A stretch of 64,000 nt of DNA from Amycolatopsis alkalitolerans (GTDB lineage Bacteria; Actinomycetota; Actinomycetes; Mycobacteriales; Pseudonocardiaceae), in the NCBI RefSeq assembly GCF_006152065.1, contig NZ_VDFW01000006.1, positions 186,001 through 250,000 on the forward strand. The letters run 5' to 3'. This document shows positions 1-64,000 of this stretch, piece by piece. The notes beneath the pieces were generated by a model that saw only the letters and a list, made by a program, of their open reading frames with translations, ran no database searches and was not told the DNA's origin. Every line of letters starts with the position of its first letter. Position 1 is the first letter of the stretch. The position numbers and the translations under genes are program-made.

Positions 1-950
1 AACTGCTGGCCTTCGACCGGTACCGCGCCCGCCGTGCCGACCTGGCCGCGACCGATGCCGGGCTGGTCGCCAAGGCGCGCCGGCAGGCGTTCGGCGCCGG
101 CGCGGCCGACGGCCTGATCGTGCTGGTCACCGGCCTGGCGGCGGTGACCAGCACCTGGCTCGCGGTCGGCCGCCTGTCGCCGGCACTTGTGCCCGTGGTC
201 GCGCTGGTGCCGCTCGTGCTCGCCGAGGTGCTCGCGTTCCTGCCGCCCGTCGCACAACACTGGGACACCCTGCGCGACGCCCGCGCGCGGCTGGAAATCG
301 AGACACCGCCGGTCCGGCGACCCCAGCACGGCGACCACGTCGTCCTGCGCGGCGACATCGCTTGGCCGGATGCCCCGCCCGTGCTGCGAGACGTCGATCT
401 GGAAATCCCGGCCGGGACACACGTCGCGGTGGTCGGGGAGTCAGGCGCGGGGAAGTCGACGCTGCTGGCCGCGCTCCTCGGCTTCCTCACCCCCGAGCAC
501 GCGAGCGTCCCCGCGGAGGTCGCGTGGGCACCGCAGGACCCGTACCTGGTGTCGACGACCGTCGCGGAGAACCTGCGTCTCGCCGACCCGCGGGCGAGCG
601 ATGAGCAACTGACCGAAGCCCTGCGCCTGGCGTGCCTCCCGGACCTGGAGCTCGACACCGTGCTCGGCAGCGCGGGCAGCGGGCTCTCCGGCGGCCAGGC
701 CCAGCGGCTCGCGCTCGCGCGCGCTCTCGTGGCGGCGCCGAAGTCGCGGCTGGTCCTGCTCGACGAGCCCACCGCGCATCTCGACGAGCCGACGGCGCGG
801 GCGCTCCGCGCGAACCTGTGCGCCGCACTCGCCGGGCACACCGTGGTGCAGGTGACGCACCATCCGGACGAAGCGGCCGCGGCGGACGTCGTGCTCGAGG
901 TGTGCGACGGTCGGGTCACCGCCCGGGTTCCGGAAGGCGTCTACGCTTGA
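1..950 (+). CDS. cydC: CydC-type thiol reductant ABC exporter subunit, 3' part
   Basis: Open from the left edge; the frame starts at base 3 and about 315 residues are visible. The visible part is the end of the membrane domain (hydrophobic segments at about 120-240) followed by a full ATPase domain: Walker A GESGAGKST near 435-461, signature LSGGQAQR near 687-710 and Walker B LVLLDEP near 751-771. CydDC exports cysteine/glutathione-type reductants and is needed to assemble cytochrome bd oxidase in the membrane. The assignment to CydC rather than another ABC exporter rests on the short compact ATPase domain and overall resemblance; the upstream cydABD genes are outside the window. The stop overlaps the start of the downstream kinase, so the two are probably cotranscribed. 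Confidence 0.8.
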   Translation, partial: LLAFDRYRARRADLAATDAGLVAKARRQAFGAGAADGLIVLVTGLAAVTSTWLAVGRLSPALVPVVALVPLVLAEVLAFLPPVAQHWDTLRDARARLEIETPPVRRPQHGDHVVLRGDIAWPDAPPVLRDVDLEIPAGTHVAVVGESGAGKSTLLAALLGFLTPEHASVPAEVAWAPQDPYLVSTTVAENLRLADPRASDEQLTEALRLACLPDLELDTVLGSAGSGLSGGQAQRLALARALVAAPKSRLVLLDEPTAHLDEPTARALRANLCAALAGHTVVQVTHHPDEAAAADVVLEVCDGRVTARVPEGVYA

Positions 951-2113
951 CCTCGCTCATGGAACCGACCCTCGCCGCGCACGCGCTGTCCGCGGCCACC
1001 GACATCACGACAGCCGCGCTCTCCGGCGACGAGCCCGACAGCGTCCTGGCCTCGGCTGTGCAGAAAGCGGTCGAGTTCGCCAGGGCCGACCTCGGCCTGA
1101 TCATGGTGCGCACGGACGACGGCGGCGTAGCCGTGGAAGCCGGGTACGGGTCGCAAACCGCCGAACTGCGAGGGTTGCTGCTGCCCGCGAACTCCGCCGC
1201 GGGACAGGTCGCGCGCGGCGGGGAGACCGTGGTGACCGACGATTTCACCGTCGATCCCCGCACGGCGCCGCACGTGCCGGCCGAGTTGCGGGAGTACGGC
1301 CCGTTCGCGGCCGTGCCGTTCGGTGCGGGCGGCCGGGTACTGGGCTCGCTCGCCGTCTACCGCAGCCACGGTGCCGAGGGCTTTTCCGCGGGCACGGTCG
1401 AGGTGCTGAGCGCGTTCGCCGCGCAGGTCGGCGTGGTGCTGGCGCTGGCAGAGGGCGCGAACGCGCGGCACCGGGTGACCCTGTACGAGGAGCGTGAGCG
1501 GATCGCGCGCGAGCTGCACGACGTGATCGTGCAGAGGTTGTACGCGGCGGGTATGCAGCTGGACCGCGTGCGGCGGCGGATGCGCAAGCGGTTCGCCGGC
1601 ACCGACGCGGCCCGGCTCGGCGACGCGATCGACCAGCTCGACCAGACCATCGAAGAGATCCGCGACACGGTACACAGCCTGCGGTCGCCCGCGCCGGAGC
1701 CGGAGGAGAAGCCGCAGACGGATCTCGCCGAATCGGCCCGGGGGGAGGTGCGCATCGCCGAGGAGCTGCTCGGCTTCCCGCCGACGCTCGAGCTGTCCGG
1801 AGAGTTCGCCGACATCCCGGCCGAACGCGCCGACCACATCCGCGCCGCGCTGCGCGAGGCACTGTCCAACGTGGTCCGCCACTCCGGTGCCAGCGAGACC
1901 CGCGTGACCCTGCACCGCGACGCGCGCGAGATACGGCTTCGCGTGCGGGACAACGGGTCCGGCGTGCCACAGGGCGTCGCGACGCGGGGCCTGCGGCACC
2001 TTGCCGAGCGGGCGAAGAGCGCGGGCGGGAAGTTCTACCTCAACTCCTCTCCGAGTCTCGGCACGCTCGTCGCGTTCGACCTGCCCCTGGACCCGGACAA
2101 GCGGGCCAGCTGA
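947..2113 (+). CDS. GAF-domain sensor histidine kinase (NarL-partner type)
   Basis: A 388-residue soluble kinase. A GAF sensor domain (about residues 15-170) is followed by a HisKA_3 dimerisation helix with phospho-acceptor His191 in RELHD, then a HATPase_c domain with the G1-type motif DNGSGVP. There are no membrane segments, so sensing is cytosolic, perhaps of redox state, gas or a ligand. I chose TTG at 947 because GGAAGG at 932-937 is correctly spaced and TTG overlaps the cydC stop; ATG at 959 is the alternative but has no ribosome site. Linkage to cydC suggests a role in respiratory or oxygen control (inference). No response regulator is adjacent; the nearest is at 7811-8437. The 3' end overlaps the convergent dehydrogenase by 79 bases. 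Confidence 0.85.
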   Translation: MTSLMEPTLAAHALSAATDITTAALSGDEPDSVLASAVQKAVEFARADLGLIMVRTDDGGVAVEAGYGSQTAELRGLLLPANSAAGQVARGGETVVTDDFTVDPRTAPHVPAELREYGPFAAVPFGAGGRVLGSLAVYRSHGAEGFSAGTVEVLSAFAAQVGVVLALAEGANARHRVTLYEERERIARELHDVIVQRLYAAGMQLDRVRRRMRKRFAGTDAARLGDAIDQLDQTIEEIRDTVHSLRSPAPEPEEKPQTDLAESARGEVRIAEELLGFPPTLELSGEFADIPAERADHIRAALREALSNVVRHSGASETRVTLHRDAREIRLRVRDNGSGVPQGVATRGLRHLAERAKSAGGKFYLNSSPSLGTLVAFDLPLDPDKRAS

Positions 2114-2850
2114 TCCCGGGACGCCGCGGCGACCTCGGCCGGCACGCCGAGCTCGCCCAGCATGTCCGCGGCCGCGGCCATCTCCGTGGTCCGGCGCTCG
2201 GCGTGCCGGTAGGAGCCGGTGACCAGCCTGTCCACTGTGGACTCGTTCGCGGTGGACAGTTCGTGCACGATGATCTCCCGCAGCCAGTCCTCCAGCCCCG
2301 CGGCGCGAGCGGCGGTCAGCGCCTCCACGACCGCGGCCGACATGCCCTTGAAGAACACGCTGCGCAACAGCTTCCGTTCCGCGGCGAGTCCCGCTTCGCC
2401 CGCGATGACCTCGACCGAGGCACCCAGCGAGCGCAACAGGGTGGTGGCGGCTTCGGCGCCCGGACCGCTCGCGAGCATGGGGACCCGCAGGCCCTTGCCC
2501 GGTACCGGCGCCATGATCGCGATGTCGGTGAACGGCACCGCGCCCGCGATCGAGGCGAGTTCGCGCTTGAGGCCGGGTGAGGCGGTGTTGAGATCGGCCC
2601 AGATGCCGGTCGTCTTGGGCAGGCCGGCGCGCAACGCGTCGACGGCGGCGGTCGCGCTGTTCACGCTCAGCACCAGGTCGGCGCCGTCGGCGGCCTCGGC
2701 CTCGGAGGAGGTGTCGACGATGCCATCGGTGGCCGGCACGGCCGGGTCGTAGCCTCGTACGGCGGCGCCGGCGGCGACGAGATCGCGCGCGATCGCGCCG
2801 CCCGCCTCCCCCAGGCCGAGTACCGCGATCGTGGCTGACGTTCCGGACAT
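2035..2850 (-). CDS. NAD(P)-dependent dehydrogenase, 6-phosphogluconate/3-hydroxyisobutyrate type with DUF1932
   Basis: A 271-residue protein starting with a Rossmann fold (GLGEAGG near residue 12) of the NAD-binding 6-phosphogluconate dehydrogenase family. The C-terminal half matches the DUF1932 helical domain in layout, including the conserved Lys in the KLLRSVFFKG segment where beta-hydroxyacid dehydrogenases place their catalytic Lys. It probably oxidises a beta-hydroxyacid or a related acid; the substrate is unknown. It is divergent from the GntR gene, with a palindromic operator between them, so it is probably under that regulator and part of the same catabolic route as the amidohydrolase and importer. 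Its C-terminal coding region is antisense to the end of the histidine kinase. Confidence 0.8.
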   Translation of the reverse strand: MSGTSATIAVLGLGEAGGAIARDLVAAGAAVRGYDPAVPATDGIVDTSSEAEAADGADLVLSVNSATAAVDALRAGLPKTTGIWADLNTASPGLKRELASIAGAVPFTDIAIMAPVPGKGLRVPMLASGPGAEAATTLLRSLGASVEVIAGEAGLAAERKLLRSVFFKGMSAAVVEALTAARAAGLEDWLREIIVHELSTANESTVDRLVTGSYRHAERRTTEMAAAADMLGELGVPAEVAAASRDQLARLSGSRGRSNATSVPRLGEELR

Positions 2851-2904
2851 AGCAGACTCCTTGTGCGACGGGCTTACGATCGAGTAGACGGTGTCCGCGA
2901 CAAA

Positions 2905-2916
2905 ATTGTCAACAAT
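2905..2916. promoter_or_regulatory. Putative GntR operator (divergent promoter)
   Basis: The inverted repeat ATTGT-CA-ACAAT lies between the divergent dehydrogenase (start 2850) and GntR (start 2940) genes. The same core recurs as a perfect palindrome upstream of the amidohydrolase operon at 3612-3627. AT-rich sequence here stands out from the GC-rich surroundings. Binding by the adjacent regulator is inferred. Confidence 0.7.
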
Positions 2917-2939
2917 CCGGGGTTGAGGAGTGGGAAGCG

Positions 2940-3599
2940 GTGACGGAAGCCGAGGCTGAGCAGCCGGTGGTGGTGGCGATCCGCGAGGCGATCGTGAGCG
3001 GAGAGTTCGTGCCCAACCAGCGGCTGGTCGAAGCCGACCTGTCCGCCCAGTTCTCGGCGAGCCGCGCGAACGTGCGCGCCGCGCTGATCGAACTCGCCAA
3101 CGAGGGGCTCGTCGAACGGGTGCAGAACCGGGGCGCCCGCGTGCGAGCGGTGTCGATCGAAGAGGCCGTCGAGATCTCCGAGGTGCGGATGATGCTCGAG
3201 GCGTTGTGTGCGGCGAAGGCGGCCGAGCAGATCACCGAGGACGAGATCGCGGAACTCGAGCAGTTGGGGACCCGGATGAGCGAGGCCGTCGCCGCCGGTG
3301 ACGTAGTCGGCTACAGCACGCTCAACCAGCGGCTGCACCTGCGGGTCCGGGAGATCGGCGGCCAGCGGACCGCGGCGCAGGTGCTGGAGCGGCTGCGTGG
3401 CCAGAGCGTGCGTCACCAGTTCCGGCTCGCGATGCGACCGGGGCGGCCGTCGGTGTCGTTGCCCGAGCACCTCGCGATCATCGAGGGCATCTGCGCGCAC
3501 GACCCGGAGCGGGCGCAGGAGGCGATGCGCGCGCATCTGGAAAGCGTGATCAAGGCCCTCCGTGAGACGGACACCGCCCCGGCGCAGTTTGGCACTTGA
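2940..3599 (+). CDS. GntR-family transcriptional regulator (FCD/FadR subfamily)
   Basis: A 219-residue regulator. The N-terminal winged helix (about residues 8-72, including SRANVRAAL and the wing GLVERVQNRGARV) is followed by an all-helical FCD effector domain (about 80-210) with His residues placed as metal or carboxylate ligands (LHLR, RHQFR, LPEHLAI). GTG at 2940 is preceded by GAGG at 2926-2929. FCD regulators usually bind small carboxylic acids and repress the pathway next to them. Matching palindromes in front of this gene and in front of the amidohydrolase operon suggest autoregulation and control of the whole 2.0-7.2 kb island. The effector is unknown. Confidence 0.88.
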   Translation: MTEAEAEQPVVVAIREAIVSGEFVPNQRLVEADLSAQFSASRANVRAALIELANEGLVERVQNRGARVRAVSIEEAVEISEVRMMLEALCAAKAAEQITEDEIAELEQLGTRMSEAVAAGDVVGYSTLNQRLHLRVREIGGQRTAAQVLERLRGQSVRHQFRLAMRPGRPSVSLPEHLAIIEGICAHDPERAQEAMRAHLESVIKALRETDTAPAQFGT

Positions 3600-3611
3600 C
3601 GGCTGTCGCCA

Positions 3612-3627
3612 AGATTGTTAACAATCT
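3612..3627. promoter_or_regulatory. Perfect 16-base palindrome, putative GntR operator of the importer operon
   Basis: AGATTGTTAACAATCT is a perfect palindrome 52 bases upstream of the amidohydrolase start. It shares the ATTGT..ACAAT core of the site at 2905-2916. Its position just after the regulator gene and before the operon supports an operator for the encoded GntR protein. Confidence 0.75.
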
Positions 3628-3678
3628 GGTCGGAAATCGGCGCACCTGGATGCGGCGGGAAACGCAAAGGAGCGACCA

Positions 3679-4629
3679 TTGACCGACCACCCAGAGCCCT
3701 CCACCCACGCCCGCGAACTCGTCAAGGGCGCGTACGACGTGCACATCCACGTCGCACCGGACGTGATGCGGCGGAGGATCGACGATCTCGCGCTGGCTGG
3801 GCGGTTCGAAGCCGTCGGGATGGCCGGCTTCGTGCTGAAATCGCATTACGTGCCGACCGCGGAACGCGCGGAGGTGGTGCGCCGCGCGCATCCGGGTATC
3901 GACGCGCTCGGGGCGATCACCCTTAACGCCTCCGTCGGCGGGCTCAACCCGATCGCGGTCGAGATCGCCGGCCGTGGCGGCGCCCGGTTCGTCTGGCTGC
4001 CCACAGTGGACAGTGCGAACCAGCGCCAGTGCCAGGCCGAGGATCCCGAAGGCGCGAAACCGCCGATGTGGGCCCGGCTCCAGGCCGATCTCGCCGAGGC
4101 GGGCATGGCGGCCGATCCGGTGGACGTGCTCGACGCCGACGGCAAGGTACTGGACAAGACGCGCCAGGTGCTGCGCCTGATCGCCAAGCACGACATGACG
4201 CTCGCGACCGGACACGTCCACCAGGACGAATCCGTGGCGGTGATCGACGCCGCGCTGGACGAAGGGGTGCGCCGCATCGTCGTCACGCATCCGGAGTTCA
4301 CGTCGCAACGCATCGGAGTCGAGCGGCAGAAGGCCCTCGCCGGGAAAGGTGCGCTGCTCGAACGCTGCTTCACCACGCCGTACACCGGCAAGGTCGAGTG
4401 GGACGTCTGGTTCGGCAACATCCGCGCGGTCGGGCCGGAGCACTCCGTCATCTCCAGCGACCTCGGCCAGCCGTTCAACCCGCCGGTCGAAGACGGCCTC
4501 GCGCTGTGCGCGGATCGGTTGCTCGGCCACGGTTTCAGTGACGAGGAGATCCGCCTGATGATCGTCCACAACAGCCGCCGGCTTGCCGCGGCCGAACCGC
4601 TCCCGGACGCGCCGGAGCGACTCCGGTGA
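3679..4629 (+). CDS. Amidohydrolase-superfamily metal hydrolase (DUF6282-like)
   Basis: A 316-residue TIM-barrel hydrolase. Metal-ligand candidates are visible in order: His22 and His24 (HIH after the first strand), His179 and His181 (TGHVH), His204 (THPEF) and Asp261 (SSDLGQP), the HxH-H-H-D pattern of amidohydrolases. Start TTG at 3679 is preceded by AAAGGAG at 3666-3672. It is the first gene of an operon with an ABC importer (next start overlaps by 4 bases), so it probably hydrolyses the imported compound or a product of it, perhaps an amide, lactone or cyclic imide. The substrate cannot be read from sequence. It lies under the putative GntR operator at 3612-3627. Confidence 0.75.
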   Translation: MTDHPEPSTHARELVKGAYDVHIHVAPDVMRRRIDDLALAGRFEAVGMAGFVLKSHYVPTAERAEVVRRAHPGIDALGAITLNASVGGLNPIAVEIAGRGGARFVWLPTVDSANQRQCQAEDPEGAKPPMWARLQADLAEAGMAADPVDVLDADGKVLDKTRQVLRLIAKHDMTLATGHVHQDESVAVIDAALDEGVRRIVVTHPEFTSQRIGVERQKALAGKGALLERCFTTPYTGKVEWDVWFGNIRAVGPEHSVISSDLGQPFNPPVEDGLALCADRLLGHGFSDEEIRLMIVHNSRRLAAAEPLPDAPERLR

Positions 4630-5387
4630 CGGCCGTGCTCACCGCGGACGCGGTCACGAAACAGTTCCCCAAGGGCGACACCGCGACCGTCGCGCTGAGA
4701 GAACTTTCCGTGAGCATCGAAGAGGGCAGCTTCGTCTCGGTGCTTGGCCGCAGCGGTTGCGGCAAGTCCACGCTGCTCAACATGCTCGCCGGCCTCACTT
4801 CGCCGACCGCCGGCGAGATCCGGTACCGCGACCGGCGTCTCGGCGGGCCCGACACGAACATCGGCTACCTGACCCAGCACGACACCCTCATGCCGTGGCG
4901 TGACGTGCGGCGGAATGTCGAGATGCCGCTGGAAATCCGTGGTGTTTCGGCGAAACAGCGCAGGCCGGTCGCCGAGGACCTGATCCGCCGGGTCGGGCTG
5001 CAGGGGTTCGAAAAGCATTACCCGCGAGAGCTTTCCGGCGGTATGCGCCGCCGGGCGAGCCTCGCGCGGATGCTCGCCGGCGAGCCGGAAACCCTGCTGA
5101 TGGACGAGCCCTTCGGCGCCCTCGACGCCCAGTTGCGTACGGAACTGCAGGAGGAACTGCTCCGGCTGTGGCAGGGCAGCGGGCAGACCGTCGTGTTCGT
5201 CACCCACGACATCGAAGAGGCGCTGACGCTGGGGGACCGGGTCGTCGTGCTCGGCAAGATCGGCCGCGTGCTGCTCGACCGGCCGATCACGCTCGCCCGG
5301 CCACGCTCGGCCGACGATCTGCGGATCGATCCGGATTTCGTTGCGCTGCACCGGGAACTGTCGGCGGCACTGAAGGAGGGGCAATGA
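4626..5387 (+). CDS. ABC importer ATPase, nitrate/sulfonate/taurine (SsuB/TauB) type
   Basis: A 253-residue ATPase with Walker A GRSGCGKST, Q-loop TQHDTLMPW, signature LSGGMRRR, Walker B LLMDEP and switch His in FVTHDIEEA. These and its length match the SsuB/TauB/ThiZ importer group. The GTG start overlaps the hydrolase stop (GTGA), and its own stop overlaps the permease start (ATGA), showing translational coupling. It energises uptake through the permease at 5384-6211 of a substrate delivered by the lipoprotein at 6204-7211. The family carries sulfonates, nitrate, pyrimidine precursors and other small organics, so the cargo is open. Confidence 0.9.
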   Translation: MTAVLTADAVTKQFPKGDTATVALRELSVSIEEGSFVSVLGRSGCGKSTLLNMLAGLTSPTAGEIRYRDRRLGGPDTNIGYLTQHDTLMPWRDVRRNVEMPLEIRGVSAKQRRPVAEDLIRRVGLQGFEKHYPRELSGGMRRRASLARMLAGEPETLLMDEPFGALDAQLRTELQEELLRLWQGSGQTVVFVTHDIEEALTLGDRVVVLGKIGRVLLDRPITLARPRSADDLRIDPDFVALHRELSAALKEGQ

Positions 5388-6211
5388 CCCTGACCGCGAC
5401 CGAGTCCGGGCCGGTACGGATCGGGCTCGAACGAACCTGGTGGCAGCGGCACGGCACGTCGGCCGTCGTCTGGTCGCTGCGGATCGGGTTGCTGGTGCTG
5501 ATCCTCGTGCTGTGGCAACTGGCCGCCGACCGCTGGATCGACAGCACGTTCACCAGCAAACCGACCGAGATCGTCAAGCGCCTCGGCGAGTGGAGCGCCG
5601 ACGGTACATTGTGGACGAACAGCTGGATCACCGTGCAGGAGATCGTCTACGGCTTCCTGCTCGGCGCCGCGGCCGGTGCGATCGCCGGGTTCGTGCTCGC
5701 GTCGATGAACCTGATCTACCGCGTACTCGACCCGTTCGTGATGGCACTGTACTCGATCCCGAAGGTCGCGCTCGCGCCGCTGTTCATCGTGTGGTTCGGC
5801 ATCGGTATGCACATGAAGGTGCTGCTCGCCGCGGCCACCGTGTTCTTCCTGGTGTTCCTCAACACCGCGGCCGGGGTGCGCGAGGTGGACCGCGGGCTGA
5901 TCGACGCGGTGCGGCTGATGGGCGGCAGCCGCGGCGACATCGCCCGGCGGGTCGTGCTGCCCGCGTCGATGACCGGGGTGCTGACGGGGCTCAAGGTCTC
6001 CATCCCGTACGCGCTGATCGGCGCGGTGATCGGGGAACTCGTGGCGTCGAACCGGGGGCTCGGTTACCTGATCAACGATGCGGCCTCGCAGTTCGACACC
6101 GCGGGCGTGTTCGCCACCCTGGTCGTGCTGAGCGTCATCGCGGGCGTGCTCAACGTATTCGTCGGGCTGATCGGGCGGCGCGTGAACCGATGGAAGCCGC
6201 TCGATGACTGA
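5384..6211 (+). CDS. ABC importer permease, SsuC/TauC type
   Basis: A 275-residue inner-membrane permease with about six hydrophobic segments. The cytoplasmic coupling (EAA) loop is visible as the region around GGSRGDIARRVVLPASMTG, as expected for BPD-type permeases. ATG at 5384 overlaps the ATPase stop. A longer in-frame reading upstream exists but lies inside the ATPase gene and is not needed. It probably dimerises to form the channel of the importer encoded by this operon. Confidence 0.9.
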   Translation: MTLTATESGPVRIGLERTWWQRHGTSAVVWSLRIGLLVLILVLWQLAADRWIDSTFTSKPTEIVKRLGEWSADGTLWTNSWITVQEIVYGFLLGAAAGAIAGFVLASMNLIYRVLDPFVMALYSIPKVALAPLFIVWFGIGMHMKVLLAAATVFFLVFLNTAAGVREVDRGLIDAVRLMGGSRGDIARRVVLPASMTGVLTGLKVSIPYALIGAVIGELVASNRGLGYLINDAASQFDTAGVFATLVVLSVIAGVLNVFVGLIGRRVNRWKPLDD

Positions 6212-7211
6212 CCGCCGGACGATCTTGAAAGCGTTTTCCGCGGCCCCGCTGCTACTGGCCGCGGGTTGCGCGACCCGCGAATCCACCACCCCGCCCGGCG
6301 TGCTCAACGTCGGCCAGATCAGCAACTCGGTCGCCTTCCTGCCGCTGTTCATCGCCGAAAAGCAGGGCTATTTCAAGGCGGAGGGCCTGACTCTCGGCGC
6401 CAGGCCCGAACTGGGCACCGGCGCGAAAGTCGCCGCCGCGCTCAAATCGGGCAGTATCGACCTGGGTGCGGGCGTGATCACCGACGCGTTCAACCTCGCC
6501 AAGATCGACGACGGCATGCGGATCGTGACGAGCCTGGTCACCGAGTACTACGTGGACATCGTCGTCCCGCCGTCGCTGCCGGAACCCGCCTCGCTGAACG
6601 AAAAGATCCAGGCGCTGGTGGGAAAGAAGATCGGCATCACCGGGCCGGGGAGTGGCACCGAAGCGCTCGTCAAGTACCTGTTCGGCAGCATCGGCCGCGA
6701 CGCGGCGAAGGACGCGACGCTGGTGAACCTGGGCGGGACGATGACTTCCGCGATCGGTGCGCTGAAAGCGAACCGGGTGGACGCGCTGTCCTTCTTCCAG
6801 CCGATCGCGCAGCAGGCCGCCGCCGCCGACGTCGGCAAGACCTACATCTCGCCCGCGCGCGGCGACGTGCCGAGCCTGCGCGGCGCGTTGCACGGCGTCG
6901 TGTTCAGCACGACGAAACTGCTCGATCGCAAACGGAACGAACTCGCCGCGTTCGAGCGCGCGATGGGCAGGGCGCTCGCGGATGTGCACGGCGATCCGGC
7001 GCACGCCAGATCCTTGCTGGGCCAGTACCTCAAGACCACGAATCCGAAGGCGCTCGACGCGCTCGTCCCGATCCTGCGGAAGGAGATGCCGGCGACACCT
7101 CAGGTGCGGCGCGCTTCCTACGACACCGCGCGAAAGTTCCATTTGGACAGTGGGTTGGTACGCAAGGCGCCGGCCTACGACGCGGTCCTGTACGAGCAGG
7201 CCGCGGTCTAG
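6204..7211 (+). CDS. ABC importer substrate-binding lipoprotein, NMT1/SsuA type
   Basis: A 335-residue lipoprotein. The N-terminus carries RR, a short hydrophobic stretch and the lipobox LAAGC (Cys near residue 22), so it is exported and anchored on the outer face of the membrane. The mature part resembles NMT1/SsuA solute receptors, including an early VAFLPLFIAEKQGYF segment and a GPGSGTE ligand-loop type motif. ATG at 6204 overlaps the permease end by 8 bases. Last gene of the operon that starts at 3679. The ligand is unknown; the linked amidohydrolase and dehydrogenase suggest a small organic acid or amide. Confidence 0.88.
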   Translation: MTDRRTILKAFSAAPLLLAAGCATRESTTPPGVLNVGQISNSVAFLPLFIAEKQGYFKAEGLTLGARPELGTGAKVAAALKSGSIDLGAGVITDAFNLAKIDDGMRIVTSLVTEYYVDIVVPPSLPEPASLNEKIQALVGKKIGITGPGSGTEALVKYLFGSIGRDAAKDATLVNLGGTMTSAIGALKANRVDALSFFQPIAQQAAAADVGKTYISPARGDVPSLRGALHGVVFSTTKLLDRKRNELAAFERAMGRALADVHGDPAHARSLLGQYLKTTNPKALDALVPILRKEMPATPQVRRASYDTARKFHLDSGLVRKAPAYDAVLYEQAAV

Positions 7212-7696
7212 GAACTCACCCCTTCGACGGTTTGGAGGACCGTCCCGAGCAGGCCCGCGAGTTCGGACCGTTCCGGTTCCGACAGGTTCTCCAGTACGGC
7301 GCGTTCGGATTCGAGCTGCCGGGGCAGCAGGTGGTCGATCAGCCGGACACCCTTGGCGGTCAGCCGTACCTGAACGACGCGGCGGTCGCGCTCGCTGGCC
7401 GTGCGGGAAACCAGTTCCGTGCGCGCGAGCCGATCGAGGCGTTTGGTGATCGCCGCGCCGGAGGACAGCATTTCCCGGCTGATCTGACCGGGATTGAGCA
7501 CGGTGTTGCGGCGCAACGCGCACAGTACGTCGAACTCGGCCCTGGTCAGATCGTGCCCGGCGAGCAGGTCGTCGGTTTCGCGGCGGATCAGGGAGGCGAG
7601 CCGCAGTACCCGCCCGATCACGGCCATCCCGGAGGTGTCCAGTTCGGGGCGTACCTCCCCCCATTGCCGCTGTGCTCTGTCGATGAGATCACTCAC
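7208..7696 (-). CDS. MarR-family transcriptional regulator
   Basis: A 162-residue winged-helix regulator. The recognition region includes LTRAEFDVLCAL and GAAITKRLDRL, followed by a charged wing (RTASERDRRVVQV) and a C-terminal dimerisation helix, the normal MarR layout. GTG at 7696 is preceded by AAGGAG at a spacing of 9; an in-frame GTG at 7729 lacks a ribosome site. It converges on the importer lipoprotein with a 4-base overlap. No obvious target gene sits beside it; the response regulator upstream is on the same strand. Confidence 0.85.
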   Translation of the reverse strand: MSDLIDRAQRQWGEVRPELDTSGMAVIGRVLRLASLIRRETDDLLAGHDLTRAEFDVLCALRRNTVLNPGQISREMLSSGAAITKRLDRLARTELVSRTASERDRRVVQVRLTAKGVRLIDHLLPRQLESERAVLENLSEPERSELAGLLGTVLQTVEGVSS

Positions 7697-7810
7697 CGGA
7701 AATATGCTCCTTCGCCCCAGTCTTTTCACTCGTGCGGGATGGCGGCGAACATAGCCCGGTTCGTTTTCGTGACCGCAGGGCGTACCGTTTTGTGACGGAG
7801 AGTGAAGGGA

Positions 7811-8437
7811 CTACTTGTCGCGCCGCGCGACCCACGCGGCCGCCTGGGTCCGGCGCTGCATGCCGAGTTTCGCGAGTACCGAGGTCACGTAGTTCTTGAC
7901 CGTTTTCTCCGCCAGGAACAACCGTTCCGCGATCTCCCGGTTGGACAGCCCGTCGCCGATCAGGTGCAGCACACTGCGTTCGCGTTCGGTCAGCTTGTCG
8001 AACGCGTCCTCGTGCGGGTGGCGCAGCTTGTCGAGTACGCGTGCGGTGGTCAGCGGGTCGAGCAGGGAGCGCCCGGCCGCCACCTCGCGCACCGCGTTGA
8101 CCACGTCCTGCCCGCGAACCTGCTTCAGCAGGTAACCGGCGGCGCCCGCCATGATCGCGCCGACCATGGCCTCCTCGTCGTCGAACGCCGTCAGCACGAG
8201 GCACTGCGGTGGGTTCGGCCTCGAGCGCAGTTCGCGGCACAGCGTGACCCCGTCGCCGTCACCGAGCCGCACGTCGACCACCGCGACGTCGGGCTCGACA
8301 TGCATGGCCACGGCCAGCGCCTCGTCCGCGCTGCTCGCCTCCGCCACGACCTCGATATCCGGTTCGTCGGTGAGCAGTTCGCGCAGCCCGCGCCGGACCA
8401 CCTCGTGATCGTCGACAAGCAACACTTCGATGGCCAT
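7811..8437 (-). CDS. NarL/FixJ-family response regulator
   Basis: A 208-residue regulator. The receiver domain has Asp9/Asp10, phospho-acceptor Asp55, Thr83 and Lys105. The C-terminal LuxR-type helix-turn-helix (about 145-205) contains LTERERSVLHLIGDGLSNREIA. Overall layout resembles DevR/DosR-type regulators. No kinase is adjacent. The GAF kinase at 947-2113 is the right class to be its partner, but that pairing is only inference. ATG start at 8437. Confidence 0.9.
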   Translation of the reverse strand: MAIEVLLVDDHEVVRRGLRELLTDEPDIEVVAEASSADEALAVAMHVEPDVAVVDVRLGDGDGVTLCRELRSRPNPPQCLVLTAFDDEEAMVGAIMAGAAGYLLKQVRGQDVVNAVREVAAGRSLLDPLTTARVLDKLRHPHEDAFDKLTERERSVLHLIGDGLSNREIAERLFLAEKTVKNYVTSVLAKLGMQRRTQAAAWVARRDK

Positions 8438-8593
8438 ATACCCAGGCTATCCCGCCCAGATCCGCCTTGACGGGCCCGCGGGATCGGGTTCGACGGAGAC
8501 CTCGAGGTCCCACCGGCGAGCCAGGCGCGCGCGTGGTCCGCACCAGAGGAGTCACGCACCATGGCTTACCAGAACGCGGTTCGGATTGACGGG

Positions 8594-9307
8594 TCAGCGG
8601 CCGCAGGGCTTGCCATGGTCCACGGCGTGGGGAGGCCGCGGGCAGTCCGGGGGCGGTGTCGTGGTCGTGGTGCGCCGCGTGGTGACGGGCCCGGGCGGGA
8701 CGGTGCTGCCCGCCTGTGCCACCGGCTCGGTCGCCGTGGACGGTGCCGACGACGGCGCGGGCGCGTCGATGTTCCCGTTGCACGGCGGACCCCACAGACC
8801 CTTGCCACCCGTGCGCGCCGCGGTCTCGGCGGCTTCGAGGGCCGGACCGTATCCGGCGGACAGCGCGTCGGGCGCGTATTTCGCGTATCCGCTCTGCAGG
8901 GCGATCGTCGAATAGTTCGCGCCGTCGTCGAGCGTGATGAATGCCACGGTGCCGGTTGGCGTTTCGAGCGTCTTCATGGTTATTTGCTTTCCGATGAGGA
9001 ACGAGCCGGCCCAACTCGCTGTTTCGACGGAGTAACAGTTCGTGGCGAGCGGCAGCGCGATTCCGGCGGCGCGCACAGACGTTTGCCGCCCGTCGACGGT
9101 GGTCAGGTGGATCAGGTCGCCGTCGACACCGGTCACCGTGTACGTCGTGACAGGCGGGGAGGTGGTCGTCGGTGCCGAAGCCGCAACCCCGCTGAGCGCG
9201 GCGTTTCCCGGCGTGGCCGGTCTGCCGACGATCGTGGCGACGGCGAACAGCAGCACGAACGCCCCCAGCGTGACCTTGAGCCAGGTGGGTACGCGTCTTT
9301 TCCGCAC
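8594..9307 (-). CDS. Membrane-anchored staphylococcal-nuclease-like protein, apparently degenerate
   Basis: A 237-residue protein with a basic N-terminus and one membrane helix (about residues 10-28), a Thr/Pro linker, an SNase-like beta-barrel (about 55-165) and a low-complexity Thr/Pro tail. The fold signals are present (GVDGDLIHLTT, VRAAGI, SGYAKY, ARTGGKGLWG). The usual catalytic positions look changed: after VR..GI the family normally has Asp-x-Pro-Glu, but here ALPL, and the Arg of the YGR segment is Thr (TPTGT). It may therefore be a binding or structural protein outside the membrane. The alternative is a genuine but divergent nuclease. Confidence 0.7.
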   Translation of the reverse strand: MRKRRVPTWLKVTLGAFVLLFAVATIVGRPATPGNAALSGVAASAPTTTSPPVTTYTVTGVDGDLIHLTTVDGRQTSVRAAGIALPLATNCYSVETASWAGSFLIGKQITMKTLETPTGTVAFITLDDGANYSTIALQSGYAKYAPDALSAGYGPALEAAETAARTGGKGLWGPPCNGNIDAPAPSSAPSTATEPVAQAGSTVPPGPVTTRRTTTTTPPPDCPRPPHAVDHGKPCGR

Positions 9308-9372
9308 GTGAGCTACTCGTTTCCCGGATCAAGTCCGTTACGTTTTCGTGCCCGTTGGCGATTAGCGGGGCA

Positions 9373-10776
9373 ATGGTAACTTTCGGCGCTCTGCGGTTGG
9401 CCCGGGACGGCCGGTTCCCGGTATCCGGTACGGAATTCACCGCAGTCGATTTCCGGACCACCGGCCTGCGACCGGGGCATGTCGTCGAGATGGCCGCCGT
9501 CCGCACGCGTGCGGACGGCACTGTGCTCGCCGAGTTCACCACGCTGGTGAACCCGGGCTGGCACGTCGAGCCCGGGCCGGCGACCCTGCACCATGTCAGC
9601 CGCCGCGAGCTGGACAACGCGCCGGAGTTCGGTGACGTGCTGGGGGAACTACTCGACCTGTGTTCGGGAAGCGTGCTCGTCGCGCACAACCTGCCCGTCA
9701 CGCTGGAGTTCCTGGACGCCGAGCTGCGGAGACTGAACGTGCGGCTGCCGAAACTGCCCGCCGTCGGCACGCTCGACGCGGCCCGTGAAGCGCTGCACCT
9801 GCCGAACGCGCAGCTCGCCACCGTCGCGGACGCGCTGGGGATCAAGGACTTCCCGGGGTTTCTGGCATTGGCGAACGCGCGGACGGTGGCCGGTGTCGTC
9901 ACCGCACTCACCGGCACGCATCGCCTCGCGTTCACCGAGGAGCCCCGGTGCCCGCAGCTGCCCCAGTTGCCGGTCAGCGACCTCGTGCTGCCGCGAGGGG
10001 CCGAAAGCGTGCCGGAGCGTACGTGGCTGGCGGAGCTCGCCGGTCGTGCCTGGGTCGCCGGAGACGATCCGGTGCACGAGGCCTACCGCGAGCTGCTCAC
10101 GGCCGTGCTCTCCGACCAGTACGTTTCGTCTGACGAAGTGCGTGACCTGGCGGAACTCGCGGCGGACGCGGGGATCGCCGTCCGCCAAACGCATCTCGAC
10201 TTCGTGGCCGCGATGCGGGACGCCGCCGAGGAGGAGGGCACCCCCGCCGAGACCGAAGCTCGTGACCTCATGCGCATCGCGACCGCGCTCGGCGTGCCCG
10301 AAGCCGCACGCAGCCTGCGGACCGAGGAAATTCCGCGGATCCCGGTGCGGGTGCTGGTGCTGGGCGAGGCGGCCGGCTCGGATGCCCTGCGCTCGGCGAT
10401 CCTCGGCGCCGGACTCGAGCTCTGCGGGGAACTGACGTCTTCGGTCACGCACGTCGTCGTCGCCGACGACGTGCCGCGCAACGATGCTCGCCTCGCCCAG
10501 GCCCGCGAGCGGGGCCTGGTGGCCCTCGACGTGGCCGCCGCGTGGACGGCGCTGGGCCTGAGCGAACCGGCTCCGGTCGCCCCCGGGCCCGCCGTGGCGC
10601 CCCGGCAGGTCTGGGCCGCGCGGGCACTGATGGGCGCCGGGCTGCTCGTGATGCTGTTCTCGCTCCTGGCCCTCGTCGGCGGCGCCCCGTTCGCGGGCGC
10701 GCTGGTGCTCGCGGTGTTCGGCGTGGGCGCGTTGTGCCTCGGCTGGTACTTCAGCGAACCCGGAGTGAGCACCTGA
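9373..10776 (+). CDS. DnaQ-like exonuclease-fold protein with BRCT domain and C-terminal membrane helices
   Basis: A 467-residue protein. The N-terminal RNase H/DnaQ fold (about residues 20-180) is followed by a helical middle, a BRCT-like domain (about 325-400, with a strand RVLVLGE and SSVTHVVVADD) and two hydrophobic segments at the end (about 415-460). The exonuclease motifs are altered: Asp-x-Glu is Asp-Phe-Arg in VDFRTTG, the HNxxFD Asp is Thr in HNLPVT, and I see no HxxxxD third motif. It probably lacks nuclease activity and may recruit DNA or protein at the membrane. ATG 9373 is preferred to the in-frame TTG at 9355. Confidence 0.7.
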   Translation: MVTFGALRLARDGRFPVSGTEFTAVDFRTTGLRPGHVVEMAAVRTRADGTVLAEFTTLVNPGWHVEPGPATLHHVSRRELDNAPEFGDVLGELLDLCSGSVLVAHNLPVTLEFLDAELRRLNVRLPKLPAVGTLDAAREALHLPNAQLATVADALGIKDFPGFLALANARTVAGVVTALTGTHRLAFTEEPRCPQLPQLPVSDLVLPRGAESVPERTWLAELAGRAWVAGDDPVHEAYRELLTAVLSDQYVSSDEVRDLAELAADAGIAVRQTHLDFVAAMRDAAEEEGTPAETEARDLMRIATALGVPEAARSLRTEEIPRIPVRVLVLGEAAGSDALRSAILGAGLELCGELTSSVTHVVVADDVPRNDARLAQARERGLVALDVAAAWTALGLSEPAPVAPGPAVAPRQVWAARALMGAGLLVMLFSLLALVGGAPFAGALVLAVFGVGALCLGWYFSEPGVST

Positions 10777-10860
10777 TGCCTGTCCGGATTGACATATGGC
10801 CCGTGTGAGGTGCGCGTCCTCCATCCGTGCGCTCTGAACGCATGCGGTATCACTGTGTGT

Positions 10861-11193
10861 ATGTCGCCGATCCCCGAGCTCCAGCAACGGCAGATCGTTC
10901 GTTGGTGTGAACGGCGCGTTCCGGCGGACAAACGGATCACCTCACGCTGGCGTGGGCGCATGGTGACCCTCGTGGAAAGGCGCCCGGACTGGTCCGGTGA
11001 CGCGCTCGGCGAGCGGCCGTTCGCGCAGCTGCGGTACGGCATCGACGGCCTGTGGACCCTGTACTACTGGTCCGAGGACCTCGGCCGGTGGCGCAAGTAT
11101 CCGCAGAGCGTCCGCGAGAACTCGCCGGTGCCGCTGCTGGCCGATATCGACCGCAGCGCCTCCGATGGATACTTCTTCACCTTGCAGACTTGA
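10861..11193 (+). CDS. DUF3024 family protein
   Basis: A 110-residue small soluble protein. The arrangement of basic N-terminal helix (QIVRWCERRVP), arginine-rich strand (RGRMVTLVERRP), FAQLRY and an aromatic segment (GLWTLYYWSEDLGRW) fits the DUF3024 family, whose function is not established. ATG at 10861 is chosen because the reading upstream of it does not resemble the family. It stands alone between the DnaQ-BRCT gene and the paralogous pair downstream. Confidence 0.7.
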   Translation: MSPIPELQQRQIVRWCERRVPADKRITSRWRGRMVTLVERRPDWSGDALGERPFAQLRYGIDGLWTLYYWSEDLGRWRKYPQSVRENSPVPLLADIDRSASDGYFFTLQT

Positions 11194-11272
11194 CTGTCCG
11201 TGTCCGTAACCAGGCGAAATCAAACGCTCGTGGGTGACGGTGCCACACCTTCGGGTCGGGCAGGATAGGCCC

Positions 11273-12331
11273 GTGAACCCGGCCCCGGATCTGCGCGCGT
11301 ACCTGCGCTCGCTCGATGCGGAGACGTTGGCCGAACTGCTGCATGCGGAAGCCGAACGTGACTCCCGGTTACGGCAGGAGCTGACGCGGCGTGCCGCGGC
11401 CGCGAGCAAGGTCGGCCCTGCGCTCGACATGGTGCAGCGGCTGCTTGATGCCGGCACCCAGGCCGATCTCACCCCGCTCGCGCGCCGCATGCTCGAGGGC
11501 CTCGACGGCGCCACCGCGGCCGAGCGGCGCCGGGCCATCGCGCTGTACGCGCAGGCCTGCGCGACGCATCCGCCCGCGCCCGAGCCGCTCGCCGACTGGA
11601 TCGTCGGCACCACGTTCCATCGCCCGGACTGGCCGCGGATCGACCTGGCCGCTTTCGCCGGGGCGCTCGGGCAGGCCGGCCTCGCCCGTGTCAAGTCCAT
11701 TGTGGACGGCGTACTCGCCGGGCGGCCGGGGCCCGGCCGCGATATCGCGCGCCGGCTCGCCGAACAACTCGCCGAAGTCACCGGCGACGTCGACAGGCTG
11801 CTCGAGATCCTGGCCTCGAAACCGCCGACGCGCGAGGTCGACCTCCGGATCATCCGCGCGCTGCGCGCGGCGGGCCGCCACGGCGAGGCGGTCGCCCACG
11901 CGGCCAGGACGATGGTGCACCGGGAACGCCCGCGCGGCGGGGCGCTGGCCCTGCGGCGCGCCGAGTTCCGGCGCAACCCCTGCCCGGCCAGCTATTCCGC
12001 ACTGCGCGAGGTTGCGGCCGGGCGCTGGCCGGAGGAGCGCGCGGCGGCGCTCGAAGCCGTCGCCGAGGGAGAACCGGCTGAGGCCATCCCCGCCTACCGG
12101 CTGTATGTCGAGGAGTTGATCGAGCACAAGGATCCGTCGTGCTACCGGGAGGCGGCCAGGGCGCTGAAGGACCTGCGCGGCCTGCACCGGCGCGCGGAAA
12201 CCGGCGACGAGTTCACCCACTACCTCGCGGATCTGCTCGAGACGCACAAACGCAAAACCCGCCTGCTGATCGAGGTCCGTAACGCCCGGATCGCGATCCC
12301 CAAGACCAGAACCGCCAGCATGAGCGCATGA
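11273..12331 (+). CDS. Helical protein related to the C-terminal part of SWIM zinc-finger proteins, paralogue 1
   Basis: A 352-residue alpha-helical protein opening with DLRAYLRSLDAETLAELL, a pattern I associate with the C-terminal region of actinobacterial SWIM zinc-finger proteins. No SWIM motif or other catalytic signature is visible. GTG at 11273 is preferred to the in-frame GTG at 11234, because the homologous neighbour begins at the same point and both have a CAGGAT ribosome-site candidate. The tandem downstream gene is a clear paralogue along its full length. A TPR-like repeat scaffold is the likely architecture; the function is unknown. Confidence 0.65.
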   Translation: MNPAPDLRAYLRSLDAETLAELLHAEAERDSRLRQELTRRAAAASKVGPALDMVQRLLDAGTQADLTPLARRMLEGLDGATAAERRRAIALYAQACATHPPAPEPLADWIVGTTFHRPDWPRIDLAAFAGALGQAGLARVKSIVDGVLAGRPGPGRDIARRLAEQLAEVTGDVDRLLEILASKPPTREVDLRIIRALRAAGRHGEAVAHAARTMVHRERPRGGALALRRAEFRRNPCPASYSALREVAAGRWPEERAAALEAVAEGEPAEAIPAYRLYVEELIEHKDPSCYREAARALKDLRGLHRRAETGDEFTHYLADLLETHKRKTRLLIEVRNARIAIPKTRTASMSA

Positions 12332-12378
12332 ACCCCGGGTGCGGGCGAGGCCTTGCGCGGGTAGGCCAGGATGTGCGC

Positions 12379-13326
12379 GTGACGGATCTCCGGGGCTACC
12401 TCCGTTCGCTGGACGCCGAGACGCTCGCCGGCCTGCTGCACGAACAAGCCGAGCGTGACCCGGAGTTGCACGCGCGGTTACAGCTGCGAGCCACCGGGGA
12501 GGAACCCGCGGACCTGCTCGAACGGCAGGCGGGGTCGGGGGAGGCCACGAAGATCGTCGCCGTGCTGGACACGCTCCAGCGGCTGCTCGACGGCGGCACA
12601 CAGGCCGACCTCGCCCCGCTGGCACGCCGTACGGTCGACCGGATCGTCAAGGCGCCGCAGGAAGATCCGGCCGTGTTGCGCCGCGCCGCCGGGCTATACG
12701 CACGCGCCTGCGCCGCCCGGCCGCCGGCCGATCTCGCCGGCTGGATCGCGGACACCGCACTCGGGCACGGGGCCGATGTGGACCTGGCCGATTTCGCACA
12801 AGCCTTGGGCGACAAGGGGCTCGCCCAACTGAAGTCCGTTGTGGACAAACACCGCGGCAGCGCGGCGGAGCGGCTCGCCGAGCAGTTGGCGGAACTATCC
12901 GGTGACGTCGACACGTTGCTCGAAATCCTTTCGCGCCAACCGGAAAGGCTCGATCTGCGGGTGAAGGTCGTGCGTGCGCTGCGAAGCGCCGGCCGCAACA
13001 CCGAAGCGGTCGCGTACGCGGCCCGCGCGCGCCATCAGGACGAACAGGATCCGGACGCGCTCGTGCGCGCCCTGCTCGCCGAGGAGCGCTTCGGCGAAGC
13101 GCTGGTGATCTGCAAACGGCACGTCGATCACCTGATCGAGCAGAAGAGCGCGGCGCATTACGAGCAGGCGGCGAAGTTGCTACGCAAGATCCGCCGGCTG
13201 TACCGGCAGGCGGGCACACCGGAGGAGTTCACCCCCTATCTCACCGAACTGGTCACCGTCCACAAGCGCAAGGCCCGGCTCATCGCGGAGATCCGGCAGG
13301 CCAGGATCGCGCTGCCGAAGGGGTGA
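12379..13326 (+). CDS. Helical protein related to the C-terminal part of SWIM zinc-finger proteins, paralogue 2
   Basis: A 315-residue paralogue of the preceding gene. They share the opening DLRGYLRSLDAETLAGLL, a central GDVD(R/T)LLEIL segment, RALR(A/S)AGR and the C-terminal ending HKRKxRLxxE(V/I)RxARIA(I/L)PK. GTG 12379 is chosen by alignment with the paralogue; an ATG at 12328 would overlap the previous stop as ATGA and cannot be excluded. The copies have diverged by insertion of a spacer in the middle, so the duplication is old. The function is unknown. Confidence 0.65.
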   Translation: MTDLRGYLRSLDAETLAGLLHEQAERDPELHARLQLRATGEEPADLLERQAGSGEATKIVAVLDTLQRLLDGGTQADLAPLARRTVDRIVKAPQEDPAVLRRAAGLYARACAARPPADLAGWIADTALGHGADVDLADFAQALGDKGLAQLKSVVDKHRGSAAERLAEQLAELSGDVDTLLEILSRQPERLDLRVKVVRALRSAGRNTEAVAYAARARHQDEQDPDALVRALLAEERFGEALVICKRHVDHLIEQKSAAHYEQAAKLLRKIRRLYRQAGTPEEFTPYLTELVTVHKRKARLIAEIRQARIALPKG

Positions 13327-13364
13327 CGGCGGCGCGCATTCGACCCGGTGCGAATATGTGACGC

Positions 13365-14894
13365 ATGACCGAGCTGCCCCAGCAGGAATCGAGCGAAGAC
13401 GCCGAGAGCGCGAGCGAGCTGCTCGAGGAGGTCCTGCGTGAGTTCGCCGAGCTGGACTCGTCTGCTGAGCCGCTGCGGGTGGAGCTCGTCGCATCCGAAA
13501 TCCTGGGCGAATGGTGGGAGGCCGGCGACGATCTGGCCGCCGAGCTCATCGAGTCTGCCCCCGCCGCCCCCGAGCCCGGGCGGCTCGTCGCGCCGCTGGC
13601 CGCGTTGCGCTCGCTCGCCACCGCCGAGGGCCAGCGGGAAGCCGCCGGTCTCGCGCTGGAGAAGCTCGGCCTCGGCGAGCCCGCCTGGGCCGGTGCGCTC
13701 AACCAGGTCACCGTTGCCGAGTGCTGGCGCACCGCCGACGTCTACGGCGACGAAAGCTCGGTGCTGTGCGTCTTCGGCGCCGGTGAAGCAGCGCACGGGC
13801 TGCTCGTTTCGATCGGCTACGCGGCGTTCGGCGGCTGGGCCGACGAAGCCGTGATCGTCGAATCGCCCGCCGAGGTCGTCGCCGAAATGCAGAGTCAGGC
13901 CGCGGAGAGCGGCGACCTCGTCATCTGCGAGCGGATCAGCCCTGGCCGGGCGCACCAGCTGCTCGCCGACGCGTTCGTCGGGACCGAACTGCAGAACGAG
14001 CCCGAGGTCAGCGACGATTACGTGCGATTCCGCGCGCTCGCGCTGGCGCGCATCCGAGCCCTTCCTGAGCCAGAGCCGGCCGACCCGCCCCAGCTGCTCT
14101 CCACCGAGGACGAGGCCGAGGCGATCGACGAGTTCTTCCGCGCGTCCGCCGACGTCGAGGACACCGAGGCCGCCCGCGTCTGCGTGCTGCGGCTCATCGA
14201 GTTCGGCGTCGAGCACGATCCGCGCCGCCCGCTGCGAGTCGGCCCGGACAAGCTCGCGGCCTTCGTCGATTTCGTCGACGACGGCGTCATCGAGCTGACC
14301 GACGAACAGGACGAAACGCTCGAAAAGGTGCTGCCCGCCTGGGCTCGCTGGGGCGCCTTCCGCGCTGGCCTGCCCTCCGACGCCGTGGAGCCGCTGGTGG
14401 AAGCGGTCGAGGACCGGCTATACGAGCGTGCGCTCGAAACGGAGTCCACAATAGACTCCTATCTCGACGGCTTCGAGGAGCTGGACGAGCACGCGGCCGT
14501 GGCGCTGCTCGAACGGCGCCAGTTCGCGGTCCCCTCGGTCTACACGGAGATCGCCGGCGAAGAGGTCGAACTCGACCCTTCGGACCCGGAACAGCGCAGG
14601 CTGCTGGTCATCGGCGAGCACCCCGACTTCCAGGAGGCGCTCGCCGAGGACGAGCTGGACGAGGAGTCGTTCCTGCGGGTCACGGCCCATACGACGGTCG
14701 TGGACCAGCTGTGGGAGGACGAGCCCGCCGAGGTCTGGCAGGCCGCCCAGCGGTTGCGCGGGCGGGGGCTCGAACGCACCGAAGTGCTCGACGAACTGGC
14801 CACGGTGCTCGAAGAACGGCTGGAAACCGGTGAGGGCGACGCTCTCGAATTCGATCTTGACGAGTACCTTCGCGCCCTCGCTGAACTGGGCTGA
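13365..14894 (+). CDS. Large acidic protein with a DUF1841-like C-terminal region
   Basis: A 509-residue, strongly acidic, mostly helical protein. Residues from about 410 onward (FLRVTAHTTVVDQLWEDEP, EVWQAAQRLRGRGLERTEVL) resemble DUF1841-type sequences of unknown function. The N-terminal half has an alpha/beta stretch (SSVLCVFGAGEAAHGLLVSIGY) that may be a separate domain. There is no signal peptide or membrane segment. ATG at 13365. It converges on the small membrane protein with only 3 bases between the stops. Confidence 0.6.
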   Translation: MTELPQQESSEDAESASELLEEVLREFAELDSSAEPLRVELVASEILGEWWEAGDDLAAELIESAPAAPEPGRLVAPLAALRSLATAEGQREAAGLALEKLGLGEPAWAGALNQVTVAECWRTADVYGDESSVLCVFGAGEAAHGLLVSIGYAAFGGWADEAVIVESPAEVVAEMQSQAAESGDLVICERISPGRAHQLLADAFVGTELQNEPEVSDDYVRFRALALARIRALPEPEPADPPQLLSTEDEAEAIDEFFRASADVEDTEAARVCVLRLIEFGVEHDPRRPLRVGPDKLAAFVDFVDDGVIELTDEQDETLEKVLPAWARWGAFRAGLPSDAVEPLVEAVEDRLYERALETESTIDSYLDGFEELDEHAAVALLERRQFAVPSVYTEIAGEEVELDPSDPEQRRLLVIGEHPDFQEALAEDELDEESFLRVTAHTTVVDQLWEDEPAEVWQAAQRLRGRGLERTEVLDELATVLEERLETGEGDALEFDLDEYLRALAELG

Positions 14895-14897
14895 CGG

Positions 14898-15050
14898 TCA
14901 GGAGCCGGGGGTGCCTTCCGGCGCCGGCACCTTCTGGCGGCGGTCGGCGAGCGCGTCGTCGACGTCCACGACGAACGCGCCGGCGGCCATCGCCAGCAGC
15001 ACCACGATGCCCAGCATCGCCCCGATCCAGGTGAAGATGATCGCGACCAT
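14898..15050 (-). CDS. Small single-span membrane protein
   Basis: A 50-residue peptide starting MVAIIFTWIGAML with one hydrophobic helix (about residues 3-26) and a charged, Pro-rich tail. ATG at 15050 is preceded by AGGAGG at a spacing of 9, a very strong ribosome site; the longer in-frame reading to 15131 is less likely. Small proteins of this form can act as regulators of membrane complexes, but no function can be read here. It lies downstream of coaA on the same strand, 130 bases away. Confidence 0.6.
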   Translation of the reverse strand: MVAIIFTWIGAMLGIVVLLAMAAGAFVVDVDDALADRRQKVPAPEGTPGS

Positions 15051-15180
15051 CTGCGGGCCTCCTCCCTGCTCAACGTGCATTTCCTGCTGAGTCCAGGGTG
15101 CGGTTCGCCACATGCGCGCGGTATCGGCCAACCGGTTACTGACCGAGTGACAACATCAGCCGTTCGGCCGAGCCCGGCGC

Positions 15181-16113
15181 CTACAGCTTGCGCAGACGCA
15201 CACGGTTGATGCTGTGGTCTGCATCCTTACGGAGGACAAGGGTCGCCCGCGGGCGGGTCGGGCGGATGTTCTCGATGAGGTTCGGCTCGTTGATGGTGCG
15301 CCACAGGTGGCGGGCCTCCGCGCGGGCCTCGTCGTCGGGCAGGCTCGCGAAATGGTGGAAATGCGAGGCCGGGTCCGCGAAGGCGGTATGGCGCAGCTTG
15401 AGGAACCGTTCGACGTACCAGTGCTCGATGTCCTCGGTATGCGCGTCCACGTAGATGGAGAAGTCGAACAGGTCCGAGACCATCAGCCGCGGGCCGGGCT
15501 GGAGCACGTTGAGGCCCTCGATGATGAGGATGTCCGGCTGCCGCACGAGCTGCTCCTCGCCCGGCATGATGTCGTAGGCCAGGTGTGAGTAGACGGGTGC
15601 GCTGACCTCTTCGGCGCCGGACTTCACTTCCGCCACGAACCGCAGCAGCGCGCGCCGGTCGTAGCTCTCCGGGAAACCCTTGCGGTGCATGATGCCGCGG
15701 CGGGTCAGTTCCGCGGCCGGGTAGAGGAAGCCGTCCGTGGTGACGAGATCGACGCGTGGATGGTCGGGCCAGCGGGCGAGCAGGGTGCGCAGCAGGCGCG
15801 CGGTCGTCGACTTGCCGACCGCGACGCTGCCGGCGATGCCGATCACGAACGGCACCTTCGTGCCCCGGCAGTCCTCACCGAGGAAGGTCGTGGTCGCTTC
15901 GTAGAGCCGCTGCCGGGCCGCGACCTGCAGGTTGATCAGCCGGGACAGCGGCAGGTAGACCTCGGCGACCTCGTTCAGATCGACCTGCTCGCCGAGCCCG
16001 CGCAGTCGCAGCAGCTCCTCGGCGGTCAGCGGCAGGGGAGTGCTGCGCCGCAGGTCCCGCCATTGTTCCCGGTGTAGTTCGACGTAGGGGCTGAGTTCAC
16101 GAACCCGCGACAT
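15181..16113 (-). CDS. coaA: Type I pantothenate kinase
   Basis: A 310-residue kinase that phosphorylates pantothenate with ATP, the first committed step of coenzyme A synthesis. The Walker A motif is GSVAVGKST at residues 95-103, followed by TTDGFLYP and the [10 protein letters not shown] strand typical of CoaA. The length matches the family. ATG at 16113 with AAGGAG at a spacing of 7 is chosen over longer readings. The gene is alone on its strand, separated by about 97 bases from the macro-domain gene upstream. Confidence 0.95.
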
Positions 16114-16210
16114 TCCCACACTCCTTGCCCGTCGGTGGGCCGGCGTCGACGACTGCGTAACGCTCTTCTTACGGTAGGTGGTACCGCCGCGAAACGGGCT
16201 GTGAGCGTGG

Positions 16211-16867
16211 CTACATACGCGGGCCGAACACCTCGGCCCACGCCGCCGCGACCTGGCGCGCACAGGCGGCGGGGCTGACGCCGCCGACACCGGTGCCGAG
16301 CCCTGGCATCGCGATCGTGTCGACCGCCGTGCGCACGTCGACCCCGTGCTCGAGCCTGCCGTCGCGCCATTGCAGGAACACCCCGCGCGCGGCGAGGTAC
16401 GGGTGCACGGTGTCCTCGGGCAGGTGCTCACCCGGCTCGCGCATCGTCGGGGAGCTGATCAGCCACGCCGGTGCCGGTTCCCCGGTCGGCACGATGACCG
16501 ACTCGCCGATCGGCAGCTCACCGCCGTGGTAGGCGAGGATCGCGCTCCGCACGTGCTGTTCGACCCCGGGAAACGCCCGCGCGTAGATCGCGTCGATCCC
16601 GCCGCGCATCCAGCCGTAGGAGTTGGCCGGGCTCACCACGGCCTCGGCCGACACGTCGAGGACGGAGCCGTGATGGACGCGTATGGAGCCTTCGATCCCG
16701 TCCACGACCGACTGCCAGGCGCGGACGAGGGGCTCGTCGAGGGCGCAGAGGACCAGAGACGGGGTACGAAGTGAGACCTGATCGTCGGTGCCCTTATGGG
16801 TGGCGTGCGTGCCCGAATCAGCGGTCACGGGTACACCATGCCAAAAAAAGCCACCCGGCGTAACCAT
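16211..16867 (-). CDS. Macro-domain protein (ADP-ribose-related)
   Basis: About 218 residues. The core reads as a macro domain: [29 protein letters not shown], then the [15 protein letters not shown] loop near the end ([13 protein letters not shown]). Macro domains bind or hydrolyse ADP-ribose groups on proteins or ADP-ribose phosphate. The Ala-Asn of PAN and the Gly-rich loop are present. The start is uncertain: ATG 16867 has GGAG upstream, and GTG 16828 is in frame 13 codons later. It is divergent from pheA. The substrate is unknown. Confidence 0.75.
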
Positions 16868-16945
16868 GCGATCTCCGTGACGCCTGAAGAGACCAGCGTT
16901 CCGGTGGGTGCGTAACCGCTCTCGGAGTGCCCGTAACCTGGGTGG

Positions 16946-17857
16946 GTGGCACGGATCGCATACTTCGGACCCGAGGGAACCTTCACCGAACAGGCCGCCC
17001 GGTCGCTCGCGGCCGGCGAGGACGAGCTCATCCCGTTCGAGACGATCCCGCTCGCGCTCGCGGCGGTGCGCAAGGGCGAAACCGAGGCCGTCTGCGTGCC
17101 GGTGGAGAACTCGGTCGAAGGCGTGGTACCGGCCACTCTCGACGGGCTCGCCGAGTCCGAACCGCTGATCGCCTTCGCCGAGGCGCTGCTCCCGGTGCAC
17201 TTCAGCGTGCTGACCCGCCCCGGCACGAAGGAGATCGGCACGATCGCGAGCCATCCGCACGCGCTCGCGCAGGTGCGGCTCTGGGTGGAGGCGAACCTGC
17301 CCGGGGCGCGCCCGGTCGCGACCTCGTCGACCGCGGCGGCCGCGGTGGCGGTGCGCGCCGGCGAGTTCGACGCGGCGGTGACCGCGCCGGTCGCGGTCCA
17401 GCACTACCCGCTCGAGGTCCTCGCCACCGAGGTCGCCGACGTGCGGGACGCGCGCACCCGCTTCCTCCTCGTCCGCAGGCCGCAACATCCGCTGCCGGAA
17501 CCCACCGGCGCCGACCGCACGTCGGTCGTCGCGGCCGCCGCCAACCGCACCGGCGCGCTCGCCGAGTTGCTGACCGAACTGGCCGGCCGTGGGATCAACC
17601 TGACCAGGCTCGACGCCCGTCCCGCGCGGAGCTACGGCGAGTACCGGTTCTTCATCGACTTCGAAGGGCATGTGTCCGAGCCCCGGATCGGGGACGCGCT
17701 CGCCGCTTTGCGCCGCCGGTGCCGGAATGTCCGGTTTCTCGGTTCGCATCCGCGTGCGGACGGAGTGCGCGCGACCATCGAGCCGTCGGCTGGCAACGAG
17801 GATTTCACCGAAGCCGCGGACTGGGTCGCCGCCGTGCGCAGGGGGGAGCAGGCGTGA
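16946..17857 (+). CDS. pheA: Prephenate dehydratase
   Basis: A 303-residue enzyme converting prephenate to phenylpyruvate in phenylalanine synthesis. The N-terminal dehydratase domain starts AYFGPEGTFTEQAA and carries the catalytic TRF motif at Thr171-Arg172-Phe173. A C-terminal ACT domain (about 190-275, GALAELLTELAGRGINLTRL and the SYGEYRFFIDF segment) gives allosteric control by phenylalanine. It is monofunctional, without a chorismate mutase domain, as usual in actinobacteria. Start GTG 16946. The following phosphatase start overlaps its stop. Confidence 0.95.
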   Translation: MARIAYFGPEGTFTEQAARSLAAGEDELIPFETIPLALAAVRKGETEAVCVPVENSVEGVVPATLDGLAESEPLIAFAEALLPVHFSVLTRPGTKEIGTIASHPHALAQVRLWVEANLPGARPVATSSTAAAAVAVRAGEFDAAVTAPVAVQHYPLEVLATEVADVRDARTRFLLVRRPQHPLPEPTGADRTSVVAAAANRTGALAELLTELAGRGINLTRLDARPARSYGEYRFFIDFEGHVSEPRIGDALAALRRRCRNVRFLGSHPRADGVRATIEPSAGNEDFTEAADWVAAVRRGEQA

Positions 17858-18462
17858 AGCTGTACCTGATCCGGCATGCGCAAAGCACCGCGAACGTGCG
17901 GAAGATCCTGGACACCGCGCTGCCCGGACCGCCGCTCACGGACCTCGGGCACCAGCAGGCGCAAGCGCTTGCGCGCCAGTTGTCCGGCGAGCCCATCACG
18001 GCCGTGTACGCGTCGCGCGCGGTCCGCGCGCAACAGACCGCGACGCCGCTCGCCGCCGCGCTGATGCACGAGGTCCAGGTGATCGACGGGGTGCACGAGG
18101 TGAACGTCGGCGAACTCGAGGGCCGTGGTGACGTCGAGGCGCTCCGGGCCTACGCCGGCACGGTCCACCCGTGGACGCGGGGCGACCTCGGCGTCGCGAT
18201 GCCCGGCGGTGAGAGCGGCGAGCAGGTGCGCTCCCGCTACCTGGGCGCGGTCGCCGACCTGCGTGTCAAGCACGACGCTGATCCGGCGATCGCGCTCTTC
18301 AGCCACGGCGGGGCGATCCGGCTCGCGGCGGAGTGGCTTTCCGACAATGTGCGGCCCGAGCTGGCGGATCAGGGGCTCATCCCGAACACCGGGATCGTCG
18401 AACTCGAGTCCTTGACCGGCGGTGGCTGGCGCTGCCTGACCTGGGTCGGCGCCGAGATGTGA
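17854..18462 (+). CDS. Histidine phosphatase (phosphoglycerate-mutase-like)
   Basis: A 202-residue cytosolic phosphatase of the branch-2-free PGM-like type. The catalytic RHG-type motif is LIRHAQS (phospho-His near residue 8), a second Arg follows in ASRAVRAQQTA, and the distal His lies in LFSHGGAI. The His in RHA and the Gln (rather than Glu/Gly) afterwards are common. GTG 17854 overlaps the pheA stop and is preceded by a GGGGGGAG site, so it is co-translated with pheA. The substrate is unknown; the context gives no link to aromatic synthesis beyond cotranscription. Confidence 0.88.
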   Translation: MKLYLIRHAQSTANVRKILDTALPGPPLTDLGHQQAQALARQLSGEPITAVYASRAVRAQQTATPLAAALMHEVQVIDGVHEVNVGELEGRGDVEALRAYAGTVHPWTRGDLGVAMPGGESGEQVRSRYLGAVADLRVKHDADPAIALFSHGGAIRLAAEWLSDNVRPELADQGLIPNTGIVELESLTGGGWRCLTWVGAEM

Positions 18463-18581
18463 CGGTGGTGGTTCACCGTTTCCGGGGTTATTCGGTAACA
18501 GATTGGCATGGACCACTCAACCCGCGGTGTGCGCGGTGCGTCCTCCGGGTAGTGCTTCGAACGCACGCAGGGAGGGAAGAC

Positions 18582-19229
18582 ATGGTGCGAGTGAGGATCT
18601 CTCAGGTGGGGTTGGCCGCGAGCGCGGCCGCTGTGGCCTTCGCCGTCTCGGCCTGTGGCGGCGGGACGAACAACGCCCAGCCGCCGGGCGGCACGACGTC
18701 CGCGACCACACCGCCGTCCAGCAGCAGTCCGGCGCCGAGTTCGACGTCGAGCGCGGCCCCGAGCAGTTCGCCCGCGGCCGGCCCTGGTGGGAACGGGCTG
18801 TGCAAATCCGGGGACCTCAAGCTGTCGTTCGGCCAGGGGAACGGGGCGGCCGGCACGGTCTACCGGCCGCTGATCTTCACCAACGTCAGCGACCATCCAT
18901 GCACCATCCAGGGGTTCCCCGGTGTTTCCTACGTCGGCGGCTCGGACGGGCACCAGATCGGCCAGGCGGCGTTCCGGGTCGGGACGAAGGGCGCGGCGAT
19001 CACCCTGAACAAGGGCGACACGGCCTCGACGGCGATCGGGTTCGTCAACGTGCAGAACTACGACCCGGTGACCTGCCAGCCGCAGCCGGTGCGCGGGCTG
19101 CGCGTCTACCCGCCGCAGGAGACGGCGTCGATGTTCATCGAGCAGGCAGGCACGGCGTGCGCGAACCAGAACATCCCCGGTAACCAGCTCACGGTGAAGA
19201 CCCTCGTCAAGGGCAGCAACGCCCAGTAG
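18582..19229 (+). CDS. DUF4232 lipoprotein
   Basis: A 215-residue exported protein. The signal peptide ends in a lipobox-like VSACGG (Cys near residue 25), followed by a Ser/Thr/Pro-rich linker and a beta-rich DUF4232 domain containing four to six Cys (LCKSGDLKL, HPCTIQGFPGVSYV, VTCQPQPV, ACANQN). ATG 18582 is preceded by GGAGGGAAG. Likely anchored on the outer face of the membrane. The function of DUF4232 is not established. It stands alone, 119 bases after the phosphatase gene. Confidence 0.8.
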   Translation: MVRVRISQVGLAASAAAVAFAVSACGGGTNNAQPPGGTTSATTPPSSSSPAPSSTSSAAPSSSPAAGPGGNGLCKSGDLKLSFGQGNGAAGTVYRPLIFTNVSDHPCTIQGFPGVSYVGGSDGHQIGQAAFRVGTKGAAITLNKGDTASTAIGFVNVQNYDPVTCQPQPVRGLRVYPPQETASMFIEQAGTACANQNIPGNQLTVKTLVKGSNAQ

Positions 19230-19232
19230 CCC

Positions 19233-19646
19233 TCACAGGCCGCCGCACAACTGCCGGGCCAGCGCGAGGTGCCCGCGCCCGGCGGGGTCGGCGAAGTTGA
19301 GGCTGATCACCATGCGGCTGACCCCGTCCAGGTGCCTGGCGAGGTCGCCGTAGGCGGGGTTCCGCGCGGCCGCGGCGGCGGATAGATCGCGCGCGGCGGT
19401 GATGTGCTGGACCGTCTCGGGAGGGAGCGCGGCCTGGCCGGCATAGCCTTCCGGGAGCGGGCCCGCGCGGTCAAGGGCGCCACAGGCGGCACGGGCGTCC
19501 TCGGTCGCGCCGCTGCCGCTGGAGGCGCCGAGCCACAGCAGTCCCATGACCAGCATCCCGAGCACGAACCCGGCGACGGCGGCGAACACGAGCGGGCGCC
19601 GGGAGAGCAGCGGCTCTGCCGGCGCCACGTCGTCGTCGATCGCCAT
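19233..19646 (-). CDS. Single-span membrane protein of unknown function
   Basis: A 137-residue protein with a short acidic N-terminus, one hydrophobic helix (about residues 19-42) and an exported or periplasm-facing helical part with two Cys (AACGAL, QLCGGL) that could form a disulfide. I do not recognise a family. It converges on the DUF4232 lipoprotein with 3 bases between stops, and it follows the zincin and septum-formation-like genes on the same strand, so it may belong to that unit. Confidence 0.6.
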   Translation of the reverse strand: MAIDDDVAPAEPLLSRRPLVFAAVAGFVLGMLVMGLLWLGASSGSGATEDARAACGALDRAGPLPEGYAGQAALPPETVQHITAARDLSAAAAARNPAYGDLARHLDGVSRMVISLNFADPAGRGHLALARQLCGGL

Positions 19647-19697
19647 GCGCTATTCCAGCACTCGGTAGGGTGAGGAACCAGCATTGCGGCCAGTCTG

Positions 19698-20048
19698 TTA
19701 TCCCCAGCCGAGTTCGTGCAGCCGCGCGTCGTCGATGCCGAAATGGTGCGCGATCTCGTGCACCACGGTGATCAGCACCTCCTCGACCACCTGCTCCTCG
19801 GTGGCGCAGAGGGCCAGGATCGGCGCACGGTAGATCGAGATCCGGTCGGGGAGCACGCCGCCGTAGCTCGACGTCCGTTCGGTCAGGGCGATGCCGTGGT
19901 AGAGCCCGAGAATCCCGGGCGTCTCCTCGTTGTGGTCCTCGACCAGCACGACGACGTTGTCCATCGCCTCGGCGAATTCGGCGGGCACGGCGTCGAGCGC
20001 GTCGCCGACTAGTTCTTCGAACCGTGCGGCGGACATCTCCACCGGCAT
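19698..20048 (-). CDS. Zincin-like metallopeptidase family protein (PF06262 type)
   Basis: A 116-residue small protein with the metal motif HExxHxxGxxD: His97, Glu98, His101, Gly104 and Asp107 in VVHEIAHHFGIDD. The preceding segment TPGILGLYHGIALTERT is typical of this actinobacterial/proteobacterial family. It is cytosolic by sequence. Zinc binding is expected; peptidase activity has rarely been shown for the family. It lies immediately downstream of the septum-formation-like gene (4 bases), so the two are probably cotranscribed. Confidence 0.88.
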   Translation of the reverse strand: MPVEMSAARFEELVGDALDAVPAEFAEAMDNVVVLVEDHNEETPGILGLYHGIALTERTSSYGGVLPDRISIYRAPILALCATEEQVVEEVLITVVHEIAHHFGIDDARLHELGWG

Positions 20049-20052
20049 CGGC

Positions 20053-21003
20053 TCACCCGCCGCCCGGCGGTGCGGCCGGCGACTGCGGCGGTGGTGCGTC
20101 CTGCGCCTGCTGCTTGATACTGCCGGTCACCGGCGCGAGCCCGGTGTTGTCCGCGAGCTTCGCCCCGACCTTGCAGTTGACCAGCGTCGACCCGGCGTCC
20201 CAGCTTTCCTGCTCGCGCAGGTCCCAGGTCAGGATCAGCTTCTGCGCGTCGAGGTCGACCCCGCCGGCATAGCTCTGCAGGTCGTTGTTGCACTCGGCGT
20301 CCAGCCACGCCGCCTGATCCTTCTGCGTCGGGTAGCCGGCCTTGAAGTGGTCTTTCAGGTCGATCGTCGCGACGATCTCGTAGGCGTGCGGCTGGGCACA
20401 GTCGATCGGGTTGCCGACCGTCTTGTCCTGCAGGGCCAGGCAGGTTCCCGGCTGCCACACCAGCGACTGCGACTGGCCGGCCACCTTCCCGGTCACCGGC
20501 TGCAGCGCACCGCCGGGCGCGGCCCACTGCAGGACACAGCGCATGTCGCGGTCGCCGCCGCTCCACTCGTCGGCCCCCGGGCGCAGCGCGCTCACCGTGA
20601 ACTTGCCGTACGGGTCGAGTTCCTCGCCGAGGTAGCTCTCCGTCCCCTTGGTGCAGCGCGCCATCGCCAGGTCGCGCCAGTCGCTGACGGTCGGGGCGGG
20701 GGCGCCGGGCGGGTACTTGTCGGCGACGCTCACCACGCCGGCCACCTCGTACAGGTGCGGCTGCGCGCACGGCACGACGTGGATGTCCGACGCGTCGGGT
20801 TGCAGCCAGTTCAGGCAACTGCCCGGGGCCGAGTGGAAGGCCGCGTTGGCTGCCGGTGCCTCCTCGACCTTGCCACCCCCGGCCAGCCCGGCACCCCACG
20901 AGAAGGTGACGCTCAGTGCGAGGGCGACGATCGCGCCGAGGAACACACCCACCATGACGAGCCGGGTGCGCATCGTGTCCGTTGCCAAGCCGTGTCCGAG
21001 CAT
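20053..21003 (-). CDS. Septum-formation family membrane protein with two repeats
   Basis: About 316 residues. An N-terminal membrane helix (RLVMVGVFLGAIVALALSV) is followed by two homologous extracytoplasmic repeats, each with a paired-Cys motif and CAQPHxYE(V/I)(A/V) core (VPCAQPHLYEVAG; DCAQPHAYEIVA). This matches the septum formation (PF13845-type) domain annotated in actinobacteria; the function is poorly known. The start is uncertain: ATG 21003 is used, with ATG 20973 also possible, and neither has a clear ribosome site. Pro-rich C-terminal tail. Divergent from the YgiB-like gene. Confidence 0.75.
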   Translation of the reverse strand: MLGHGLATDTMRTRLVMVGVFLGAIVALALSVTFSWGAGLAGGGKVEEAPAANAAFHSAPGSCLNWLQPDASDIHVVPCAQPHLYEVAGVVSVADKYPPGAPAPTVSDWRDLAMARCTKGTESYLGEELDPYGKFTVSALRPGADEWSGGDRDMRCVLQWAAPGGALQPVTGKVAGQSQSLVWQPGTCLALQDKTVGNPIDCAQPHAYEIVATIDLKDHFKAGYPTQKDQAAWLDAECNNDLQSYAGGVDLDAQKLILTWDLREQESWDAGSTLVNCKVGAKLADNTGLAPVTGSIKQQAQDAPPPQSPAAPPGGG

Positions 21004-21065
21004 CGCGTCAATAATGCCCGCGTCTTGCTCACACGACGACCCTCGGGTCACTAGTGTGTGCTTCG

Positions 21066-21653
21066 ATGACCGAAGAAAATCCGCCGGAAGAGCCGCAGCC
21101 GCCCAAACCGGGGTCCATGCGCTTCCAGGACGCCGACTCGACGAAGCCGCGGGAACCGACGCTCGCGGAGCAGCGGGCGCGGCGTAAAGCGCTGGCCGAG
21201 GAACAGGAGCGCGAGGCGGCCGAGGCGGAGGCCGAACAGCGGGCCGCGACCCGGCGCAAGGTGATGATCGGCAGCGGGGTCACCGTCGGCCTCGTCGGCG
21301 TGGTCGCCGCGTGGTACCTCGTCGGCACGCCGAACACCGTCAACGCGGTCTGCACGGATGCGAACGGGGTCGTGCAGAACGACGAGTACTGCGACGACGC
21401 GTACATCGCCAGCCACGGTGGGCATTACGACACCGTGAGCGGGCTGTGGATCATCCCGTACGGCGTCGGCGCGGGCCAGTACCGGTACAACTACGGCGGT
21501 ACCGGCGCGATCGGCACGCGCGTCTCGGGCGGTTCGTTCACCAAGCCGTCCGGCAACACGACGGTCAAGACCAGCGCGGGCAAGACCGTGCAGCGCGGCG
21601 GGTTCGGGATCAGCGGCAAGAGCGGCGGCATCGGGAAGTCCGGGGGTTCGTAA
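21066..21653 (+). CDS. YgiB/DUF1190-like membrane protein
   Basis: A 195-residue protein. A charged N-terminal coiled region (about residues 28-65, rich in Glu/Arg/Ala) precedes one membrane helix (about 68-88) and an extracytoplasmic Cys- and Gly-rich part (VCTDANGVVQNDEYCDDAY; GYGG-type Tyr/Gly stretch; Ser/Gly tail). This resembles E. coli YgiB/YjfM (DUF1190) in gene order and composition. The next two genes encode a glutathionylspermidine-synthase-fold protein and a DUF350 protein, the same trio as in yjfL-yjfM-yjfC. ATG 21066 chosen. Confidence 0.65.
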   Translation: MTEENPPEEPQPPKPGSMRFQDADSTKPREPTLAEQRARRKALAEEQEREAAEAEAEQRAATRRKVMIGSGVTVGLVGVVAAWYLVGTPNTVNAVCTDANGVVQNDEYCDDAYIASHGGHYDTVSGLWIIPYGVGAGQYRYNYGGTGAIGTRVSGGSFTKPSGNTTVKTSAGKTVQRGGFGISGKSGGIGKSGGS

Positions 21654-21654
21654 G

Positions 21655-22821
21655 GTGCGAAGGGCAACCAGTGCCCGGCGGCGGGACTGGCAGCGCATCG
21701 TCGAGGAACAGGGCCTGGTGTTCGGTACCCCCGCGCGCTACGGCACCGGTCAGGCAAGGCCGTACTGGGACGAGTCGGTGCACTACGTGCTCGAGATGGA
21801 CGAGGTCCTTTCCCTCGAAGCCGACGTCGAGTTGCTGCATTCGATGTGCCTCGAGGCGGTCGACAACGTCGTGCTGACCGAGCGGTACGCGCAGTTCGGC
21901 ATCCCGGAATGGATCTGGCCACATATCGCCGAGTCGTGGAAACGCCGCGATCCGCACGTCTACGGCCGCTTCGACCTGCGCTATGACGGCAGTGGCCCGG
22001 CGAAACTGCTGGAGTACAACGCCGACACACCGACTTCGCTGCTCGAGGCATCGGTGCTGCAGTGGCACTGGAAGACCGAGGTCTTCCCCGAAGACGACCA
22101 GTGGAACTCGGTGCACGAGAAACTCGTCGAGCGCTGGCAGGAGATCCGCGGCCAGTTGCCCGACACCGAGGTGTACTTCACCTGGTCCAGCGCCGATCCG
22201 ACGGGCGAGGACCACATCACGACCTCGTACCTGCAGGAGACGGCGGCCGAGGCGGGGCTCGACACCGTCGGGCTCGCGATCGAGGAGATCGGCTGGGATC
22301 CGCTGCTCAAGCGGTTCGTCGACCTCGAAGAGGCGCCGATGAACACCGTGGTGAAGCTCTACCCGTGGGAATGGGTGGTGGACGAGGAGTTCGGCCGTCA
22401 CGCCGTCGAGTCGCTGCCGCGCACCCTGTGGGTCGAGCCGCTGTGGAAGATGCTGCTGTCGAACAAGACGCTGCTGGCGATCCTGTGGGAGAACTATCCC
22501 GGGCATCCCAACCTGCTGCCCGCCTTCGTCGACGACCCCGGCCTGCTCACCGAGTACGTGCGCAAGCCGAAGCTGGGCCGGGAAGGGGCGAATGTGTCGA
22601 TCGTCGCGCCCGGCTACGAGACCGAGACGCCCGGTGTCTACGGCGAGGAAGGCTATGTCTACCAGGCCTTCGATCCGCTGCCCGAGTTCGACGGGTTCCG
22701 GCCGGCGCTCGGCGCGTGGATCGTCGGGGACTCGTCGGCGGGCCTCGGCATCCGCGAGACCGCCGGCCTGGTGACCGACGACGGGGCCGCGTTCGTCCCG
22801 CACCGCATCCCGGAATCGTGA
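21655..22821 (+). CDS. Glutathionylspermidine synthase-fold ATP-grasp protein (YgiC/YjfC-like)
   Basis: A 388-residue ATP-grasp protein of the glutathionylspermidine synthetase preATP-grasp family. The family signature is visible as GRFDLRYDGSGPAKLLEYNADTPTSLLE, and later KPKLGREGANV and VYQAFDPLPEFDG. It lacks an amidase domain, like YgiC/YjfC. The partner substrates are unknown; actinomycetes use mycothiol rather than glutathione, so the reaction is unlikely to be glutathionylspermidine formation. GTG 21655 lies one base after the previous stop, so the YgiB-like gene and this one are coupled. Confidence 0.85.
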   Translation: MRRATSARRRDWQRIVEEQGLVFGTPARYGTGQARPYWDESVHYVLEMDEVLSLEADVELLHSMCLEAVDNVVLTERYAQFGIPEWIWPHIAESWKRRDPHVYGRFDLRYDGSGPAKLLEYNADTPTSLLEASVLQWHWKTEVFPEDDQWNSVHEKLVERWQEIRGQLPDTEVYFTWSSADPTGEDHITTSYLQETAAEAGLDTVGLAIEEIGWDPLLKRFVDLEEAPMNTVVKLYPWEWVVDEEFGRHAVESLPRTLWVEPLWKMLLSNKTLLAILWENYPGHPNLLPAFVDDPGLLTEYVRKPKLGREGANVSIVAPGYETETPGVYGEEGYVYQAFDPLPEFDGFRPALGAWIVGDSSAGLGIRETAGLVTDDGAAFVPHRIPES

Positions 22822-22861
22822 TAGACACCCCTCGACAGCACAAACCAGACCGGGAGACTCC

Positions 22862-23308
22862 ATGAACCTCGCGCTCGCCGACACGTTCGGCTCGGACCTC
22901 GTCAAAGGGATCGGCGCGATCCTGCTGTACGGGGTCGTCGGGCTGCTGCTGATGCTCGTCGGCTTTTACGCGATCGACTGGACCACTCCAGGCAAGCTGT
23001 CCGCGCTCGTGCGCCGGGGCCTGCCGAACGCGGTGATCGTCACCGCCTCCGGGATGCTGTCGATGGCGTTCATCGTCGTCGTTGCGATCTTCAACTCGGC
23101 CAGCGACCTGACCGAGGGTCTGATCACCTCCCTCGTCTACGGGCTGCTGGGGATCATCGTGCAGGTCCTGGCGGTGCGGATGCTGGAATGGGTCACACGG
23201 ATCAACGTCGGCTCGACCATCGAGAGCGAAGCATTCGCCCCGGCCAGCGTCGTCGTCGCGGCCGCGCATCTCGCGCTGGGGCTCGTGGTGGCGGTCGGCA
23301 TCTCCTAG
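22862..23308 (+). CDS. DUF350 membrane protein (YjfL-like)
   Basis: A 148-residue protein with four hydrophobic helices arranged as two related halves (each with a GxxLxxxGFYAID-type or VRMLEW-type ending), the usual duplicated DUF350 pattern. ATG 22862 is preceded by GGGAGA. It completes the YgiB-YgiC-DUF350 set. In other bacteria such genes accompany membrane-stress proteins; the biochemical role is not known. The dehalogenase gene starts 11 bases after its stop. Confidence 0.85.
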   Translation: MNLALADTFGSDLVKGIGAILLYGVVGLLLMLVGFYAIDWTTPGKLSALVRRGLPNAVIVTASGMLSMAFIVVVAIFNSASDLTEGLITSLVYGLLGIIVQVLAVRMLEWVTRINVGSTIESEAFAPASVVVAAAHLALGLVVAVGIS

Positions 23309-23318
23309 GGTGGGGGGC

Positions 23319-24224
23319 GTGCGCCTACTCAGGACACCCGAAGACCGGTTCACCGACCTGCCCGACTTCGATTTCCCGGCGCTGTACGCCGACATCGAGA
23401 ATCCGAGAGACGGCATCGTCAGAGTCGCCTACACCGAGGCGGGCCCACCGGACGGGCCGGTGGTGCTGCTACTGCACGGCGAACCGAGCTGGTCGTTCCT
23501 CTACCGCACGATGCTGCCCGTGCTCGCCGATGCCGGGTTGCGCGCGATCGCCCCGGATCTGGTCGGGTTCGGACGGTCGGACAAGCCCGCCGACGTGGCC
23601 GACCACACCTATGCCAGGCATGTCGAGTGGATGCGCGCGTTCGCGTTCGACGCGCTGGATCTGCGCGAGGTCACGCTCGTCGGGCAGGACTGGGGCGGGC
23701 TGATCGGGCTCCGGCTGGTGGGCGAGCATCCGGACCGCTTCGCGCGGGTTGTCGCGGCGAACACCGGACTGCCCACGGGCGACCAGGACATGCCGAAGGT
23801 CTGGCACTCTTTCCGCGAAGCGGTGCAGAAGGCCCCGGTGCTCGACATCGGCCGGTTCGTCCAATCCGGATGCAAGACGAAACTGTCCGAAGAGGTCCGC
23901 GCCGCCTACGACGCGCCGTTCCCGAACGAGATGTACAAGGCAGGCCCGCGTGCGATGCCGGGGCTGGTGCCGATCACGCCGGACGATCCGGCGAGCGAAG
24001 CCAATCGCGCGGCCTGGGGCGTGCTGTCCACTCTGGACATCCCGTTCCTGTGCGCCTTCTCCGACGGTGACCCGATCACCGGCGGGATGGCCCCGATCCT
24101 GCGGCGCGCAATGAAGGGCGCCGCTGGTCTGCACCATCCCACGGTGGCCCACGCGGGCCACTTCCTCCAGGAGGACGCCGGCGAGGAGTTGGGCCGGATC
24201 GTGGCGGAGTTCGTCCAGGCTTAA
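23319..24224 (+). CDS. Haloalkane dehalogenase (alpha/beta hydrolase)
   Basis: A 301-residue alpha/beta hydrolase. The nucleophile Asp is in VGQDWGG, the oxyanion/halide site in LLHGEPSWSFLYR (Trp after the Glu-Pro-Ser), the acid in FSDGDPITGG and the base His in HAGHFLQED. All the residues expected for haloalkane dehalogenase are visible, and the N-terminus (RLLRTPEDRFTDLPDF) is typical. GTG 23319 is chosen because homologues start at LRTP; a GTG at 23310 is in frame. The natural substrate is unknown. It may be cotranscribed with the DUF350 gene. A terminator follows at once. Confidence 0.88.
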   Translation: MRLLRTPEDRFTDLPDFDFPALYADIENPRDGIVRVAYTEAGPPDGPVVLLLHGEPSWSFLYRTMLPVLADAGLRAIAPDLVGFGRSDKPADVADHTYARHVEWMRAFAFDALDLREVTLVGQDWGGLIGLRLVGEHPDRFARVVAANTGLPTGDQDMPKVWHSFREAVQKAPVLDIGRFVQSGCKTKLSEEVRAAYDAPFPNEMYKAGPRAMPGLVPITPDDPASEANRAAWGVLSTLDIPFLCAFSDGDPITGGMAPILRRAMKGAAGLHHPTVAHAGHFLQEDAGEELGRIVAEFVQA

Positions 24225-24246
24225 CCCTCAAACAAGCGAGGTTTTT
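24223..24246 (+). terminator. Rho-independent terminator after the dehalogenase gene
   Basis: The stem CCTC/GAGG (24226-24229 with 24238-24241) can be extended by two A-T pairs after one mismatch, has an eight-base loop and is followed by five T residues at 24242-24246. It begins at the stop codon of the dehalogenase gene. The convergent DUF222/HNH gene ends at 24261. Confidence 0.6.
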
Positions 24247-24260
24247 GCCTACTGAAGACA

Positions 24261-25487
24261 CTAGGTGCGCGCGGCGTGAAGGGTGTTGTGGCGTGGGGCG
24301 CGGTTGGGGTCTACATACGAGGGTGGGATGAACCACGGTTTGCCGTGCACCATGCGGATCTGCCAGTCGGTGTGGTGGATGGTGCGGTGGTGTCGGCGGC
24401 AGAGCAGGGTGAGATTCGATAGGGCGGTGGCACCGCCTCGGGACCATTCGAGGACGTGGTGGGCGTCGGTCCACTTGGCCTTCTTGCCGCACCCCGGGAA
24501 GGTGCAGCCTTTGTCTCGGCGGGTCAGGGCGCGGCGGATGCTGCGGGGCACGATGCGGGTGGCGCGCCCGACATCGAGGGTTTCGCCGTGCGATCCGAGG
24601 ACGACGGGCACGATTCGCGCATCGCACGCCATGCGGCGGATCTGGGCGACCGAGACGTTCCAGTAGCCGTCCATCAACCCATGTCCGACACCGGCTTTGA
24701 GGTCGTCGACTGTGACGCTGACCATGAGCGTGACGGGTTCCCCGGCTTCGCTGGGGCCATCGCCGCTCCCGGCGGCCAGGCGCAGGATCTCGACGAACGC
24801 GTCCCCACGCCGTTCGCTCGCGCTGCGGGGGTCGGGGCCGTCCGGGGTCGGGGCGGGTTCGGTCAGCGGGGACAGTAGGTTGGTCAGTAGCGCACCGGCT
24901 TCTGTGTCCAGGTCGAACGAACCCGAGACACCATCAGATGTTTCGCGGAAGTCCACCTGATTCCGGGGGCGCTCCAGGTCCTTGTCGCGCGGCGAGTCGC
25001 CGTCCGGATCCAGGCGGTGGCGGATCTCGGTGCCGAGTCGTTTCACCAGGTAAGGCTCGCTGGAAACGGCGGCCTCGCAAAGAATCTTCTCGGCCATCAC
25101 CCGGTCTTCGGCCGAGGCTGATGCGGGGAGGTTCTCGGCGGCTTTGCGGATGACTTCGACGTGTTCGGGCCCGATCACCCCGTCAGTCAGGGCGTCAGCG
25201 ACCATCGGGAGCGGGGGCGAGAGCCGTGCGCCCGAGGGCGACACCGATCCGGTCAACGCCCGGGCATGGGCGACCATTCGGCGCGCCTCGAGCGGAGCGA
25301 GGTTGAATATATCCCGCAACAATGCACCCACGGCGATGTGACCGCCGCGGTCCATCGCGATCCCGCGAGCGTCGATTTCCGCGACCAGGCGCAGCTCCTC
25401 GAAATACGCGCGGCGGCGCTCGATCTCCTTCTCCCGCACGGCATCCAACAGCTCCGTGTCGCTCAGGGAGGAGAGGTTGCTGGTCAT
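24261..25487 (-). CDS. DUF222 (13E12-type) HNH endonuclease
   Basis: A 408-residue protein. The N-terminal DUF222 helical domain (about residues 5-270, with LAPLEARRMVAHARAL) is followed by an HNH domain (about 325-385): GCTFPGCGKKAKWTDAHHV, the central Asn in LSNLTLLCRRHH. The Cys pair and final His residues fit a zinc-containing HNH nuclease. These genes occur in many copies in actinomycetes and may be mobile or DNA-damage linked; activity is rarely shown. ATG 25487. A sequence close to half an actinobacterial LexA box lies 21-36 bases upstream of the start. Confidence 0.88.
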   Translation of the reverse strand: MTSNLSSLSDTELLDAVREKEIERRRAYFEELRLVAEIDARGIAMDRGGHIAVGALLRDIFNLAPLEARRMVAHARALTGSVSPSGARLSPPLPMVADALTDGVIGPEHVEVIRKAAENLPASASAEDRVMAEKILCEAAVSSEPYLVKRLGTEIRHRLDPDGDSPRDKDLERPRNQVDFRETSDGVSGSFDLDTEAGALLTNLLSPLTEPAPTPDGPDPRSASERRGDAFVEILRLAAGSGDGPSEAGEPVTLMVSVTVDDLKAGVGHGLMDGYWNVSVAQIRRMACDARIVPVVLGSHGETLDVGRATRIVPRSIRRALTRRDKGCTFPGCGKKAKWTDAHHVLEWSRGGATALSNLTLLCRRHHRTIHHTDWQIRMVHGKPWFIPPSYVDPNRAPRHNTLHAART

Positions 25488-25507
25488 GAAAACAGCCTAG
25501 CACGATA

Positions 25508-25523
25508 TCGAACACGTGTATTA
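25508..25523 (-). promoter_or_regulatory. Possible LexA (SOS) box, one half degenerate
   Basis: TCGAAC-ACGT-GTATTA lies just upstream of the DUF222/HNH start. The left half equals the actinobacterial SOS consensus TCGAAC-N4-GTTCGA and the right half keeps only GT. The short region is AT-rich relative to its surroundings. Known LexA control of mycobacterial 13E12-type genes makes this worth noting, but the match is partial. Confidence 0.3.
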
Positions 25524-25631
25524 ACACTTTCGAGTTGCCCGCCTGGTCCGGGGACTGGGCTATTCGGGTGGTGTCGACCTTGCGTGTCGCTTCGCGACTG
25601 TCCACATAGGAACGTTCCGTCGACTCTGCGC

Positions 25632-26087
25632 CTAGCCGTCGTCCGGAGTGAACGCGGCTTCGTAGGCGAGCAGGGTGTCGACGAACATCCGTTGCTGCGC
25701 CGGCGTCAGCGGTTCGAGCGCGTGCCGCCACGCCTGTGCCCCCGGCGAGAGCCACTGCGAGATGGCCGGGCGGCTTTCGGTACTGATGTCGATGATGCGG
25801 CGGCGGCGGTCGTCCTCGTCCTCGCGCCGGACCAGTACGCCCTTGCGGCTCAGGTCGCTCACGAGCAGGCTCACCGTGGTCGGCGCCACGCTCAGCCGGT
25901 CGGCCAGTTGTGACACCGTCTGCGGACCGTCGTGAAGCAGCAGGGTCAGCAGCGAGAGATGCCGCGGGGCGAGGTCGAACGACCGGAGTTGTTCGGGCAG
26001 CGGCAGGCGTTTCGCCCGGCCGACCAGTCGTGGCATCAGCAGCAGCAACTCCCGGACGGCGTCGTCCGTGGACCCGGGCGTTGACAT
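25632..26087 (-). CDS. MarR-family transcriptional regulator
   Basis: A 151-residue winged-helix protein. The helix-turn-helix region is TVSQLADRLSVAPTTVSLLVSDLSRKG and the wing VLVRREDEDDRRRRIIDI, the standard MarR signature with the DxRxR wing. ATG 26087. It is divergent from a tautomerase gene across a 68-base AT-rich spacer holding an inverted repeat, so it most likely controls that gene and itself. The inducer is probably a small aromatic or electrophile by family habit; not visible here. Confidence 0.88.
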   Translation of the reverse strand: MSTPGSTDDAVRELLLLMPRLVGRAKRLPLPEQLRSFDLAPRHLSLLTLLLHDGPQTVSQLADRLSVAPTTVSLLVSDLSRKGVLVRREDEDDRRRRIIDISTESRPAISQWLSPGAQAWRHALEPLTPAQQRMFVDTLLAYEAAFTPDDG

Positions 26088-26115
26088 GCGCCGGTCGCCT
26101 CCATTACCTTTGTTT

Positions 26116-26130
26116 GCAAAGCTTATTTGC
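26116..26130. promoter_or_regulatory. Putative MarR operator
   Basis: GCAAA-GCTTA-TTTGC is an inverted repeat in the 68-base gap between divergent marR and tautomerase genes. It lies within an AT-rich stretch (TTTGTTTGCAAAGC and on) unlike its surroundings, with outer arms GTTTG and CAAAC at 26112-26116 and 26134-26138. Operator function is inferred. Confidence 0.5.
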
Positions 26131-26155
26131 GATCAAACTCATTTTAGGGGTTGTC

Positions 26156-26542
26156 ATGCCGCATCTGACCGTACGTGCGCTCGAAGACGATCTCGCCGGC
26201 CGGGAGGTCGAGTTGATCGGGGCGCTGACCGACGCGGTCGTCGAGGTCTACGGGGACTGGGCACGGGAGATCGCGGTCGTGCAGCTGATCGGCCTGCCTG
26301 CCAACCGGTGGGGCATCGGCGGCAAGCCGGCCGAATCGCCTTCGCCGAGCGTCACGTTCGGGATCAACGAGGCGGCCTTCAGCAGGCCCGACGCGCAGGA
26401 CATCGTGGCCCGGCTGATCGCCGGTGTCACCGACGCGATCGTCGCGGTGTTCGGCGAACGCGTCCGCTCGGGGGTGACGGTCGAGTTGGTCGGAACGCCG
26501 ATGGAGCGCACCGGCGTCGGCGGGGTGATGGCGACGCCGTAG
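26156..26542 (+). CDS. Tautomerase-superfamily protein, two tautomerase-like halves
   Basis: A 128-residue protein. After Met removal it begins with Pro, the catalytic base of 4-oxalocrotonate-type tautomerases (MPHLTVRALEDDL). The length is twice that of the small family members, and the second half (PSVTFGINEAAFSRP, then ARLIAGVTDAIVAVFG and VELVGTPMERTGVGG) parallels the first (ELIGALTDAVVEVYG, VQLIGLPANRWGIGG), so it is a fused dimer with one catalytic Pro. It isomerises unsaturated keto acids or acts as a promiscuous hydratase; substrate unknown. Divergent MarR suggests substrate-induced expression. Confidence 0.85.
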   Translation: MPHLTVRALEDDLAGREVELIGALTDAVVEVYGDWAREIAVVQLIGLPANRWGIGGKPAESPSPSVTFGINEAAFSRPDAQDIVARLIAGVTDAIVAVFGERVRSGVTVELVGTPMERTGVGGVMATP

Positions 26543-26584
26543 GCGCGGCGGCAACTTTTCCGGCAGGCCAGGCGTTGACCGGCC

Positions 26585-26887
26585 ATGGGAGTCGTCTGGG
26601 CGCTTTCGATACCCGGCCTGGTGGTCGGTCTGTTCGTGCTCGCGTTGCTGGAATCCGCCGGCGCGCGGTTGAACTGGCTCCCGTGGCGCCGCCGGAGCAC
26701 CAGGTCGGCGGCGGGGCTGGCCAACGAGGAGCTGTTTTCCTTCCTGTACGGCACGAAACGCGTGGAACTCGAGCAGCGCGACATCGAGCTGGTACTGCCC
26801 CAGCGAGAGGAGGACGGCGCCCCGCCGCGCTCGTCGGTCGATCTCGAAGCCGGTGTCGCCTTTCTCGAACCGCCGCACCGGGCCTAG
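26585..26887 (+). CDS. DUF6191-like small membrane protein
   Basis: A 100-residue protein with one N-terminal membrane helix (about residues 3-24), a basic stretch (LPWRRRSTRS) and an acidic cytosolic tail (ELEQRDIELVLPQREEDGAPP) that fits the DUF6191 family in my recollection. ATG 26585. Its function is unknown. It lies 42 bases after the tautomerase stop on the same strand and may share its transcript. Confidence 0.6.
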   Translation: MGVVWALSIPGLVVGLFVLALLESAGARLNWLPWRRRSTRSAAGLANEELFSFLYGTKRVELEQRDIELVLPQREEDGAPPRSSVDLEAGVAFLEPPHRA

Positions 26888-26929
26888 CCGAGTGCGGGAT
26901 CAACGGGCTCTGTCAACGCAACCACCCCG

Positions 26930-28219
26930 TCAGCTCGTCGTACCGTCCGCGTTGATCATCGCGAAACCGGTGTACGGCACCAGCGCCTCGGGGATCCGGA
27001 TCGAGCCGTCGGCCTGCTGGCACTGCTCGACCAGCGCGACGAGCGTCCGGCCGACCGGCAGCCCGGAGGCGTTCAACGCGGCCACCGCGCCGCGTTTGCC
27101 GTCCTTGCCCTTCGCGCGGATCCCGGCCCGGCGGGTCTGGAACACGCCGGTGTCCGACGCGCTCGAGATCTCGCGGTAGGTCTGCTGGCTGGGCAGCCAC
27201 ACCTCGATGTCGAAGGTGATCTGCGCGGAGAACCCGACGTCCCCGGCCGGCAGCTTGATCACGCGGTACGCGAGGCCGAGCTTCTGGAGCGTCTCCTCGG
27301 CGTGCGTGAGGATCTCGTCCAGCGCCTCGCGTGACTTGGCCGCATCGACGAGCTGGACCAGCTCCACCTTCGAGAACTCGTGTTGCCGGATCAGGCCGCG
27401 GGTGTCGCGGCCGTAGGACCCGGCCTCCGAGCGAAAGCACGGCGTGTACGCCGTGTAGCGCAGCGGCAGGTCCTCGAGGTTGAGCATTTCGCCCGCGTGC
27501 AGGTTGACCAGCGGCACCTCGGCGGTCGGGATGAGGAACAGCTCCCGGTCCGCCACGCTCGTGCGGAACAGGTCCTCCTCGAACTTCGGCAGCTGGCCGG
27601 TCCCGGTCATCGTCTGCCGGGTCACGAGCGCGGGCAGCGAGAACTCCGTGTAGCCCTGCTCCTGCGTGTGCACATCGAGGAAGAACGTGGCGAGCGCCCG
27701 CTCGAGCCGCGCGCCCGGGCCCTTGAACACGGCGAACCGCGGGCCGGAAAGCTTCGTCGCGCGCTGAAGATCCAGGAAGCCCGCGCGCTCACCGAGATCG
27801 ACGTGGTCGAGCGGCTCGAAGTCGAACTCGGGAATCGTGCCCCAGCGGCGCACCTCTTCGGCGAAGTCCTCGGTGGCACCGTCGGGTAGCTCGTCGAGCG
27901 GGAGGTTCGGCACCGCCAGCAGGAAATCGTTCAGCTCGGCCTCGACCGAACGCTGCTCCTCTTCCAGTTCACCGATGCGGACCTTCAGCAGCCGCGCCTG
28001 TTCCCGCAGTTCGGTGATGTCCTCGCCGCGGCGCGCGGCGGCCTGCACCTCGGCGGCCGACTTCTTCGACTGCGCGCGCGCCTGGTCGCCCTCGCTGATG
28101 ACCTCGGACCGCCTGCTCACCAGCTTGCCGAGGCGGTCGGTGTCGAGCACGTACCCGCGGCGGCGCAGCTTGGCGGCGGCGTCCGTCTCGGGGTCGAGCA
28201 GCAGGCGAGGGTCGTGCAT
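26930..28219 (-). CDS. serS: Seryl-tRNA synthetase
   Basis: A 429-residue class II aminoacyl-tRNA synthetase charging tRNA-Ser with serine. The N-terminal coiled-coil arm (about residues 30-105), motif 2 (CFRSEAGSYGRDTRGLIRQHEF) and motif 3 (GRTLVALVEQ) are all visible, and the length matches. ATG 28219 is chosen because the protein then starts MHDPRLLLDPE, as bacterial SerS do; the longer reading to 28321 is not needed. Single copy in the window, monocistronic by spacing. Confidence 0.95.
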   Translation of the reverse strand: MHDPRLLLDPETDAAAKLRRRGYVLDTDRLGKLVSRRSEVISEGDQARAQSKKSAAEVQAAARRGEDITELREQARLLKVRIGELEEEQRSVEAELNDFLLAVPNLPLDELPDGATEDFAEEVRRWGTIPEFDFEPLDHVDLGERAGFLDLQRATKLSGPRFAVFKGPGARLERALATFFLDVHTQEQGYTEFSLPALVTRQTMTGTGQLPKFEEDLFRTSVADRELFLIPTAEVPLVNLHAGEMLNLEDLPLRYTAYTPCFRSEAGSYGRDTRGLIRQHEFSKVELVQLVDAAKSREALDEILTHAEETLQKLGLAYRVIKLPAGDVGFSAQITFDIEVWLPSQQTYREISSASDTGVFQTRRAGIRAKGKDGKRGAVAALNASGLPVGRTLVALVEQCQQADGSIRIPEALVPYTGFAMINADGTTS

Positions 28220-28317
28220 CGGTACTCCAGGTACGAGCCGGGATTTTGCTGCACCCAGGGTAGTCGCGGCGACCGGGAGGTGGTGCGGAGGGACCTGGCC
28301 TCCGCACCACCCGCGCG

Positions 28318-30540
28318 TCACGACGTGAAGTAGCCGAACAGGTCCGCGATCACGTCCACGGTGCCGAACCGGTTGTAGAAGTCGACCTTGCCGTTCGTGA
28401 CCGGGACGATGACGAGGTTGGGCACGGTCTGGCCGGGGACGTAGTTGAGGTTCGACGCGGTCGGCCTCGACGTCCCGTCCGGGTAGACGGTCAGGAAGCT
28501 GTAGTCGGTCGGGTTGGTGGCCGTCACGTTCAGCACCACGGCGGTGGTGCTGGCCGGCACCCCGGTCAGCGGCAGCGCGTAGGTGCCACCCGCGCCGATG
28601 GTGCCGCTGTTACTCCGGGTGTCGAGCAGGCGGGTCGGCCCGGCGGGGGTGAACGTGTTGCCGCTGCCGGTGGTGTAGTAGCCGAAGAGGTCCGCGATCA
28701 CGTCCACGGTGCCGAACCGGTTGTAGAAGTCGACCTTGCCGTTCGTCACCGGGACGATGACGAGATTGGGCACGGTCTGGCCGGGGACGAAGTTCAGGTT
28801 CGACGCGGTCGGCCGAGACGTCCCGTCCGGGTACACCGTGAGGTAGCCCGAATCCGTGGGGTTCGTGACCGTCACGTTCAGCACGACCGCCGTGACGCCG
28901 GAGGGAACTCCGCTCAGCGGCAACGTGTACGTGCTGTCGGCGCCGAGCGTTCCGCCGTTGTTCCGCGTGTCGAGCAGGCGGGTCGGCCCGGCGGGGGTGA
29001 ACGTGTTGCCGCTGCCGGTGGTGTAGTAGCCGAAGAGGTCCGCGATCACGTCCACGGTGCCGAACCGGTTGTAGAAGCTGACCTTGCCGTCGGTCACCGG
29101 CACCGTCACCAGGTTGGGCACGGTCTGGCCCGGGACGAAGTTGAGGTTCGACGCCGTCGGCCGTTTGCTGCCGTCCGGGTACACGGTGAGGTAGCCGGAA
29201 TCCGTGGGGTTCGTGACAGTCACGTTCAGCACGACCGCGGTGACGCTGGACGGGACTCCGCTCAGCGGGAGCGTGTACGTGCTGTCGGCGGCGATGGTGC
29301 CGCCGTTGTTCCGCGTGTCGAGCAGTCGTGTCGGACCCGCGGGCACGTAGCGGTTCGGCACCGGGACGGCGGCCGCACCCGCGACGCCGACGTCGAGCAC
29401 GTCTTTGTCGATATTGAGCGTGTACCCACCGTGGGTCTCGTTGACGTTGCCCGAGTACTGGTGCACCCGCTGGTGGTTTGCCCACGCTGCGCTCGGCAGC
29501 ACGGGGAGGCTGGTGTCGTCGGTGTTGTCCCACTTGGCGACGAAGGCGACGTCCGGGGTGGCCGCGTTGCCGTAGTTCGCGACGAGGTCCTGGACCGTGG
29601 AGTAGGCGGCGCCGTAGATCCCGGAGAGGTACCCGGCCTTGTGCAGTTCGCTGTTCCAGGCGGCCTCGAACGCCAGCGCCGCCGGGCCCTGGCCGGACGA
29701 GTACGCCTCCATGTCGTAGTAGAGGACGCTGCCGGGGCCGAAGCCGAGGTTCGTGGCCTGCGCGATCGCGTCCTGCGCGGCGGTGACCGCCTGGTTGGAC
29801 GGATCGGTCAGCTCACCGAACGCGGCCTGCGGGCCCACGTAGATCGGCATGAAGGACCACCCGGCCGCCGCCTGCGTGCTGACCCAGTCGGCCGTCAGGT
29901 TCGGCTGCGTGCAAGCCATGTCGGACCCGCCAAGGTAGATGCCGACGTTCGAATAGCTGCTGCGCCAGGCGCTCATCACCGTGCTGCTGGGCGCGGAGCA
30001 CGCGTCGAAGCCCTCGCCGGAGCCGTTCGTGGTGGTGCTGGGCACTCCCGCGGTCGCGAGCCGCGGGGACACCAGGCCGGTGCTGGTGCGCGGCGTGGGC
30101 GCGGGCAGTCCGGCCTCGCTGAGGATCCCGGTGACCAGCGCGCGGTCGGCGCCGTAGGCCGCGGAGATCGTGACACCCGGCCGGGTGGCCGTGATCTGCC
30201 GCCCCGCGGAGTTCTCGACGCTGGTCGTGGCGGTCGCGTCCGACGGCTGCACGAGCAGCGCCTCGGTGCGGCCGACGAGCCCGCTCGGGCAGTCCTGATC
30301 CGGACCGGGCACGCCGAGGTACACCGCGTGCTGATCGAACCGGACACAGGTGTGCGGGTTCGCGGTCAGGTCGAGCACCGGCCAGTCGGCCGGCACGCTG
30401 AAGTCGAGCCCCAGGTACGAAACGTGCTGCTGAGCGGCGGCATCGGCAGTCGCGGAGCCGGTGGCGACCAGCAGGAACGCGGCCGCGGCGGTGACGAGTG
30501 TGCGCGCCGGTCTCAGCGCGCGGGCAGGGTGGAGCCCCAC
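28318..30540 (-). CDS. Secreted glycohydrolase-like (DUF1906, Rv2525c type) protein with three C-terminal repeats
   Basis: A 740-residue exported protein. A signal peptide ends near residue 34 (ATADAAAQ). Residues about 175-395 form a TIM-barrel-like DUF1906 domain (GFDACSAPSSTVMSAW; VGIYLGGSDMAC; LYYDMEAYSSG; HQYSGNVNETHGGYTLNIDKDV), related to Rv2525c of mycobacteria, which is tied to cell-wall carbohydrate. Asp/Glu at the strand ends could be catalytic. Residues 399-740 are three copies of a 116-residue beta-rich repeat with few changes, ending LFGYxT. Probably binds or trims cell-wall glycans outside the cell. The substrate is unknown. Confidence 0.8.
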   Translation of the reverse strand: MGLHPARALRPARTLVTAAAAFLLVATGSATADAAAQQHVSYLGLDFSVPADWPVLDLTANPHTCVRFDQHAVYLGVPGPDQDCPSGLVGRTEALLVQPSDATATTSVENSAGRQITATRPGVTISAAYGADRALVTGILSEAGLPAPTPRTSTGLVSPRLATAGVPSTTTNGSGEGFDACSAPSSTVMSAWRSSYSNVGIYLGGSDMACTQPNLTADWVSTQAAAGWSFMPIYVGPQAAFGELTDPSNQAVTAAQDAIAQATNLGFGPGSVLYYDMEAYSSGQGPAALAFEAAWNSELHKAGYLSGIYGAAYSTVQDLVANYGNAATPDVAFVAKWDNTDDTSLPVLPSAAWANHQRVHQYSGNVNETHGGYTLNIDKDVLDVGVAGAAAVPVPNRYVPAGPTRLLDTRNNGGTIAADSTYTLPLSGVPSSVTAVVLNVTVTNPTDSGYLTVYPDGSKRPTASNLNFVPGQTVPNLVTVPVTDGKVSFYNRFGTVDVIADLFGYYTTGSGNTFTPAGPTRLLDTRNNGGTLGADSTYTLPLSGVPSGVTAVVLNVTVTNPTDSGYLTVYPDGTSRPTASNLNFVPGQTVPNLVIVPVTNGKVDFYNRFGTVDVIADLFGYYTTGSGNTFTPAGPTRLLDTRSNSGTIGAGGTYALPLTGVPASTTAVVLNVTATNPTDYSFLTVYPDGTSRPTASNLNYVPGQTVPNLVIVPVTNGKVDFYNRFGTVDVIADLFGYFTS
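28321..29346 (-). repeat. Three tandem 348-base coding repeats (third is 330 bases)
   Basis: Copies lie at 28999-29346, 28651-28998 and 28321-28650 inside the DUF1906 gene. Each begins PAGPTRLLDTR and ends DLFGY. Long stretches are identical between copies at the DNA level, for example the run around 28650-28735 recurs near 28998-29080. That points to recent duplication or gene conversion, and makes copy number liable to change and to be misassembled. Confidence 0.9.
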
Positions 30541-30620
30541 GAAGTCACACCTTTCTCAGGATGGCGAATGACAGCGCCCCCCCGAGCCCGATCATTAAAC
30601 CTCTTCGCGTTCGGCCCGTC

Positions 30621-31373
30621 TCACGCGACCTCGGGCACGGGCAGCGGCGCGGTGAGCGCGCTTGCCTGGGCCAGGGCCGAGCCGGCGTGCTGTAGCGCCG
30701 CCCACATGGTGACCTGGTTCGCGGTGAGCACGGGCAGGTCGAGCCGCCGTTCCAGCGGGGCGACCAGGTCGTAGGTGGGCACGTTGGTGCAGCTGACGAA
30801 CAGCGCGTCGGCGCCGGTGACGTCCAGGTCCGCGACCGCGCCGAGGACCTCGGAGTAGGACATCTTCCAGATGTCGCCGAGCATGCCGAGGCCGACGCTC
30901 GCGGTGGTGGCGATGCCGTACTCGGCGAGGAACGACAGCAGGCGGCCGGTCACGTCCTCGACGTATGGCGTGATCACCGCGAGCCGGCGGATCCCGAGCT
31001 TCGTGCACGCGCTGATGAGCGCGCCGGACGTGGTGACGGCGGACGGGGCGCCCGCGTCGAGCATGCCGGCCACCAGGGCGGCCTCACCCGCGGCGCCATC
31101 GACGAAGCTGCCCGACGTGCAGGCGTAGGCCACGACGAGCGGCTCGGGTGCGAGCACGTCGCGGGTCGCGCGGCGGACGCCGTGCGGGTCGCTGAGCGCT
31201 TCCGCGAGTTGCACGGTGACCGGCTCTGGCAGGTACGGCAGGCGGGTGGTGTGCAGGCAGACCTGATCGGGCACCCAGCGCCACAGCTCGCGATCGAGCG
31301 CGAAGTCGAACGGGGCGACCACGCCGACCCCGACCTGCGCGGGCAGCGTGACCTCGAAGGGACTGACGGTCAT
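30621..31373 (-). CDS. Asp/Glu racemase-superfamily enzyme (maleate isomerase/arylmalonate decarboxylase type)
   Basis: A 250-residue protein of the maleate cis-trans isomerase-like group. Two Cys positioned as catalytic pair are present: Cys85 in AYACTSGSF and Cys195 in FVSCTNVPT. Other signs are GALISACTKLGIRRLAVITPY and the DIWKMSY region. Such enzymes racemise or isomerise dicarboxylic acids, or decarboxylate substituted malonates, without cofactors. ATG 31373 is preceded by GAAGGGG. No pathway partner is adjacent, so the substrate is open. Upstream lies a divergent lipoprotein gene. Confidence 0.82.
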   Translation of the reverse strand: MTVSPFEVTLPAQVGVGVVAPFDFALDRELWRWVPDQVCLHTTRLPYLPEPVTVQLAEALSDPHGVRRATRDVLAPEPLVVAYACTSGSFVDGAAGEAALVAGMLDAGAPSAVTTSGALISACTKLGIRRLAVITPYVEDVTGRLLSFLAEYGIATTASVGLGMLGDIWKMSYSEVLGAVADLDVTGADALFVSCTNVPTYDLVAPLERRLDLPVLTANQVTMWAALQHAGSALAQASALTAPLPVPEVA

Positions 31374-31482
31374 GGAACTTCCCCTTCTCACCCATGCGAC
31401 TCCACCGCAGACGGTAGGTTCGACGTGCGAAAACGACGGGCGGCTCGTGTTACCGGGTCGTTAAACCTTGGAGGGGGCGCGA

Positions 31483-32004
31483 GTGCGCGCAGGTGCGGCA
31501 TGCTTGGCCATCGTGCTGCTCGCCGGTGGCTGCACCAGCTCGGTGAGCGGGGTCCCGCAGCCGGATCCGCGGCGGGTGACCGTGACGCCCGCCTTTTCGA
31601 CCGATCCCTGCTCGCTGTTGACGAGCGACGAGGCCGTGCAACTCGGGTTGCGCGTGCCGGGCACGCCGAAACCCGAGGACAAGGGTGCGCTGGTGCCGCC
31701 GAGCTGCGAGTGGCGTTCCTCGAACCCGGTCTCGGATCTCGACGGCTCGCTGCAGATCTTCTACGCGACCGACCTCAACGTGCGGGAGTACTTCTCGAGC
31801 GCGCCGTCCGGGCAGGAACGGCTCGGCGGGGTCACCTGGGACGACTACCCGAGCGTGCTGGGTGACTCCATGTGCAACCTCGCCGTCACCCTGTCCGATC
31901 TGGCGTTCATCGCCCTGACCAGCCAGAACTTCGTCGACGGCACGAAGTCCTGCGACGCCGTGCGCAAGGCGGCGCCGGTGGTGGCTAAGCGGATACCAGG
32001 TTAG
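31483..32004 (+). CDS. DUF3558 lipoprotein
   Basis: A 173-residue exported lipoprotein. The signal peptide ends in lipobox LLAGGC (Cys near residue 17), and the body has the DUF3558 Cys pattern (DPCSLLTSDEAVQLGL, SCEWRS, KSCDAV). GTG 31483 is chosen because GGAGGGGG sits 6-13 bases upstream; a TTG at 31468 is in frame. The function of DUF3558 is not known. Its 3' end overlaps the convergent lhgO by 20 bases. Confidence 0.82.
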   Translation: MRAGAACLAIVLLAGGCTSSVSGVPQPDPRRVTVTPAFSTDPCSLLTSDEAVQLGLRVPGTPKPEDKGALVPPSCEWRSSNPVSDLDGSLQIFYATDLNVREYFSSAPSGQERLGGVTWDDYPSVLGDSMCNLAVTLSDLAFIALTSQNFVDGTKSCDAVRKAAPVVAKRIPG

Positions 32005-33172
32005 CCACGTGCTTGCCGATCTCCAGCGCGCTCGTCGCGGCGGGGGACGGCGCGTTGAGCACGTGGACCTGGTTCGGCGCGCTCGAGATCAGGAAGTCCT
32101 GCACGAGCGAACCGTCCGGGAACAGCGCCTGCGCGCGCACGCCGGAGCCGGCCCGCACGATGTCCTCGGGCCCGATGGCCGGCACGAGCCGGGCGAGGCT
32201 CGCCGCGAACCGGCGTTTGGACAGCGACCGGCGGATCTCGTCGAGGCCGGTGGGGTAGGCGTATTTGCGGGCGAGCCGCCAGGAGCCGGGGTAGCGGGCG
32301 ACATCGAGCAGGTCGGCCGCGGAGATGTCGCGCCAGCGATAGCCCTCGCGGCGCAGCGCGAGCACGGCGTTCGGGCCGGCGTGCACGCTGCCGTCGAGCA
32401 TGCGGGTCAGGTGCACGCCCAGGAACGGCAGCGCCGGATCGGGCACCGGGTAGATGAGGCCGTGTACGAGATGTGCCCGAGCCGGGCGGAGTTCGTAGTA
32501 CTCGCCACGGAACGGGACGATCCGGGCGGTCGGGGTGAGCCCGGCGAGTTCGGCGACGCGGTCGGCCTGCAGTCCGGCGCAGTTCACCAGCGCGTCGGCC
32601 GCCAGCACCTCACGGCCGGTGGCGATCTCGACACCGCCGGCGCGGCCGGGCCGGATCGCGAGCGCGGGCGTGCCGAGCCGCAGTTCGGCGCCCTTTTCCT
32701 CGAGCAGGCGCACGAGCGCGGCGCAGACGCCGGGGAAATCGATGATGCCGGTGGACTCGACGCGCAGGGCCTTCACGCAGGAGACTTCGGGCTCGTACTC
32801 GCGCGCTTCCTCGCTCGAGATCAGCTTCGCCGGGACGCCGTTCGCCTCGGCCCGCTCGGCCAGGACGCCCAGGGCGGGCAGTTCGGCTTCGGCCGTGGCC
32901 ACGACGAGCTTGCCGCACACCTCGACGCCGACGCCGTTCGCGCGCGCGAAGTCCACAATGGACCGGTTGCCCGCGACGGACATGCGGGCCTTCGCGGAGC
33001 CGGGCCGGTAGTACAGCCCGGCGTGCACGACGTTCGAATTGTGCCCGGTCTGGTGGGCTGCCCAGGAATTTTCCTTCTCCAGCACGGTTACGTGGCTGCC
33101 CCGCCGGGTCAGTTCCCACGCCACGGCCAGCCCGAGGATCCCGCCGCCGATTACCACCACACGCTGCGCCAC
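31985..33172 (-). CDS. lhgO: L-2-hydroxyglutarate oxidase (FAD-dependent)
   Basis: A 395-residue flavoprotein. The FAD-binding GxGxxG is VIGGGILGLAVAW at the N-terminus, followed by HQTGHNSNVVHAGLYYRPGSAKA and KLVVAT, typical of LhgO (YgaF). The enzyme oxidises L-2-hydroxyglutarate to 2-oxoglutarate and passes electrons to the membrane chain. GTG 33172. Length matches the family. It does not look linked to its neighbours; the sugar cluster begins on the other strand 95 bases away. Confidence 0.88.
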   Translation of the reverse strand: MAQRVVVIGGGILGLAVAWELTRRGSHVTVLEKENSWAAHQTGHNSNVVHAGLYYRPGSAKARMSVAGNRSIVDFARANGVGVEVCGKLVVATAEAELPALGVLAERAEANGVPAKLISSEEAREYEPEVSCVKALRVESTGIIDFPGVCAALVRLLEEKGAELRLGTPALAIRPGRAGGVEIATGREVLAADALVNCAGLQADRVAELAGLTPTARIVPFRGEYYELRPARAHLVHGLIYPVPDPALPFLGVHLTRMLDGSVHAGPNAVLALRREGYRWRDISAADLLDVARYPGSWRLARKYAYPTGLDEIRRSLSKRRFAASLARLVPAIGPEDIVRAGSGVRAQALFPDGSLVQDFLISSAPNQVHVLNAPSPAATSALEIGKHVANLVSA

Positions 33173-33266
33173 ACGGCCCAGGGTAGCTACGGGCCATTCC
33201 AGGTGGTTCGCCCGATCAGGTGAGGGGGTGTGCTGCTTAGACTTCGCGCGACTCTAAGGAGCACTG

Positions 33267-34370
33267 GTGACGATCCCGCTGGGCAGGCCGAGCGTTGGCG
33301 AGCCGGAACTGGCCGCCGTGGCGGAGGTGTTCGCCTCGGGGTGGCTCGCGGGAGCCGGTCCTGCCTGCCGCCGGTTCGAGGAGCGTTTCGCGAAGCTGAC
33401 CGGGACGGCGCATGCCCTCGCGACGAGCAACTGCGGTTCCGCCCTGTTCCTCGGGTTGCGTGCGCTCGGCGTACGCCCCGGCGACGAGGTCGTCGTCGCG
33501 GACTACACCTTTCCCGCCACCGGGCACGCGGTACTGCAGGCCGGGGCCACCCCGGTGTTCGCCGATGTGCGGCCTGACTCGTTCTGCGCGGACCCGGCCG
33601 CGATCGAGGCCGCGATCAGCCCGCGCACCGTGGGCATCCTTGTCGTCGACCTCGCCGGCCAGCCGGGGGATTTCGACGAGTACCGCGCGATCGCGGACCG
33701 CCACGGGCTCTGGCTGTTCGAGGACGCCGCGTGCGCGGCCGGTGCGAGCTACCGCACGCGCCCGGCCGGGAGTTTGGCCGATCTCGCGGCGTTCTCCTTC
33801 CACGGCCGCAAGGGCATCACCGCCGGCGAGGGCGGGGCGCTCGTCTCGGACGACGCGGAGCTGATCGAGCGCGCGCGCAAACTGCACACCTACGGCGTGC
33901 GGCCCGCTTACGGCCGGCAAACGGTGCCCGTCTTCGACGAGCTGGGTTACAACTTCCGCCTCTCCGACGTGCAGGCCGCGATCCTGACCGTGCAACTGGA
34001 CCGCCTCCCCGAAATCCTGGCCGCACGGCGGCTCGTCGCGAAGCGGTATGCCGAGGGGTTCGCGGGGCTGGCCGGTGTGCGGGTGCCCGAGGAACTGCCG
34101 GACCGAGTGCACCCGTGGCAGTCGTACCTGCTGCTGCTCGCGCCTGGGATCGATCGTGACCGGGCCATGGACAGCCTGCGCGCACGCGGTGTGCAGTGCA
34201 CGATCGGCACCTACGCCTCGCACCTGCAGCCGGTTTACGGCGGGTGCGCGCCCTGCCCGGTGTCCGCGGACGCGTTCCGCCGGCACCTCGCGATCCCGAT
34301 GCACGCCGAGCTCACCGGGGAACAGGTGGACCGCGTGATCGAAGCCGTCCGAGGAGAGGTGCATGACTGA
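33267..34370 (+). CDS. DegT/DnrJ/EryC1 aminotransferase (sugar aminotransferase), copy 1
   Basis: A 367-residue PLP enzyme. The Schiff-base Lys is Lys182 in FSFHGRKGITAGEGG, and the PLP-holding Asp lies in LWLFEDAACAAGAS. It forms an amino sugar from a keto nucleotide sugar using glutamate as donor. GTG 33267. First gene of a co-directional set (aminotransferase, epimerase, GT4, acetyltransferase) whose starts overlap or nearly abut. With the epimerase it may build a nucleotide-linked amino sugar. The exact position aminated is not readable. Confidence 0.88.
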   Translation: MTIPLGRPSVGEPELAAVAEVFASGWLAGAGPACRRFEERFAKLTGTAHALATSNCGSALFLGLRALGVRPGDEVVVADYTFPATGHAVLQAGATPVFADVRPDSFCADPAAIEAAISPRTVGILVVDLAGQPGDFDEYRAIADRHGLWLFEDAACAAGASYRTRPAGSLADLAAFSFHGRKGITAGEGGALVSDDAELIERARKLHTYGVRPAYGRQTVPVFDELGYNFRLSDVQAAILTVQLDRLPEILAARRLVAKRYAEGFAGLAGVRVPEELPDRVHPWQSYLLLLAPGIDRDRAMDSLRARGVQCTIGTYASHLQPVYGGCAPCPVSADAFRRHLAIPMHAELTGEQVDRVIEAVRGEVHD

Positions 34371-35292
34371 GCACAAGGTGTTCTTCACCGGTGGCGCGGG
34401 ATTCATCGCCGCGCACACGATCCCGCTGCTGCTCGAACGCGGCTACGCGGTGCGGATCTTCGACAACATGACCCGCGGCGACCGGGAGCGCGTCGGCGAG
34501 TTCGTCGCGACCGGCCGGGTCGAGCTCGTCGAGGGGGACGTGCGCTACGGCGGCGCGGTGCGCGAGGCGATCCGCGGCTGCACGCACGTGATCCACTTCG
34601 CGACCGTGTCGATCAACAAGTCGATCGCGGATCCGCACGAGTCGATCGACATCAACATGACGGGCAACCACAACGTGTTCGCCGCCGCGGCCGCGGAAGG
34701 CGTGCGGCGCCTGGTGTTCGCGTCCTCGGCGTCGGTGTACGGCGAGCCGGAGAAGCTGCCGATGCACGAGGACGACCCGCTGCGCCCGCTGACCCCGTAC
34801 TGCATCAGCAAGCGCGCGGGCGAGGATCTGCTCGGCTTCTACGAGCGGCGGCACGGGCTTTCGTGGCTCGCCCTGCGGTTCTTCAACGTCTACGGTCCCG
34901 GCCAGAAGATCGAGGCGTACTACACCTCGGTCATCAACCACTTCATCCAGCGGCTGCGCGCGGGCAGGCCACCGGTGATCGACGGCCGCGGCGAGCAGTC
35001 GATGGACTTCGTGCACGTCACCGATCTCGCGAAGGCTGTGGTGCTGGCCCTGGCATCCTCGCGCGCGAACCTGCCGGTCAACATCGGCACCGGGATCGAC
35101 ACGTCGATCGCGACGCTCGCGAAGATCCTCATCGAAGCGGTCGGCGCGGACGTCGAGCCCGAGTTCAACCCGCGCGAAGTGCTGGTGTCGCGCCGTGCCG
35201 CGGACGTCGCCCGCGCGCGCGAGGTGCTCGGCTGGGAGCCGAGCATTCCCGTCGAGCAGGGGATGCGCGAACTCGTCGAGTCCTACCGCTGA
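34363..35292 (+). CDS. NAD-dependent epimerase/dehydratase (nucleotide sugar SDR)
   Basis: A 309-residue extended SDR. NAD-binding TGGAGFIAAH at the N-terminus, then SSASVYGE and the catalytic YCISK (Tyr-x-x-x-Lys), with the FFNVYGPGQ segment typical of nucleotide-sugar epimerases or dehydratases. ATG 34363 overlaps the aminotransferase by 8 bases. It probably converts the UDP- or dTDP-sugar upstream or downstream of the aminotransferase. Epimerase versus dehydratase cannot be told apart here. Confidence 0.88.
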   Translation: MTEHKVFFTGGAGFIAAHTIPLLLERGYAVRIFDNMTRGDRERVGEFVATGRVELVEGDVRYGGAVREAIRGCTHVIHFATVSINKSIADPHESIDINMTGNHNVFAAAAAEGVRRLVFASSASVYGEPEKLPMHEDDPLRPLTPYCISKRAGEDLLGFYERRHGLSWLALRFFNVYGPGQKIEAYYTSVINHFIQRLRAGRPPVIDGRGEQSMDFVHVTDLAKAVVLALASSRANLPVNIGTGIDTSIATLAKILIEAVGADVEPEFNPREVLVSRRAADVARAREVLGWEPSIPVEQGMRELVESYR

Positions 35293-35293
35293 A

Positions 35294-36496
35294 ATGCGGA
35301 TCGTCGTCGTCAACAACTTCTTCCCGCCGCGAGTCGGCGGGAGCGCTCATATGGCCGCGGCGCTCGCGGGGAAGTACGCCGAGGCCGGGCACGACGTGCT
35401 CGTGCTGACCGCCGCCTACGGCCAGGCGCCGGCGGAGGAGGAGCGCGACGGCTACCGGATCATCCGGTTGCCCGCGGTGCGGATGCCGATACTGGGCCTG
35501 TCGATCGACTTCGACCTCAGCTTCGCCGCGATGGTGCCGGGCAACCGGCGGCGGATCCGACGGCTGCTGCACGAGTTCCAGCCGGATGCGCTGCATCTGC
35601 ACGGACAGTTCTTCGACCTGTCCTGGCTCGCGGGCTGTTACGGGCGGCGGCTCGGTGTACCGTCCATAGTGACCATCCACACGCTACTGGTCAGCGAAAA
35701 TCCCTGGTACGGCGCGATCTTCCGGGCGCTCGACGCGGTACTGGTGAAGCCGATGCTGCGGCGGATCGGCCCGCTGCACATCCTGCTCGACAAGCTGGGC
35801 GCGGACTACTGCGCCCGCCGCTACGGGACGACCGCGGCGAACTCGGTGCATCTGCCGATCCCGATCGACACCGGGTTCTTCGACCGTGCCGATGTCCGGA
35901 CGGGGGAACGGGAAGGCGCGTCGATCCTGTCTCTCGGCCACGTTATCCCGCTGCGGAACCGGTTGCCGCTCGTCGAGGCGTTGCCGTCGATCCTGGCGAA
36001 ACACCCTGGCACCACCGTGACGGTCGTCGGGCGGGTGTACCACGACGAGTTCCTGCGCCGGGCCGAGGAACTCGGCGTCCGGGATGCGATCGTCGTGCGG
36101 GGCGCGGTGCCGCGCGAGGAGGTTCCGTCGTATTTCGCCGCGGCGGACGTCGTCGCGCACGACCTCAACGGCGGATGCGGTACGGCTTCGCTCGAAGCGA
36201 TGCTGTCCGGTACGGCGACCATCGCCTCGGTCGCGCCCGACAACTATCCGGGCGTGGAACTGCGCAATGGCGAGAACATCCTGCTTGTCCCACCGGACGA
36301 CCCTGGCGCGGTCGCGGAAGCCGTCATCGGGCTGCTCGACGACCCGCGGTGGCGGGCCGACCTGGCCCGCCGCGCGAGCGCGCTGGTGCGCGAGCATTTC
36401 GCGCTCGACGTGGTGGCCAAGCATCATCTGCGACTACTGGAGGCACTGTGTTCTTCGACGACGAGCGCAGCAACCGGCTCCGGCCGGAGATCCTGA
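35294..36496 (+). CDS. Group 1 glycosyltransferase (GT4 family)
   Basis: A 400-residue GT-B enzyme. The N-terminal domain opens MRIVVVNNFFPPRVGGSAHM, and the nucleotide-sugar domain has SLGHVIPLRN, VVGRV and the GCGTASLEAMLSGT loop corresponding to the Glu-x7-Glu region. ATG 35294 starts one base after the epimerase stop. It likely transfers the sugar made by this cluster to a lipid or polymer on the cytosolic face. It overlaps the acetyltransferase start by 49 bases. Confidence 0.85.
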   Translation: MRIVVVNNFFPPRVGGSAHMAAALAGKYAEAGHDVLVLTAAYGQAPAEEERDGYRIIRLPAVRMPILGLSIDFDLSFAAMVPGNRRRIRRLLHEFQPDALHLHGQFFDLSWLAGCYGRRLGVPSIVTIHTLLVSENPWYGAIFRALDAVLVKPMLRRIGPLHILLDKLGADYCARRYGTTAANSVHLPIPIDTGFFDRADVRTGEREGASILSLGHVIPLRNRLPLVEALPSILAKHPGTTVTVVGRVYHDEFLRRAEELGVRDAIVVRGAVPREEVPSYFAAADVVAHDLNGGCGTASLEAMLSGTATIASVAPDNYPGVELRNGENILLVPPDDPGAVAEAVIGLLDDPRWRADLARRASALVREHFALDVVAKHHLRLLEALCSSTTSAATGSGRRS

Positions 36497-37008
36497 CCCA
36501 GCTGGTCGGCCAGTACCTCAACGACGCCGAGCGCGCGCGGTACCTCGGCCTGCCGGACACGACGCGGATCCGCGAGCGCGCGAAGATCATCAACCCGGAG
36601 CGGCTGATCCTCGGGGAGCACTGCTGGATCGGCGAGGACGCGGTGCTCGACGCGAGCGGCGGCCTGACGATCGGCGAGCACACGAGCGTCGGCGTGGGCA
36701 CGCTCGTGTTCACGCATTCGAGCTGGCTGGCGAACATGATGCTGGAGAACCACTCCGGCAGCGATCTCATCGAGCGGACCCCGGTCGTGATCGGCAAGGG
36801 TTGCTTCCTCGGCGGGCACGCGGTCATCATGCCGGGCGTCACGATCGGGGATTTCGCCACCGTGCAGCCGAATTCGGTGGTGGCGAAGGACGTGCCGGAC
36901 CGCTGCCTCGTCGCGGGCAATCCGGCGCGTGTGTTCCAGCGCTACGACGAGGACTACGTGGAGTCCGAGGCCGAGCGGGTCCGCGCCAAGAACGCCCGCT
37001 TGCCGTGA
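36448..37008 (+). CDS. Left-handed beta-helix acetyltransferase (WbbJ/maltose O-acetyltransferase type)
   Basis: A 186-residue hexapeptide-repeat acyltransferase. Repeats such as IGEDAVLDASGGLTIGEHTSVGVGT and VIGKGCFLGGHAVIMPGVTIGDFATVQPNSVV are visible, followed by the NPARVFQRYDE cap. It acetylates an OH or NH2 of the sugar using acetyl-CoA. GTG 36448 with GGAGG at 36439-36443 is chosen; it overlaps the GT4 gene by 49 bases. It ends in the palindrome at 37006-37020. Confidence 0.85.
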   Translation: MFFDDERSNRLRPEILTQLVGQYLNDAERARYLGLPDTTRIRERAKIINPERLILGEHCWIGEDAVLDASGGLTIGEHTSVGVGTLVFTHSSWLANMMLENHSGSDLIERTPVVIGKGCFLGGHAVIMPGVTIGDFATVQPNSVVAKDVPDRCLVAGNPARVFQRYDEDYVESEAERVRAKNARLP

Positions 37009-37050
37009 GGGGGCCCCTCACGGTCGTATAGGGCATGAGGGGGTCCCTCA
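37006..37050. repeat. Two tandem short palindromes between convergent genes
   Basis: TGAGGGGGCCCCTCA (37006-37020, overlapping the stop of the acetyltransferase) and TGAGGGGGTCCCTCA (37036-37050), 30 bases apart. Each can fold as a 6-7 base-pair hairpin with a 1-3 base loop. They lie between convergent genes and could act as a bidirectional terminator or be a small repeat element. No T-run follows. Confidence 0.65.
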
Positions 37051-37064
37051 CGGCATCACGAGCA

Positions 37065-37958
37065 TCACGAGGGGTGGGGGTTGGTTGCCTGAGCGATGAC
37101 CTGGTGCGCGGGCAGGATCGAGGCGCGTTCGGCGTCCGCATCCACCTGACCGGCCGCCAGCGCAAGGAAATACTCGAGCTGCGCGGCCAACGGCTCGGGC
37201 CCCGTCGGCTCATGCACCTCCACCGCTGACCCGCGGGTCACGACGATCGACCGTGCCACCAGGTCCACTTCGATCACCCGGTCCAGTTCGGACATCGTGA
37301 TCGTGCGCGTTTTCCGTTGCCCGAGGCGGGAAGCCGACAGGGTGGCGACTCCGGTGGGGAACGACAGCGTCGCGTCCACCGTGTCCTCCGCAGCCGGCGC
37401 CGAAGCGGGATGGAAGTAGCCCGCGGCGGAGGTGACCCGGACCGGCGAGCACCCGAAGCACCGGATCGCGAGGTCCACGTCGTGCACCAGCAGATCCCAC
37501 GCCACGCCGGTGCGGATCCGCGGCGCATAGGGGCCGTGCCGGTGGGCGATCAGGTGCACCGGTTCCGTCACCAGGCTCATCGCCGTCACGACGGCCGGGT
37601 TGAACCGCTCGACGAACCCGCACATCACCGGCACGCCGAGGTTCTCCGACAGCCGGACGATCTCCTCGGCCGCGCCCAGTTCGTCCGCCACCGGTTTCTC
37701 GACGAGCAAAGGCTTGCCCTGCTTGAGGATCTCCAGTGCGAGCTCGTGATGGGATTCGGTCGCGGAGGCGAGCACCACGGCGTCCACATCGGACAGGGTG
37801 TCCAGCGAAGGCGCCCAGGCGGCACCGAATTCCGCGGCACAAGCCCGCCCCGCGTCGGCTCGCGGCTCGATGACCCGAACCAGCGAAGCCCTCGAGCCGG
37901 CTATCGTCCTCGCGTGCAACCGGCCCATGCATCCGGTGCCCACCAAGGCCAGTCTCAT
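37065..37958 (-). CDS. Gfo/Idh/MocA-family dehydrogenase (GnnA/WbpB-like candidate)
   Basis: A 297-residue NAD(P)-dependent sugar dehydrogenase. The Rossmann start is LALVGTGCMG; the catalytic-region EKP motif is in LLVEKPVADE, and a His-Asp pair appears in LLVHDVDLAIRCFG. It overlaps the aminotransferase gene upstream by 4 bases. The pair, next to an LpxA-like acyltransferase across a 41-base divergent gap, looks like the GnnA/GnnB or WbpB/WbpE pairs that oxidise C3 of UDP-GlcNAc and aminate it. The substrate identity is inference. Confidence 0.82.
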   Translation of the reverse strand: MRLALVGTGCMGRLHARTIAGSRASLVRVIEPRADAGRACAAEFGAAWAPSLDTLSDVDAVVLASATESHHELALEILKQGKPLLVEKPVADELGAAEEIVRLSENLGVPVMCGFVERFNPAVVTAMSLVTEPVHLIAHRHGPYAPRIRTGVAWDLLVHDVDLAIRCFGCSPVRVTSAAGYFHPASAPAAEDTVDATLSFPTGVATLSASRLGQRKTRTITMSELDRVIEVDLVARSIVVTRGSAVEVHEPTGPEPLAAQLEYFLALAAGQVDADAERASILPAHQVIAQATNPHPS

Positions 37959-39061
37959 GCGCCCAGCGCCTCTCTGACTTCTCGCACGACGGTGTCCACA
38001 TCGGACTCGGTGAGAGCCGGGTGCACCGGCAGCGACAGCGCTTCCTGAGTCAGCCGGTGCGCCACCGGGAACTGCTCGGGCGACACCGCCGGGATCTGCG
38101 GATGGCCCCGGAAGCAGTCGTGATCGAACACCAGGCTCGGGTAGTACACGCCGGTGCCGATCCCCCGGCCGGTCAGCTCGGCGGCGAGTTCGTCGCGCGA
38201 GAGCATCGCGTGCGGGCCGATCAGCACCGTGTACTGGTGCCAGACATGCGAACGCCCCGGCAGCACGGCCGGCACCGCGAGCCCAGGCGTTCCGGCGAGC
38301 CCGGTCGAGAGCTGCTTGGCGTTGTGGCGCCGGGCGGCGACCAACTCGTCGAGCCGTGCCAGCTGGGGAATGCCGACGGCGGCGTGCAGCTCCGACATCC
38401 GGTAGTTGTGCCCGGCCAGCTCGTACCGGTACCGCGCGCGCATGCCCTGATTGCGCAGCACACGCAGCCGGTCGGCCAGTTCGTCGTCGTCGCAGGTGAC
38501 GACGCCGCCTTCGCCGGTCGTGACGTTCTTCGTGGCGTACAACGAAAAGCAGCCCAAGCCGTAGGAGCCGGCCGCCTGGCCCTCGAACGCCGAGCCCACC
38601 GACTGCGCCGCGTCCTCGACCAGGTGCAGACCGTGTTCGGCGGCCAGCGGAGCGAGCTTGCCCATGTCCGCCACCTGCCCGTACAGGTGCACGGGCAGCA
38701 GCACCTTCGTGCGCGGCCCGATCACCCGTGCCACCGCGTCCGGGTCGAGCGCGAAGTCCTCGCGTGACACGTCGGCGAACCGGACCGTCGCACCCGCTTC
38801 GAGGATCGCGTTCAGCGTGGCCACGAACGTGAACGGGGACGTGATCACCTCGTCACCCGGGCGCAGCCCGAGCGCCTGCAACGCCGCGACGAGCGCCGTC
38901 GTCCCGCTGTTCACCGCCACCGCGTGCGCCGTGCCCGCGACGCGGGCGAAGGCGTCCTCGAACCGGCCGACCATCGGCCCCTGGGCGAGCCCGCCCGAGC
39001 GCAGGACCTCGATCACGAGCGGCTCGGCGTCACGGACGTCGACCACGGTAAGGGGAATCAT
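37955..39061 (-). CDS. DegT/DnrJ/EryC1 aminotransferase, copy 2 (GnnB/WbpE-like candidate)
   Basis: A 368-residue PLP aminotransferase. Lys178 lies in YATKNVTTGEGG, the PLP-binding Asp in LHLVEDAAQSVGS, and the HNYRMSELHAA segment fits the family. It is only distantly similar to copy 1 at 33267-34370, so the two act on different sugars or steps. Coupled to the dehydrogenase downstream by a 4-base overlap. Divergent from the LpxA-like gene, 41 bases away, so both strands are likely driven from one small promoter region. Confidence 0.88.
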   Translation of the reverse strand: MIPLTVVDVRDAEPLVIEVLRSGGLAQGPMVGRFEDAFARVAGTAHAVAVNSGTTALVAALQALGLRPGDEVITSPFTFVATLNAILEAGATVRFADVSREDFALDPDAVARVIGPRTKVLLPVHLYGQVADMGKLAPLAAEHGLHLVEDAAQSVGSAFEGQAAGSYGLGCFSLYATKNVTTGEGGVVTCDDDELADRLRVLRNQGMRARYRYELAGHNYRMSELHAAVGIPQLARLDELVAARRHNAKQLSTGLAGTPGLAVPAVLPGRSHVWHQYTVLIGPHAMLSRDELAAELTGRGIGTGVYYPSLVFDHDCFRGHPQIPAVSPEQFPVAHRLTQEALSLPVHPALTESDVDTVVREVREALGA

Positions 39062-39102
39062 GCGGCGATACCTCCTTCGGCCGGTGGGTAGGGTTGCGCC
39101 CC

Positions 39103-39801
39103 GTGAATCGCATCCACCCGACCGCGGTGCTGGGGCCGGGTGTCGCGCTCGGGACCGGGAACGTCATCGGGCCGTACACCGTCATCACCGGTCCCGCCGT
39201 GCTCGGCGACGGCAACTGGATCGGCCCGCACGTCACGATCGGCACCCCGGCCGAGGACCGTGACGGCCCGCATCCGGGCTGGGACGACGAGCCCGCGGGC
39301 GCGGGCGTGCGCATCGGGCACCGCAACCGGATCCGCGAGTACGCCAGCGTGCATCAGGGCACGCGGCGCCCGACCGTGCTCGGTGACGACGGTTACTACC
39401 TGCGAGGCGCTCATGTCGCACATGACTGCCTCATCGGGGACGCGGTGACCTTGGCCTCCAATGTCGTGCTGGGCGGGCATGTGCACGTCTGGTCGCGAGC
39501 CAACCTCGGGATGGGCACGATGGTCCACCAGCACGTACGGATCGGCCCTGGCGCCATGGTTGGCATGGGCGCGGCCGTCCGGCGCGAGGTCGGTGCGTTC
39601 ACGATCTGCGTCGGCAACCCCGCCAGGGTCACCGGCCTCAACGTGGTCGGGCTCGCCCGGCTGGGCCTCGACCAGGACACGATTGATCAGCTCGAACCGT
39701 GGCTCAAGGGCAAAGCGCGACTTCCACCCGATGGGTTGACGAACACGCTGCCCACCGGGCTCTCTACCTTGGTGCGAGCCTGGGACGAGCGGAAGGACTG
39801 A
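39103..39801 (+). CDS. LpxA-like left-handed beta-helix acyltransferase
   Basis: A 232-residue hexapeptide protein that resembles UDP-GlcNAc acyltransferase (LpxA). It has the catalytic-type segment RIGHRNRIREYASVHQGT (LpxA: NRIRExVTIHRGT), HVAHDCLIGDAV, MVHQHVRIGPGAMVGMGAAV and the ending LNVVGLARLGL (LpxA: NxVGLKRRGF). GTG 39103. LpxA normally acts in lipid A synthesis of Gram-negative bacteria, which an actinomycete should not have. Here it is followed by an ACP and ligase, so it likely moves an ACP-bound acyl group to an amino sugar. Confidence 0.8.
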   Translation: MNRIHPTAVLGPGVALGTGNVIGPYTVITGPAVLGDGNWIGPHVTIGTPAEDRDGPHPGWDDEPAGAGVRIGHRNRIREYASVHQGTRRPTVLGDDGYYLRGAHVAHDCLIGDAVTLASNVVLGGHVHVWSRANLGMGTMVHQHVRIGPGAMVGMGAAVRREVGAFTICVGNPARVTGLNVVGLARLGLDQDTIDQLEPWLKGKARLPPDGLTNTLPTGLSTLVRAWDERKD

Positions 39802-39805
39802 AAAC

Positions 39806-40039
39806 GTGGAGATCGGACAGCGCCTGCGGGCCGTGTTCGTGTCGGCACTGGACCTCGACGAGGACGCTGACGTCGAGAAACTCGAGTATCGCGGGATCGA
39901 GGCGTGGGACTCGGTCGGGCATATTACGCTCGTCGCCGCGATCGAGGACGAGTTCGAGGTGCAACTCGACACCGACCAGGTGCTCGACCTGTCGAGCTAC
40001 AAGGCGGCGTTGGACCTGGTGACGCAGTTGCTCGCGTGA
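39806..40039 (+). CDS. Acyl carrier protein
   Basis: A 77-residue acidic four-helix protein with the phosphopantetheine Ser36 in AWDSVGHITLV. It is distinct from housekeeping ACPs in having Ser-Val-Gly-His rather than Ser-Leu-Asp. GTG 39806 lies 4 bases after the previous stop. It is the likely carrier for the acyl group made by the downstream ligase and used by the LpxA-like enzyme or reduced by the LuxC-like protein. Confidence 0.88.
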   Translation: MEIGQRLRAVFVSALDLDEDADVEKLEYRGIEAWDSVGHITLVAAIEDEFEVQLDTDQVLDLSSYKAALDLVTQLLA

Positions 40040-40051
40040 GGAGGCGGTCCT

Positions 40052-41449
40052 GTGACGCTCATCGGTGACGGCGCACGACTCGTCGACACGGTTTCCGGTC
40101 GCGCGCTCGGGCACGCCGCGCTCAGGCGCGAGGTCGCCCGGATCGCGGAAGCGCTTTCCACGCTGCCCGAAGGCGTGCTGTTCACCCGGGTTTCGATCGG
40201 GATGCCCGATCTGCTGCGGTATCTGGCGGCCTTCGAGAGCGGTCGCGCGGTCGCGCTCATCGACCCCGCGTTGAATGCGGACTCGCTGGCCTCCCTGATC
40301 GCCCGGTTCCGGCCCGGAGCGGTGCTCTCCGCGCCCTGCGCCGAACCGCCGCCCGGGTACCGCGCCGAGGACGGGCACTGGCTGCGTGCCGACCCCGAAG
40401 GCGTGGCGCCGCATCCGGAGCTCGCGATCCTGCTGGCCACCAGCGGCTCCACCGGCGCGCCGCAGTTCGCCCGGCTCTCCCGGCGCGCGATCCTGTCCAA
40501 CGCGCGCGCGATCGCGGAGGTCCTCGGTATAGGGCCGGACGACGTGGCGCCGACGAGCCTGCCGCCGCACTACAGCTTCGGGCTGTCGGTGCTGAACTCT
40601 CATCTCGCGCAGGGCGCGACCGTGGTGATCGAACCGTCGGGGATCCTCGGCCGTCCGTTCTGGGACTCGGTGTCCAGTGCCGGCTGCACGTCGCTGGCGG
40701 CGGTCCCGTATCACTACGAGATGTTGCGGCGCCTGGACTTCGACCCGGCGCGCTACCCGCGGTTGCGCAAGCTCACCCAGGCGGGCGGGCGGCTGCGGCC
40801 CGAACTGGTCGACGAATTCGACACCAAGATGCGGGCGGCCGGTGGCGGGCTGTACGTGATGTACGGCCAGACCGAGGCGTCGCCGCGGATGGCGACGATG
40901 CCCGCGGAACTGCTGGCGCACAAGCCCGCGTCGGTCGGGCCCGCGGTGCCGGGCGGGCAGTTCAGCATCCGCCACGGTGACGGCTCGGAGACGACGCACC
41001 CGAAGATCACCGGCGAGGTGGTCTACCGGGGTCCCAACGTGATGATGGGCTACGCCGAGGACGCGGCGGCGCTCGCGCTCGGCGACGAACTCGGCGGCCT
41101 GCTGCCGACCGGTGACCTGGGCTACCTCGACGAGGACGGGTTCCTGTTCGTCACCGGCAGGCTCAAGCGCATCGGCAAGGTGTTCGGTAACCGGGTCGGC
41201 CTCGACGATCTCGAGCACGCGGCGCGCGCGACCGGGCTCGGCATCGAGATCGTCGCCGCGATCGCCGCCGACGACAAGGTCGTGCTGTTCGCGGAGGGTG
41301 TCGCGAAGGACGTGTGCAAGCAGGCTTCGCGCGCGCTCGGCGAACGCCTGCACCTGCACGCCTCGGGTTTCGACGTCCGCCCGATCGACGTGGTCCCGTT
41401 GCTGGCCAGCGGGAAGATCGACTACCAGGCGCTGGCGGAGCTGATATGA
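40052..41449 (+). CDS. Adenylate-forming acyl-ACP/CoA ligase
   Basis: A 465-residue enzyme of the ANL superfamily. The ATP motif is LLATSGSTGAPQFA, later VMYGQTEASPRM (A5 region), GDLGYLDEDGFLFVTGR (A7-A8) and a C-terminal Lys in SGKIDYQAL. It is shorter than typical CoA ligases (500-600). It activates a carboxylic acid as adenylate and loads it, probably onto the neighbouring ACP. The acid is unknown. Stop overlaps the LuxE-like start as ATGA, showing coupling. Confidence 0.88.
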   Translation: MTLIGDGARLVDTVSGRALGHAALRREVARIAEALSTLPEGVLFTRVSIGMPDLLRYLAAFESGRAVALIDPALNADSLASLIARFRPGAVLSAPCAEPPPGYRAEDGHWLRADPEGVAPHPELAILLATSGSTGAPQFARLSRRAILSNARAIAEVLGIGPDDVAPTSLPPHYSFGLSVLNSHLAQGATVVIEPSGILGRPFWDSVSSAGCTSLAAVPYHYEMLRRLDFDPARYPRLRKLTQAGGRLRPELVDEFDTKMRAAGGGLYVMYGQTEASPRMATMPAELLAHKPASVGPAVPGGQFSIRHGDGSETTHPKITGEVVYRGPNVMMGYAEDAAALALGDELGGLLPTGDLGYLDEDGFLFVTGRLKRIGKVFGNRVGLDDLEHAARATGLGIEIVAAIAADDKVVLFAEGVAKDVCKQASRALGERLHLHASGFDVRPIDVVPLLASGKIDYQALAELI

Positions 41450-42435
41450 GCCTGGTGGCCCGGCTTTACGACTTGACCGCGTATCACCGGTCGCGGTGCG
41501 GCGAGTACGACCGGATCCTCTCGGCGCTCGGCACCGGCGATGCGTTCGCCGAGGTGGCGGACCTGCCATGGCTTCCGGTGCGCCTGTTCAAGACGCACGC
41601 GCTCAAGAGCATTCCGGACGAGGACGTGTTCCGGGTGCTGACTTCTTCGGGCACGACCGGCGCGCCGTCGAGGATCTTTCTCGACAAGGCCGCCGCGGCG
41701 GCGCAGACGCGGCACCTGTCGTCGACCCTGCAGCGCGTGCTCGGCCCATCCCGGCTGCCGATGCTCGTGGTGGACCGCAGGAGCATCGTGCGCTCGCGGT
41801 CCGCGCGGGGCGCCGGAGTGCTCGGGATGGCGAACTTCGGCCGCAAGCATGTGTACCTGCTCGACGAGGACGAGCGGCCGGATGTGCCCGCCCTTCGGCG
41901 GTTCCTGGCCGAGCACGGCGGCGAGCCGTTCCTGATCTTCGGGTTCACGTTCCTGGTCTGGCAATACCTGTACGAGGTGGCGCGCGAACACCGGCTCGAC
42001 CTGTCGAACGGGATCCTGATCCACTCGGGCGGCTGGAAGAAGCTCATCGAGCGGGCCGTCGACAACGCCGAGTTCCGGCGGCGCTTCGCCGAGGACACAG
42101 GCCTGCGGCGGATCCACAACTACTACGGGATGGTCGAGCAGATCGGCACCGTCTTCCTCGAAGGACCCTCCGGCGACGGCTTGTACTGCCCGGAGTTCGC
42201 CGACGTCGTGATCCGCGATCCGCGCACCTGGGCGGAACAGCCGATCGGCGTGCCGGGCGTGGTGGAGGTGGTGAGCACGCTGCCGCGGTCGTATCCCGGG
42301 CATGTGCTGCTGACCGAGGATCTCGGGGTGTGTCACGGGATCGACGACGGGGACTGGCCGGGGAAGCGGTTTTCGGTGCTCGGGCGCCTGCCCCGTGCCG
42401 AAGTCCGCGGCTGTTCCGATACCGTCGCGGGGTGA
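41446..42435 (+). CDS. LuxE-like acyl-protein synthetase
   Basis: A 329-residue protein of the LuxE/PaaK-like family. The ATP-binding motif is VLTSSGTTGAPSRI, then FLIFGFTFLVWQYLYEVAR, GGWKKLIERAV and HNYYGMVEQIGTVF, all typical of LuxE. In bioluminescent bacteria LuxE activates fatty acid and passes it to LuxC. Here it precedes a LuxC-like gene with an overlap (GTGA) and follows the AMP ligase with an overlap. No luciferase genes are adjacent. Likely acyl activation for aldehyde formation or transfer in this cluster. Confidence 0.82.
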   Translation: MSLVARLYDLTAYHRSRCGEYDRILSALGTGDAFAEVADLPWLPVRLFKTHALKSIPDEDVFRVLTSSGTTGAPSRIFLDKAAAAAQTRHLSSTLQRVLGPSRLPMLVVDRRSIVRSRSARGAGVLGMANFGRKHVYLLDEDERPDVPALRRFLAEHGGEPFLIFGFTFLVWQYLYEVAREHRLDLSNGILIHSGGWKKLIERAVDNAEFRRRFAEDTGLRRIHNYYGMVEQIGTVFLEGPSGDGLYCPEFADVVIRDPRTWAEQPIGVPGVVEVVSTLPRSYPGHVLLTEDLGVCHGIDDGDWPGKRFSVLGRLPRAEVRGCSDTVAG

Positions 42436-43544
42436 CGTTTCCGAGCCTCGATGGGCCGTTGCTGGCAGTCGGTGACGAGCGGGTCGTCGATTTCCTGGAC
42501 CGGTTCGGGCGGCGCCTGCTCGCGCTTGGGCGGCGGTATCCGGAACTCGCCTCGCTGGGTTTCTTCCTCCGGCGCGCCGAGACCGGGCGGCAGCTGTCCC
42601 GTTTGGACGGTTTGCGGTACCCGCGCGGCGTGGTGTTCCACGTGCCGCCGGCCAATGTGGACACCGTGTTCGTGTACTCGTGGGCGCTGTCGGCGCTCGC
42701 CGGGAACACCAACGTCGTGCGGATCTCGCCACGGGCGGGCGCGGCCGCGCGGGCGATCCTGGACGTCTGGCGTTCGATGGACGATCCGGTCATCGCGCGC
42801 ACCCAGCACATGATCAGCTACGACCGCGACGACGAGTTGACCGCGAAGCTGTCGGCGGCCGCCGATCTGCGTGTGCTGTGGGGTGGCGACGATTCGGTGC
42901 GCGCCCTGCGGAAGTTCCCGCTCGCGCCGCATGCGCGTGACCTGACGTTTCCCGACCGCTCGTCGTTCGCGATCGTGTCCGTCGCGGGCTGGCAGCGGGC
43001 GTCCGAAGCGCGCCGGCGGAAGGCCGTCGAGGCGTTCTTCACCGACGCGTACTGGTTCGATCAGGCGGCCTGTTCCTCGCCACGCGGCGTGTTCTGGGTG
43101 GGCGAGGACGACGTGTCCGCCGTGTTCCGCGAACTGCTGGTGGCGGTCGCCGAGGAGAAAGGGCACCTCACCGAGCCCGCCATGGCCGTGCAGAAGCGTG
43201 TCGCCACCTATGGCGCCGCGGCGGACGGTCTCGTCGAGAAGATCTCCTTCGACAGTCACGCGGTGACGAGTCTCGAGTCGGAAGACCTGCTCCGAGAATG
43301 GCTCGGCGCCGGAGTTTTCACTCATTCGAAGGTTTCCTCCCTCGCCGAACTCGTACCGAAAGTCGTCCGCAAGGATCAGACGGTCACCCATTTCGGGTTC
43401 GAGCGTGCGGAACTTGTCGAGTTCGCCAGGAAAACGGGGGTGGACCGGGTCGTGCCGTTCGGCTCGGCGCTCGAGTTCTCCCCGGTCTGGGACGGCTACG
43501 ATCTGCTCGCCGAATTCACGAAACTGATCACCGTCACCGGTTGA
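42432..43544 (+). CDS. LuxC-like acyl reductase
   Basis: A 370-residue protein of the LuxC acyl-CoA/acyl-protein reductase family. The candidate catalytic Cys is Cys214 in WFDQAACSSPRGV, and the N-terminal FHVPPANVDTVFVYSWALSALAGNTNVVRIS segment matches LuxC's aldehyde-dehydrogenase-like fold. It would reduce an acyl thioester to an aldehyde with NADPH. GTG 42432 overlaps the LuxE-like stop. Physically coupled with ACP, ligase and LuxE. Product unknown. Confidence 0.85.
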   Translation: MTFPSLDGPLLAVGDERVVDFLDRFGRRLLALGRRYPELASLGFFLRRAETGRQLSRLDGLRYPRGVVFHVPPANVDTVFVYSWALSALAGNTNVVRISPRAGAAARAILDVWRSMDDPVIARTQHMISYDRDDELTAKLSAAADLRVLWGGDDSVRALRKFPLAPHARDLTFPDRSSFAIVSVAGWQRASEARRRKAVEAFFTDAYWFDQAACSSPRGVFWVGEDDVSAVFRELLVAVAEEKGHLTEPAMAVQKRVATYGAAADGLVEKISFDSHAVTSLESEDLLREWLGAGVFTHSKVSSLAELVPKVVRKDQTVTHFGFERAELVEFARKTGVDRVVPFGSALEFSPVWDGYDLLAEFTKLITVTG

Positions 43545-43549
43545 GGACC

Positions 43550-44443
43550 ATGAAGACCAGGATTCTCGATGTCGCACGCTGGGCCGCGCTCGTGCTGGTC
43601 ATCGGTTTCGCGGTGCGCGAACTCGCCGCGAACTGGACCGAGTTCTGGCGCACCCTTCGCGGAATCGCATGGGAGTCCTCGGGGTTGAGCCTGCTCGCGC
43701 TCGTCGCGAGCATCGCGGTGTCCACCTACGGCTGGCAGGTCGTGGTCAACGGCCTCGGCGCCCCGGTCGGCTACCGGCGCGGCGCGCGGATCTGTCTCGT
43801 GGGGCAACTCGGGAAGTACGTGCCTGGCTCGGTGTGGGCGTACCTCCTGCAGATGGAGTTGGGCCGCAAGGCTGGCCTCTCGCGGGCACGCGTGTTCACC
43901 GGGTCGCTGGTGCAGTTCGGCATCGGGCTCGTCGCCGCACTGCCACTGGCGGTCCTGGCCGGGCCGCGCACGTGGCTGCTGGCGACGATCCCGGCCGCCG
44001 CCGTACTGCATCCGAAGGTGCTGTCGTGGGGCGCTTCGAGGGTGCTCAAACTGGCGCGGCGCCCGCCGATGGAACGGGAGCTCACCGGCCGCCGGACCGT
44101 GACGGCGTTCGGGGCGGCGCTGGTCGCGTGGTGCCTGCAAGGCGTGCACCTCTGGCTGCTCGCCGGCTCGGACCTGCTCACCTGCGTCGGCGCGATGGCG
44201 CTCGCGATGACCGCGGGCACCTTCGCCTTCCTGCTGCCCAGCGGCGCCGGGGTGCGCGAGGCGGTGCTCGTCGCGGTGCTGACCGCCGCCGGGATCCCCG
44301 CCGGTCAGGCGCTCGCGTACGCGCTGACCTCGCGGGTCATGTTCACCGTCGCGGACCTGCTCACCGCCCTGGCAGCAGCTGGTACACCGTGGCGTCCGCG
44401 TTCCGGTAGGCCACTCGCAGGAATGGCAGCCCGTCCAGGTTGA
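43550..44443 (+). CDS. Multi-span membrane protein, lysylphosphatidylglycerol-synthase TM (UPF0104/flippase) type
   Basis: A 297-residue polytopic protein with about eight hydrophobic segments. The sequence GARICLVGQLGKYVPGSVWAYLLQMELGRKAG and FLLPSGAGVREAVLVAVLTAAG is typical of the LPG-synthase transmembrane/UPF0104 family, whose members include putative lipid or glycolipid transporters. ATG 43550 lies 5 bases after the LuxC-like stop, so it is the last gene of the LpxA-ACP-ligase-LuxE-LuxC unit. Its 3' end overlaps the convergent membrane protein by 83 bases. It may move the finished glycolipid across the membrane. Confidence 0.8.
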   Translation: MKTRILDVARWAALVLVIGFAVRELAANWTEFWRTLRGIAWESSGLSLLALVASIAVSTYGWQVVVNGLGAPVGYRRGARICLVGQLGKYVPGSVWAYLLQMELGRKAGLSRARVFTGSLVQFGIGLVAALPLAVLAGPRTWLLATIPAAAVLHPKVLSWGASRVLKLARRPPMERELTGRRTVTAFGAALVAWCLQGVHLWLLAGSDLLTCVGAMALAMTAGTFAFLLPSGAGVREAVLVAVLTAAGIPAGQALAYALTSRVMFTVADLLTALAAAGTPWRPRSGRPLAGMAARPG

Positions 44444-46250
44444 GCAGGCCCGGCGGATGCGGTCCGGTGGGGAACCCGCCGCGGCCGAGGATCACCCACC
44501 GTATGTTCAGCCGCGCCACCGTCGCCCGCACCTGCGGGTTCGTGTCGTAGTCGCGGAAGTGCGCGGCCAGCAACGTGTACTCCGGCGTGGGCAGCGCGCG
44601 ATCGAAATGCGCCGCCACGGTACGCACCCCGGTCAGCGCGTACGTCCACACCGAACCGTCGGCGCGGTCGTTCATCGCCCACTGCCCGGGTTTCGCGAGG
44701 CGCCCGAGTTCGAGCATCGCCTGCTCCTCGTCGTGGCTGACCGGGAGGTCGTCCTCGGCGATGCCGTCGTGCGGGCCGTATCCCGGTTGGATGATCGCCG
44801 CGTTCGCCGTCGTGTAGAGCTGGTTGCTCACCACGAAGAACCCGGCCAGCACGACGACCGCTGTCGCGGGCGCGAACCACCGCATCGTGAACCGGTCGCG
44901 CACCACGCGCTGCACCTCCGCGAGCCCGTGCGCGGCCAGGACGCACAGCGGGATCGCGGCCATCGCGACCATCCGGGTCGGGTCGTTCCACCACGGCCGG
45001 GAAAGCGCTTTCACCAGCGGGTTTCCCGAGGACAGCACGGCCACCGCGAACAGGCCCAGCAGTACCGCGGACGCGGTGATCCAGCGCAGTTCGCCGAGCC
45101 CGCGCCAGGCGATCAGCCCGATCAGGAGTGCTGCGGAAAGCCACAGTTGCGCGTGCGGCTCGGTGCGCTGGAACGCGAGCAGGATGCCGACGGCCTTGTT
45201 CGTCGTGGTCTCGGTCGGCCAGCCGTTGTAGGGGAGGCTCCCCGAGGCGAGCCCGATCGCGCCGGACAGTTGCAGCCACGCCGCGACGAGACTCACCGCC
45301 GCGATCGGCAGCAGCCGCAGCAGGTTCCGGCCGATCGCGCGGTTGGCCAGCAGCGGCAGGGCGAACAGCAACCCGGCGAAGAGGGTCGACGAGTGGATCG
45401 TCAGCAGCCCGATCATGCTCGCGGCGAGCAGGAAGCCCGTGTCGAGGCCCGGCCGCCGGAGGTACTCGCGCAACGCGACGGTGCCGAGGGGGGTGAGCGC
45501 GAGGCCCAGCACGAACGGCAGCAGCGGTCCGCCCAGCGAGTCATACAGCAGGGTCGCCGCCGCGACGCAGACCAGCGCGACTGCGCCCGCGAGCACCGCG
45601 CGCCCGTGAAACCGGCGCACCAGCACGACCAGGGACAACGCCAGCAGGCCCGGTAGCAGGAGGGTGTTCGCGTTGAGCACGACCGGGATCGGCGCGCCGG
45701 TCAGCCGCTCGACGAGCGAGGCGACGAGGTGATAGGCGTTCGGGTAGAAAAGGCCGTGCGGGTACCAGTTCAGGGTCCCCATTCCGGTGAGGCTGCCGTC
45801 ACCTGTTTCAGCGATATACCGGATTCCGTCGGCGTGATAAACCGCGTCGAATCCCTGGGGAATCGCGGACAGTTCACCCATTCCGCGGAGAAGCGTGCGT
45901 GCCCCGATCGTGGCGGCGAACAGTGTGGACACCGCGACGGCCGTATGCCCGCGCCAGTCCCAGTGGTGTTCGCCGGGCGCCGGACGCCGGACGGCGAACG
46001 CGATCCCGGCGAAAACGAGCGTCGCCACCAGGAAACTCGGCAGGTTGAAGGGCACTCCGATGGTGGCGAACCAGGGCCCGGCGAGGCCCGCGACGCAATA
46101 GGTGAGCAGGGGCGCCATCCCCGCCAGCAGCCAGCCGCGGGCGCCCGCGAGCGCGGCGATCACCGCACCCGGTCCGAAGATCACCAGCAGATACGCCGCG
46201 ATGGTCAGCAAATTCCCGCCCCGAAAACAAAGAAACCGAATCGCGCGCAC
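44361..46250 (-). CDS. Large polytopic membrane protein (DUF6541/GT-C-like)
   Basis: About 629 residues with 12-14 membrane segments and a C-terminal extracytoplasmic domain. The loop after the early helices contains an acidic patch (FDAVYHADGIRYIAETGDGSLTG), and Tyr-Pro-His (NWYPHGLFYP) follows; these fit GT-C-type polyprenyl-sugar transferases and DUF6541 proteins. GTG 46250 is used but the start is uncertain (longer reading upstream lacks signals). It converges on the flippase-like gene and is divergent from the PlsC-like gene. It may add the sugar of this cluster to the wall or a lipid. Confidence 0.7.
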   Translation of the reverse strand: MRAIRFLCFRGGNLLTIAAYLLVIFGPGAVIAALAGARGWLLAGMAPLLTYCVAGLAGPWFATIGVPFNLPSFLVATLVFAGIAFAVRRPAPGEHHWDWRGHTAVAVSTLFAATIGARTLLRGMGELSAIPQGFDAVYHADGIRYIAETGDGSLTGMGTLNWYPHGLFYPNAYHLVASLVERLTGAPIPVVLNANTLLLPGLLALSLVVLVRRFHGRAVLAGAVALVCVAAATLLYDSLGGPLLPFVLGLALTPLGTVALREYLRRPGLDTGFLLAASMIGLLTIHSSTLFAGLLFALPLLANRAIGRNLLRLLPIAAVSLVAAWLQLSGAIGLASGSLPYNGWPTETTTNKAVGILLAFQRTEPHAQLWLSAALLIGLIAWRGLGELRWITASAVLLGLFAVAVLSSGNPLVKALSRPWWNDPTRMVAMAAIPLCVLAAHGLAEVQRVVRDRFTMRWFAPATAVVVLAGFFVVSNQLYTTANAAIIQPGYGPHDGIAEDDLPVSHDEEQAMLELGRLAKPGQWAMNDRADGSVWTYALTGVRTVAAHFDRALPTPEYTLLAAHFRDYDTNPQVRATVARLNIRWVILGRGGFPTGPHPPGLLNLDGLPFLRVAYRNADATVYQLLPGR

Positions 46251-46325
46251 CCTACTTCCCCGGGCATCTCCTTTCCGGCACCCCGGTGTACTGACGAGTA
46301 ACCTACGGTCGCGTAACCTGGTGGT

Positions 46326-47006
46326 ATGGCAGAGCTCGTGTACCCACCCGTGATCCTGTTCGCGAAGACCATGTTCCGGGTCCTCGATCTGAAACCGCGG
46401 GTCGAAGGCGGCGAGCGGCTGCCGCGGCGCGGAGGCGCGGTGATCGCGTGCAACCACGTCAGCTACCTCGACTTCGTCTTCTGCGGCTTCGGCGCGCTGC
46501 CGGCGAAGCGGCGGGTGCGGTTCATGGCGAAGGAGTCGGTGTTCCGGCACCGGATCTCCGGCCCGCTCATGCGCGGGATGCGGCATATCCCGGTCGACCG
46601 GAAGGCGGGCCGGGCCTCCTACGACGAGGCCGTCCGGCGGCTGCGGGCCGGCGAGGTGGTCGGCGTGTTCCCGGAGGCGACGATCAGCCCGTCGTTCACG
46701 GTCGAGCCGATCAAGTCCGGCGCGGTGCGGATGGCCGAGGAGGCGGGGGTGCCGGTGTTCCCGATGGCCGTCTGGGGGGGCCAGCGGCTGTGGACCAAGG
46801 GCCATCCGAAACGGCTGACGCAGCGGCACGTGCCGATCTCGATCCTGGTCGGCGAACCGCTCGGCGCCGGTGACGACCTGCGCACCCGGATGTCGCTGCT
46901 GCTGGACAAGGCGCAGGCGGAGTACCCCGACGAGCCGTCCGGCCCGGACGACCGCTGGTGGCTCCCCGCCCACCTCGGCGGCACCGCCCCCAAACCCCCT
47001 ACCTGA
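46326..47006 (+). CDS. 1-acyl-sn-glycerol-3-phosphate acyltransferase family (PlsC-like)
   Basis: A 226-residue membrane-associated acyltransferase. The catalytic NHxxxxD motif is CNHVSYLD, followed by KRRVRFMAKESVF and the FPEATISPS block (motif III-like), and MAVWGGQRLW. It transfers an acyl group to lysophosphatidate or a related acceptor. Short C-terminal Trp/Pro tail. ATG 46326. It may be the housekeeping enzyme or serve the adjacent glycolipid cluster; the sequence does not decide. Confidence 0.85.
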   Translation: MAELVYPPVILFAKTMFRVLDLKPRVEGGERLPRRGGAVIACNHVSYLDFVFCGFGALPAKRRVRFMAKESVFRHRISGPLMRGMRHIPVDRKAGRASYDEAVRRLRAGEVVGVFPEATISPSFTVEPIKSGAVRMAEEAGVPVFPMAVWGGQRLWTKGHPKRLTQRHVPISILVGEPLGAGDDLRTRMSLLLDKAQAEYPDEPSGPDDRWWLPAHLGGTAPKPPT

Positions 47007-47021
47007 CGCCCCACCCCGCGA

Positions 47022-47078
47022 GTCCGGCTTTCGCTACGCGCGTGTCCGGCTTTCGCCGCGCGCGAGTTCGGCCCTCAG
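47022..47078. repeat. 22-base tandem repeat between convergent genes
   Basis: Units begin at 47022, 47044 and 47066. GTCCGGCTTTCGC occurs in the first two and a partial GTTCGGCCCTC in the third. The array lies between the PlsC-like gene and the convergent HAD gene, about 2.5 copies. It may be a dispersed intergenic repeat of the species. Confidence 0.6.
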
Positions 47079-47890
47079 AACCAGCGTTCGAGGACCTGGG
47101 CCACGCCGTCCTCGGTGTTCGGTCCGGTGATCTCGTCGGCCGCCTCGCGTACGGCCGGATGGGCGTTCGCCATGGCCACACCGTGCCCCGCCCACCGCAG
47201 CATCGCCACGTCGTTGGGCATGTCGCCGAACGCGATGATCCGCTCGGCCGGCACACCGAGCCGCGCCGCGACTTCGGCGAGTCCGGTCGCTTTCGTGATC
47301 CCGCGCGCGGAGATCTCGATCAGCCCCGAGCCCGCGGAGAAGGTGATGTCCACGGACTCGTCGAGCACCGCGCCGACCGCCTCGGCCATCTCGTCCGAGG
47401 TCATCCCGGGCCTGGACACCAGCAGTTTCATCGCCGGATGGCCGACGATCTCACCCCGGGTCACCCGCATGCCCTCGCCGTCGCCCCATGGGTTGCGGAA
47501 GCTGTCCTCGATGACGAGATTGCCGATGTCCGAGTCGAGCGCGTGCTTGCCGATGCGCTCGGCCGCGAACCCGCAGCGCGGCAGCGCCCGCGCCACCTCG
47601 GCCACCACCTCGCGCAGGAGCATCGGCTCGAGCAGGCCGTTCACCTCGGCCACGAGGTCCTCGCCGATGTCGTACAGCACGGCACCGTTCGCGCACACCG
47701 CGTAACCGGTCAGGCCGGCGGGTTCGGCGACGGACGGGATCCAGCGCGGCGGCCTGCCGCTGGCCAGCACGAGCGGCACGCCCGCGTCGGCCACCCGGCG
47801 GACGACGGCCAGCGTCCGCGAGGACAGCCGTTCGTAGGTGTCCAGCAGCGTGCCGTCGACGTCCGAGGCGATCAACAGGGGTTGCTCCAC
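47075..47890 (-). CDS. HAD-superfamily Cof-type phosphatase
   Basis: A 271-residue HAD hydrolase of class IIB. Nucleophile and acid Asp lie in LLIASDVDGTLLDTY (Asp-x-Asp), Ser in VLASGRPPRW (motif II), Lys in AMKLLV and the metal Asp pair in IIAFGDMPNDVAMLR. It dephosphorylates sugar phosphates or similar; the substrate is unknown. GTG 47890 is used because it places the nucleophile near residue 10 as in the family. It converges with the PlsC-like gene. Confidence 0.85.
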   Translation of the reverse strand: MEQPLLIASDVDGTLLDTYERLSSRTLAVVRRVADAGVPLVLASGRPPRWIPSVAEPAGLTGYAVCANGAVLYDIGEDLVAEVNGLLEPMLLREVVAEVARALPRCGFAAERIGKHALDSDIGNLVIEDSFRNPWGDGEGMRVTRGEIVGHPAMKLLVSRPGMTSDEMAEAVGAVLDESVDITFSAGSGLIEISARGITKATGLAEVAARLGVPAERIIAFGDMPNDVAMLRWAGHGVAMANAHPAVREAADEITGPNTEDGVAQVLERWF

Positions 47891-47934
47891 ACGCCCATTG
47901 TCCCTTTGCCACCGGCGACCGATAGCGTGCTCAG

Positions 47935-48837
47935 GTGCGCGTTGGCATTGTGATTCTCCCCGAGGACCGGTGGTGGGCCGCCGAGCCCAAGTGGCGGGCG
48001 GCCGAGGAATACGGCTTCGACCACGCCTGGACCTACGACCACCTGGGCTGGAGATCACTGGTCGACGGCCCGTGGTTCAGCGCCGTGCCCACCCTGACCG
48101 CCGCCGCCACCGTCACCTCCACCATCCGCCTCGGCACCTTCGTCGCCTCCCCGAACTTCCGGCATCCCGTCCCGTTCATGCGGGAGCTGATCACCGTCGA
48201 CGACATCGCCGACGGCCGCCTCATCCTCGGCATCGGCGCGGGTGGCCTGGGCTATGACACTCAGGTGCTCGGCGACCCGGACCTGTCCGCGCGGCAGCGG
48301 GCCGACCGGTTCGCCGAGTTCACCGAGGCGCTCGACGGCCTGTTCAGCACCGACAAGTTCGACTACAAGGGCGAGTACTACCGGGCCGTCGGCGTCCGCA
48401 ACCTGCCCGGCCCGGTCCAGCGGCCGCGGGTGCCGTTCCTGATCGCCGCGAACGGGCCGCGCGGGATGCGGCTCGCCGCCCGGTACGGCATGGGCTGGGT
48501 CACCACCGGCGCGCTGCCGGACGATCCCGAGCGCGGCGGCTCGCTCGAGAAGTGGTGGCAGCTGATCGGTGAGCTGTCCGCCCGCTTCGACGAGGTCCTC
48601 GGCGAAACCGGCCGGAACCGGGCGGACGTCCATCGCTACCTCAGCCTCGATGCGGCCCCGGTCTTCTCCCTGTCCAGCGTCGAGGCGTTCACCGACGCCG
48701 CGGGCCGGGCGGCGGAACTCGGCTTCACCGACATCGTCACGCACTGGCCACGCTCCAGCGGCCCCTACGCGGGGCGGGAAACGGTGCTCGAACACGTGGT
48801 GTCGGATGTGTTGCCCGGGTTAAGGGGTACCCCTTAA
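47935..48837 (+). CDS. LLM-class (luciferase-like) F420/flavin-dependent oxidoreductase
   Basis: A 300-residue TIM-barrel protein of the luciferase-like monooxygenase family, with MRVGIVILPEDRWWAAEPKW at the start, GFDHAWTYDHLGW, LGTFVASPNFRHPV, LILGIGAGG and LAARYGMGWVTTG typical of F420-binding actinobacterial members. Likely F420- or flavin-dependent oxidation; substrate unknown. It lies 4 kb from the LuxC/LuxE-like genes but is unlikely to be a luciferase (see rejected). Start GTG 47935. Its stop lies in the palindrome at 48818-48839. Confidence 0.82.
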   Translation: MRVGIVILPEDRWWAAEPKWRAAEEYGFDHAWTYDHLGWRSLVDGPWFSAVPTLTAAATVTSTIRLGTFVASPNFRHPVPFMRELITVDDIADGRLILGIGAGGLGYDTQVLGDPDLSARQRADRFAEFTEALDGLFSTDKFDYKGEYYRAVGVRNLPGPVQRPRVPFLIAANGPRGMRLAARYGMGWVTTGALPDDPERGGSLEKWWQLIGELSARFDEVLGETGRNRADVHRYLSLDAAPVFSLSSVEAFTDAAGRAAELGFTDIVTHWPRSSGPYAGRETVLEHVVSDVLPGLRGTP

Positions 48838-48839
48838 CC
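48818..48839. promoter_or_regulatory. Perfect 22-base palindrome before the glf operon
   Basis: The half-site GGTTAAGGGGT is followed directly by its exact reverse complement. It includes the stop of the LLM gene and lies 47 bases upstream of the glf start. No T-run follows, so an operator or RNA hairpin is more likely than a standard terminator. Confidence 0.6.
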
Positions 48840-48853
48840 AGCGGCCGGTGTGA

Positions 48854-50624
<1,771 letters not shown>

Positions 50625-50634
50625 GGAAAGCTTC

Positions 50635-51597
50635 GTGACGAAATCAGTGAACGAGACCGGTGTGGACGCCGCGCCGGCCGTCGAGAGCGAACTGGAGACC
50701 ACTGCGGCCGAGGTCAAGCGCGGCCCGGTCCGGATAGCGCTGGGCGTGCTCAAGACCGCCCGCCCGCGCCAATGGGCGAAGAACGTGCTCGTCTTCGTCG
50801 CGCCGTTCACCGCGGCCCAGATCACCAACGGCGGGGTGCTGGTCGACGCACTGATCGCGTTCGTGGCCTTCTCCCTCGTCGCCTCCTCGGTGTACCTGAT
50901 CAACGACGCGATCGACGTCGAAGCGGACCGGGCGCATCCGACGAAGCGCAACCGGCCCATCGCCGCCGGGGTCGTGCCGGTCCCGCTGGCCTACGCCGCG
51001 GCGGTGCTCTTCTTCGCGGTCGGCCTCGGTTTGTCCTTCCTGGCGAGCCCGCAGCTGGCGATCGTGCTGGGCGTGTACGAGGCGGTTCAGCTGGGCTACT
51101 GCTTCGGCCTCAAGCACCAGCCGGTGGTGGACCTGTCCATCGTCAGCTCCGGTTTCCTGATGCGGGCCATGGCCGGCGGTGTCGCCGCCGGGATCCTGCT
51201 CTCCCAGTGGTTCCTGCTGGTGACCGCCTTCGGCTCGCTGTTCATGGTCGCGGGCAAGCGGTACGCCGAGATCATGCTGTTCGAGCGCACCGGCGCGAAG
51301 ATCCGCGCGTCGCTGAAGAAGTACTCGGCCAGCTACCTGCGCTTCGTGTGGGCGACCGCGGCGGCGATCCTGATCATGTCGTACTCGCTGTGGGCGTTCA
51401 CCCTCCGCGAGGGCGCGCACGGCTCGATCTGGCCGATGATCTCGATGGTCCCGTTCGTCATCGCGGTGCTGCGCTACGCCGTCGACGTCGACGGCGGCAC
51501 GGCCGGTGAGCCCGAGGAGATCGTGCTCAAGGACCGCGTCCTGCAGGTGCTGGGCGTGTTCTGGGTCGCCACGCTCGCGGTGACGTTCTACCTGTGA
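50635..51597 (+). CDS. ubiA: Decaprenyl-phosphate 5-phosphoribosyltransferase (UbiA family)
   Basis: A 320-residue polytopic prenyltransferase-fold enzyme. The metal-binding Asp-rich motif is NDAIDVEADR, and the second is in the SIVSSGFLMRAMAGG region. It makes decaprenylphosphoryl-5-phosphoribose from PRPP and decaprenyl phosphate, the precursor of the arabinose donor DPA. GTG 50635 after GGGAAAG. Its stop overlaps the aftA start. Order and topology match Rv3806c. Confidence 0.92.
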   Translation: MTKSVNETGVDAAPAVESELETTAAEVKRGPVRIALGVLKTARPRQWAKNVLVFVAPFTAAQITNGGVLVDALIAFVAFSLVASSVYLINDAIDVEADRAHPTKRNRPIAAGVVPVPLAYAAAVLFFAVGLGLSFLASPQLAIVLGVYEAVQLGYCFGLKHQPVVDLSIVSSGFLMRAMAGGVAAGILLSQWFLLVTAFGSLFMVAGKRYAEIMLFERTGAKIRASLKKYSASYLRFVWATAAAILIMSYSLWAFTLREGAHGSIWPMISMVPFVIAVLRYAVDVDGGTAGEPEEIVLKDRVLQVLGVFWVATLAVTFYL

Positions 51598-53537
51598 CGA
51601 CGACGCTGGCGCCGCACGCGCGGACGGACACGGTGCCCGCGCCGGAAGAGCCGCGCCTCACGCGGCTTTCGCTCGGCCGGACGGTCGCCGAACTGGTGCT
51701 CGGCAGCGTGCTCGCCGTCGTGCTGAGCCTGCTGTTGCAGGTCGCGGCGAGCCATATCGGCACCGACCCGGGCACCTACGTGCCGCTCGCGCTGGTCGAT
51801 CTCGCCGGCGCGGTCATCCTGCTGGCGGTGTTCGCCCTGCTCGGCTGGGGCTGGGCCCGTCGCTGGCCGTCCTGGGTGAAGCTCGCCGGGGCATGGGCGG
51901 CACTGGCGGCGCTGGCCACCCTGCTGCTCGCGATCCCGCTGCAGGCCACCCGCTTCTTCCTCGGCGGCTCGGCCGTCGACAACACGTTCCGCCTCCAGTA
52001 CATGGAGCGGATGGCCAGCAACGGGATGGCCGGCTCTCTTCCCGATATGAACTACCACGGGATCGCGCCGTACTACCCGGGCGGCTGGTTCTGGCTCGGC
52101 GGGCGGTTCGCGAACCTGCTCGGCTGGGACGGCTGGGCCGCCTACAAGCCGTACGCCATCTTGTGGATCGCACTCGGCTCGGTCGTCGCGTTCGTGCTGT
52201 GGAGCCTCGTCGTCAGCCGGCGGCTCGCGCTGCTCGCCTCGATCGCGACCGTGTTCGCCGGTTTCCTGTCCGCGTCGGTCGACGAGCCGTACGCGTGGCC
52301 GACCGTAGCCTGGCTGCCGCCGGTCGCCGTGCTCGCCTGGCTGGTGTTCCGCCGCCGTGGCCGTGTCCCGGCGTGGCCGCTCGTGCTGATCGGCGTGTAC
52401 CTGGGTTTCGCCGGGATCACCTACACCCTGCACCTCGTGCTCGGCGTGCTCGCCGTGGTGGTGCTCGCGATCGTGGCCGGGGTGCTCGCCGTGCGCCGCG
52501 GCGCGGCAGCCGGGGCGACGGCGAAGCGGCTGTTCCCGCGGCTGGTCGTGATGGGCGCCGTGACGCTGGTGCTCTCGTTGGTCACCTGGGGGCCGTTCAT
52601 CCTCGCGGGCGGGCTGGGCAAGCCGAACGCCGCCGCGCATTTCCTTCCCGAAAGCAGCGCGACGTTCCCGACGCCGTTCGAACCGACGAGCGTGTTCGGT
52701 TTCCTGTGCCTGGCGGGGCTGGTCTGGATGGTGCTGCGGGTGCGCCGGAGCCCGGTCGCGTTCAGCCTGCTGACCGTCGCCGCGCTGGTGTACGTGTGGT
52801 TCGGGCTTTCGACGCTGGCGCTGGTGGCGCACACCACGCTGCTGGCGTTCCGGTTCATCGTCACGATCGACACCGTGTTCGCCGTCGCGGGCGTGTTCGC
52901 CGCGGTGGACCTGCTGCGATCCGTGCCCAAGTTGTTCCGTGACAGGCAGGCCGTCCTCGTCACCGGGTTCGTGCTGGCTTTCGCCGCGGCGGTGTCGCTC
53001 GCGCAGTCGAGCGTGAAGTCGACGTCGTCCCTGGTCCAGACCGCGGAGTCGGACTACTACGCCAACGGCTACAACGCGAAGGGCCAGCACGACCCGAGCC
53101 AGGACGGCGCCTGGACCGGTGAACTGATCAGCACGATCGACCAGTTGTCGGGCCGGCCCCGCACGGAGAACGTCGTGCTCTCGTCCTACGACCGGCTGCT
53201 GTCGTTCGCCCCGTACTGGGGTTTCCAGCAGACCACCCCGCAGTACGCGAATCCGCTTGCCGAGTACGCGAAACGCAACGCGGAGATCAAGTACTGGGCC
53301 GCTTCGGCCGACTCCGCGGAGTTGCTCCAACGGCTCGCCTCGAGCCCGTACGATCCGCCGAACGTGTTCGTGCTCCGGGCCGACAATGGCAAGTATGCGG
53401 CATACGTCGCGTCCGACTCGTTCCCGCAGGCGTCTCCGGTGGCCGTGGAGAAGGTCGACTTCGATCCGGCGCTGTTCGATTCGCCACGGTTCGCCCGACG
53501 GGATGTCGGTCCCTTCGTCGTCGTCGCGCAGCGGTGA
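51594..53537 (+). CDS. aftA: Galactan 5-O-arabinofuranosyltransferase
   Basis: A 647-residue GT-C (GT85) enzyme with about 11-13 membrane helices and a C-terminal soluble domain. It contains the loop DNTFRLQYMERMASNGMAGSLPDMNYHG and YYPGGWFWLGGR, typical of AftA, where Asp residues near the end of the first loop are catalytic. AftA attaches the first arabinofuranose to galactan from decaprenyl-phosphoryl-arabinose. GTG 51594 overlaps the ubiA stop as GTGA. The C-terminal part (about residues 480-647) is extracytoplasmic. Confidence 0.9.
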   Translation: MTTTLAPHARTDTVPAPEEPRLTRLSLGRTVAELVLGSVLAVVLSLLLQVAASHIGTDPGTYVPLALVDLAGAVILLAVFALLGWGWARRWPSWVKLAGAWAALAALATLLLAIPLQATRFFLGGSAVDNTFRLQYMERMASNGMAGSLPDMNYHGIAPYYPGGWFWLGGRFANLLGWDGWAAYKPYAILWIALGSVVAFVLWSLVVSRRLALLASIATVFAGFLSASVDEPYAWPTVAWLPPVAVLAWLVFRRRGRVPAWPLVLIGVYLGFAGITYTLHLVLGVLAVVVLAIVAGVLAVRRGAAAGATAKRLFPRLVVMGAVTLVLSLVTWGPFILAGGLGKPNAAAHFLPESSATFPTPFEPTSVFGFLCLAGLVWMVLRVRRSPVAFSLLTVAALVYVWFGLSTLALVAHTTLLAFRFIVTIDTVFAVAGVFAAVDLLRSVPKLFRDRQAVLVTGFVLAFAAAVSLAQSSVKSTSSLVQTAESDYYANGYNAKGQHDPSQDGAWTGELISTIDQLSGRPRTENVVLSSYDRLLSFAPYWGFQQTTPQYANPLAEYAKRNAEIKYWAASADSAELLQRLASSPYDPPNVFVLRADNGKYAAYVASDSFPQASPVAVEKVDFDPALFDSPRFARRDVGPFVVVAQR

Positions 53538-53547
53538 CAATGGCGGG

Positions 53548-54981
53548 GTGAGAACGTCGTGGTGGCTGCCGGTGGCCGCCGCGCTCGTGTCGGTGCTGAC
53601 CTTCCTGGCAGCCAAGGACAGTCTCACCGACGACGCGTACATCACGCTCGACTACGCGAAGAATCTTGCGGTGCACGGCGAATGGGCGCTGATCCCCGGC
53701 GTGCCCGCGAACACCGCGACTTCGCCGCTGAACGTCGCGCTGCTCGGGTTCGTCACGTTCCTGACCAGGATTTCCGGGGCAGCGCATCCGGTGGTCGCGC
53801 TCGGCCTCGTCGACGCCGGTGTCAGCGCCGTGCTCGGCTGGGCCTGGGCGAGAACGGGGCGGCCGGCACTGGCGGCCGCGGCCGGCACGGCGTTGATCCT
53901 GCTCAACCCGATACTGCTGTCGGCGCTGGGGATGGAGGTCCTGCTCATCGCCGCGATGCTGGTGCTCCTGGTCGCGTTCGCCGACCGGCCGGTGGCGTTC
54001 GGCATCCTTTCCGGGCTGGCCGTGCTGACCCGTCTCGACCTGATCCTGTTCGTCGTGGCGATCGGCCTCTGCGCGCCCGCGATCCGGCGGCGGGCCTGGC
54101 GCGTGCTGGGCCTGCTCGGGCTCATCGTGCTGCCCTGGTTCCTGTTCAGCTGGCTGTACTTCGGCTCGGCCGTGCCGGACACGCTCGTCATCAAGCAACT
54201 GCAGAAATCCTTCGGCGGCAACGGTTACCTCGAAACCGGTCTGCGTCTGATGTGGAGTTCCGACCCGCTTGCCGTGTTCAGTTTCGCCCCGGCGGAACTG
54301 GGTGTGCTGGCGGTGCTCGCGAGCCTGCCGTGGAGGGGCCGGGCCCCCGTCAGGGGGCTGGAGACAACACTGCGTCGCCGGCTGGCTCCGTTCATCGGGC
54401 TCGGGCTCGGCGGGATCGCCTACTACGCGCTGTACTCGATGCTCGGGGTGCCGCCGTACCACTGGTACTACGTGCCGCCGGTGGTCGCGTTGAGCGCGGC
54501 GGCCGCGGGCGTGGCACTGCCGCGGATCCCGCACGCGGGTGTGCTGGTGCTCGCCACGGCACTCGTCGCCGGGTACGCGCCGGCGTTCACGCGGCCGGTG
54601 CCGTGGGAGGCGCCGCCGTACTTCGGAAACTGGGCCAGCGCGCGGGATTACGCGCGCGTCGGCCGGGAACTGGCCGAACGCGTGCCGGGCGCGGCGGTGG
54701 GGTCGCCGGGCGAGATCGGCACGCTCGCGTACTTCTGCGACTGCCGGATCATCGACGGATTTTCCGATCCGGGACTGCTCGGACCCGAGATCAGGCAACG
54801 AATTGACAACGCGAGCCCGGTCGTGGCGTGGCTCTTCCGCGTCAACTACGCCAATTTCGACTGGTCGAGGCGGCCGATACGGCTGGGCTACCAGCTGCGC
54901 TACCTGCCAGGACCCGGCCAGTGGCAGGTGTTCTCGGTCGCGAAGGGTGTCGGGCACTTCACGCTGGAGCCAATTCGCTGA
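53548..54981 (+). CDS. GT-C membrane glycosyltransferase (AftB-like candidate)
   Basis: A 477-residue polytopic enzyme. The first loop has the GT-C Asp-Asp (DDAYITLDYAKNLAVHGEW) and a downstream TATSPLNVALLGF segment as in AftB and related arabinofuranosyltransferases. The final ~120 residues are soluble. The smaller size than mycobacterial AftB (about 627) means it may be a different member of the family. GTG 53548 is 11 bases after the aftA stop, so it is cotranscribed. It likely adds arabinose or another sugar to arabinan. Confidence 0.8.
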   Translation: MRTSWWLPVAAALVSVLTFLAAKDSLTDDAYITLDYAKNLAVHGEWALIPGVPANTATSPLNVALLGFVTFLTRISGAAHPVVALGLVDAGVSAVLGWAWARTGRPALAAAAGTALILLNPILLSALGMEVLLIAAMLVLLVAFADRPVAFGILSGLAVLTRLDLILFVVAIGLCAPAIRRRAWRVLGLLGLIVLPWFLFSWLYFGSAVPDTLVIKQLQKSFGGNGYLETGLRLMWSSDPLAVFSFAPAELGVLAVLASLPWRGRAPVRGLETTLRRRLAPFIGLGLGGIAYYALYSMLGVPPYHWYYVPPVVALSAAAAGVALPRIPHAGVLVLATALVAGYAPAFTRPVPWEAPPYFGNWASARDYARVGRELAERVPGAAVGSPGEIGTLAYFCDCRIIDGFSDPGLLGPEIRQRIDNASPVVAWLFRVNYANFDWSRRPIRLGYQLRYLPGPGQWQVFSVAKGVGHFTLEPIR

Positions 54982-55042
54982 CGCCGTTAGCCCCACGTAA
55001 AATCCTGCGGCAAGTGGTCGGGGAACACAGCAAAGGGGCGTC

Positions 55043-55783
55043 ATGAGTTACCCCCTGTACCGCCGCGGCACGTTCGCCGTCATCGACGGCAAGTCGTGCC
55101 CGGTGTCGTACAAGGTCGGCGAGAACTACGTCCAGCTGGCCTCCGGGGACAGCACCGAGCCGATCCCGGTCGACATGTGCGCCCGCGTGGTCTCGGTCCA
55201 GGTCTACGCCACCTACCGCGGTCACGGGGTGCTGGTCGACGACATGGACGAAGCCGGTACGGCTCGGGTGATGGAAGCCGAGTGGGACGGGGAATGGGCC
55301 ACCGTCAACGGTTTCCTGCACGAGAACAAGTACGAGTACTTCAAGACGGTCGACGTGACCGACCTGCGCGACTACTACGAGAAACAGGTTGATCTGCTGT
55401 TCGGTCGCTGGCGTTCGGTGCATTTCTCGCGGCCCATCGAGGGCCATCCGCTCGGCGGCGGCTGGGCCAACGGCCGCCCGGCGATCATCGACGGCCGGCC
55501 CCGGTCGGGGTTGCTGGAGACCGAGGACGGCAGACCGGTCGAGGTCACGACCCGCGCGGAGTACTTCGGTCATCCGTGCGAGATCGCGGGAATCACCGCG
55601 GACGGGGCGGTCGGACTGTACTACCTCGGCAAGGACAGCGAGCGCGCCGAGGCGGACGGTTTCGAGCCGGACGAGAACGGTCGCTGGGCCAGGGCCGTGC
55701 ACATCTACGATCTGGCCCGCTACCAGGAACACCACGCCGACCTGTACTTCGACACCTGGTTGCGGGGGCGGGGCAACCGCTAG
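55043..55783 (+). CDS. Unknown conserved-type protein with two internal repeats, in the arabinogalactan locus
   Basis: A 246-residue soluble protein with no signal peptide or membrane helix. Two related halves are visible: the first begins YRRGTFAVIDGKSCPVSYKV, the second NGRPAIIDGRPRSGLLETED, each followed by an acidic/aromatic segment ending in Tyr-rich DYYEKQVDLLFGRWR or RYQEHHADLYFDTWL. I do not recognise a family. ATG 55043 with AAAGGGG 6-12 bases upstream. It is inserted between two GT-C genes, so it may serve the same pathway or just share the operon. Confidence 0.6.
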   Translation: MSYPLYRRGTFAVIDGKSCPVSYKVGENYVQLASGDSTEPIPVDMCARVVSVQVYATYRGHGVLVDDMDEAGTARVMEAEWDGEWATVNGFLHENKYEYFKTVDVTDLRDYYEKQVDLLFGRWRSVHFSRPIEGHPLGGGWANGRPAIIDGRPRSGLLETEDGRPVEVTTRAEYFGHPCEIAGITADGAVGLYYLGKDSERAEADGFEPDENGRWARAVHIYDLARYQEHHADLYFDTWLRGRGNR

Positions 55784-55807
55784 TCACCCGGGAACGTACA
55801 GTTCCGT

Positions 55808-57925
55808 GTGATCGAAGTGCTGAACGCCACCAGCGAGACCACCCAGACCAGCCGGTCCACGACGGGTACGAAACGTGATCTGTACCCGTGGCTCATCGGC
55901 GTACTCGCGCTGCTTTTCGGACTCGTCTTCGTCGCCTCGAACCTCGCGATCAACCAGGGCAGCCTCTTCGCCCCACTCGACGACGTGTACATCCACCTGC
56001 AGTACGGGCGGCAGATCGGGCTCGGTCACTTCTTCCAGTACAACACCGGCGACCAGATCAGCGCCGGCGCCAGCAGTTTCCTCTACGCGCTGATCCTCGG
56101 CGCCGCCTACGCGATCGGGGTCCACGGCTCGTGGTTCCTCGCCTTCGCGATGGGCTTCAACCTGCTGTGCTTCGCGGCCAGCGCGGCGCTGACGTACCGG
56201 CTCGGCTCGGTGCTGGTCGCGCGCTCGGTCGGCGCGTGGGCAGGCGTGCTGCTCGCCGTCAGCGGCCCGGCGCTGTGGGGCAGCGCGAGCGGGATGGAAG
56301 TCGGCATCGTGATGCTGCTCGTGACCGCGACGGTGCTGGTGTTCACCCGCGAGGTGCCCAGCGGCCTGTTCATCTTCACCCCGCTCCTTGGCGTGCTGCT
56401 CGCGCTCGTCCGCCCGGAGGGGCTGATCTTCGCCGGCGTGCTCACCCTCGCGTCGTGGTGGATCCTGTGGACGCGGCGGCGCACCACGGGTCTCGCCAGG
56501 ACGTGGGGGCGCTGGCCGCTGACGCTGCTGCCGATGCTCGCCGGTATGGGGCAGCTCGTGTTCTACGCGATCGCCACGGGCACCACCTCGGCCAACGGCG
56601 TCCAGGCCAAATCGCTGCTGTATGACCGCCCGCTGTTCTACTTCGGCACCTTCGTCGACCGGGCGACGGCCAACCTGCGCGGGCTCGTCGGCACGTTTCT
56701 CGGCTTCACCAACGGGGATTTCGCGTTCCCCGGCGCGATGCTGCTGTTCCTCGCCGGCGTGGTGTACCTGGTCGTGCTGCGGCGGGCGTGGCGGCCGGTG
56801 TTCGTCGCGCTCGTGGCCGGGCTCGTCCTTGTCATGCTGTCGGTGTCCACTTTGAACACCGCGCTGGCCCACAACCTGCGCTACGAGCAGCCTTTCCTGC
56901 CGCTCCTGCTGCTGTTCGCGGTGTCCGGCGGGTACGGCATCACCCGTGCCGTCCCGCACCGGGCGCGGCGCGCCACCCTGCACGGCGGGCTGGCGATCGC
57001 GCTGCTGTTCTCGCTGATCGCCGTGCCGACGTGGGCGGTCCGCTACGGCCGAGACACTTCGACGATCCGGGACACCGACGTTTCGGTCGGCGCGTGGATC
57101 AGCACCAACCTGCCGCCGGGGGCGAGCGTCGCGGTGAAGGACGTCGGCGCGGTCGCGTACTTCGGCAGGCACCGCGTGGTGGACCTGATCGGCCTCGCCA
57201 CCAACGGTCTCGCCGAGCCTTCGAACAACGGGATCGGCTCGCTGTACGAGGCCGTGCGGCAGCTACCGCCGGGCAAGCGCCCGACGTATTTCGCCACCTA
57301 CGACAGCGGTCCCGGCCCGTCGATGGCGATGCTGCGGCAGGTCGGCATCCTCGACAGCGAACCGCTGCAGCGGTTCAAGGTGCAGACCCCGCCGGATATC
57401 CATGGCAACCTGATCGTGCCGTTCACCGAGATCGACGTCTACCGCGCGGACTGGACACTCGCCGGCAGCGGTGACTTCCAGGCGGTGCCGGGACAGTTCC
57501 GCGACTATCTGAACGTCGGTGACGTCGCCAACGAGAAGGCGCATGGCTACGACCCGATGATGGCGCAGGCGGGGATGGAGCCGCTGAGCATCGTGAGCCG
57601 CGCGGGGAACGTCATCGACAGCGGCCGGAACATCGCCGGCGGCGAGGCGTTCACCGCGCACAACCTGATCCCCGGCCGCCCGCTGACGATCACCGCGCGC
57701 ACCGCGATGAACAAGATCGTGCCGGACATGCACGTGGTCGTGGACGGCAAACCGGCAGGCACCTGGACGCGCACTCCCGAACAGGGCGCCTGGGGGACCT
57801 ACACCTACACGATTCCCGGCTCGCTGATCACGGGTTCGACCGCGCGGATCGAGATCGAGCAGCCGAGGCCGCTGCTCAACCCGTACCCGATCTACAACTC
57901 CTACGGCTACTGGATGAGTCAGTAG
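55808..57925 (+). CDS. GT-C membrane glycosyltransferase with C-terminal beta-domain
   Basis: A 705-residue protein with about ten membrane helices. The first loop has LDDVYIHLQYGRQIGLGHFFQYN and a SAGASSFLYALIL segment matching the Asp-Asp and Thr-Ser loop of AftB-type enzymes. The last ~300 residues are extracytoplasmic, ending in a carbohydrate-binding-like beta-domain (ITARTAMNKIVPDMHVVVDGK, TYTYTIPGSLITG). Likely a transferase adding arabinose or another sugar from a polyprenyl donor. GTG 55808. Followed by convergent dprE2. Confidence 0.8.
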   Translation: MIEVLNATSETTQTSRSTTGTKRDLYPWLIGVLALLFGLVFVASNLAINQGSLFAPLDDVYIHLQYGRQIGLGHFFQYNTGDQISAGASSFLYALILGAAYAIGVHGSWFLAFAMGFNLLCFAASAALTYRLGSVLVARSVGAWAGVLLAVSGPALWGSASGMEVGIVMLLVTATVLVFTREVPSGLFIFTPLLGVLLALVRPEGLIFAGVLTLASWWILWTRRRTTGLARTWGRWPLTLLPMLAGMGQLVFYAIATGTTSANGVQAKSLLYDRPLFYFGTFVDRATANLRGLVGTFLGFTNGDFAFPGAMLLFLAGVVYLVVLRRAWRPVFVALVAGLVLVMLSVSTLNTALAHNLRYEQPFLPLLLLFAVSGGYGITRAVPHRARRATLHGGLAIALLFSLIAVPTWAVRYGRDTSTIRDTDVSVGAWISTNLPPGASVAVKDVGAVAYFGRHRVVDLIGLATNGLAEPSNNGIGSLYEAVRQLPPGKRPTYFATYDSGPGPSMAMLRQVGILDSEPLQRFKVQTPPDIHGNLIVPFTEIDVYRADWTLAGSGDFQAVPGQFRDYLNVGDVANEKAHGYDPMMAQAGMEPLSIVSRAGNVIDSGRNIAGGEAFTAHNLIPGRPLTITARTAMNKIVPDMHVVVDGKPAGTWTRTPEQGAWGTYTYTIPGSLITGSTARIEIEQPRPLLNPYPIYNSYGYWMSQ

Positions 57926-57946
57926 CGGCCACCGGCTCGCCCGGAC

Positions 57947-58702
57947 TCAGATGGGCAGCTTCCGGAAGATCGGCCGCGGCACATGCCGCAGCACCGACAT
58001 CACGAGCCGGAACTGCGCTGGCGCCCACACGAGGTCCTTGCCCTTGCGCGCCGCGTCCACCGCGATGTCCGCGACCTGTTCGGCGGTCTGCTCGAGCGGC
58101 GCCTTGCCCATGCCCTCGGTCATCTTCGTCTTGACCTGGCCAGGCCGGACGACGGTGACGGTCACGCCATGCGGCGCGAGCGCTTCGCCGAGGCCGAGGT
58201 AGAACCCGTCGAACCCGGCCTTGGTCGAGCCGTACACGAAGTTCGAGCGGCGCACCCGCTCACCGGCGACCGAGGACAGCGCGATGACCCGGCCGTGGCC
58301 CTGCTTCTTCAGCTTGTCCGCGAGCGCCACCCCGACCGACACCGCCGCGGTGTAGTTCACCGTGGCGAGTTCGACGGCCTTCGCGTGGTCCTGCCACACT
58401 TCCTCGGCGTCGCCGAGCAGACCGAACGCGACGACGGTCACGTCGATGTCGCCGCCCTCGAAAGCCTTGTCCAGCACGGCGGGGTGCGAAGCCGTGTCGG
58501 TCGCGTCGAAGTCCACTTCGGACACTTCGGCACCGGCGGCGCGCAGTTTCTCGGCGGCGAGCTTGCGCCGCTCGCTCGCCCGCGCCGCGAGCACGACCCT
58601 GAGCGGGCGCTCGGCGAGGTACTTCCCGGCGATCGCGAGCGCGATGTCGGAGGTGCCGCCGAGCAGCAGCAGCGACTGGGGGTTTCCTACCGCGTCGATC
58701 AC
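57947..58702 (-). CDS. dprE2: Decaprenylphosphoryl-2-keto-ribose reductase
   Basis: A 251-residue short-chain reductase. NADPH site [35 protein letters not shown] with the catalytic Ser/Tyr-x-x-x-Lys (YGSTK). It reduces decaprenylphosphoryl-2-keto-erythropentose to decaprenylphosphoryl-arabinose (DPA), the arabinose donor. GTG 58702 overlaps the dprE1 stop, so the two are translated together, as the two-step epimerase works. Confidence 0.92.
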
Positions 58703-60081
58703 AGTTCGAGCCTCCGGCTCATGTCTGAGGCGAAAACGCCTTCGGGGTCAACGGAATGCCGGACCTTGCGCCACTCGTCCAGCCGCGGGTACATCTTCGC
58801 GAACATCTCGGCCGTGGTCCGGGAGTCCTTCGCGGTGTAGAGCCGGCCACCGGCGGCCAGCACCTCGTCGTCCAACTCCAGGCAGAACCGGCTGAGCCCG
58901 CTCTTGATCGGGAAGTCGACGCTGAGCATCCAACCCGGCGAGGGCCACGACAGCGGCGCACGGTTGGCCTCGCCCATCCGCTTGAACACGTTGAGGAACG
59001 AGTAGTGGCCCGAGGTCGCGATCCTGCGGCACAGCCGCTTCAGCTCGTCCTCCCGGCCGAACGGCACCGAGAACTGGTACTGCAGGAAACCCTTGGAGCC
59101 GTAGGCGCGGTTCCACTCGCTGAGCATGTCGAGCGGGTGGTAGAACTGCGTCAGATTCTGGATCTTGCCGCGCACGCCCTTCTTCGGCACCGTGCGCTGC
59201 CAGACGTTGTTGAGCAGCCCGAAGGTCAGCTTGTTGCCCAGCCCGTTGGGGAACACGTCCGGCAGCCTCATCAGCTGGGGCGCGTCGAACTTCAGCGGGT
59301 TCTCGCGCAGTTTCGGCGGCAACTGGTCGAGCTTCGCCAGCGAGCCGCGGGAGAACGTCGCGCGGCCCATCCGCTCGTCGGAGTTGATGAGGTCCGGCAC
59401 CGACATCGAGTAGTCGTAGTTGAGGTCCGAACCATCGGTGAACAGCGCGAGCGTCTCGTCGAGGTTCGCGGTGCGGTCCGCGTCGACGACGAAATACGCG
59501 CTTTCGGTCTGCTTCATCCGGATCTTGGCGCGCACGATGATCCCGGTCAGCCCGACGCCCGCGACGGTCGCCCAGAACAGCTCCGCCTCCGGGCCGTCCG
59601 GCGTCAGGGTGCGGACCTGGCCGTCCGCGGTGATTAGCTCCATCGACAGCACGTGGTTGCTGAAAGTGCCCGCGCTGTGGTGGTTCTTGCCGTGGATGTC
59701 GTTGGCGATCGCACCGCCGATCGTGACCTGCCGGGTGCCCGGCAGCACCGGCACCCACAGCCCGTGCGGCAGCCCGGCCTTCATCAGCCTGTCCAGGCTC
59801 ACACCGGCGTCGAGGTCGACGACCGCGGTGTCGGGGTCGATCGAGTGAATACGGTCCAGTGGGGTCATGTCCACGACCAAGCCGCCCGCGTTCTGCGCGG
59901 GGTCGCCGTAGGAGCGGCCCAGCCCGCGCGCGATCACGCCGCGCTCACCGGCCTGGGTCACCGCGCGGGCGATGACCTCCACATCCGGCGTGCTGAGCAC
60001 GTTCGCCGTGGTCGGGGCGGTACGGCCCCACCCGCTCAGTGCCCGCCGCTCGGTCGGAAAATCGGGAGTCGTCGCGTTCAC
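58699..60081 (-). CDS. dprE1: Decaprenylphosphoryl-beta-D-ribose 2'-oxidase
   Basis: A 460-residue VAO/PCMH flavoenzyme; exact family length. FAD region [15 protein letters not shown] and the [15 protein letters not shown] segment (His site) are typical. It oxidises the 2'-OH of decaprenylphosphoryl-ribose. By alignment with the mycobacterial enzyme Lys367 and Lys418 are conserved, but the benzothiazinone-target Cys387 is Ser387 (GWMLSVDF; codon 58921-58923), Asn385 is Met and Phe369 is Met. ATG 60081. Divergent from the GtrA gene. Confidence 0.93.
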
Positions 60082-60176
60082 CCGGACCAGGGTAACGATC
60101 CCCGAACGGCGGCTTGCGGGGCACCGCTTCTACACTTTCTGGCGTCCTGGAAATCCCATGCCGGTGAGGTAGCGCA

Positions 60177-60629
60177 GTGGTGTCCACGGAACCGCAGGAG
60201 TCGACCCAGCCGAAGGCGTCGCCGGGCCTGACCGGCCAGTTGGTGCGCTTCGTGCTCATCGGCGGCTTCTGCGCCTGTCTCGACCTCGGGACGTACACGC
60301 TGGAACGCACGCTGGGAATGGATCACGAACCATGGGCGACCGTGGCGCGTGCGATCAGTTTCATCGTCGGCACCACGACCGCCTATTTCCTTAACCGGAG
60401 ATTCACATTCGCCGCGGGAGCGAAAAAGGGCGCCGGGCAGATCGGCGGCTTCGTCGCGCTCTATGGGACGACGTTCTTCGTCACGGTCGGCGTGAACGCA
60501 TTGATGCTGCAGGTGCTGCCCGAGTTGACCTGGCGGGCGACCATCGCCTGGGTGATCTCGCAGGGCACCGCGACCGCGATCAACTTCGTGATGCTGAAGT
60601 GGGTCGTGTTCCGCGAACCTGTAGCTTGA
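60177..60629 (+). CDS. GtrA-family membrane protein (Rv3789-like)
   Basis: A 150-residue four-helix membrane protein of the GtrA family, with VRFVLIGGFCACLDLGTYTL and the second-half NRRFTFAAG and INFVMLKWVVF blocks. In mycobacteria the homologue Rv3789, next to dprE1, has been proposed to flip decaprenyl-phosphoryl-arabinose or to recruit arabinosyltransferases. GTG 60177 (a second GTG at 60180 is possible). Divergent from dprE1 and 7 bases before the glfT2 start. Confidence 0.88.
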   Translation: MVSTEPQESTQPKASPGLTGQLVRFVLIGGFCACLDLGTYTLERTLGMDHEPWATVARAISFIVGTTTAYFLNRRFTFAAGAKKGAGQIGGFVALYGTTFFVTVGVNALMLQVLPELTWRATIAWVISQGTATAINFVMLKWVVFREPVA

Positions 60630-60636
60630 CCCCGGC

Positions 60637-62601
60637 GTGACCCAACCCCTGGAGGACAGCGAACCGATGGCTGGCAAGACCACCGCGCAGGCGACCAGGA
60701 CGCGTGGCAACGGCACCCGCGCCGCGAGCAAGGAGCAGACCACGTTCTCCGAACACACCCCGCAGGGGCGGTTGACCACGCAGCGCGGGCTCTTCGCCGG
60801 TCCGTCGCCGATCGTCTCGAAGGACCTCTACGCCGAGGTCGAGGCCGGGGTCGTCACCCGCAAGCGTGCCAGCATCAGTCTCGAAGGGTCAGCGCGCGTC
60901 TCCGGTAACACCTATTTCGGTCGGTTCCCCGCGAGCTACTGGCAGCGGTGGACCACCGTGCGTGAGGTGCGCGCCGAGGTCGTCGTCACCGGTTCCGGTT
61001 TGGTGGCCGTCCGCGCGTCGGACTACGAGGGCGAGCCGCGCACGGTCGCCGCGCAGGAGGTCGAAGGCGCGAAGCAGGCGCCCGTGAGCTTCGATCTGAA
61101 ACTCGACAAGTTCCTCGACGGCGGCGCGCTATGGCTGGACCTGGAGACCGAGGCCGGGCAGCAGCTGACCGTCGAGCAGGTCCGCTGGACGGTCGAGCCG
61201 CCGGAGAAGATCCGGCCCACCGCGGTCACCATCTGCACGATGAACCGGGCCGACGACTGCCTGAAGAACCTGCAGGCCCTGGCCGGGGACATCTCGTCGC
61301 TGGACACGCTCGACGCCATCTATGTCGCGGACCAGGGCACGGACCGGGTCGAGTCGCGCGACGGCTTCGCGCAGGTCGCCGCCGACCTCGGGGACAAGCT
61401 GCGCTATATCACCCAGCCGAACCTCGGTGGCTCGGGCGGGTTCACCCGCGGCCTGTACGAGGTGGCCGGGCACACCGAGACAGAGCACGCGAACGTCCTG
61501 TTCATGGACGACGACGTGCTGCTCGAGCCGGACCTGGTGATCCGGATGACGGCGTTCTCGAACCGCGCCGCGAACCCGGTCATCGTCGGCGGCCAGATGC
61601 TCAACCTGCTGCACCCGCACCAGTTGCACGTGGGGGCGGAGTACGCGCGGCTGAACACCCTGGAGCCCGGGATGCCGGTCGAGCACAGCCTGCACACCGC
61701 GGACCTGCTGGGCGTCGACGAGGAGACGGGCAACCCGAACAAGCAGGAGCGGCGGCTCGACGCGGGATACAACGGCTGGTGGTCGTGCCTGATCCCGTAC
61801 GAGGTCGTGAAGGAGACCGGCTATCCGATGCCGTTCTTCTTCCAGTGGGACGACGCCGAGTACAGCTACCGGGCGCGGGCGCACGGGTTCCCGACGGTGA
61901 CGCTGCCCGGTGCGGGCGTGTGGCACGCGGACTTCCACTGGAAGGACTGGGACGAGTGGCACCGGTACTTCAACCTGCGGAACTCGATCATCACCGCGGC
62001 GCTGCACAGCGACTTCAACCTGACCGTGCTGTCGCGGGTGCTGATGGCGCAGGTGGTGCGGTACCTGCTGGGGATGCAGTACGGCCTGACGCACACGCTG
62101 ATCAAGGCGGTCGAGGACTTCCTGGAGGGCCCGGACATCCTCCGCGACGGCGGGGTCGCCGCGATGCAGGAGATCCGCGAGATCCGCGCGAAGTACCCGG
62201 AGACGAAGCGCTACGACCCGACCGAGGTGCCGGGTATCGCGTCCAACGACATCGGCATCATCAACGGCGCCGGGCGGCCCGCGTTGCAGCGGGTGGTGCT
62301 GATCAAGCGCATCGTCGACCGGCTGCTCGGCCGTTCGAGGTTCGGCCTTGGCGCGATCCCGATGGACGAGGCGACGTGGTGGCACGTGGCGCTGTTCGAC
62401 ACCGCGGTCGTGACCGACGCCAACCAGGAAGGCGTGCGGGTGCGCAAGTACGATCGTGACCGCATGTTCGACCTGGGCAAACGCGCCGCCCGCGTGATCA
62501 ACCGGCTGCGCAAGGAGGGCAAGGCCGTCCAGGCCCAGTACCAGCGCGCCCTGCCGCAACTGACAAGCCGCGAGAACTGGCAGCGCCTGTACGAGCTGTA
62601 A
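60637..62601 (+). CDS. glfT2: Galactofuranosyltransferase, main galactan polymerase
   Basis: A 654-residue GT2 enzyme that builds the galactan chain with alternating 5- and 6-linkages from UDP-Galf. The metal-binding DDD is Asp291-Asp293 in LFMDDDVLLEPD and the catalytic Asp is in the FFFQWDDAEYSYRA segment (Asp405/Asp406). The WHADFHWKDWDEWHRYF region matches. An N-terminal beta-domain (about 45-200) precedes the GT-A domain and a C-terminal helical region. GTG 60637. Membrane-associated, cytosolic face. Confidence 0.95.
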   Translation: MTQPLEDSEPMAGKTTAQATRTRGNGTRAASKEQTTFSEHTPQGRLTTQRGLFAGPSPIVSKDLYAEVEAGVVTRKRASISLEGSARVSGNTYFGRFPASYWQRWTTVREVRAEVVVTGSGLVAVRASDYEGEPRTVAAQEVEGAKQAPVSFDLKLDKFLDGGALWLDLETEAGQQLTVEQVRWTVEPPEKIRPTAVTICTMNRADDCLKNLQALAGDISSLDTLDAIYVADQGTDRVESRDGFAQVAADLGDKLRYITQPNLGGSGGFTRGLYEVAGHTETEHANVLFMDDDVLLEPDLVIRMTAFSNRAANPVIVGGQMLNLLHPHQLHVGAEYARLNTLEPGMPVEHSLHTADLLGVDEETGNPNKQERRLDAGYNGWWSCLIPYEVVKETGYPMPFFFQWDDAEYSYRARAHGFPTVTLPGAGVWHADFHWKDWDEWHRYFNLRNSIITAALHSDFNLTVLSRVLMAQVVRYLLGMQYGLTHTLIKAVEDFLEGPDILRDGGVAAMQEIREIRAKYPETKRYDPTEVPGIASNDIGIINGAGRPALQRVVLIKRIVDRLLGRSRFGLGAIPMDEATWWHVALFDTAVVTDANQEGVRVRKYDRDRMFDLGKRAARVINRLRKEGKAVQAQYQRALPQLTSRENWQRLYEL

Positions 62602-62731
62602 CGGCGCGCGTCTCGGAACCGTCGCCGTCTCGCCTACGTCGAAGTGATGTTTCTGCGTGAAAGCGGGGTTGCGGTCGGTCTGCGGCCAGTAGACTCCGCG
62701 ACGGAACCGGACAAGACGACGGGGGACAGCG

Positions 62732-63202
62732 ATGACGGGCTTCGTGCCGAACGCGGGCCAACCGCAGACGGCGGCCGGCAGCATCGGGGGATCGATAGGC
62801 GCCGCGGTCGGCGGCATGCTCAGCGATGCCGCGATCGCCTCCACGGCTGCCGGCGTGCAGAAGCTGGTCGACTCGGCCAAGTCCGGCGGCTTCGCGATCA
62901 GCGAAGAAGGCGCGAACGAGTACATTCGGGTGTTCCAAGACTTCGAAAACGTGCTGGCCTCGATGCAGAACGCGGCGCGTGAGGCTGGTCAGTCGCCAGC
63001 GCTCGGGGGTAGTGACTATGCCGCAACAGTGGCTGCCCATACTCGGCTGATGGCGGATGGTGACGCGCAGTCGTATTCGACCGCTTTGGAGTCTCTGGGC
63101 AAGGTGGTCGAGCAGGCGAGGCTTGCCTTCCACCAAGCCAAGAAGAACTACGCGCAGATGGACGAGCAGGCCAAGCAGACGTTCGGTCAGGCACAGGTCT
63201 GA
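62732..63202 (+). CDS. Small helical protein, possibly secretion-associated
   Basis: A 156-residue protein, Gly-rich at the N-terminus (SIGGSIGAAVGGML) and then two long helices (about 55-85 and 105-150, with Gln/Ala-rich repeats). The form, size and neighbours (a DUF3558 lipoprotein and another small Gln-rich protein) fit type VII secretion-associated proteins of actinomycetes, but no WXG motif is clear. ATG 62732 after GGGGGACAG. Followed by a lipoprotein gene 3 bases away. Confidence 0.55.
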   Translation: MTGFVPNAGQPQTAAGSIGGSIGAAVGGMLSDAAIASTAAGVQKLVDSAKSGGFAISEEGANEYIRVFQDFENVLASMQNAAREAGQSPALGGSDYAATVAAHTRLMADGDAQSYSTALESLGKVVEQARLAFHQAKKNYAQMDEQAKQTFGQAQV

Positions 63203-63205
63203 TCG

Positions 63206-63802
63206 ATGCCGAAGGTGATGCGTACCGCTCGCACGGCTGTACCGATGCTCGCAGCCATGATCGCGGTTCTCGCCGGTTGTGCGAATGAGCAGCCTGGCAA
63301 TCCTTCGCCTGTTGGCGGTCAATCGGCGAGTGCGACGGTGCCAACCAGCGCAGCGGGCTCGACGGGACAGGATCCCGGGCTGGCATCGATCAAGGCCTGC
63401 AGCCTGCTTACCGACCACGAGGCTGCCACCTTCAAGGCACAGGGCGCCGGTCAGAATCAGGACACATCGGCCTCGGGCGCGACGAGTGTCTGCCGCTGGA
63501 CCGGGCGGTCCGCGAGCGGTGCCTCGACGAACCTGAGCATCGCGGTACGGGCGGCGCAGGGAATCGAGTCTGTCAATGCCGAGGGCGGGCAACTGACCGA
63601 GGGCAAGGTAAACGGTCGCCCCGCCAAGCAGTTGGTCGACAGTTCAGGCGGCTACTGCATGACGTCCCTCGCCGTCACGCCCGGTTCGAGAGTGGATCTC
63701 GGCTACGTGATCGTGGGTGCGTCCGACGCGACCGAAGCCTGCCAGACGGACAACCAGATCGCCGACATCGTCGAGCCTAAGCTGCCGAAATACGAGGGGT
63801 AG
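63206..63802 (+). CDS. DUF3558 lipoprotein
   Basis: A 198-residue exported lipoprotein. The signal peptide ends VLAGC (Cys near residue 25), followed by a Ser/Thr-rich linker and the DUF3558 Cys pattern (ACSLLTDHEAATF, SVCRWTG, GYCMTS, ACQTDN). ATG 63206. Genes of this type often pair with small secreted proteins. It is 3 bases after the previous stop and 2 before the next start, so this is one operon. Confidence 0.82.
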   Translation: MPKVMRTARTAVPMLAAMIAVLAGCANEQPGNPSPVGGQSASATVPTSAAGSTGQDPGLASIKACSLLTDHEAATFKAQGAGQNQDTSASGATSVCRWTGRSASGASTNLSIAVRAAQGIESVNAEGGQLTEGKVNGRPAKQLVDSSGGYCMTSLAVTPGSRVDLGYVIVGASDATEACQTDNQIADIVEPKLPKYEG

Positions 63803-63804
63803 CC

Positions 63805-64000
63805 ATGACCAATCCGCAGCAGTCGGGCAATCAGGGGCTGGGTCAGTACAACCAGGACGGCCAGTACGTCTCCCCCGAGGAGCAGCTCAAGCAGGAGCTC
63901 AAGGCCCAGGGGTACGACCCCAACAGCAAGGGCTTCTGGGACACCTTCGAGAACATGCTCGCGCAGGCGAAGGCGAACGCGAGCGCCACCCAGCAGCGCA
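63805..64000 (+). CDS. Start of a Gln-rich protein, truncated by the window edge
   Basis: 65 residues are visible, starting MTNPQQSGNQGLGQYNQ and continuing with a Gln/Lys/Glu-rich helical stretch and GFWDTFENMLAQAKA. It is rich in Gln and Asn and has no signal peptide in view. It may be a substrate or partner of a type VII-like secretion operon with the two preceding genes (inference). The rest lies outside the window. Confidence 0.55.
   Translation, partial: MTNPQQSGNQGLGQYNQDGQYVSPEEQLKQELKAQGYDPNSKGFWDTFENMLAQAKANASATQQR

Follow-up and report, generated by a model that had tools for sequence, protein, structure and literature searches.

The window analysed here, a 64,000-nucleotide stretch of the genome of the soil actinobacterium Amycolatopsis alkalitolerans, contains a single tight plus-strand run of genes that encode, by their open reading frames and profile matches, an LpxA-like acyltransferase, an acyl carrier protein (ACP), an adenylating (ANL) ligase, LuxE- and LuxC-family proteins and a flippase-like protein (Table 1). 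Genes for a Gfo/Idh dehydrogenase and a DegT aminotransferase (AT2) are divergent from this run, and those for another aminotransferase (AT1), an epimerase, a GT4 glycosyltransferase and an acetyltransferase lie just upstream. Profile matches and coordinates placed every gene claimed in the initial annotation where it had been put, on the same strand. By way of correction, the DUF6541 gene is on the minus strand and overlaps the end of the flippase-like gene. We found no solved relative of the DUF6541 protein by sequence; it is possibly a glycosyltransferase that works outside. The WcaF-like acetyltransferase was scanned as a longer frame (36175–37008), and LuxC most likely starts at the GTG at 42432, overlapping the luxE stop, rather than at 42459. 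The locus adjoins arabinogalactan-type genes, and its nearest named relatives are from Amycolatopsis. A luciferase-like protein is encoded at 47950, outside the operon.

Table 1. Features of the locus, in window coordinates
Feature	Position	Strand	Evidence
AT1, DegT/DnrJ-type sugar aminotransferase	33267..34370	+	PF01041 355.6 bits
NDP-sugar epimerase/dehydratase	34363..35292	+	PF01370 180.1 bits; GalE/LegB-like, below cut-offs
GT4 glycosyltransferase	35294..36496	+	PF13692/PF13439
WcaF-like hexapeptide acetyltransferase	~36448..37008, start uncertain	+	Hexapep; WcaF subfamily below cut-off
Gfo/Idh/MocA dehydrogenase, proposed nucleotide-sugar 3-dehydrogenase	37065..37958	-	best NCBIfam match, UDP-GlcNAc 3-dehydrogenase
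AT2, DegT aminotransferase, proposed 3-aminotransferase	37955..39061	-	PF01041 383.9 bits
LpxA-like left-handed beta-helix acyltransferase, proposed amino-sugar N-acyltransferase	39103..39801	+	TIGR01852 163.1 bits
Dedicated acyl carrier protein, 77 aa	39806..40039	+	PF00550 21.8 bits, cut-off 20.8
Site of the SDR gene of relatives, empty here	40039..40052		SDR absent in window, L023, L024
ANL adenylate-forming (AMP-binding) ligase, proposed acyl-ACP ligase	40052..41449	+	PF00501 126.5 bits
LuxE-family acyl-protein synthetase	41446..42435	+	PF04443 153.3 bits (longer frame)
LuxC-family acyl-thioester reductase	42432..43544	+	PF05893 95 bits (scanned from 42459)
Flippase-like LPG_synthase_TM membrane protein	43553..44443	+	PF03706 54.7 bits (longer frame); TIGR00374 below cut-off
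DUF6541 multi-spanning membrane protein	44361..46211	-	PF20176 364.6 bits

The Gfo/Idh protein scored 124.1 bits against the UDP-GlcNAc 3-dehydrogenase model, its best match, which has a cut-off of 450, and solved relatives of AT2 include perosamine synthetase, ArnB, WbpE and QdtB. Because both proteins fell below every curated NCBIfam cut-off shown, the sugar can be named only tentatively. AT1 was PseC-like (254.5 bits, below the 423.5 cut-off), and it is paired with the epimerase in several loci. The LpxA-like protein matched an LpxA in the PDB with E 1.6e-33 at best and fell short of the curated NCBIfam LpxA cut-offs (174.8 versus 226 bits; 163.1 versus 231.05 bits). At E. coli LpxA positions 125 and 126, whose His and Asp we take to be catalytic, H and D were kept in 24/24 aligned homologues. 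The position of E. coli G173, associated with acyl length, is Met in the LpxA-like protein.

The ACP carries its serine site as W-D-S-V (a DSV motif). In NCBIfam the ANL ligase matched many fatty acid ligases, long-chain ones included, with every match shown scoring under its cut-off; its best solved relatives include oxalate-CoA ligases. LuxE aligned to the LuxE of PDB 7xc6, and LuxC matched the reductase of that structure by profile; C323 of LuxE and C214 of LuxC, which we presume to be the catalytic cysteines, were invariant (17/17 and 11/11, respectively). LuxE scored 64.6 bits against the curated LuxE equivalog, far from its cut-off of 550. The window shares LuxE and LuxC homologues, with the LuxE cysteine aligned, with the luxCDE fatty-acid reductase of luminous bacteria, but its operon has no luxD or luxAB, its LuxC is 370 residues long compared with 477 in the solved chain, and the genes sit with an ACP and an ANL ligase in a glycan locus.

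We then compared gene order across 35 mapped loci. In 26 of them, which range from Pseudonocardiales to Proteobacteria and Deinococcus, a single same-strand run reads ACP, SDR, ANL, LuxE, LuxC, an arrangement that is far from chance. The remainder comprise L031, with an extra gene inside the cassette, five rearranged or diverged loci, and the window, L023 and L024, which lack the SDR; the window thus has four of the five genes in order. Amino-sugar and glycosyltransferase genes are linked to the cassette in the window (AT1, epimerase, GT4, Gfo and AT2), and PseB lies near it in Actinoplanes (L034). The refutation test proposed in the initial annotation gave a mixed answer: the block from ACP to LuxC is kept intact in most loci, but in 18/35 the ACP has no LpxA-like neighbour. 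Where the two do adjoin (17/35), 16 loci also have AT2/Gfo, and in L047 and L048 AT2, Gfo, LpxA-like gene and cassette form a single run. In 14/35 loci the mapped stretch, in some cases a short one, contained no AT2/Gfo pair, and L036, L037, L040 and L043 have AT2/Gfo with no LpxA-like gene in the locus.

Among 61 relatives, an LpxA-like gene was present in 13/13 with a close LuxC (in one, on another contig) compared with 5/48 others, and Gfo in 11/13 compared with 5/48. This tracking of close LuxC by LpxA-like and Gfo genes supports the earlier idea that an amino sugar is acylated from a dedicated ACP, which is the best reading of the locus. The genes do recur separately, which had been named as grounds for rejecting the cluster, to a limited extent: 4 of the 48 relatives without close LuxC (L100–L103) hold the LpxA/AT2/Gfo unit. 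Five of five cassette-free LpxA-like proteins also have Met at the acyl-length position.

Most mapped relatives have the SDR between ACP and ligase, and its motifs were present in 5/5 of the cassette SDRs checked; it is missing from the window and from L023 and L024, which are most closely related to it. We found no close homologue of the cassette SDRs in the window's genome, in which the best four SDR matches were 36–44% identical to those of relatives, compared with 77–92% among the cassette SDRs of three Amycolatopsis-genus genomes. In the SDR-less trio, LuxE and LuxC are under purifying selection (omega 0.11–0.17), as are ANL and ACP. The loss of the SDR in one clade offers a ready natural experiment.

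Parts of this chemistry have precedents. In Acidithiobacillus-type lipid A synthesis, GnnA and GnnB, a Gfo/Idh and a DegT protein, produce a 3-amino nucleotide sugar, whose amine receives a 3-hydroxy fatty acid from the general ACP through an LpxA homologue; the window differs in its dedicated ACP with ligase and reductase and in its actinobacterial host. The initial annotation regarded the gene set as undescribed, but the five-gene cassette is already in print. The group II polar-flagellin glycosylation island of Aeromonas AH-3 has five genes downstream of pseH, orf1–orf3, luxE and luxC, described as fatty acid synthesis with a liposugar suggested (PMC7874193). It has the same five functions, listed in the order common to most relatives of the window; it builds a pseudaminic-acid-linked flagellin glycan, the available part of that account does not mention an LpxA-like protein, and the window lacks orf2 (the SDR). 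Flagellin glycosylation islands of Enterobacteriaceae likewise contain Acp, FabG, CaiC, LuxE and LuxC, also called fatty acid synthesis (PMC4875605): the same protein set, compared as a set, in a sugar-modification island for flagellin. The cassette is therefore not unique, and the window holds an SDR-less variant of it. We did not find the pairing of an LpxA-like enzyme with a 3-amino sugar in actinobacterial cell-wall loci in the literature searched.

The tetronate genes of Vibrio cholerae O1 presumably encode LuxE and LuxC as one protein and an alcohol dehydrogenase of the iron type (Fe-ADH). A diverged cassette resembles these genes: in 3/3 Vibrionaceae loci scanned (L093–L095), an iron alcohol dehydrogenase gene lies between ANL and a LuxE–LuxC fusion. 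Each of these loci has an SDR as well, located upstream of the ACP, 22–33% identical to cassette SDRs and in L093 adjoined by a cytidylyltransferase gene, so Fe-ADH may not simply replace the cassette SDR. By contrast, luxE and luxC are separate in the window, with no Fe-ADH among the cluster proteins. In V. cholerae O1, tetronate is carried on perosamine amines, and the genes are VC0248–VC0252 (PMC3441752), also named rfbK–rfbO or wbe (Morona et al. 1995, cited in PMC3441752, PMC12208996 and PMC4772473), of which RfbN contains a LuxE domain (PMC4772473). As proposed for the window, a carrier protein, an ANL ligase and a LuxE-type enzyme serve amino-sugar N-acylation, with a C4 dihydroxy acid as the O1 acyl group; the O1 acceptor is perosamine, and the available parts of these sources mention neither an LpxA-like enzyme nor a Gfo/AT2 pair. 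According to a reference title in PMC7281560, Idiomarina has a 3-N-(4-hydroxybutanoyl) amino sugar. Hydroxyacyl tagging of amino sugars is so far known mainly from such Gram-negative surface sugars.

From the gene families, their order and co-occurrence, the conserved cysteines and the selection on these genes, we infer that the locus probably makes a small hydroxyacyl-ACP to N-acylate a 3-amino sugar of a surface or cell-wall glycan, with substrates, acyl group, sugar and destination all predicted. LuxE would start from a small dicarboxylic acid, most likely malate or succinate, adenylate one of its carboxyls and hold it as a thioester that LuxC would reduce to the semialdehyde. The aldehyde would then pass to an alcohol dehydrogenase, which is the cassette SDR in most relatives, would be Fe-ADH in the Vibrio type and is another candidate enzyme in the window. 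The ANL ligase would load the resulting hydroxy acid, for example 2,4-dihydroxybutyrate or 4-hydroxybutyrate, onto the dedicated ACP. Gfo/Idh and AT2 would make the 3-amino nucleotide sugar, the LpxA-like enzyme would move the hydroxyacyl group to its amine, and a glycosyltransferase and the flippase-like protein would assemble and export the product. The presence of two acid-activating enzymes, LuxE and ANL, would be explained because the acid is activated twice, for reduction and for loading. Gene order, the dehydrogenase partner and the O1 precedent suggest that reduction precedes ACP loading; LuxC and LuxE would thus make the acyl group, and not, as previously annotated, reduce a finished one in a side branch. 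The absence from the window, L023 and L024 of the SDR that the alcohol step needs counts against this pathway. So do the loci whose ACP lacks an LpxA-like neighbour, the LpxA/AT2/Gfo units found apart from the cassette, the Met shared by cassette-free LpxA-like proteins and the many fatty acid ligases among the ANL matches.

Another explanation, close to that of the initial annotation, we consider unlikely: ANL and ACP would provide a fatty acyl group of medium or long chain for N-transfer by the LpxA-like enzyme, and LuxE and LuxC would reduce a share of it to a fatty aldehyde for a separate product. Both island papers call the gene set fatty acid synthesis (PMC7874193, PMC4875605). LuxE and LuxC are known for fatty acids, several ANL matches (below cut-off) are fatty acid ligases, and the homology of the acyltransferase to LpxA also favours a fatty acyl group. 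By the rule that we take to relate the ruler residue to chain length, Met there would fit an acyl group of about C10. However, the scanned proteins of the window and the annotated genes of L089 and L090 include neither a ketosynthase nor a dehydratase, although L091 has a FabZ. Both the dehydrogenase partners and O1 tetronate point to a small polar acid. The oxalate-CoA ligases among the best solved relatives of ANL also speak against a fatty acyl group.

Two pathways might instead lie side by side, the LpxA/Gfo/AT2/flippase genes using a housekeeping acyl-ACP and the cassette serving another acceptor, for example the AT1/epimerase product via the WcaF-like transferase. The cassette-free units in L100–L103 are consistent with this, as are L036 and L037, in which a WcaF-like gene and not an LpxA-like one precedes the ACP, and L027, which has AT1, epimerase, LpxA-like gene and cassette but no AT2/Gfo in the stretch. 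The adjacency of LpxA-like and ACP genes, mostly with AT2/Gfo, the single runs in L047 and L048 and the strong co-occurrence of LpxA-like and Gfo genes with LuxC make this arrangement improbable. In the SDR-less clade, the aldehyde might stay unreduced, and the semialdehyde or a derived amine would be the acyl group, a new glycan substituent. The clean absence of the SDR in three genomes that keep LuxE, LuxC, ANL and ACP under purifying selection agrees with this, but any of at least 86 listed SDR-type matches in the window's genome could perform the reduction and no extra gene marks a new step, which leaves it very unlikely.

The small-hydroxyacyl pathway offers a chemical role, open to experiment, for genes that two papers could describe only as fatty acid synthesis. 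We further suggest, with considerable doubt, that Pseudonocardiales decorate a cell-wall glycan, perhaps arabinogalactan, with a 3-amino sugar bearing a small omega-hydroxyacyl amide (semialdehyde-derived in the SDR-less clade), that the LpxA-like enzyme takes a dedicated hydroxyacyl-ACP and that the same cassette writes the acyl group across phyla. On this broader suggestion, genome sequence alone could reveal which N-acyl group many glycans of unsolved structure carry. If the small-hydroxyacyl pathway itself is right, a surface-sugar substituent would be predictable from genes in several phyla, and Amycolatopsis-type bacteria would have an acylated amino sugar, as yet undescribed, encoded next to their arabinogalactan genes. 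The proposed chemistry would also connect the block with O1 tetronate synthesis and with a flagellin modification that is still unassigned: the Aeromonas AH-3 sugar is a 376.14 Da pseudaminic derivative with an additional 102 Da of unknown nature (PMC7874193). We calculated that swapping one acetyl for C4H6O3 (102.032) gives 376.148, compared with 376.14 Da, a match that other C4H6O3 isomers fit equally. pseH, upstream of the five genes there, is presumably an amino-sugar N-acetyltransferase gene. Also in favour of the small-hydroxyacyl pathway are counts from 394 genomes in the order to which an Aliivibrio MAG belongs: PseB exceeded its cut-off in 37/40 LuxC genomes compared with 109/354 others, and it lay within 30 kb of LuxC in 23 of the 39 LuxC genomes checked.

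The genes occupy divergent transcription units. As the initial annotation had described, the LpxA-like, ACP, adenylate-forming ligase (ANL), LuxE, LuxC and flippase-like genes overlap or nearly abut in a single plus-strand run, and the Gfo/Idh dehydrogenase (Gfo) and a DegT-type aminotransferase (AT2; AT1 is another) lie divergent to it. On sequence grounds, the likely LuxC start is GTG 42432, which overlaps the luxE stop.

Features of the locus and its downstream neighbourhood (window coordinates)
Feature	Position	Strand	Remark
AT1, NDP-sugar epimerase, GT4, WcaF-like acetyltransferase	33267-37008	+	
Gfo/Idh	37065-37958	-	4-base overlap with AT2
AT2	37955-39061	-	4-base overlap with Gfo/Idh
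LpxA-like, ACP, ANL, LuxE, LuxC, flippase-like protein	39103-44443	+	gaps of ≤12 bases or overlaps
DUF6541 membrane protein	44361-46211	-	
Luciferase-like monooxygenase family protein	47950-48837		beside HAD hydrolase
Arabinogalactan-type run (Glf, PAP2, UbiA, AftA, SDR + FAD-oxidoreductase pair, GtrA, GlfT2)	48887-62601		

Using window proteins and one SDR as queries, we mapped 35 cassette-bearing loci, the window included. The initial annotation had suggested a check on co-occurrence of LpxA-like, ACP, ANL, LuxE and LuxC genes in fixed order. ACP, SDR, ANL, LuxE and LuxC were ordered on one strand in 26 of the 35, with the SDR between ACP and ANL. Taxa with the ordered cassette include Saccharothrix, Umezawaea, Lentzea, Micromonospora, Actinoplanes and Nonomuraea, as well as a Catenulispora MAG, an Aliivibrio MAG, Oricola and a Deinococcus plasmid. 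One locus (L031) has a minus-strand gene inserted between ACP and SDR, another five (L090, L091, L093, L096 and L098) have a rearranged or diverged cassette, and three, the window and its closest relatives L023 and L024, lack the SDR. A close LuxC (E ≤1e-80) was present in 13 of 61 relatives, a count that leaves out the weak matches in G026, G028, G031 and G034; among named relatives, the closest LuxC proteins were those of Amycolatopsis species. Named carriers of the locus include A. thermalba and A. pithecellobii; the latter is without the SDR, whereas A. acididurans has it. LuxC matches were found in 2 of 296 genomes of the class at 1e-20, the window's genome included, and, at 1e-40, in 40 of 394 genomes from the order to which an Aliivibrio MAG belongs.

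The same gap in L023 and L024 speaks against an assembly error as the explanation for the absent SDR. The window's genome holds at least 86 SDR-type matches, a count from scoring 150 of 185 initial candidates, with up to 44% identity for full-length matches and 47% and 56% for two short fragments. Relocation of the cassette SDR elsewhere in the genome is unlikely: four SDRs taken from this genome (L050-L053) shared 36-44% identity with four cassette SDRs of actinobacteria, whereas the three Amycolatopsis cassette SDRs compared were 77-92% alike. Another SDR may take over the missing step. Pseudogene decay was rejected, as dN/dS among the window, L023 and L024 was low (LuxE 0.11-0.17, LuxC 0.12-0.15, ANL 0.24-0.28, ACP 0.22-0.25, LpxA-like 0.18-0.26) and the 11 genes tested contained zero internal stops. 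SDR loss in this clade accompanies continued selection on the remaining cassette genes.

Residues of the encoded enzymes were also conserved. C214 of LuxC was invariant in 11/11 sequences and C323 of LuxE in 17/17, one diverged fusion among them; in PDB entry 7xc6, the LuxE chain aligns with the window protein and the reductase with the LuxC profile. The LpxA-like proteins kept the catalytic His and Asp in 24/24 homologues. At the position of E. coli G173, which we take to be the acyl-chain ruler residue of LpxA, cassette-linked proteins carried Met (14/16) or Leu (2/16; 16 of 17 aligned) and cassette-free ones Met (5/5). With Met in both groups, this position does not discriminate, and we dropped it as evidence for a short chain.

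The locus consists of two separable modules, one for a sugar and its N-acyltransferase and one for acyl supply, because LpxA-like/AT2/Gfo units exist without the cassette in L100-L103 (three of these four have a flippase-like gene, which was not found in L103). The initial annotation regarded separate recurrence of the genes, with unrelated neighbours in related genomes, as contrary to its reading; the five-gene order is kept in the 26 loci, but the sugar and acyltransferase genes do recur apart from it. In another relative without a close LuxC, L104, LpxA-like and flippase-like genes are present and AT2 and Gfo matches are only distant. Perhaps the LpxA homologue of L100-L104 uses housekeeping acyl-ACP. 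Across the mapped loci, AT2 and Gfo were found in 21 of 35, and the LpxA-like gene adjoined ACP in 17, of which 16 held AT2 and Gfo. Among the 61 relatives, with kinship uncorrected, Gfo (1e-30) occurred in 11/13 close-LuxC genomes versus 5/48 others (Fisher p 7e-7), the two exceptions (G038 and G053) having a diverged Gfo inside the locus, and the LpxA-like gene (1e-20) in 13/13 versus 5/48 (p 1e-9, or 4e-8 if one gene on another contig is counted absent). Elsewhere, a NeuD/PglD-type hexapeptide protein was the neighbour in L039 (scoring below the cut-off) and L089 (above it), and a WcaF-like one in L036; L034 held PseB with a PseC-like protein just under cut-off. In L043 (genome G027; 14024-15720), a HAD hydrolase and a PylC-like ATP-grasp protein, perhaps an alternative route to an amide, replace the LpxA-like gene before ACP, with AT2 and Gfo kept.

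We propose that LuxE would accept a dicarboxylic acid to form acyl-LuxE, which LuxC would reduce to a semialdehyde; a dehydrogenase would convert this to a hydroxy acid, and ANL would load it as hydroxyacyl-ACP. Gfo and AT2, which in the window fall below every curated NCBIfam cut-off among those shown, would make a 3-amino nucleotide sugar, to be N-acylated by the LpxA-like enzyme from hydroxyacyl-ACP, transferred and then exported. Judged by gene content, the window cluster has candidates for all steps except the dehydrogenase. The initial annotation had cast LuxC and LuxE as a branch reducing the acyl group; instead, three lines of evidence point to a hydroxyacyl group made upstream of ACP loading. 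One is that the cassette includes a gene of alcohol dehydrogenase type: most loci have an SDR, and three Vibrionaceae loci, L093-L095, have an iron alcohol dehydrogenase (Fe-ADH).

The second is the resemblance of this gene content to the tetronate genes of V. cholerae O1. In L093-L095, Fe-ADH is flanked by ANL and by a LuxE-LuxC fusion of 825-827 aa, and the O1 cluster is said, in work by Morona from 1995, to have Fe-ADH and LuxC parts and to start from malate. A simple swap of SDR for Fe-ADH is argued against by an SDR present upstream of ACP in L093-L095; it is 22-33% identical to cassette SDRs and could be one of the sugar genes of these loci. In the published accounts, the tetronate genes are VC0248-VC0252 and perosamine is tetronate-acylated (PMC3441752, in which neither malate nor wbe gene names were found), RfbL activates 2,4-dihydroxybutanoic acid with RfbK as carrier (PMC12208996), and RfbN holds a LuxE domain (PMC4772473).

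The third line comes from Aeromonas piscicola AH-3, in which the five cassette genes are located downstream of pseH, and the flagellin bears a pseudaminic derivative of 376.14 Da together with a 102 Da moiety; a strain lacking fgi-1, a deletion that spares the five genes, keeps the 376 Da sugar (PMC7874193). By our calculation, replacing one acetyl with C4H6O3 gives 376.148. In the 394 genomes of the Aliivibrio MAG order, PseB exceeded the cut-off in 37/40 LuxC genomes versus 109/354 others (p 1.5e-14). Among 39 checked, PseB was within 30 kb of LuxC in 23, farther away on the same contig in 2, on another contig in 11 and without a match over the cut-off in 3. FdtA, of the 3-amino dideoxy-sugar pathway, occurred in 10/39 LuxC genomes, of which G615 alone had it a few kb or less from LuxC; most other FdtA genes were on a different contig. 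A link between the cassette and the 3-N-(4-hydroxybutanoyl) sugar reported for the O-polysaccharide of Idiomarina abyssalis 227T was dropped.

Because the five-gene set has been published for Aeromonas, and its proteins for Enterobacteriaceae, the cassette is not a new kind. The initial annotation's view of the gene set as possibly undescribed is not supported for the cassette itself. Among the matches listed, in the open literature only, we found no paper that reports the cassette from actinobacteria or pairs it with LpxA-like and Gfo/AT2 genes.

Downstream of the cassette, Pfam matches identified PlsC acyltransferase, HAD hydrolase, a luciferase-like protein, Glf, PAP2, UbiA and AftA, followed by an SDR and FAD-oxidoreductase pair, presumably DprE2/DprE1-like, GtrA and GlfT2. 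This run resembles the mycobacterial arabinogalactan region; within it, the three proteins at 53548-54981, 55043-55783 and 55808-57925 had no Pfam match at 1e-5. The luciferase-like protein, present in 13 of the 35 mapped loci, showed no sign of membership in a lux light system. Lux-type light production was dropped, as the operon is without luxAB and luxD.

Two Vibrionaceae loci, L096 (8437-17655) and L098, contain LuxE, LuxC and ACP, and L096, the one scanned, also holds a thiamine-diphosphate enzyme and NeuB; this content suggests that the aldehyde made by LuxC can also serve in forming carbon-carbon bonds. A Rhizobium beringeri plasmid locus (L091, 3223-14271) carries two transketolase-annotated genes with ACP, an AMP-binding protein, LuxE-like and LuxC genes, an SDR, a GMC oxidoreductase and FabZ.
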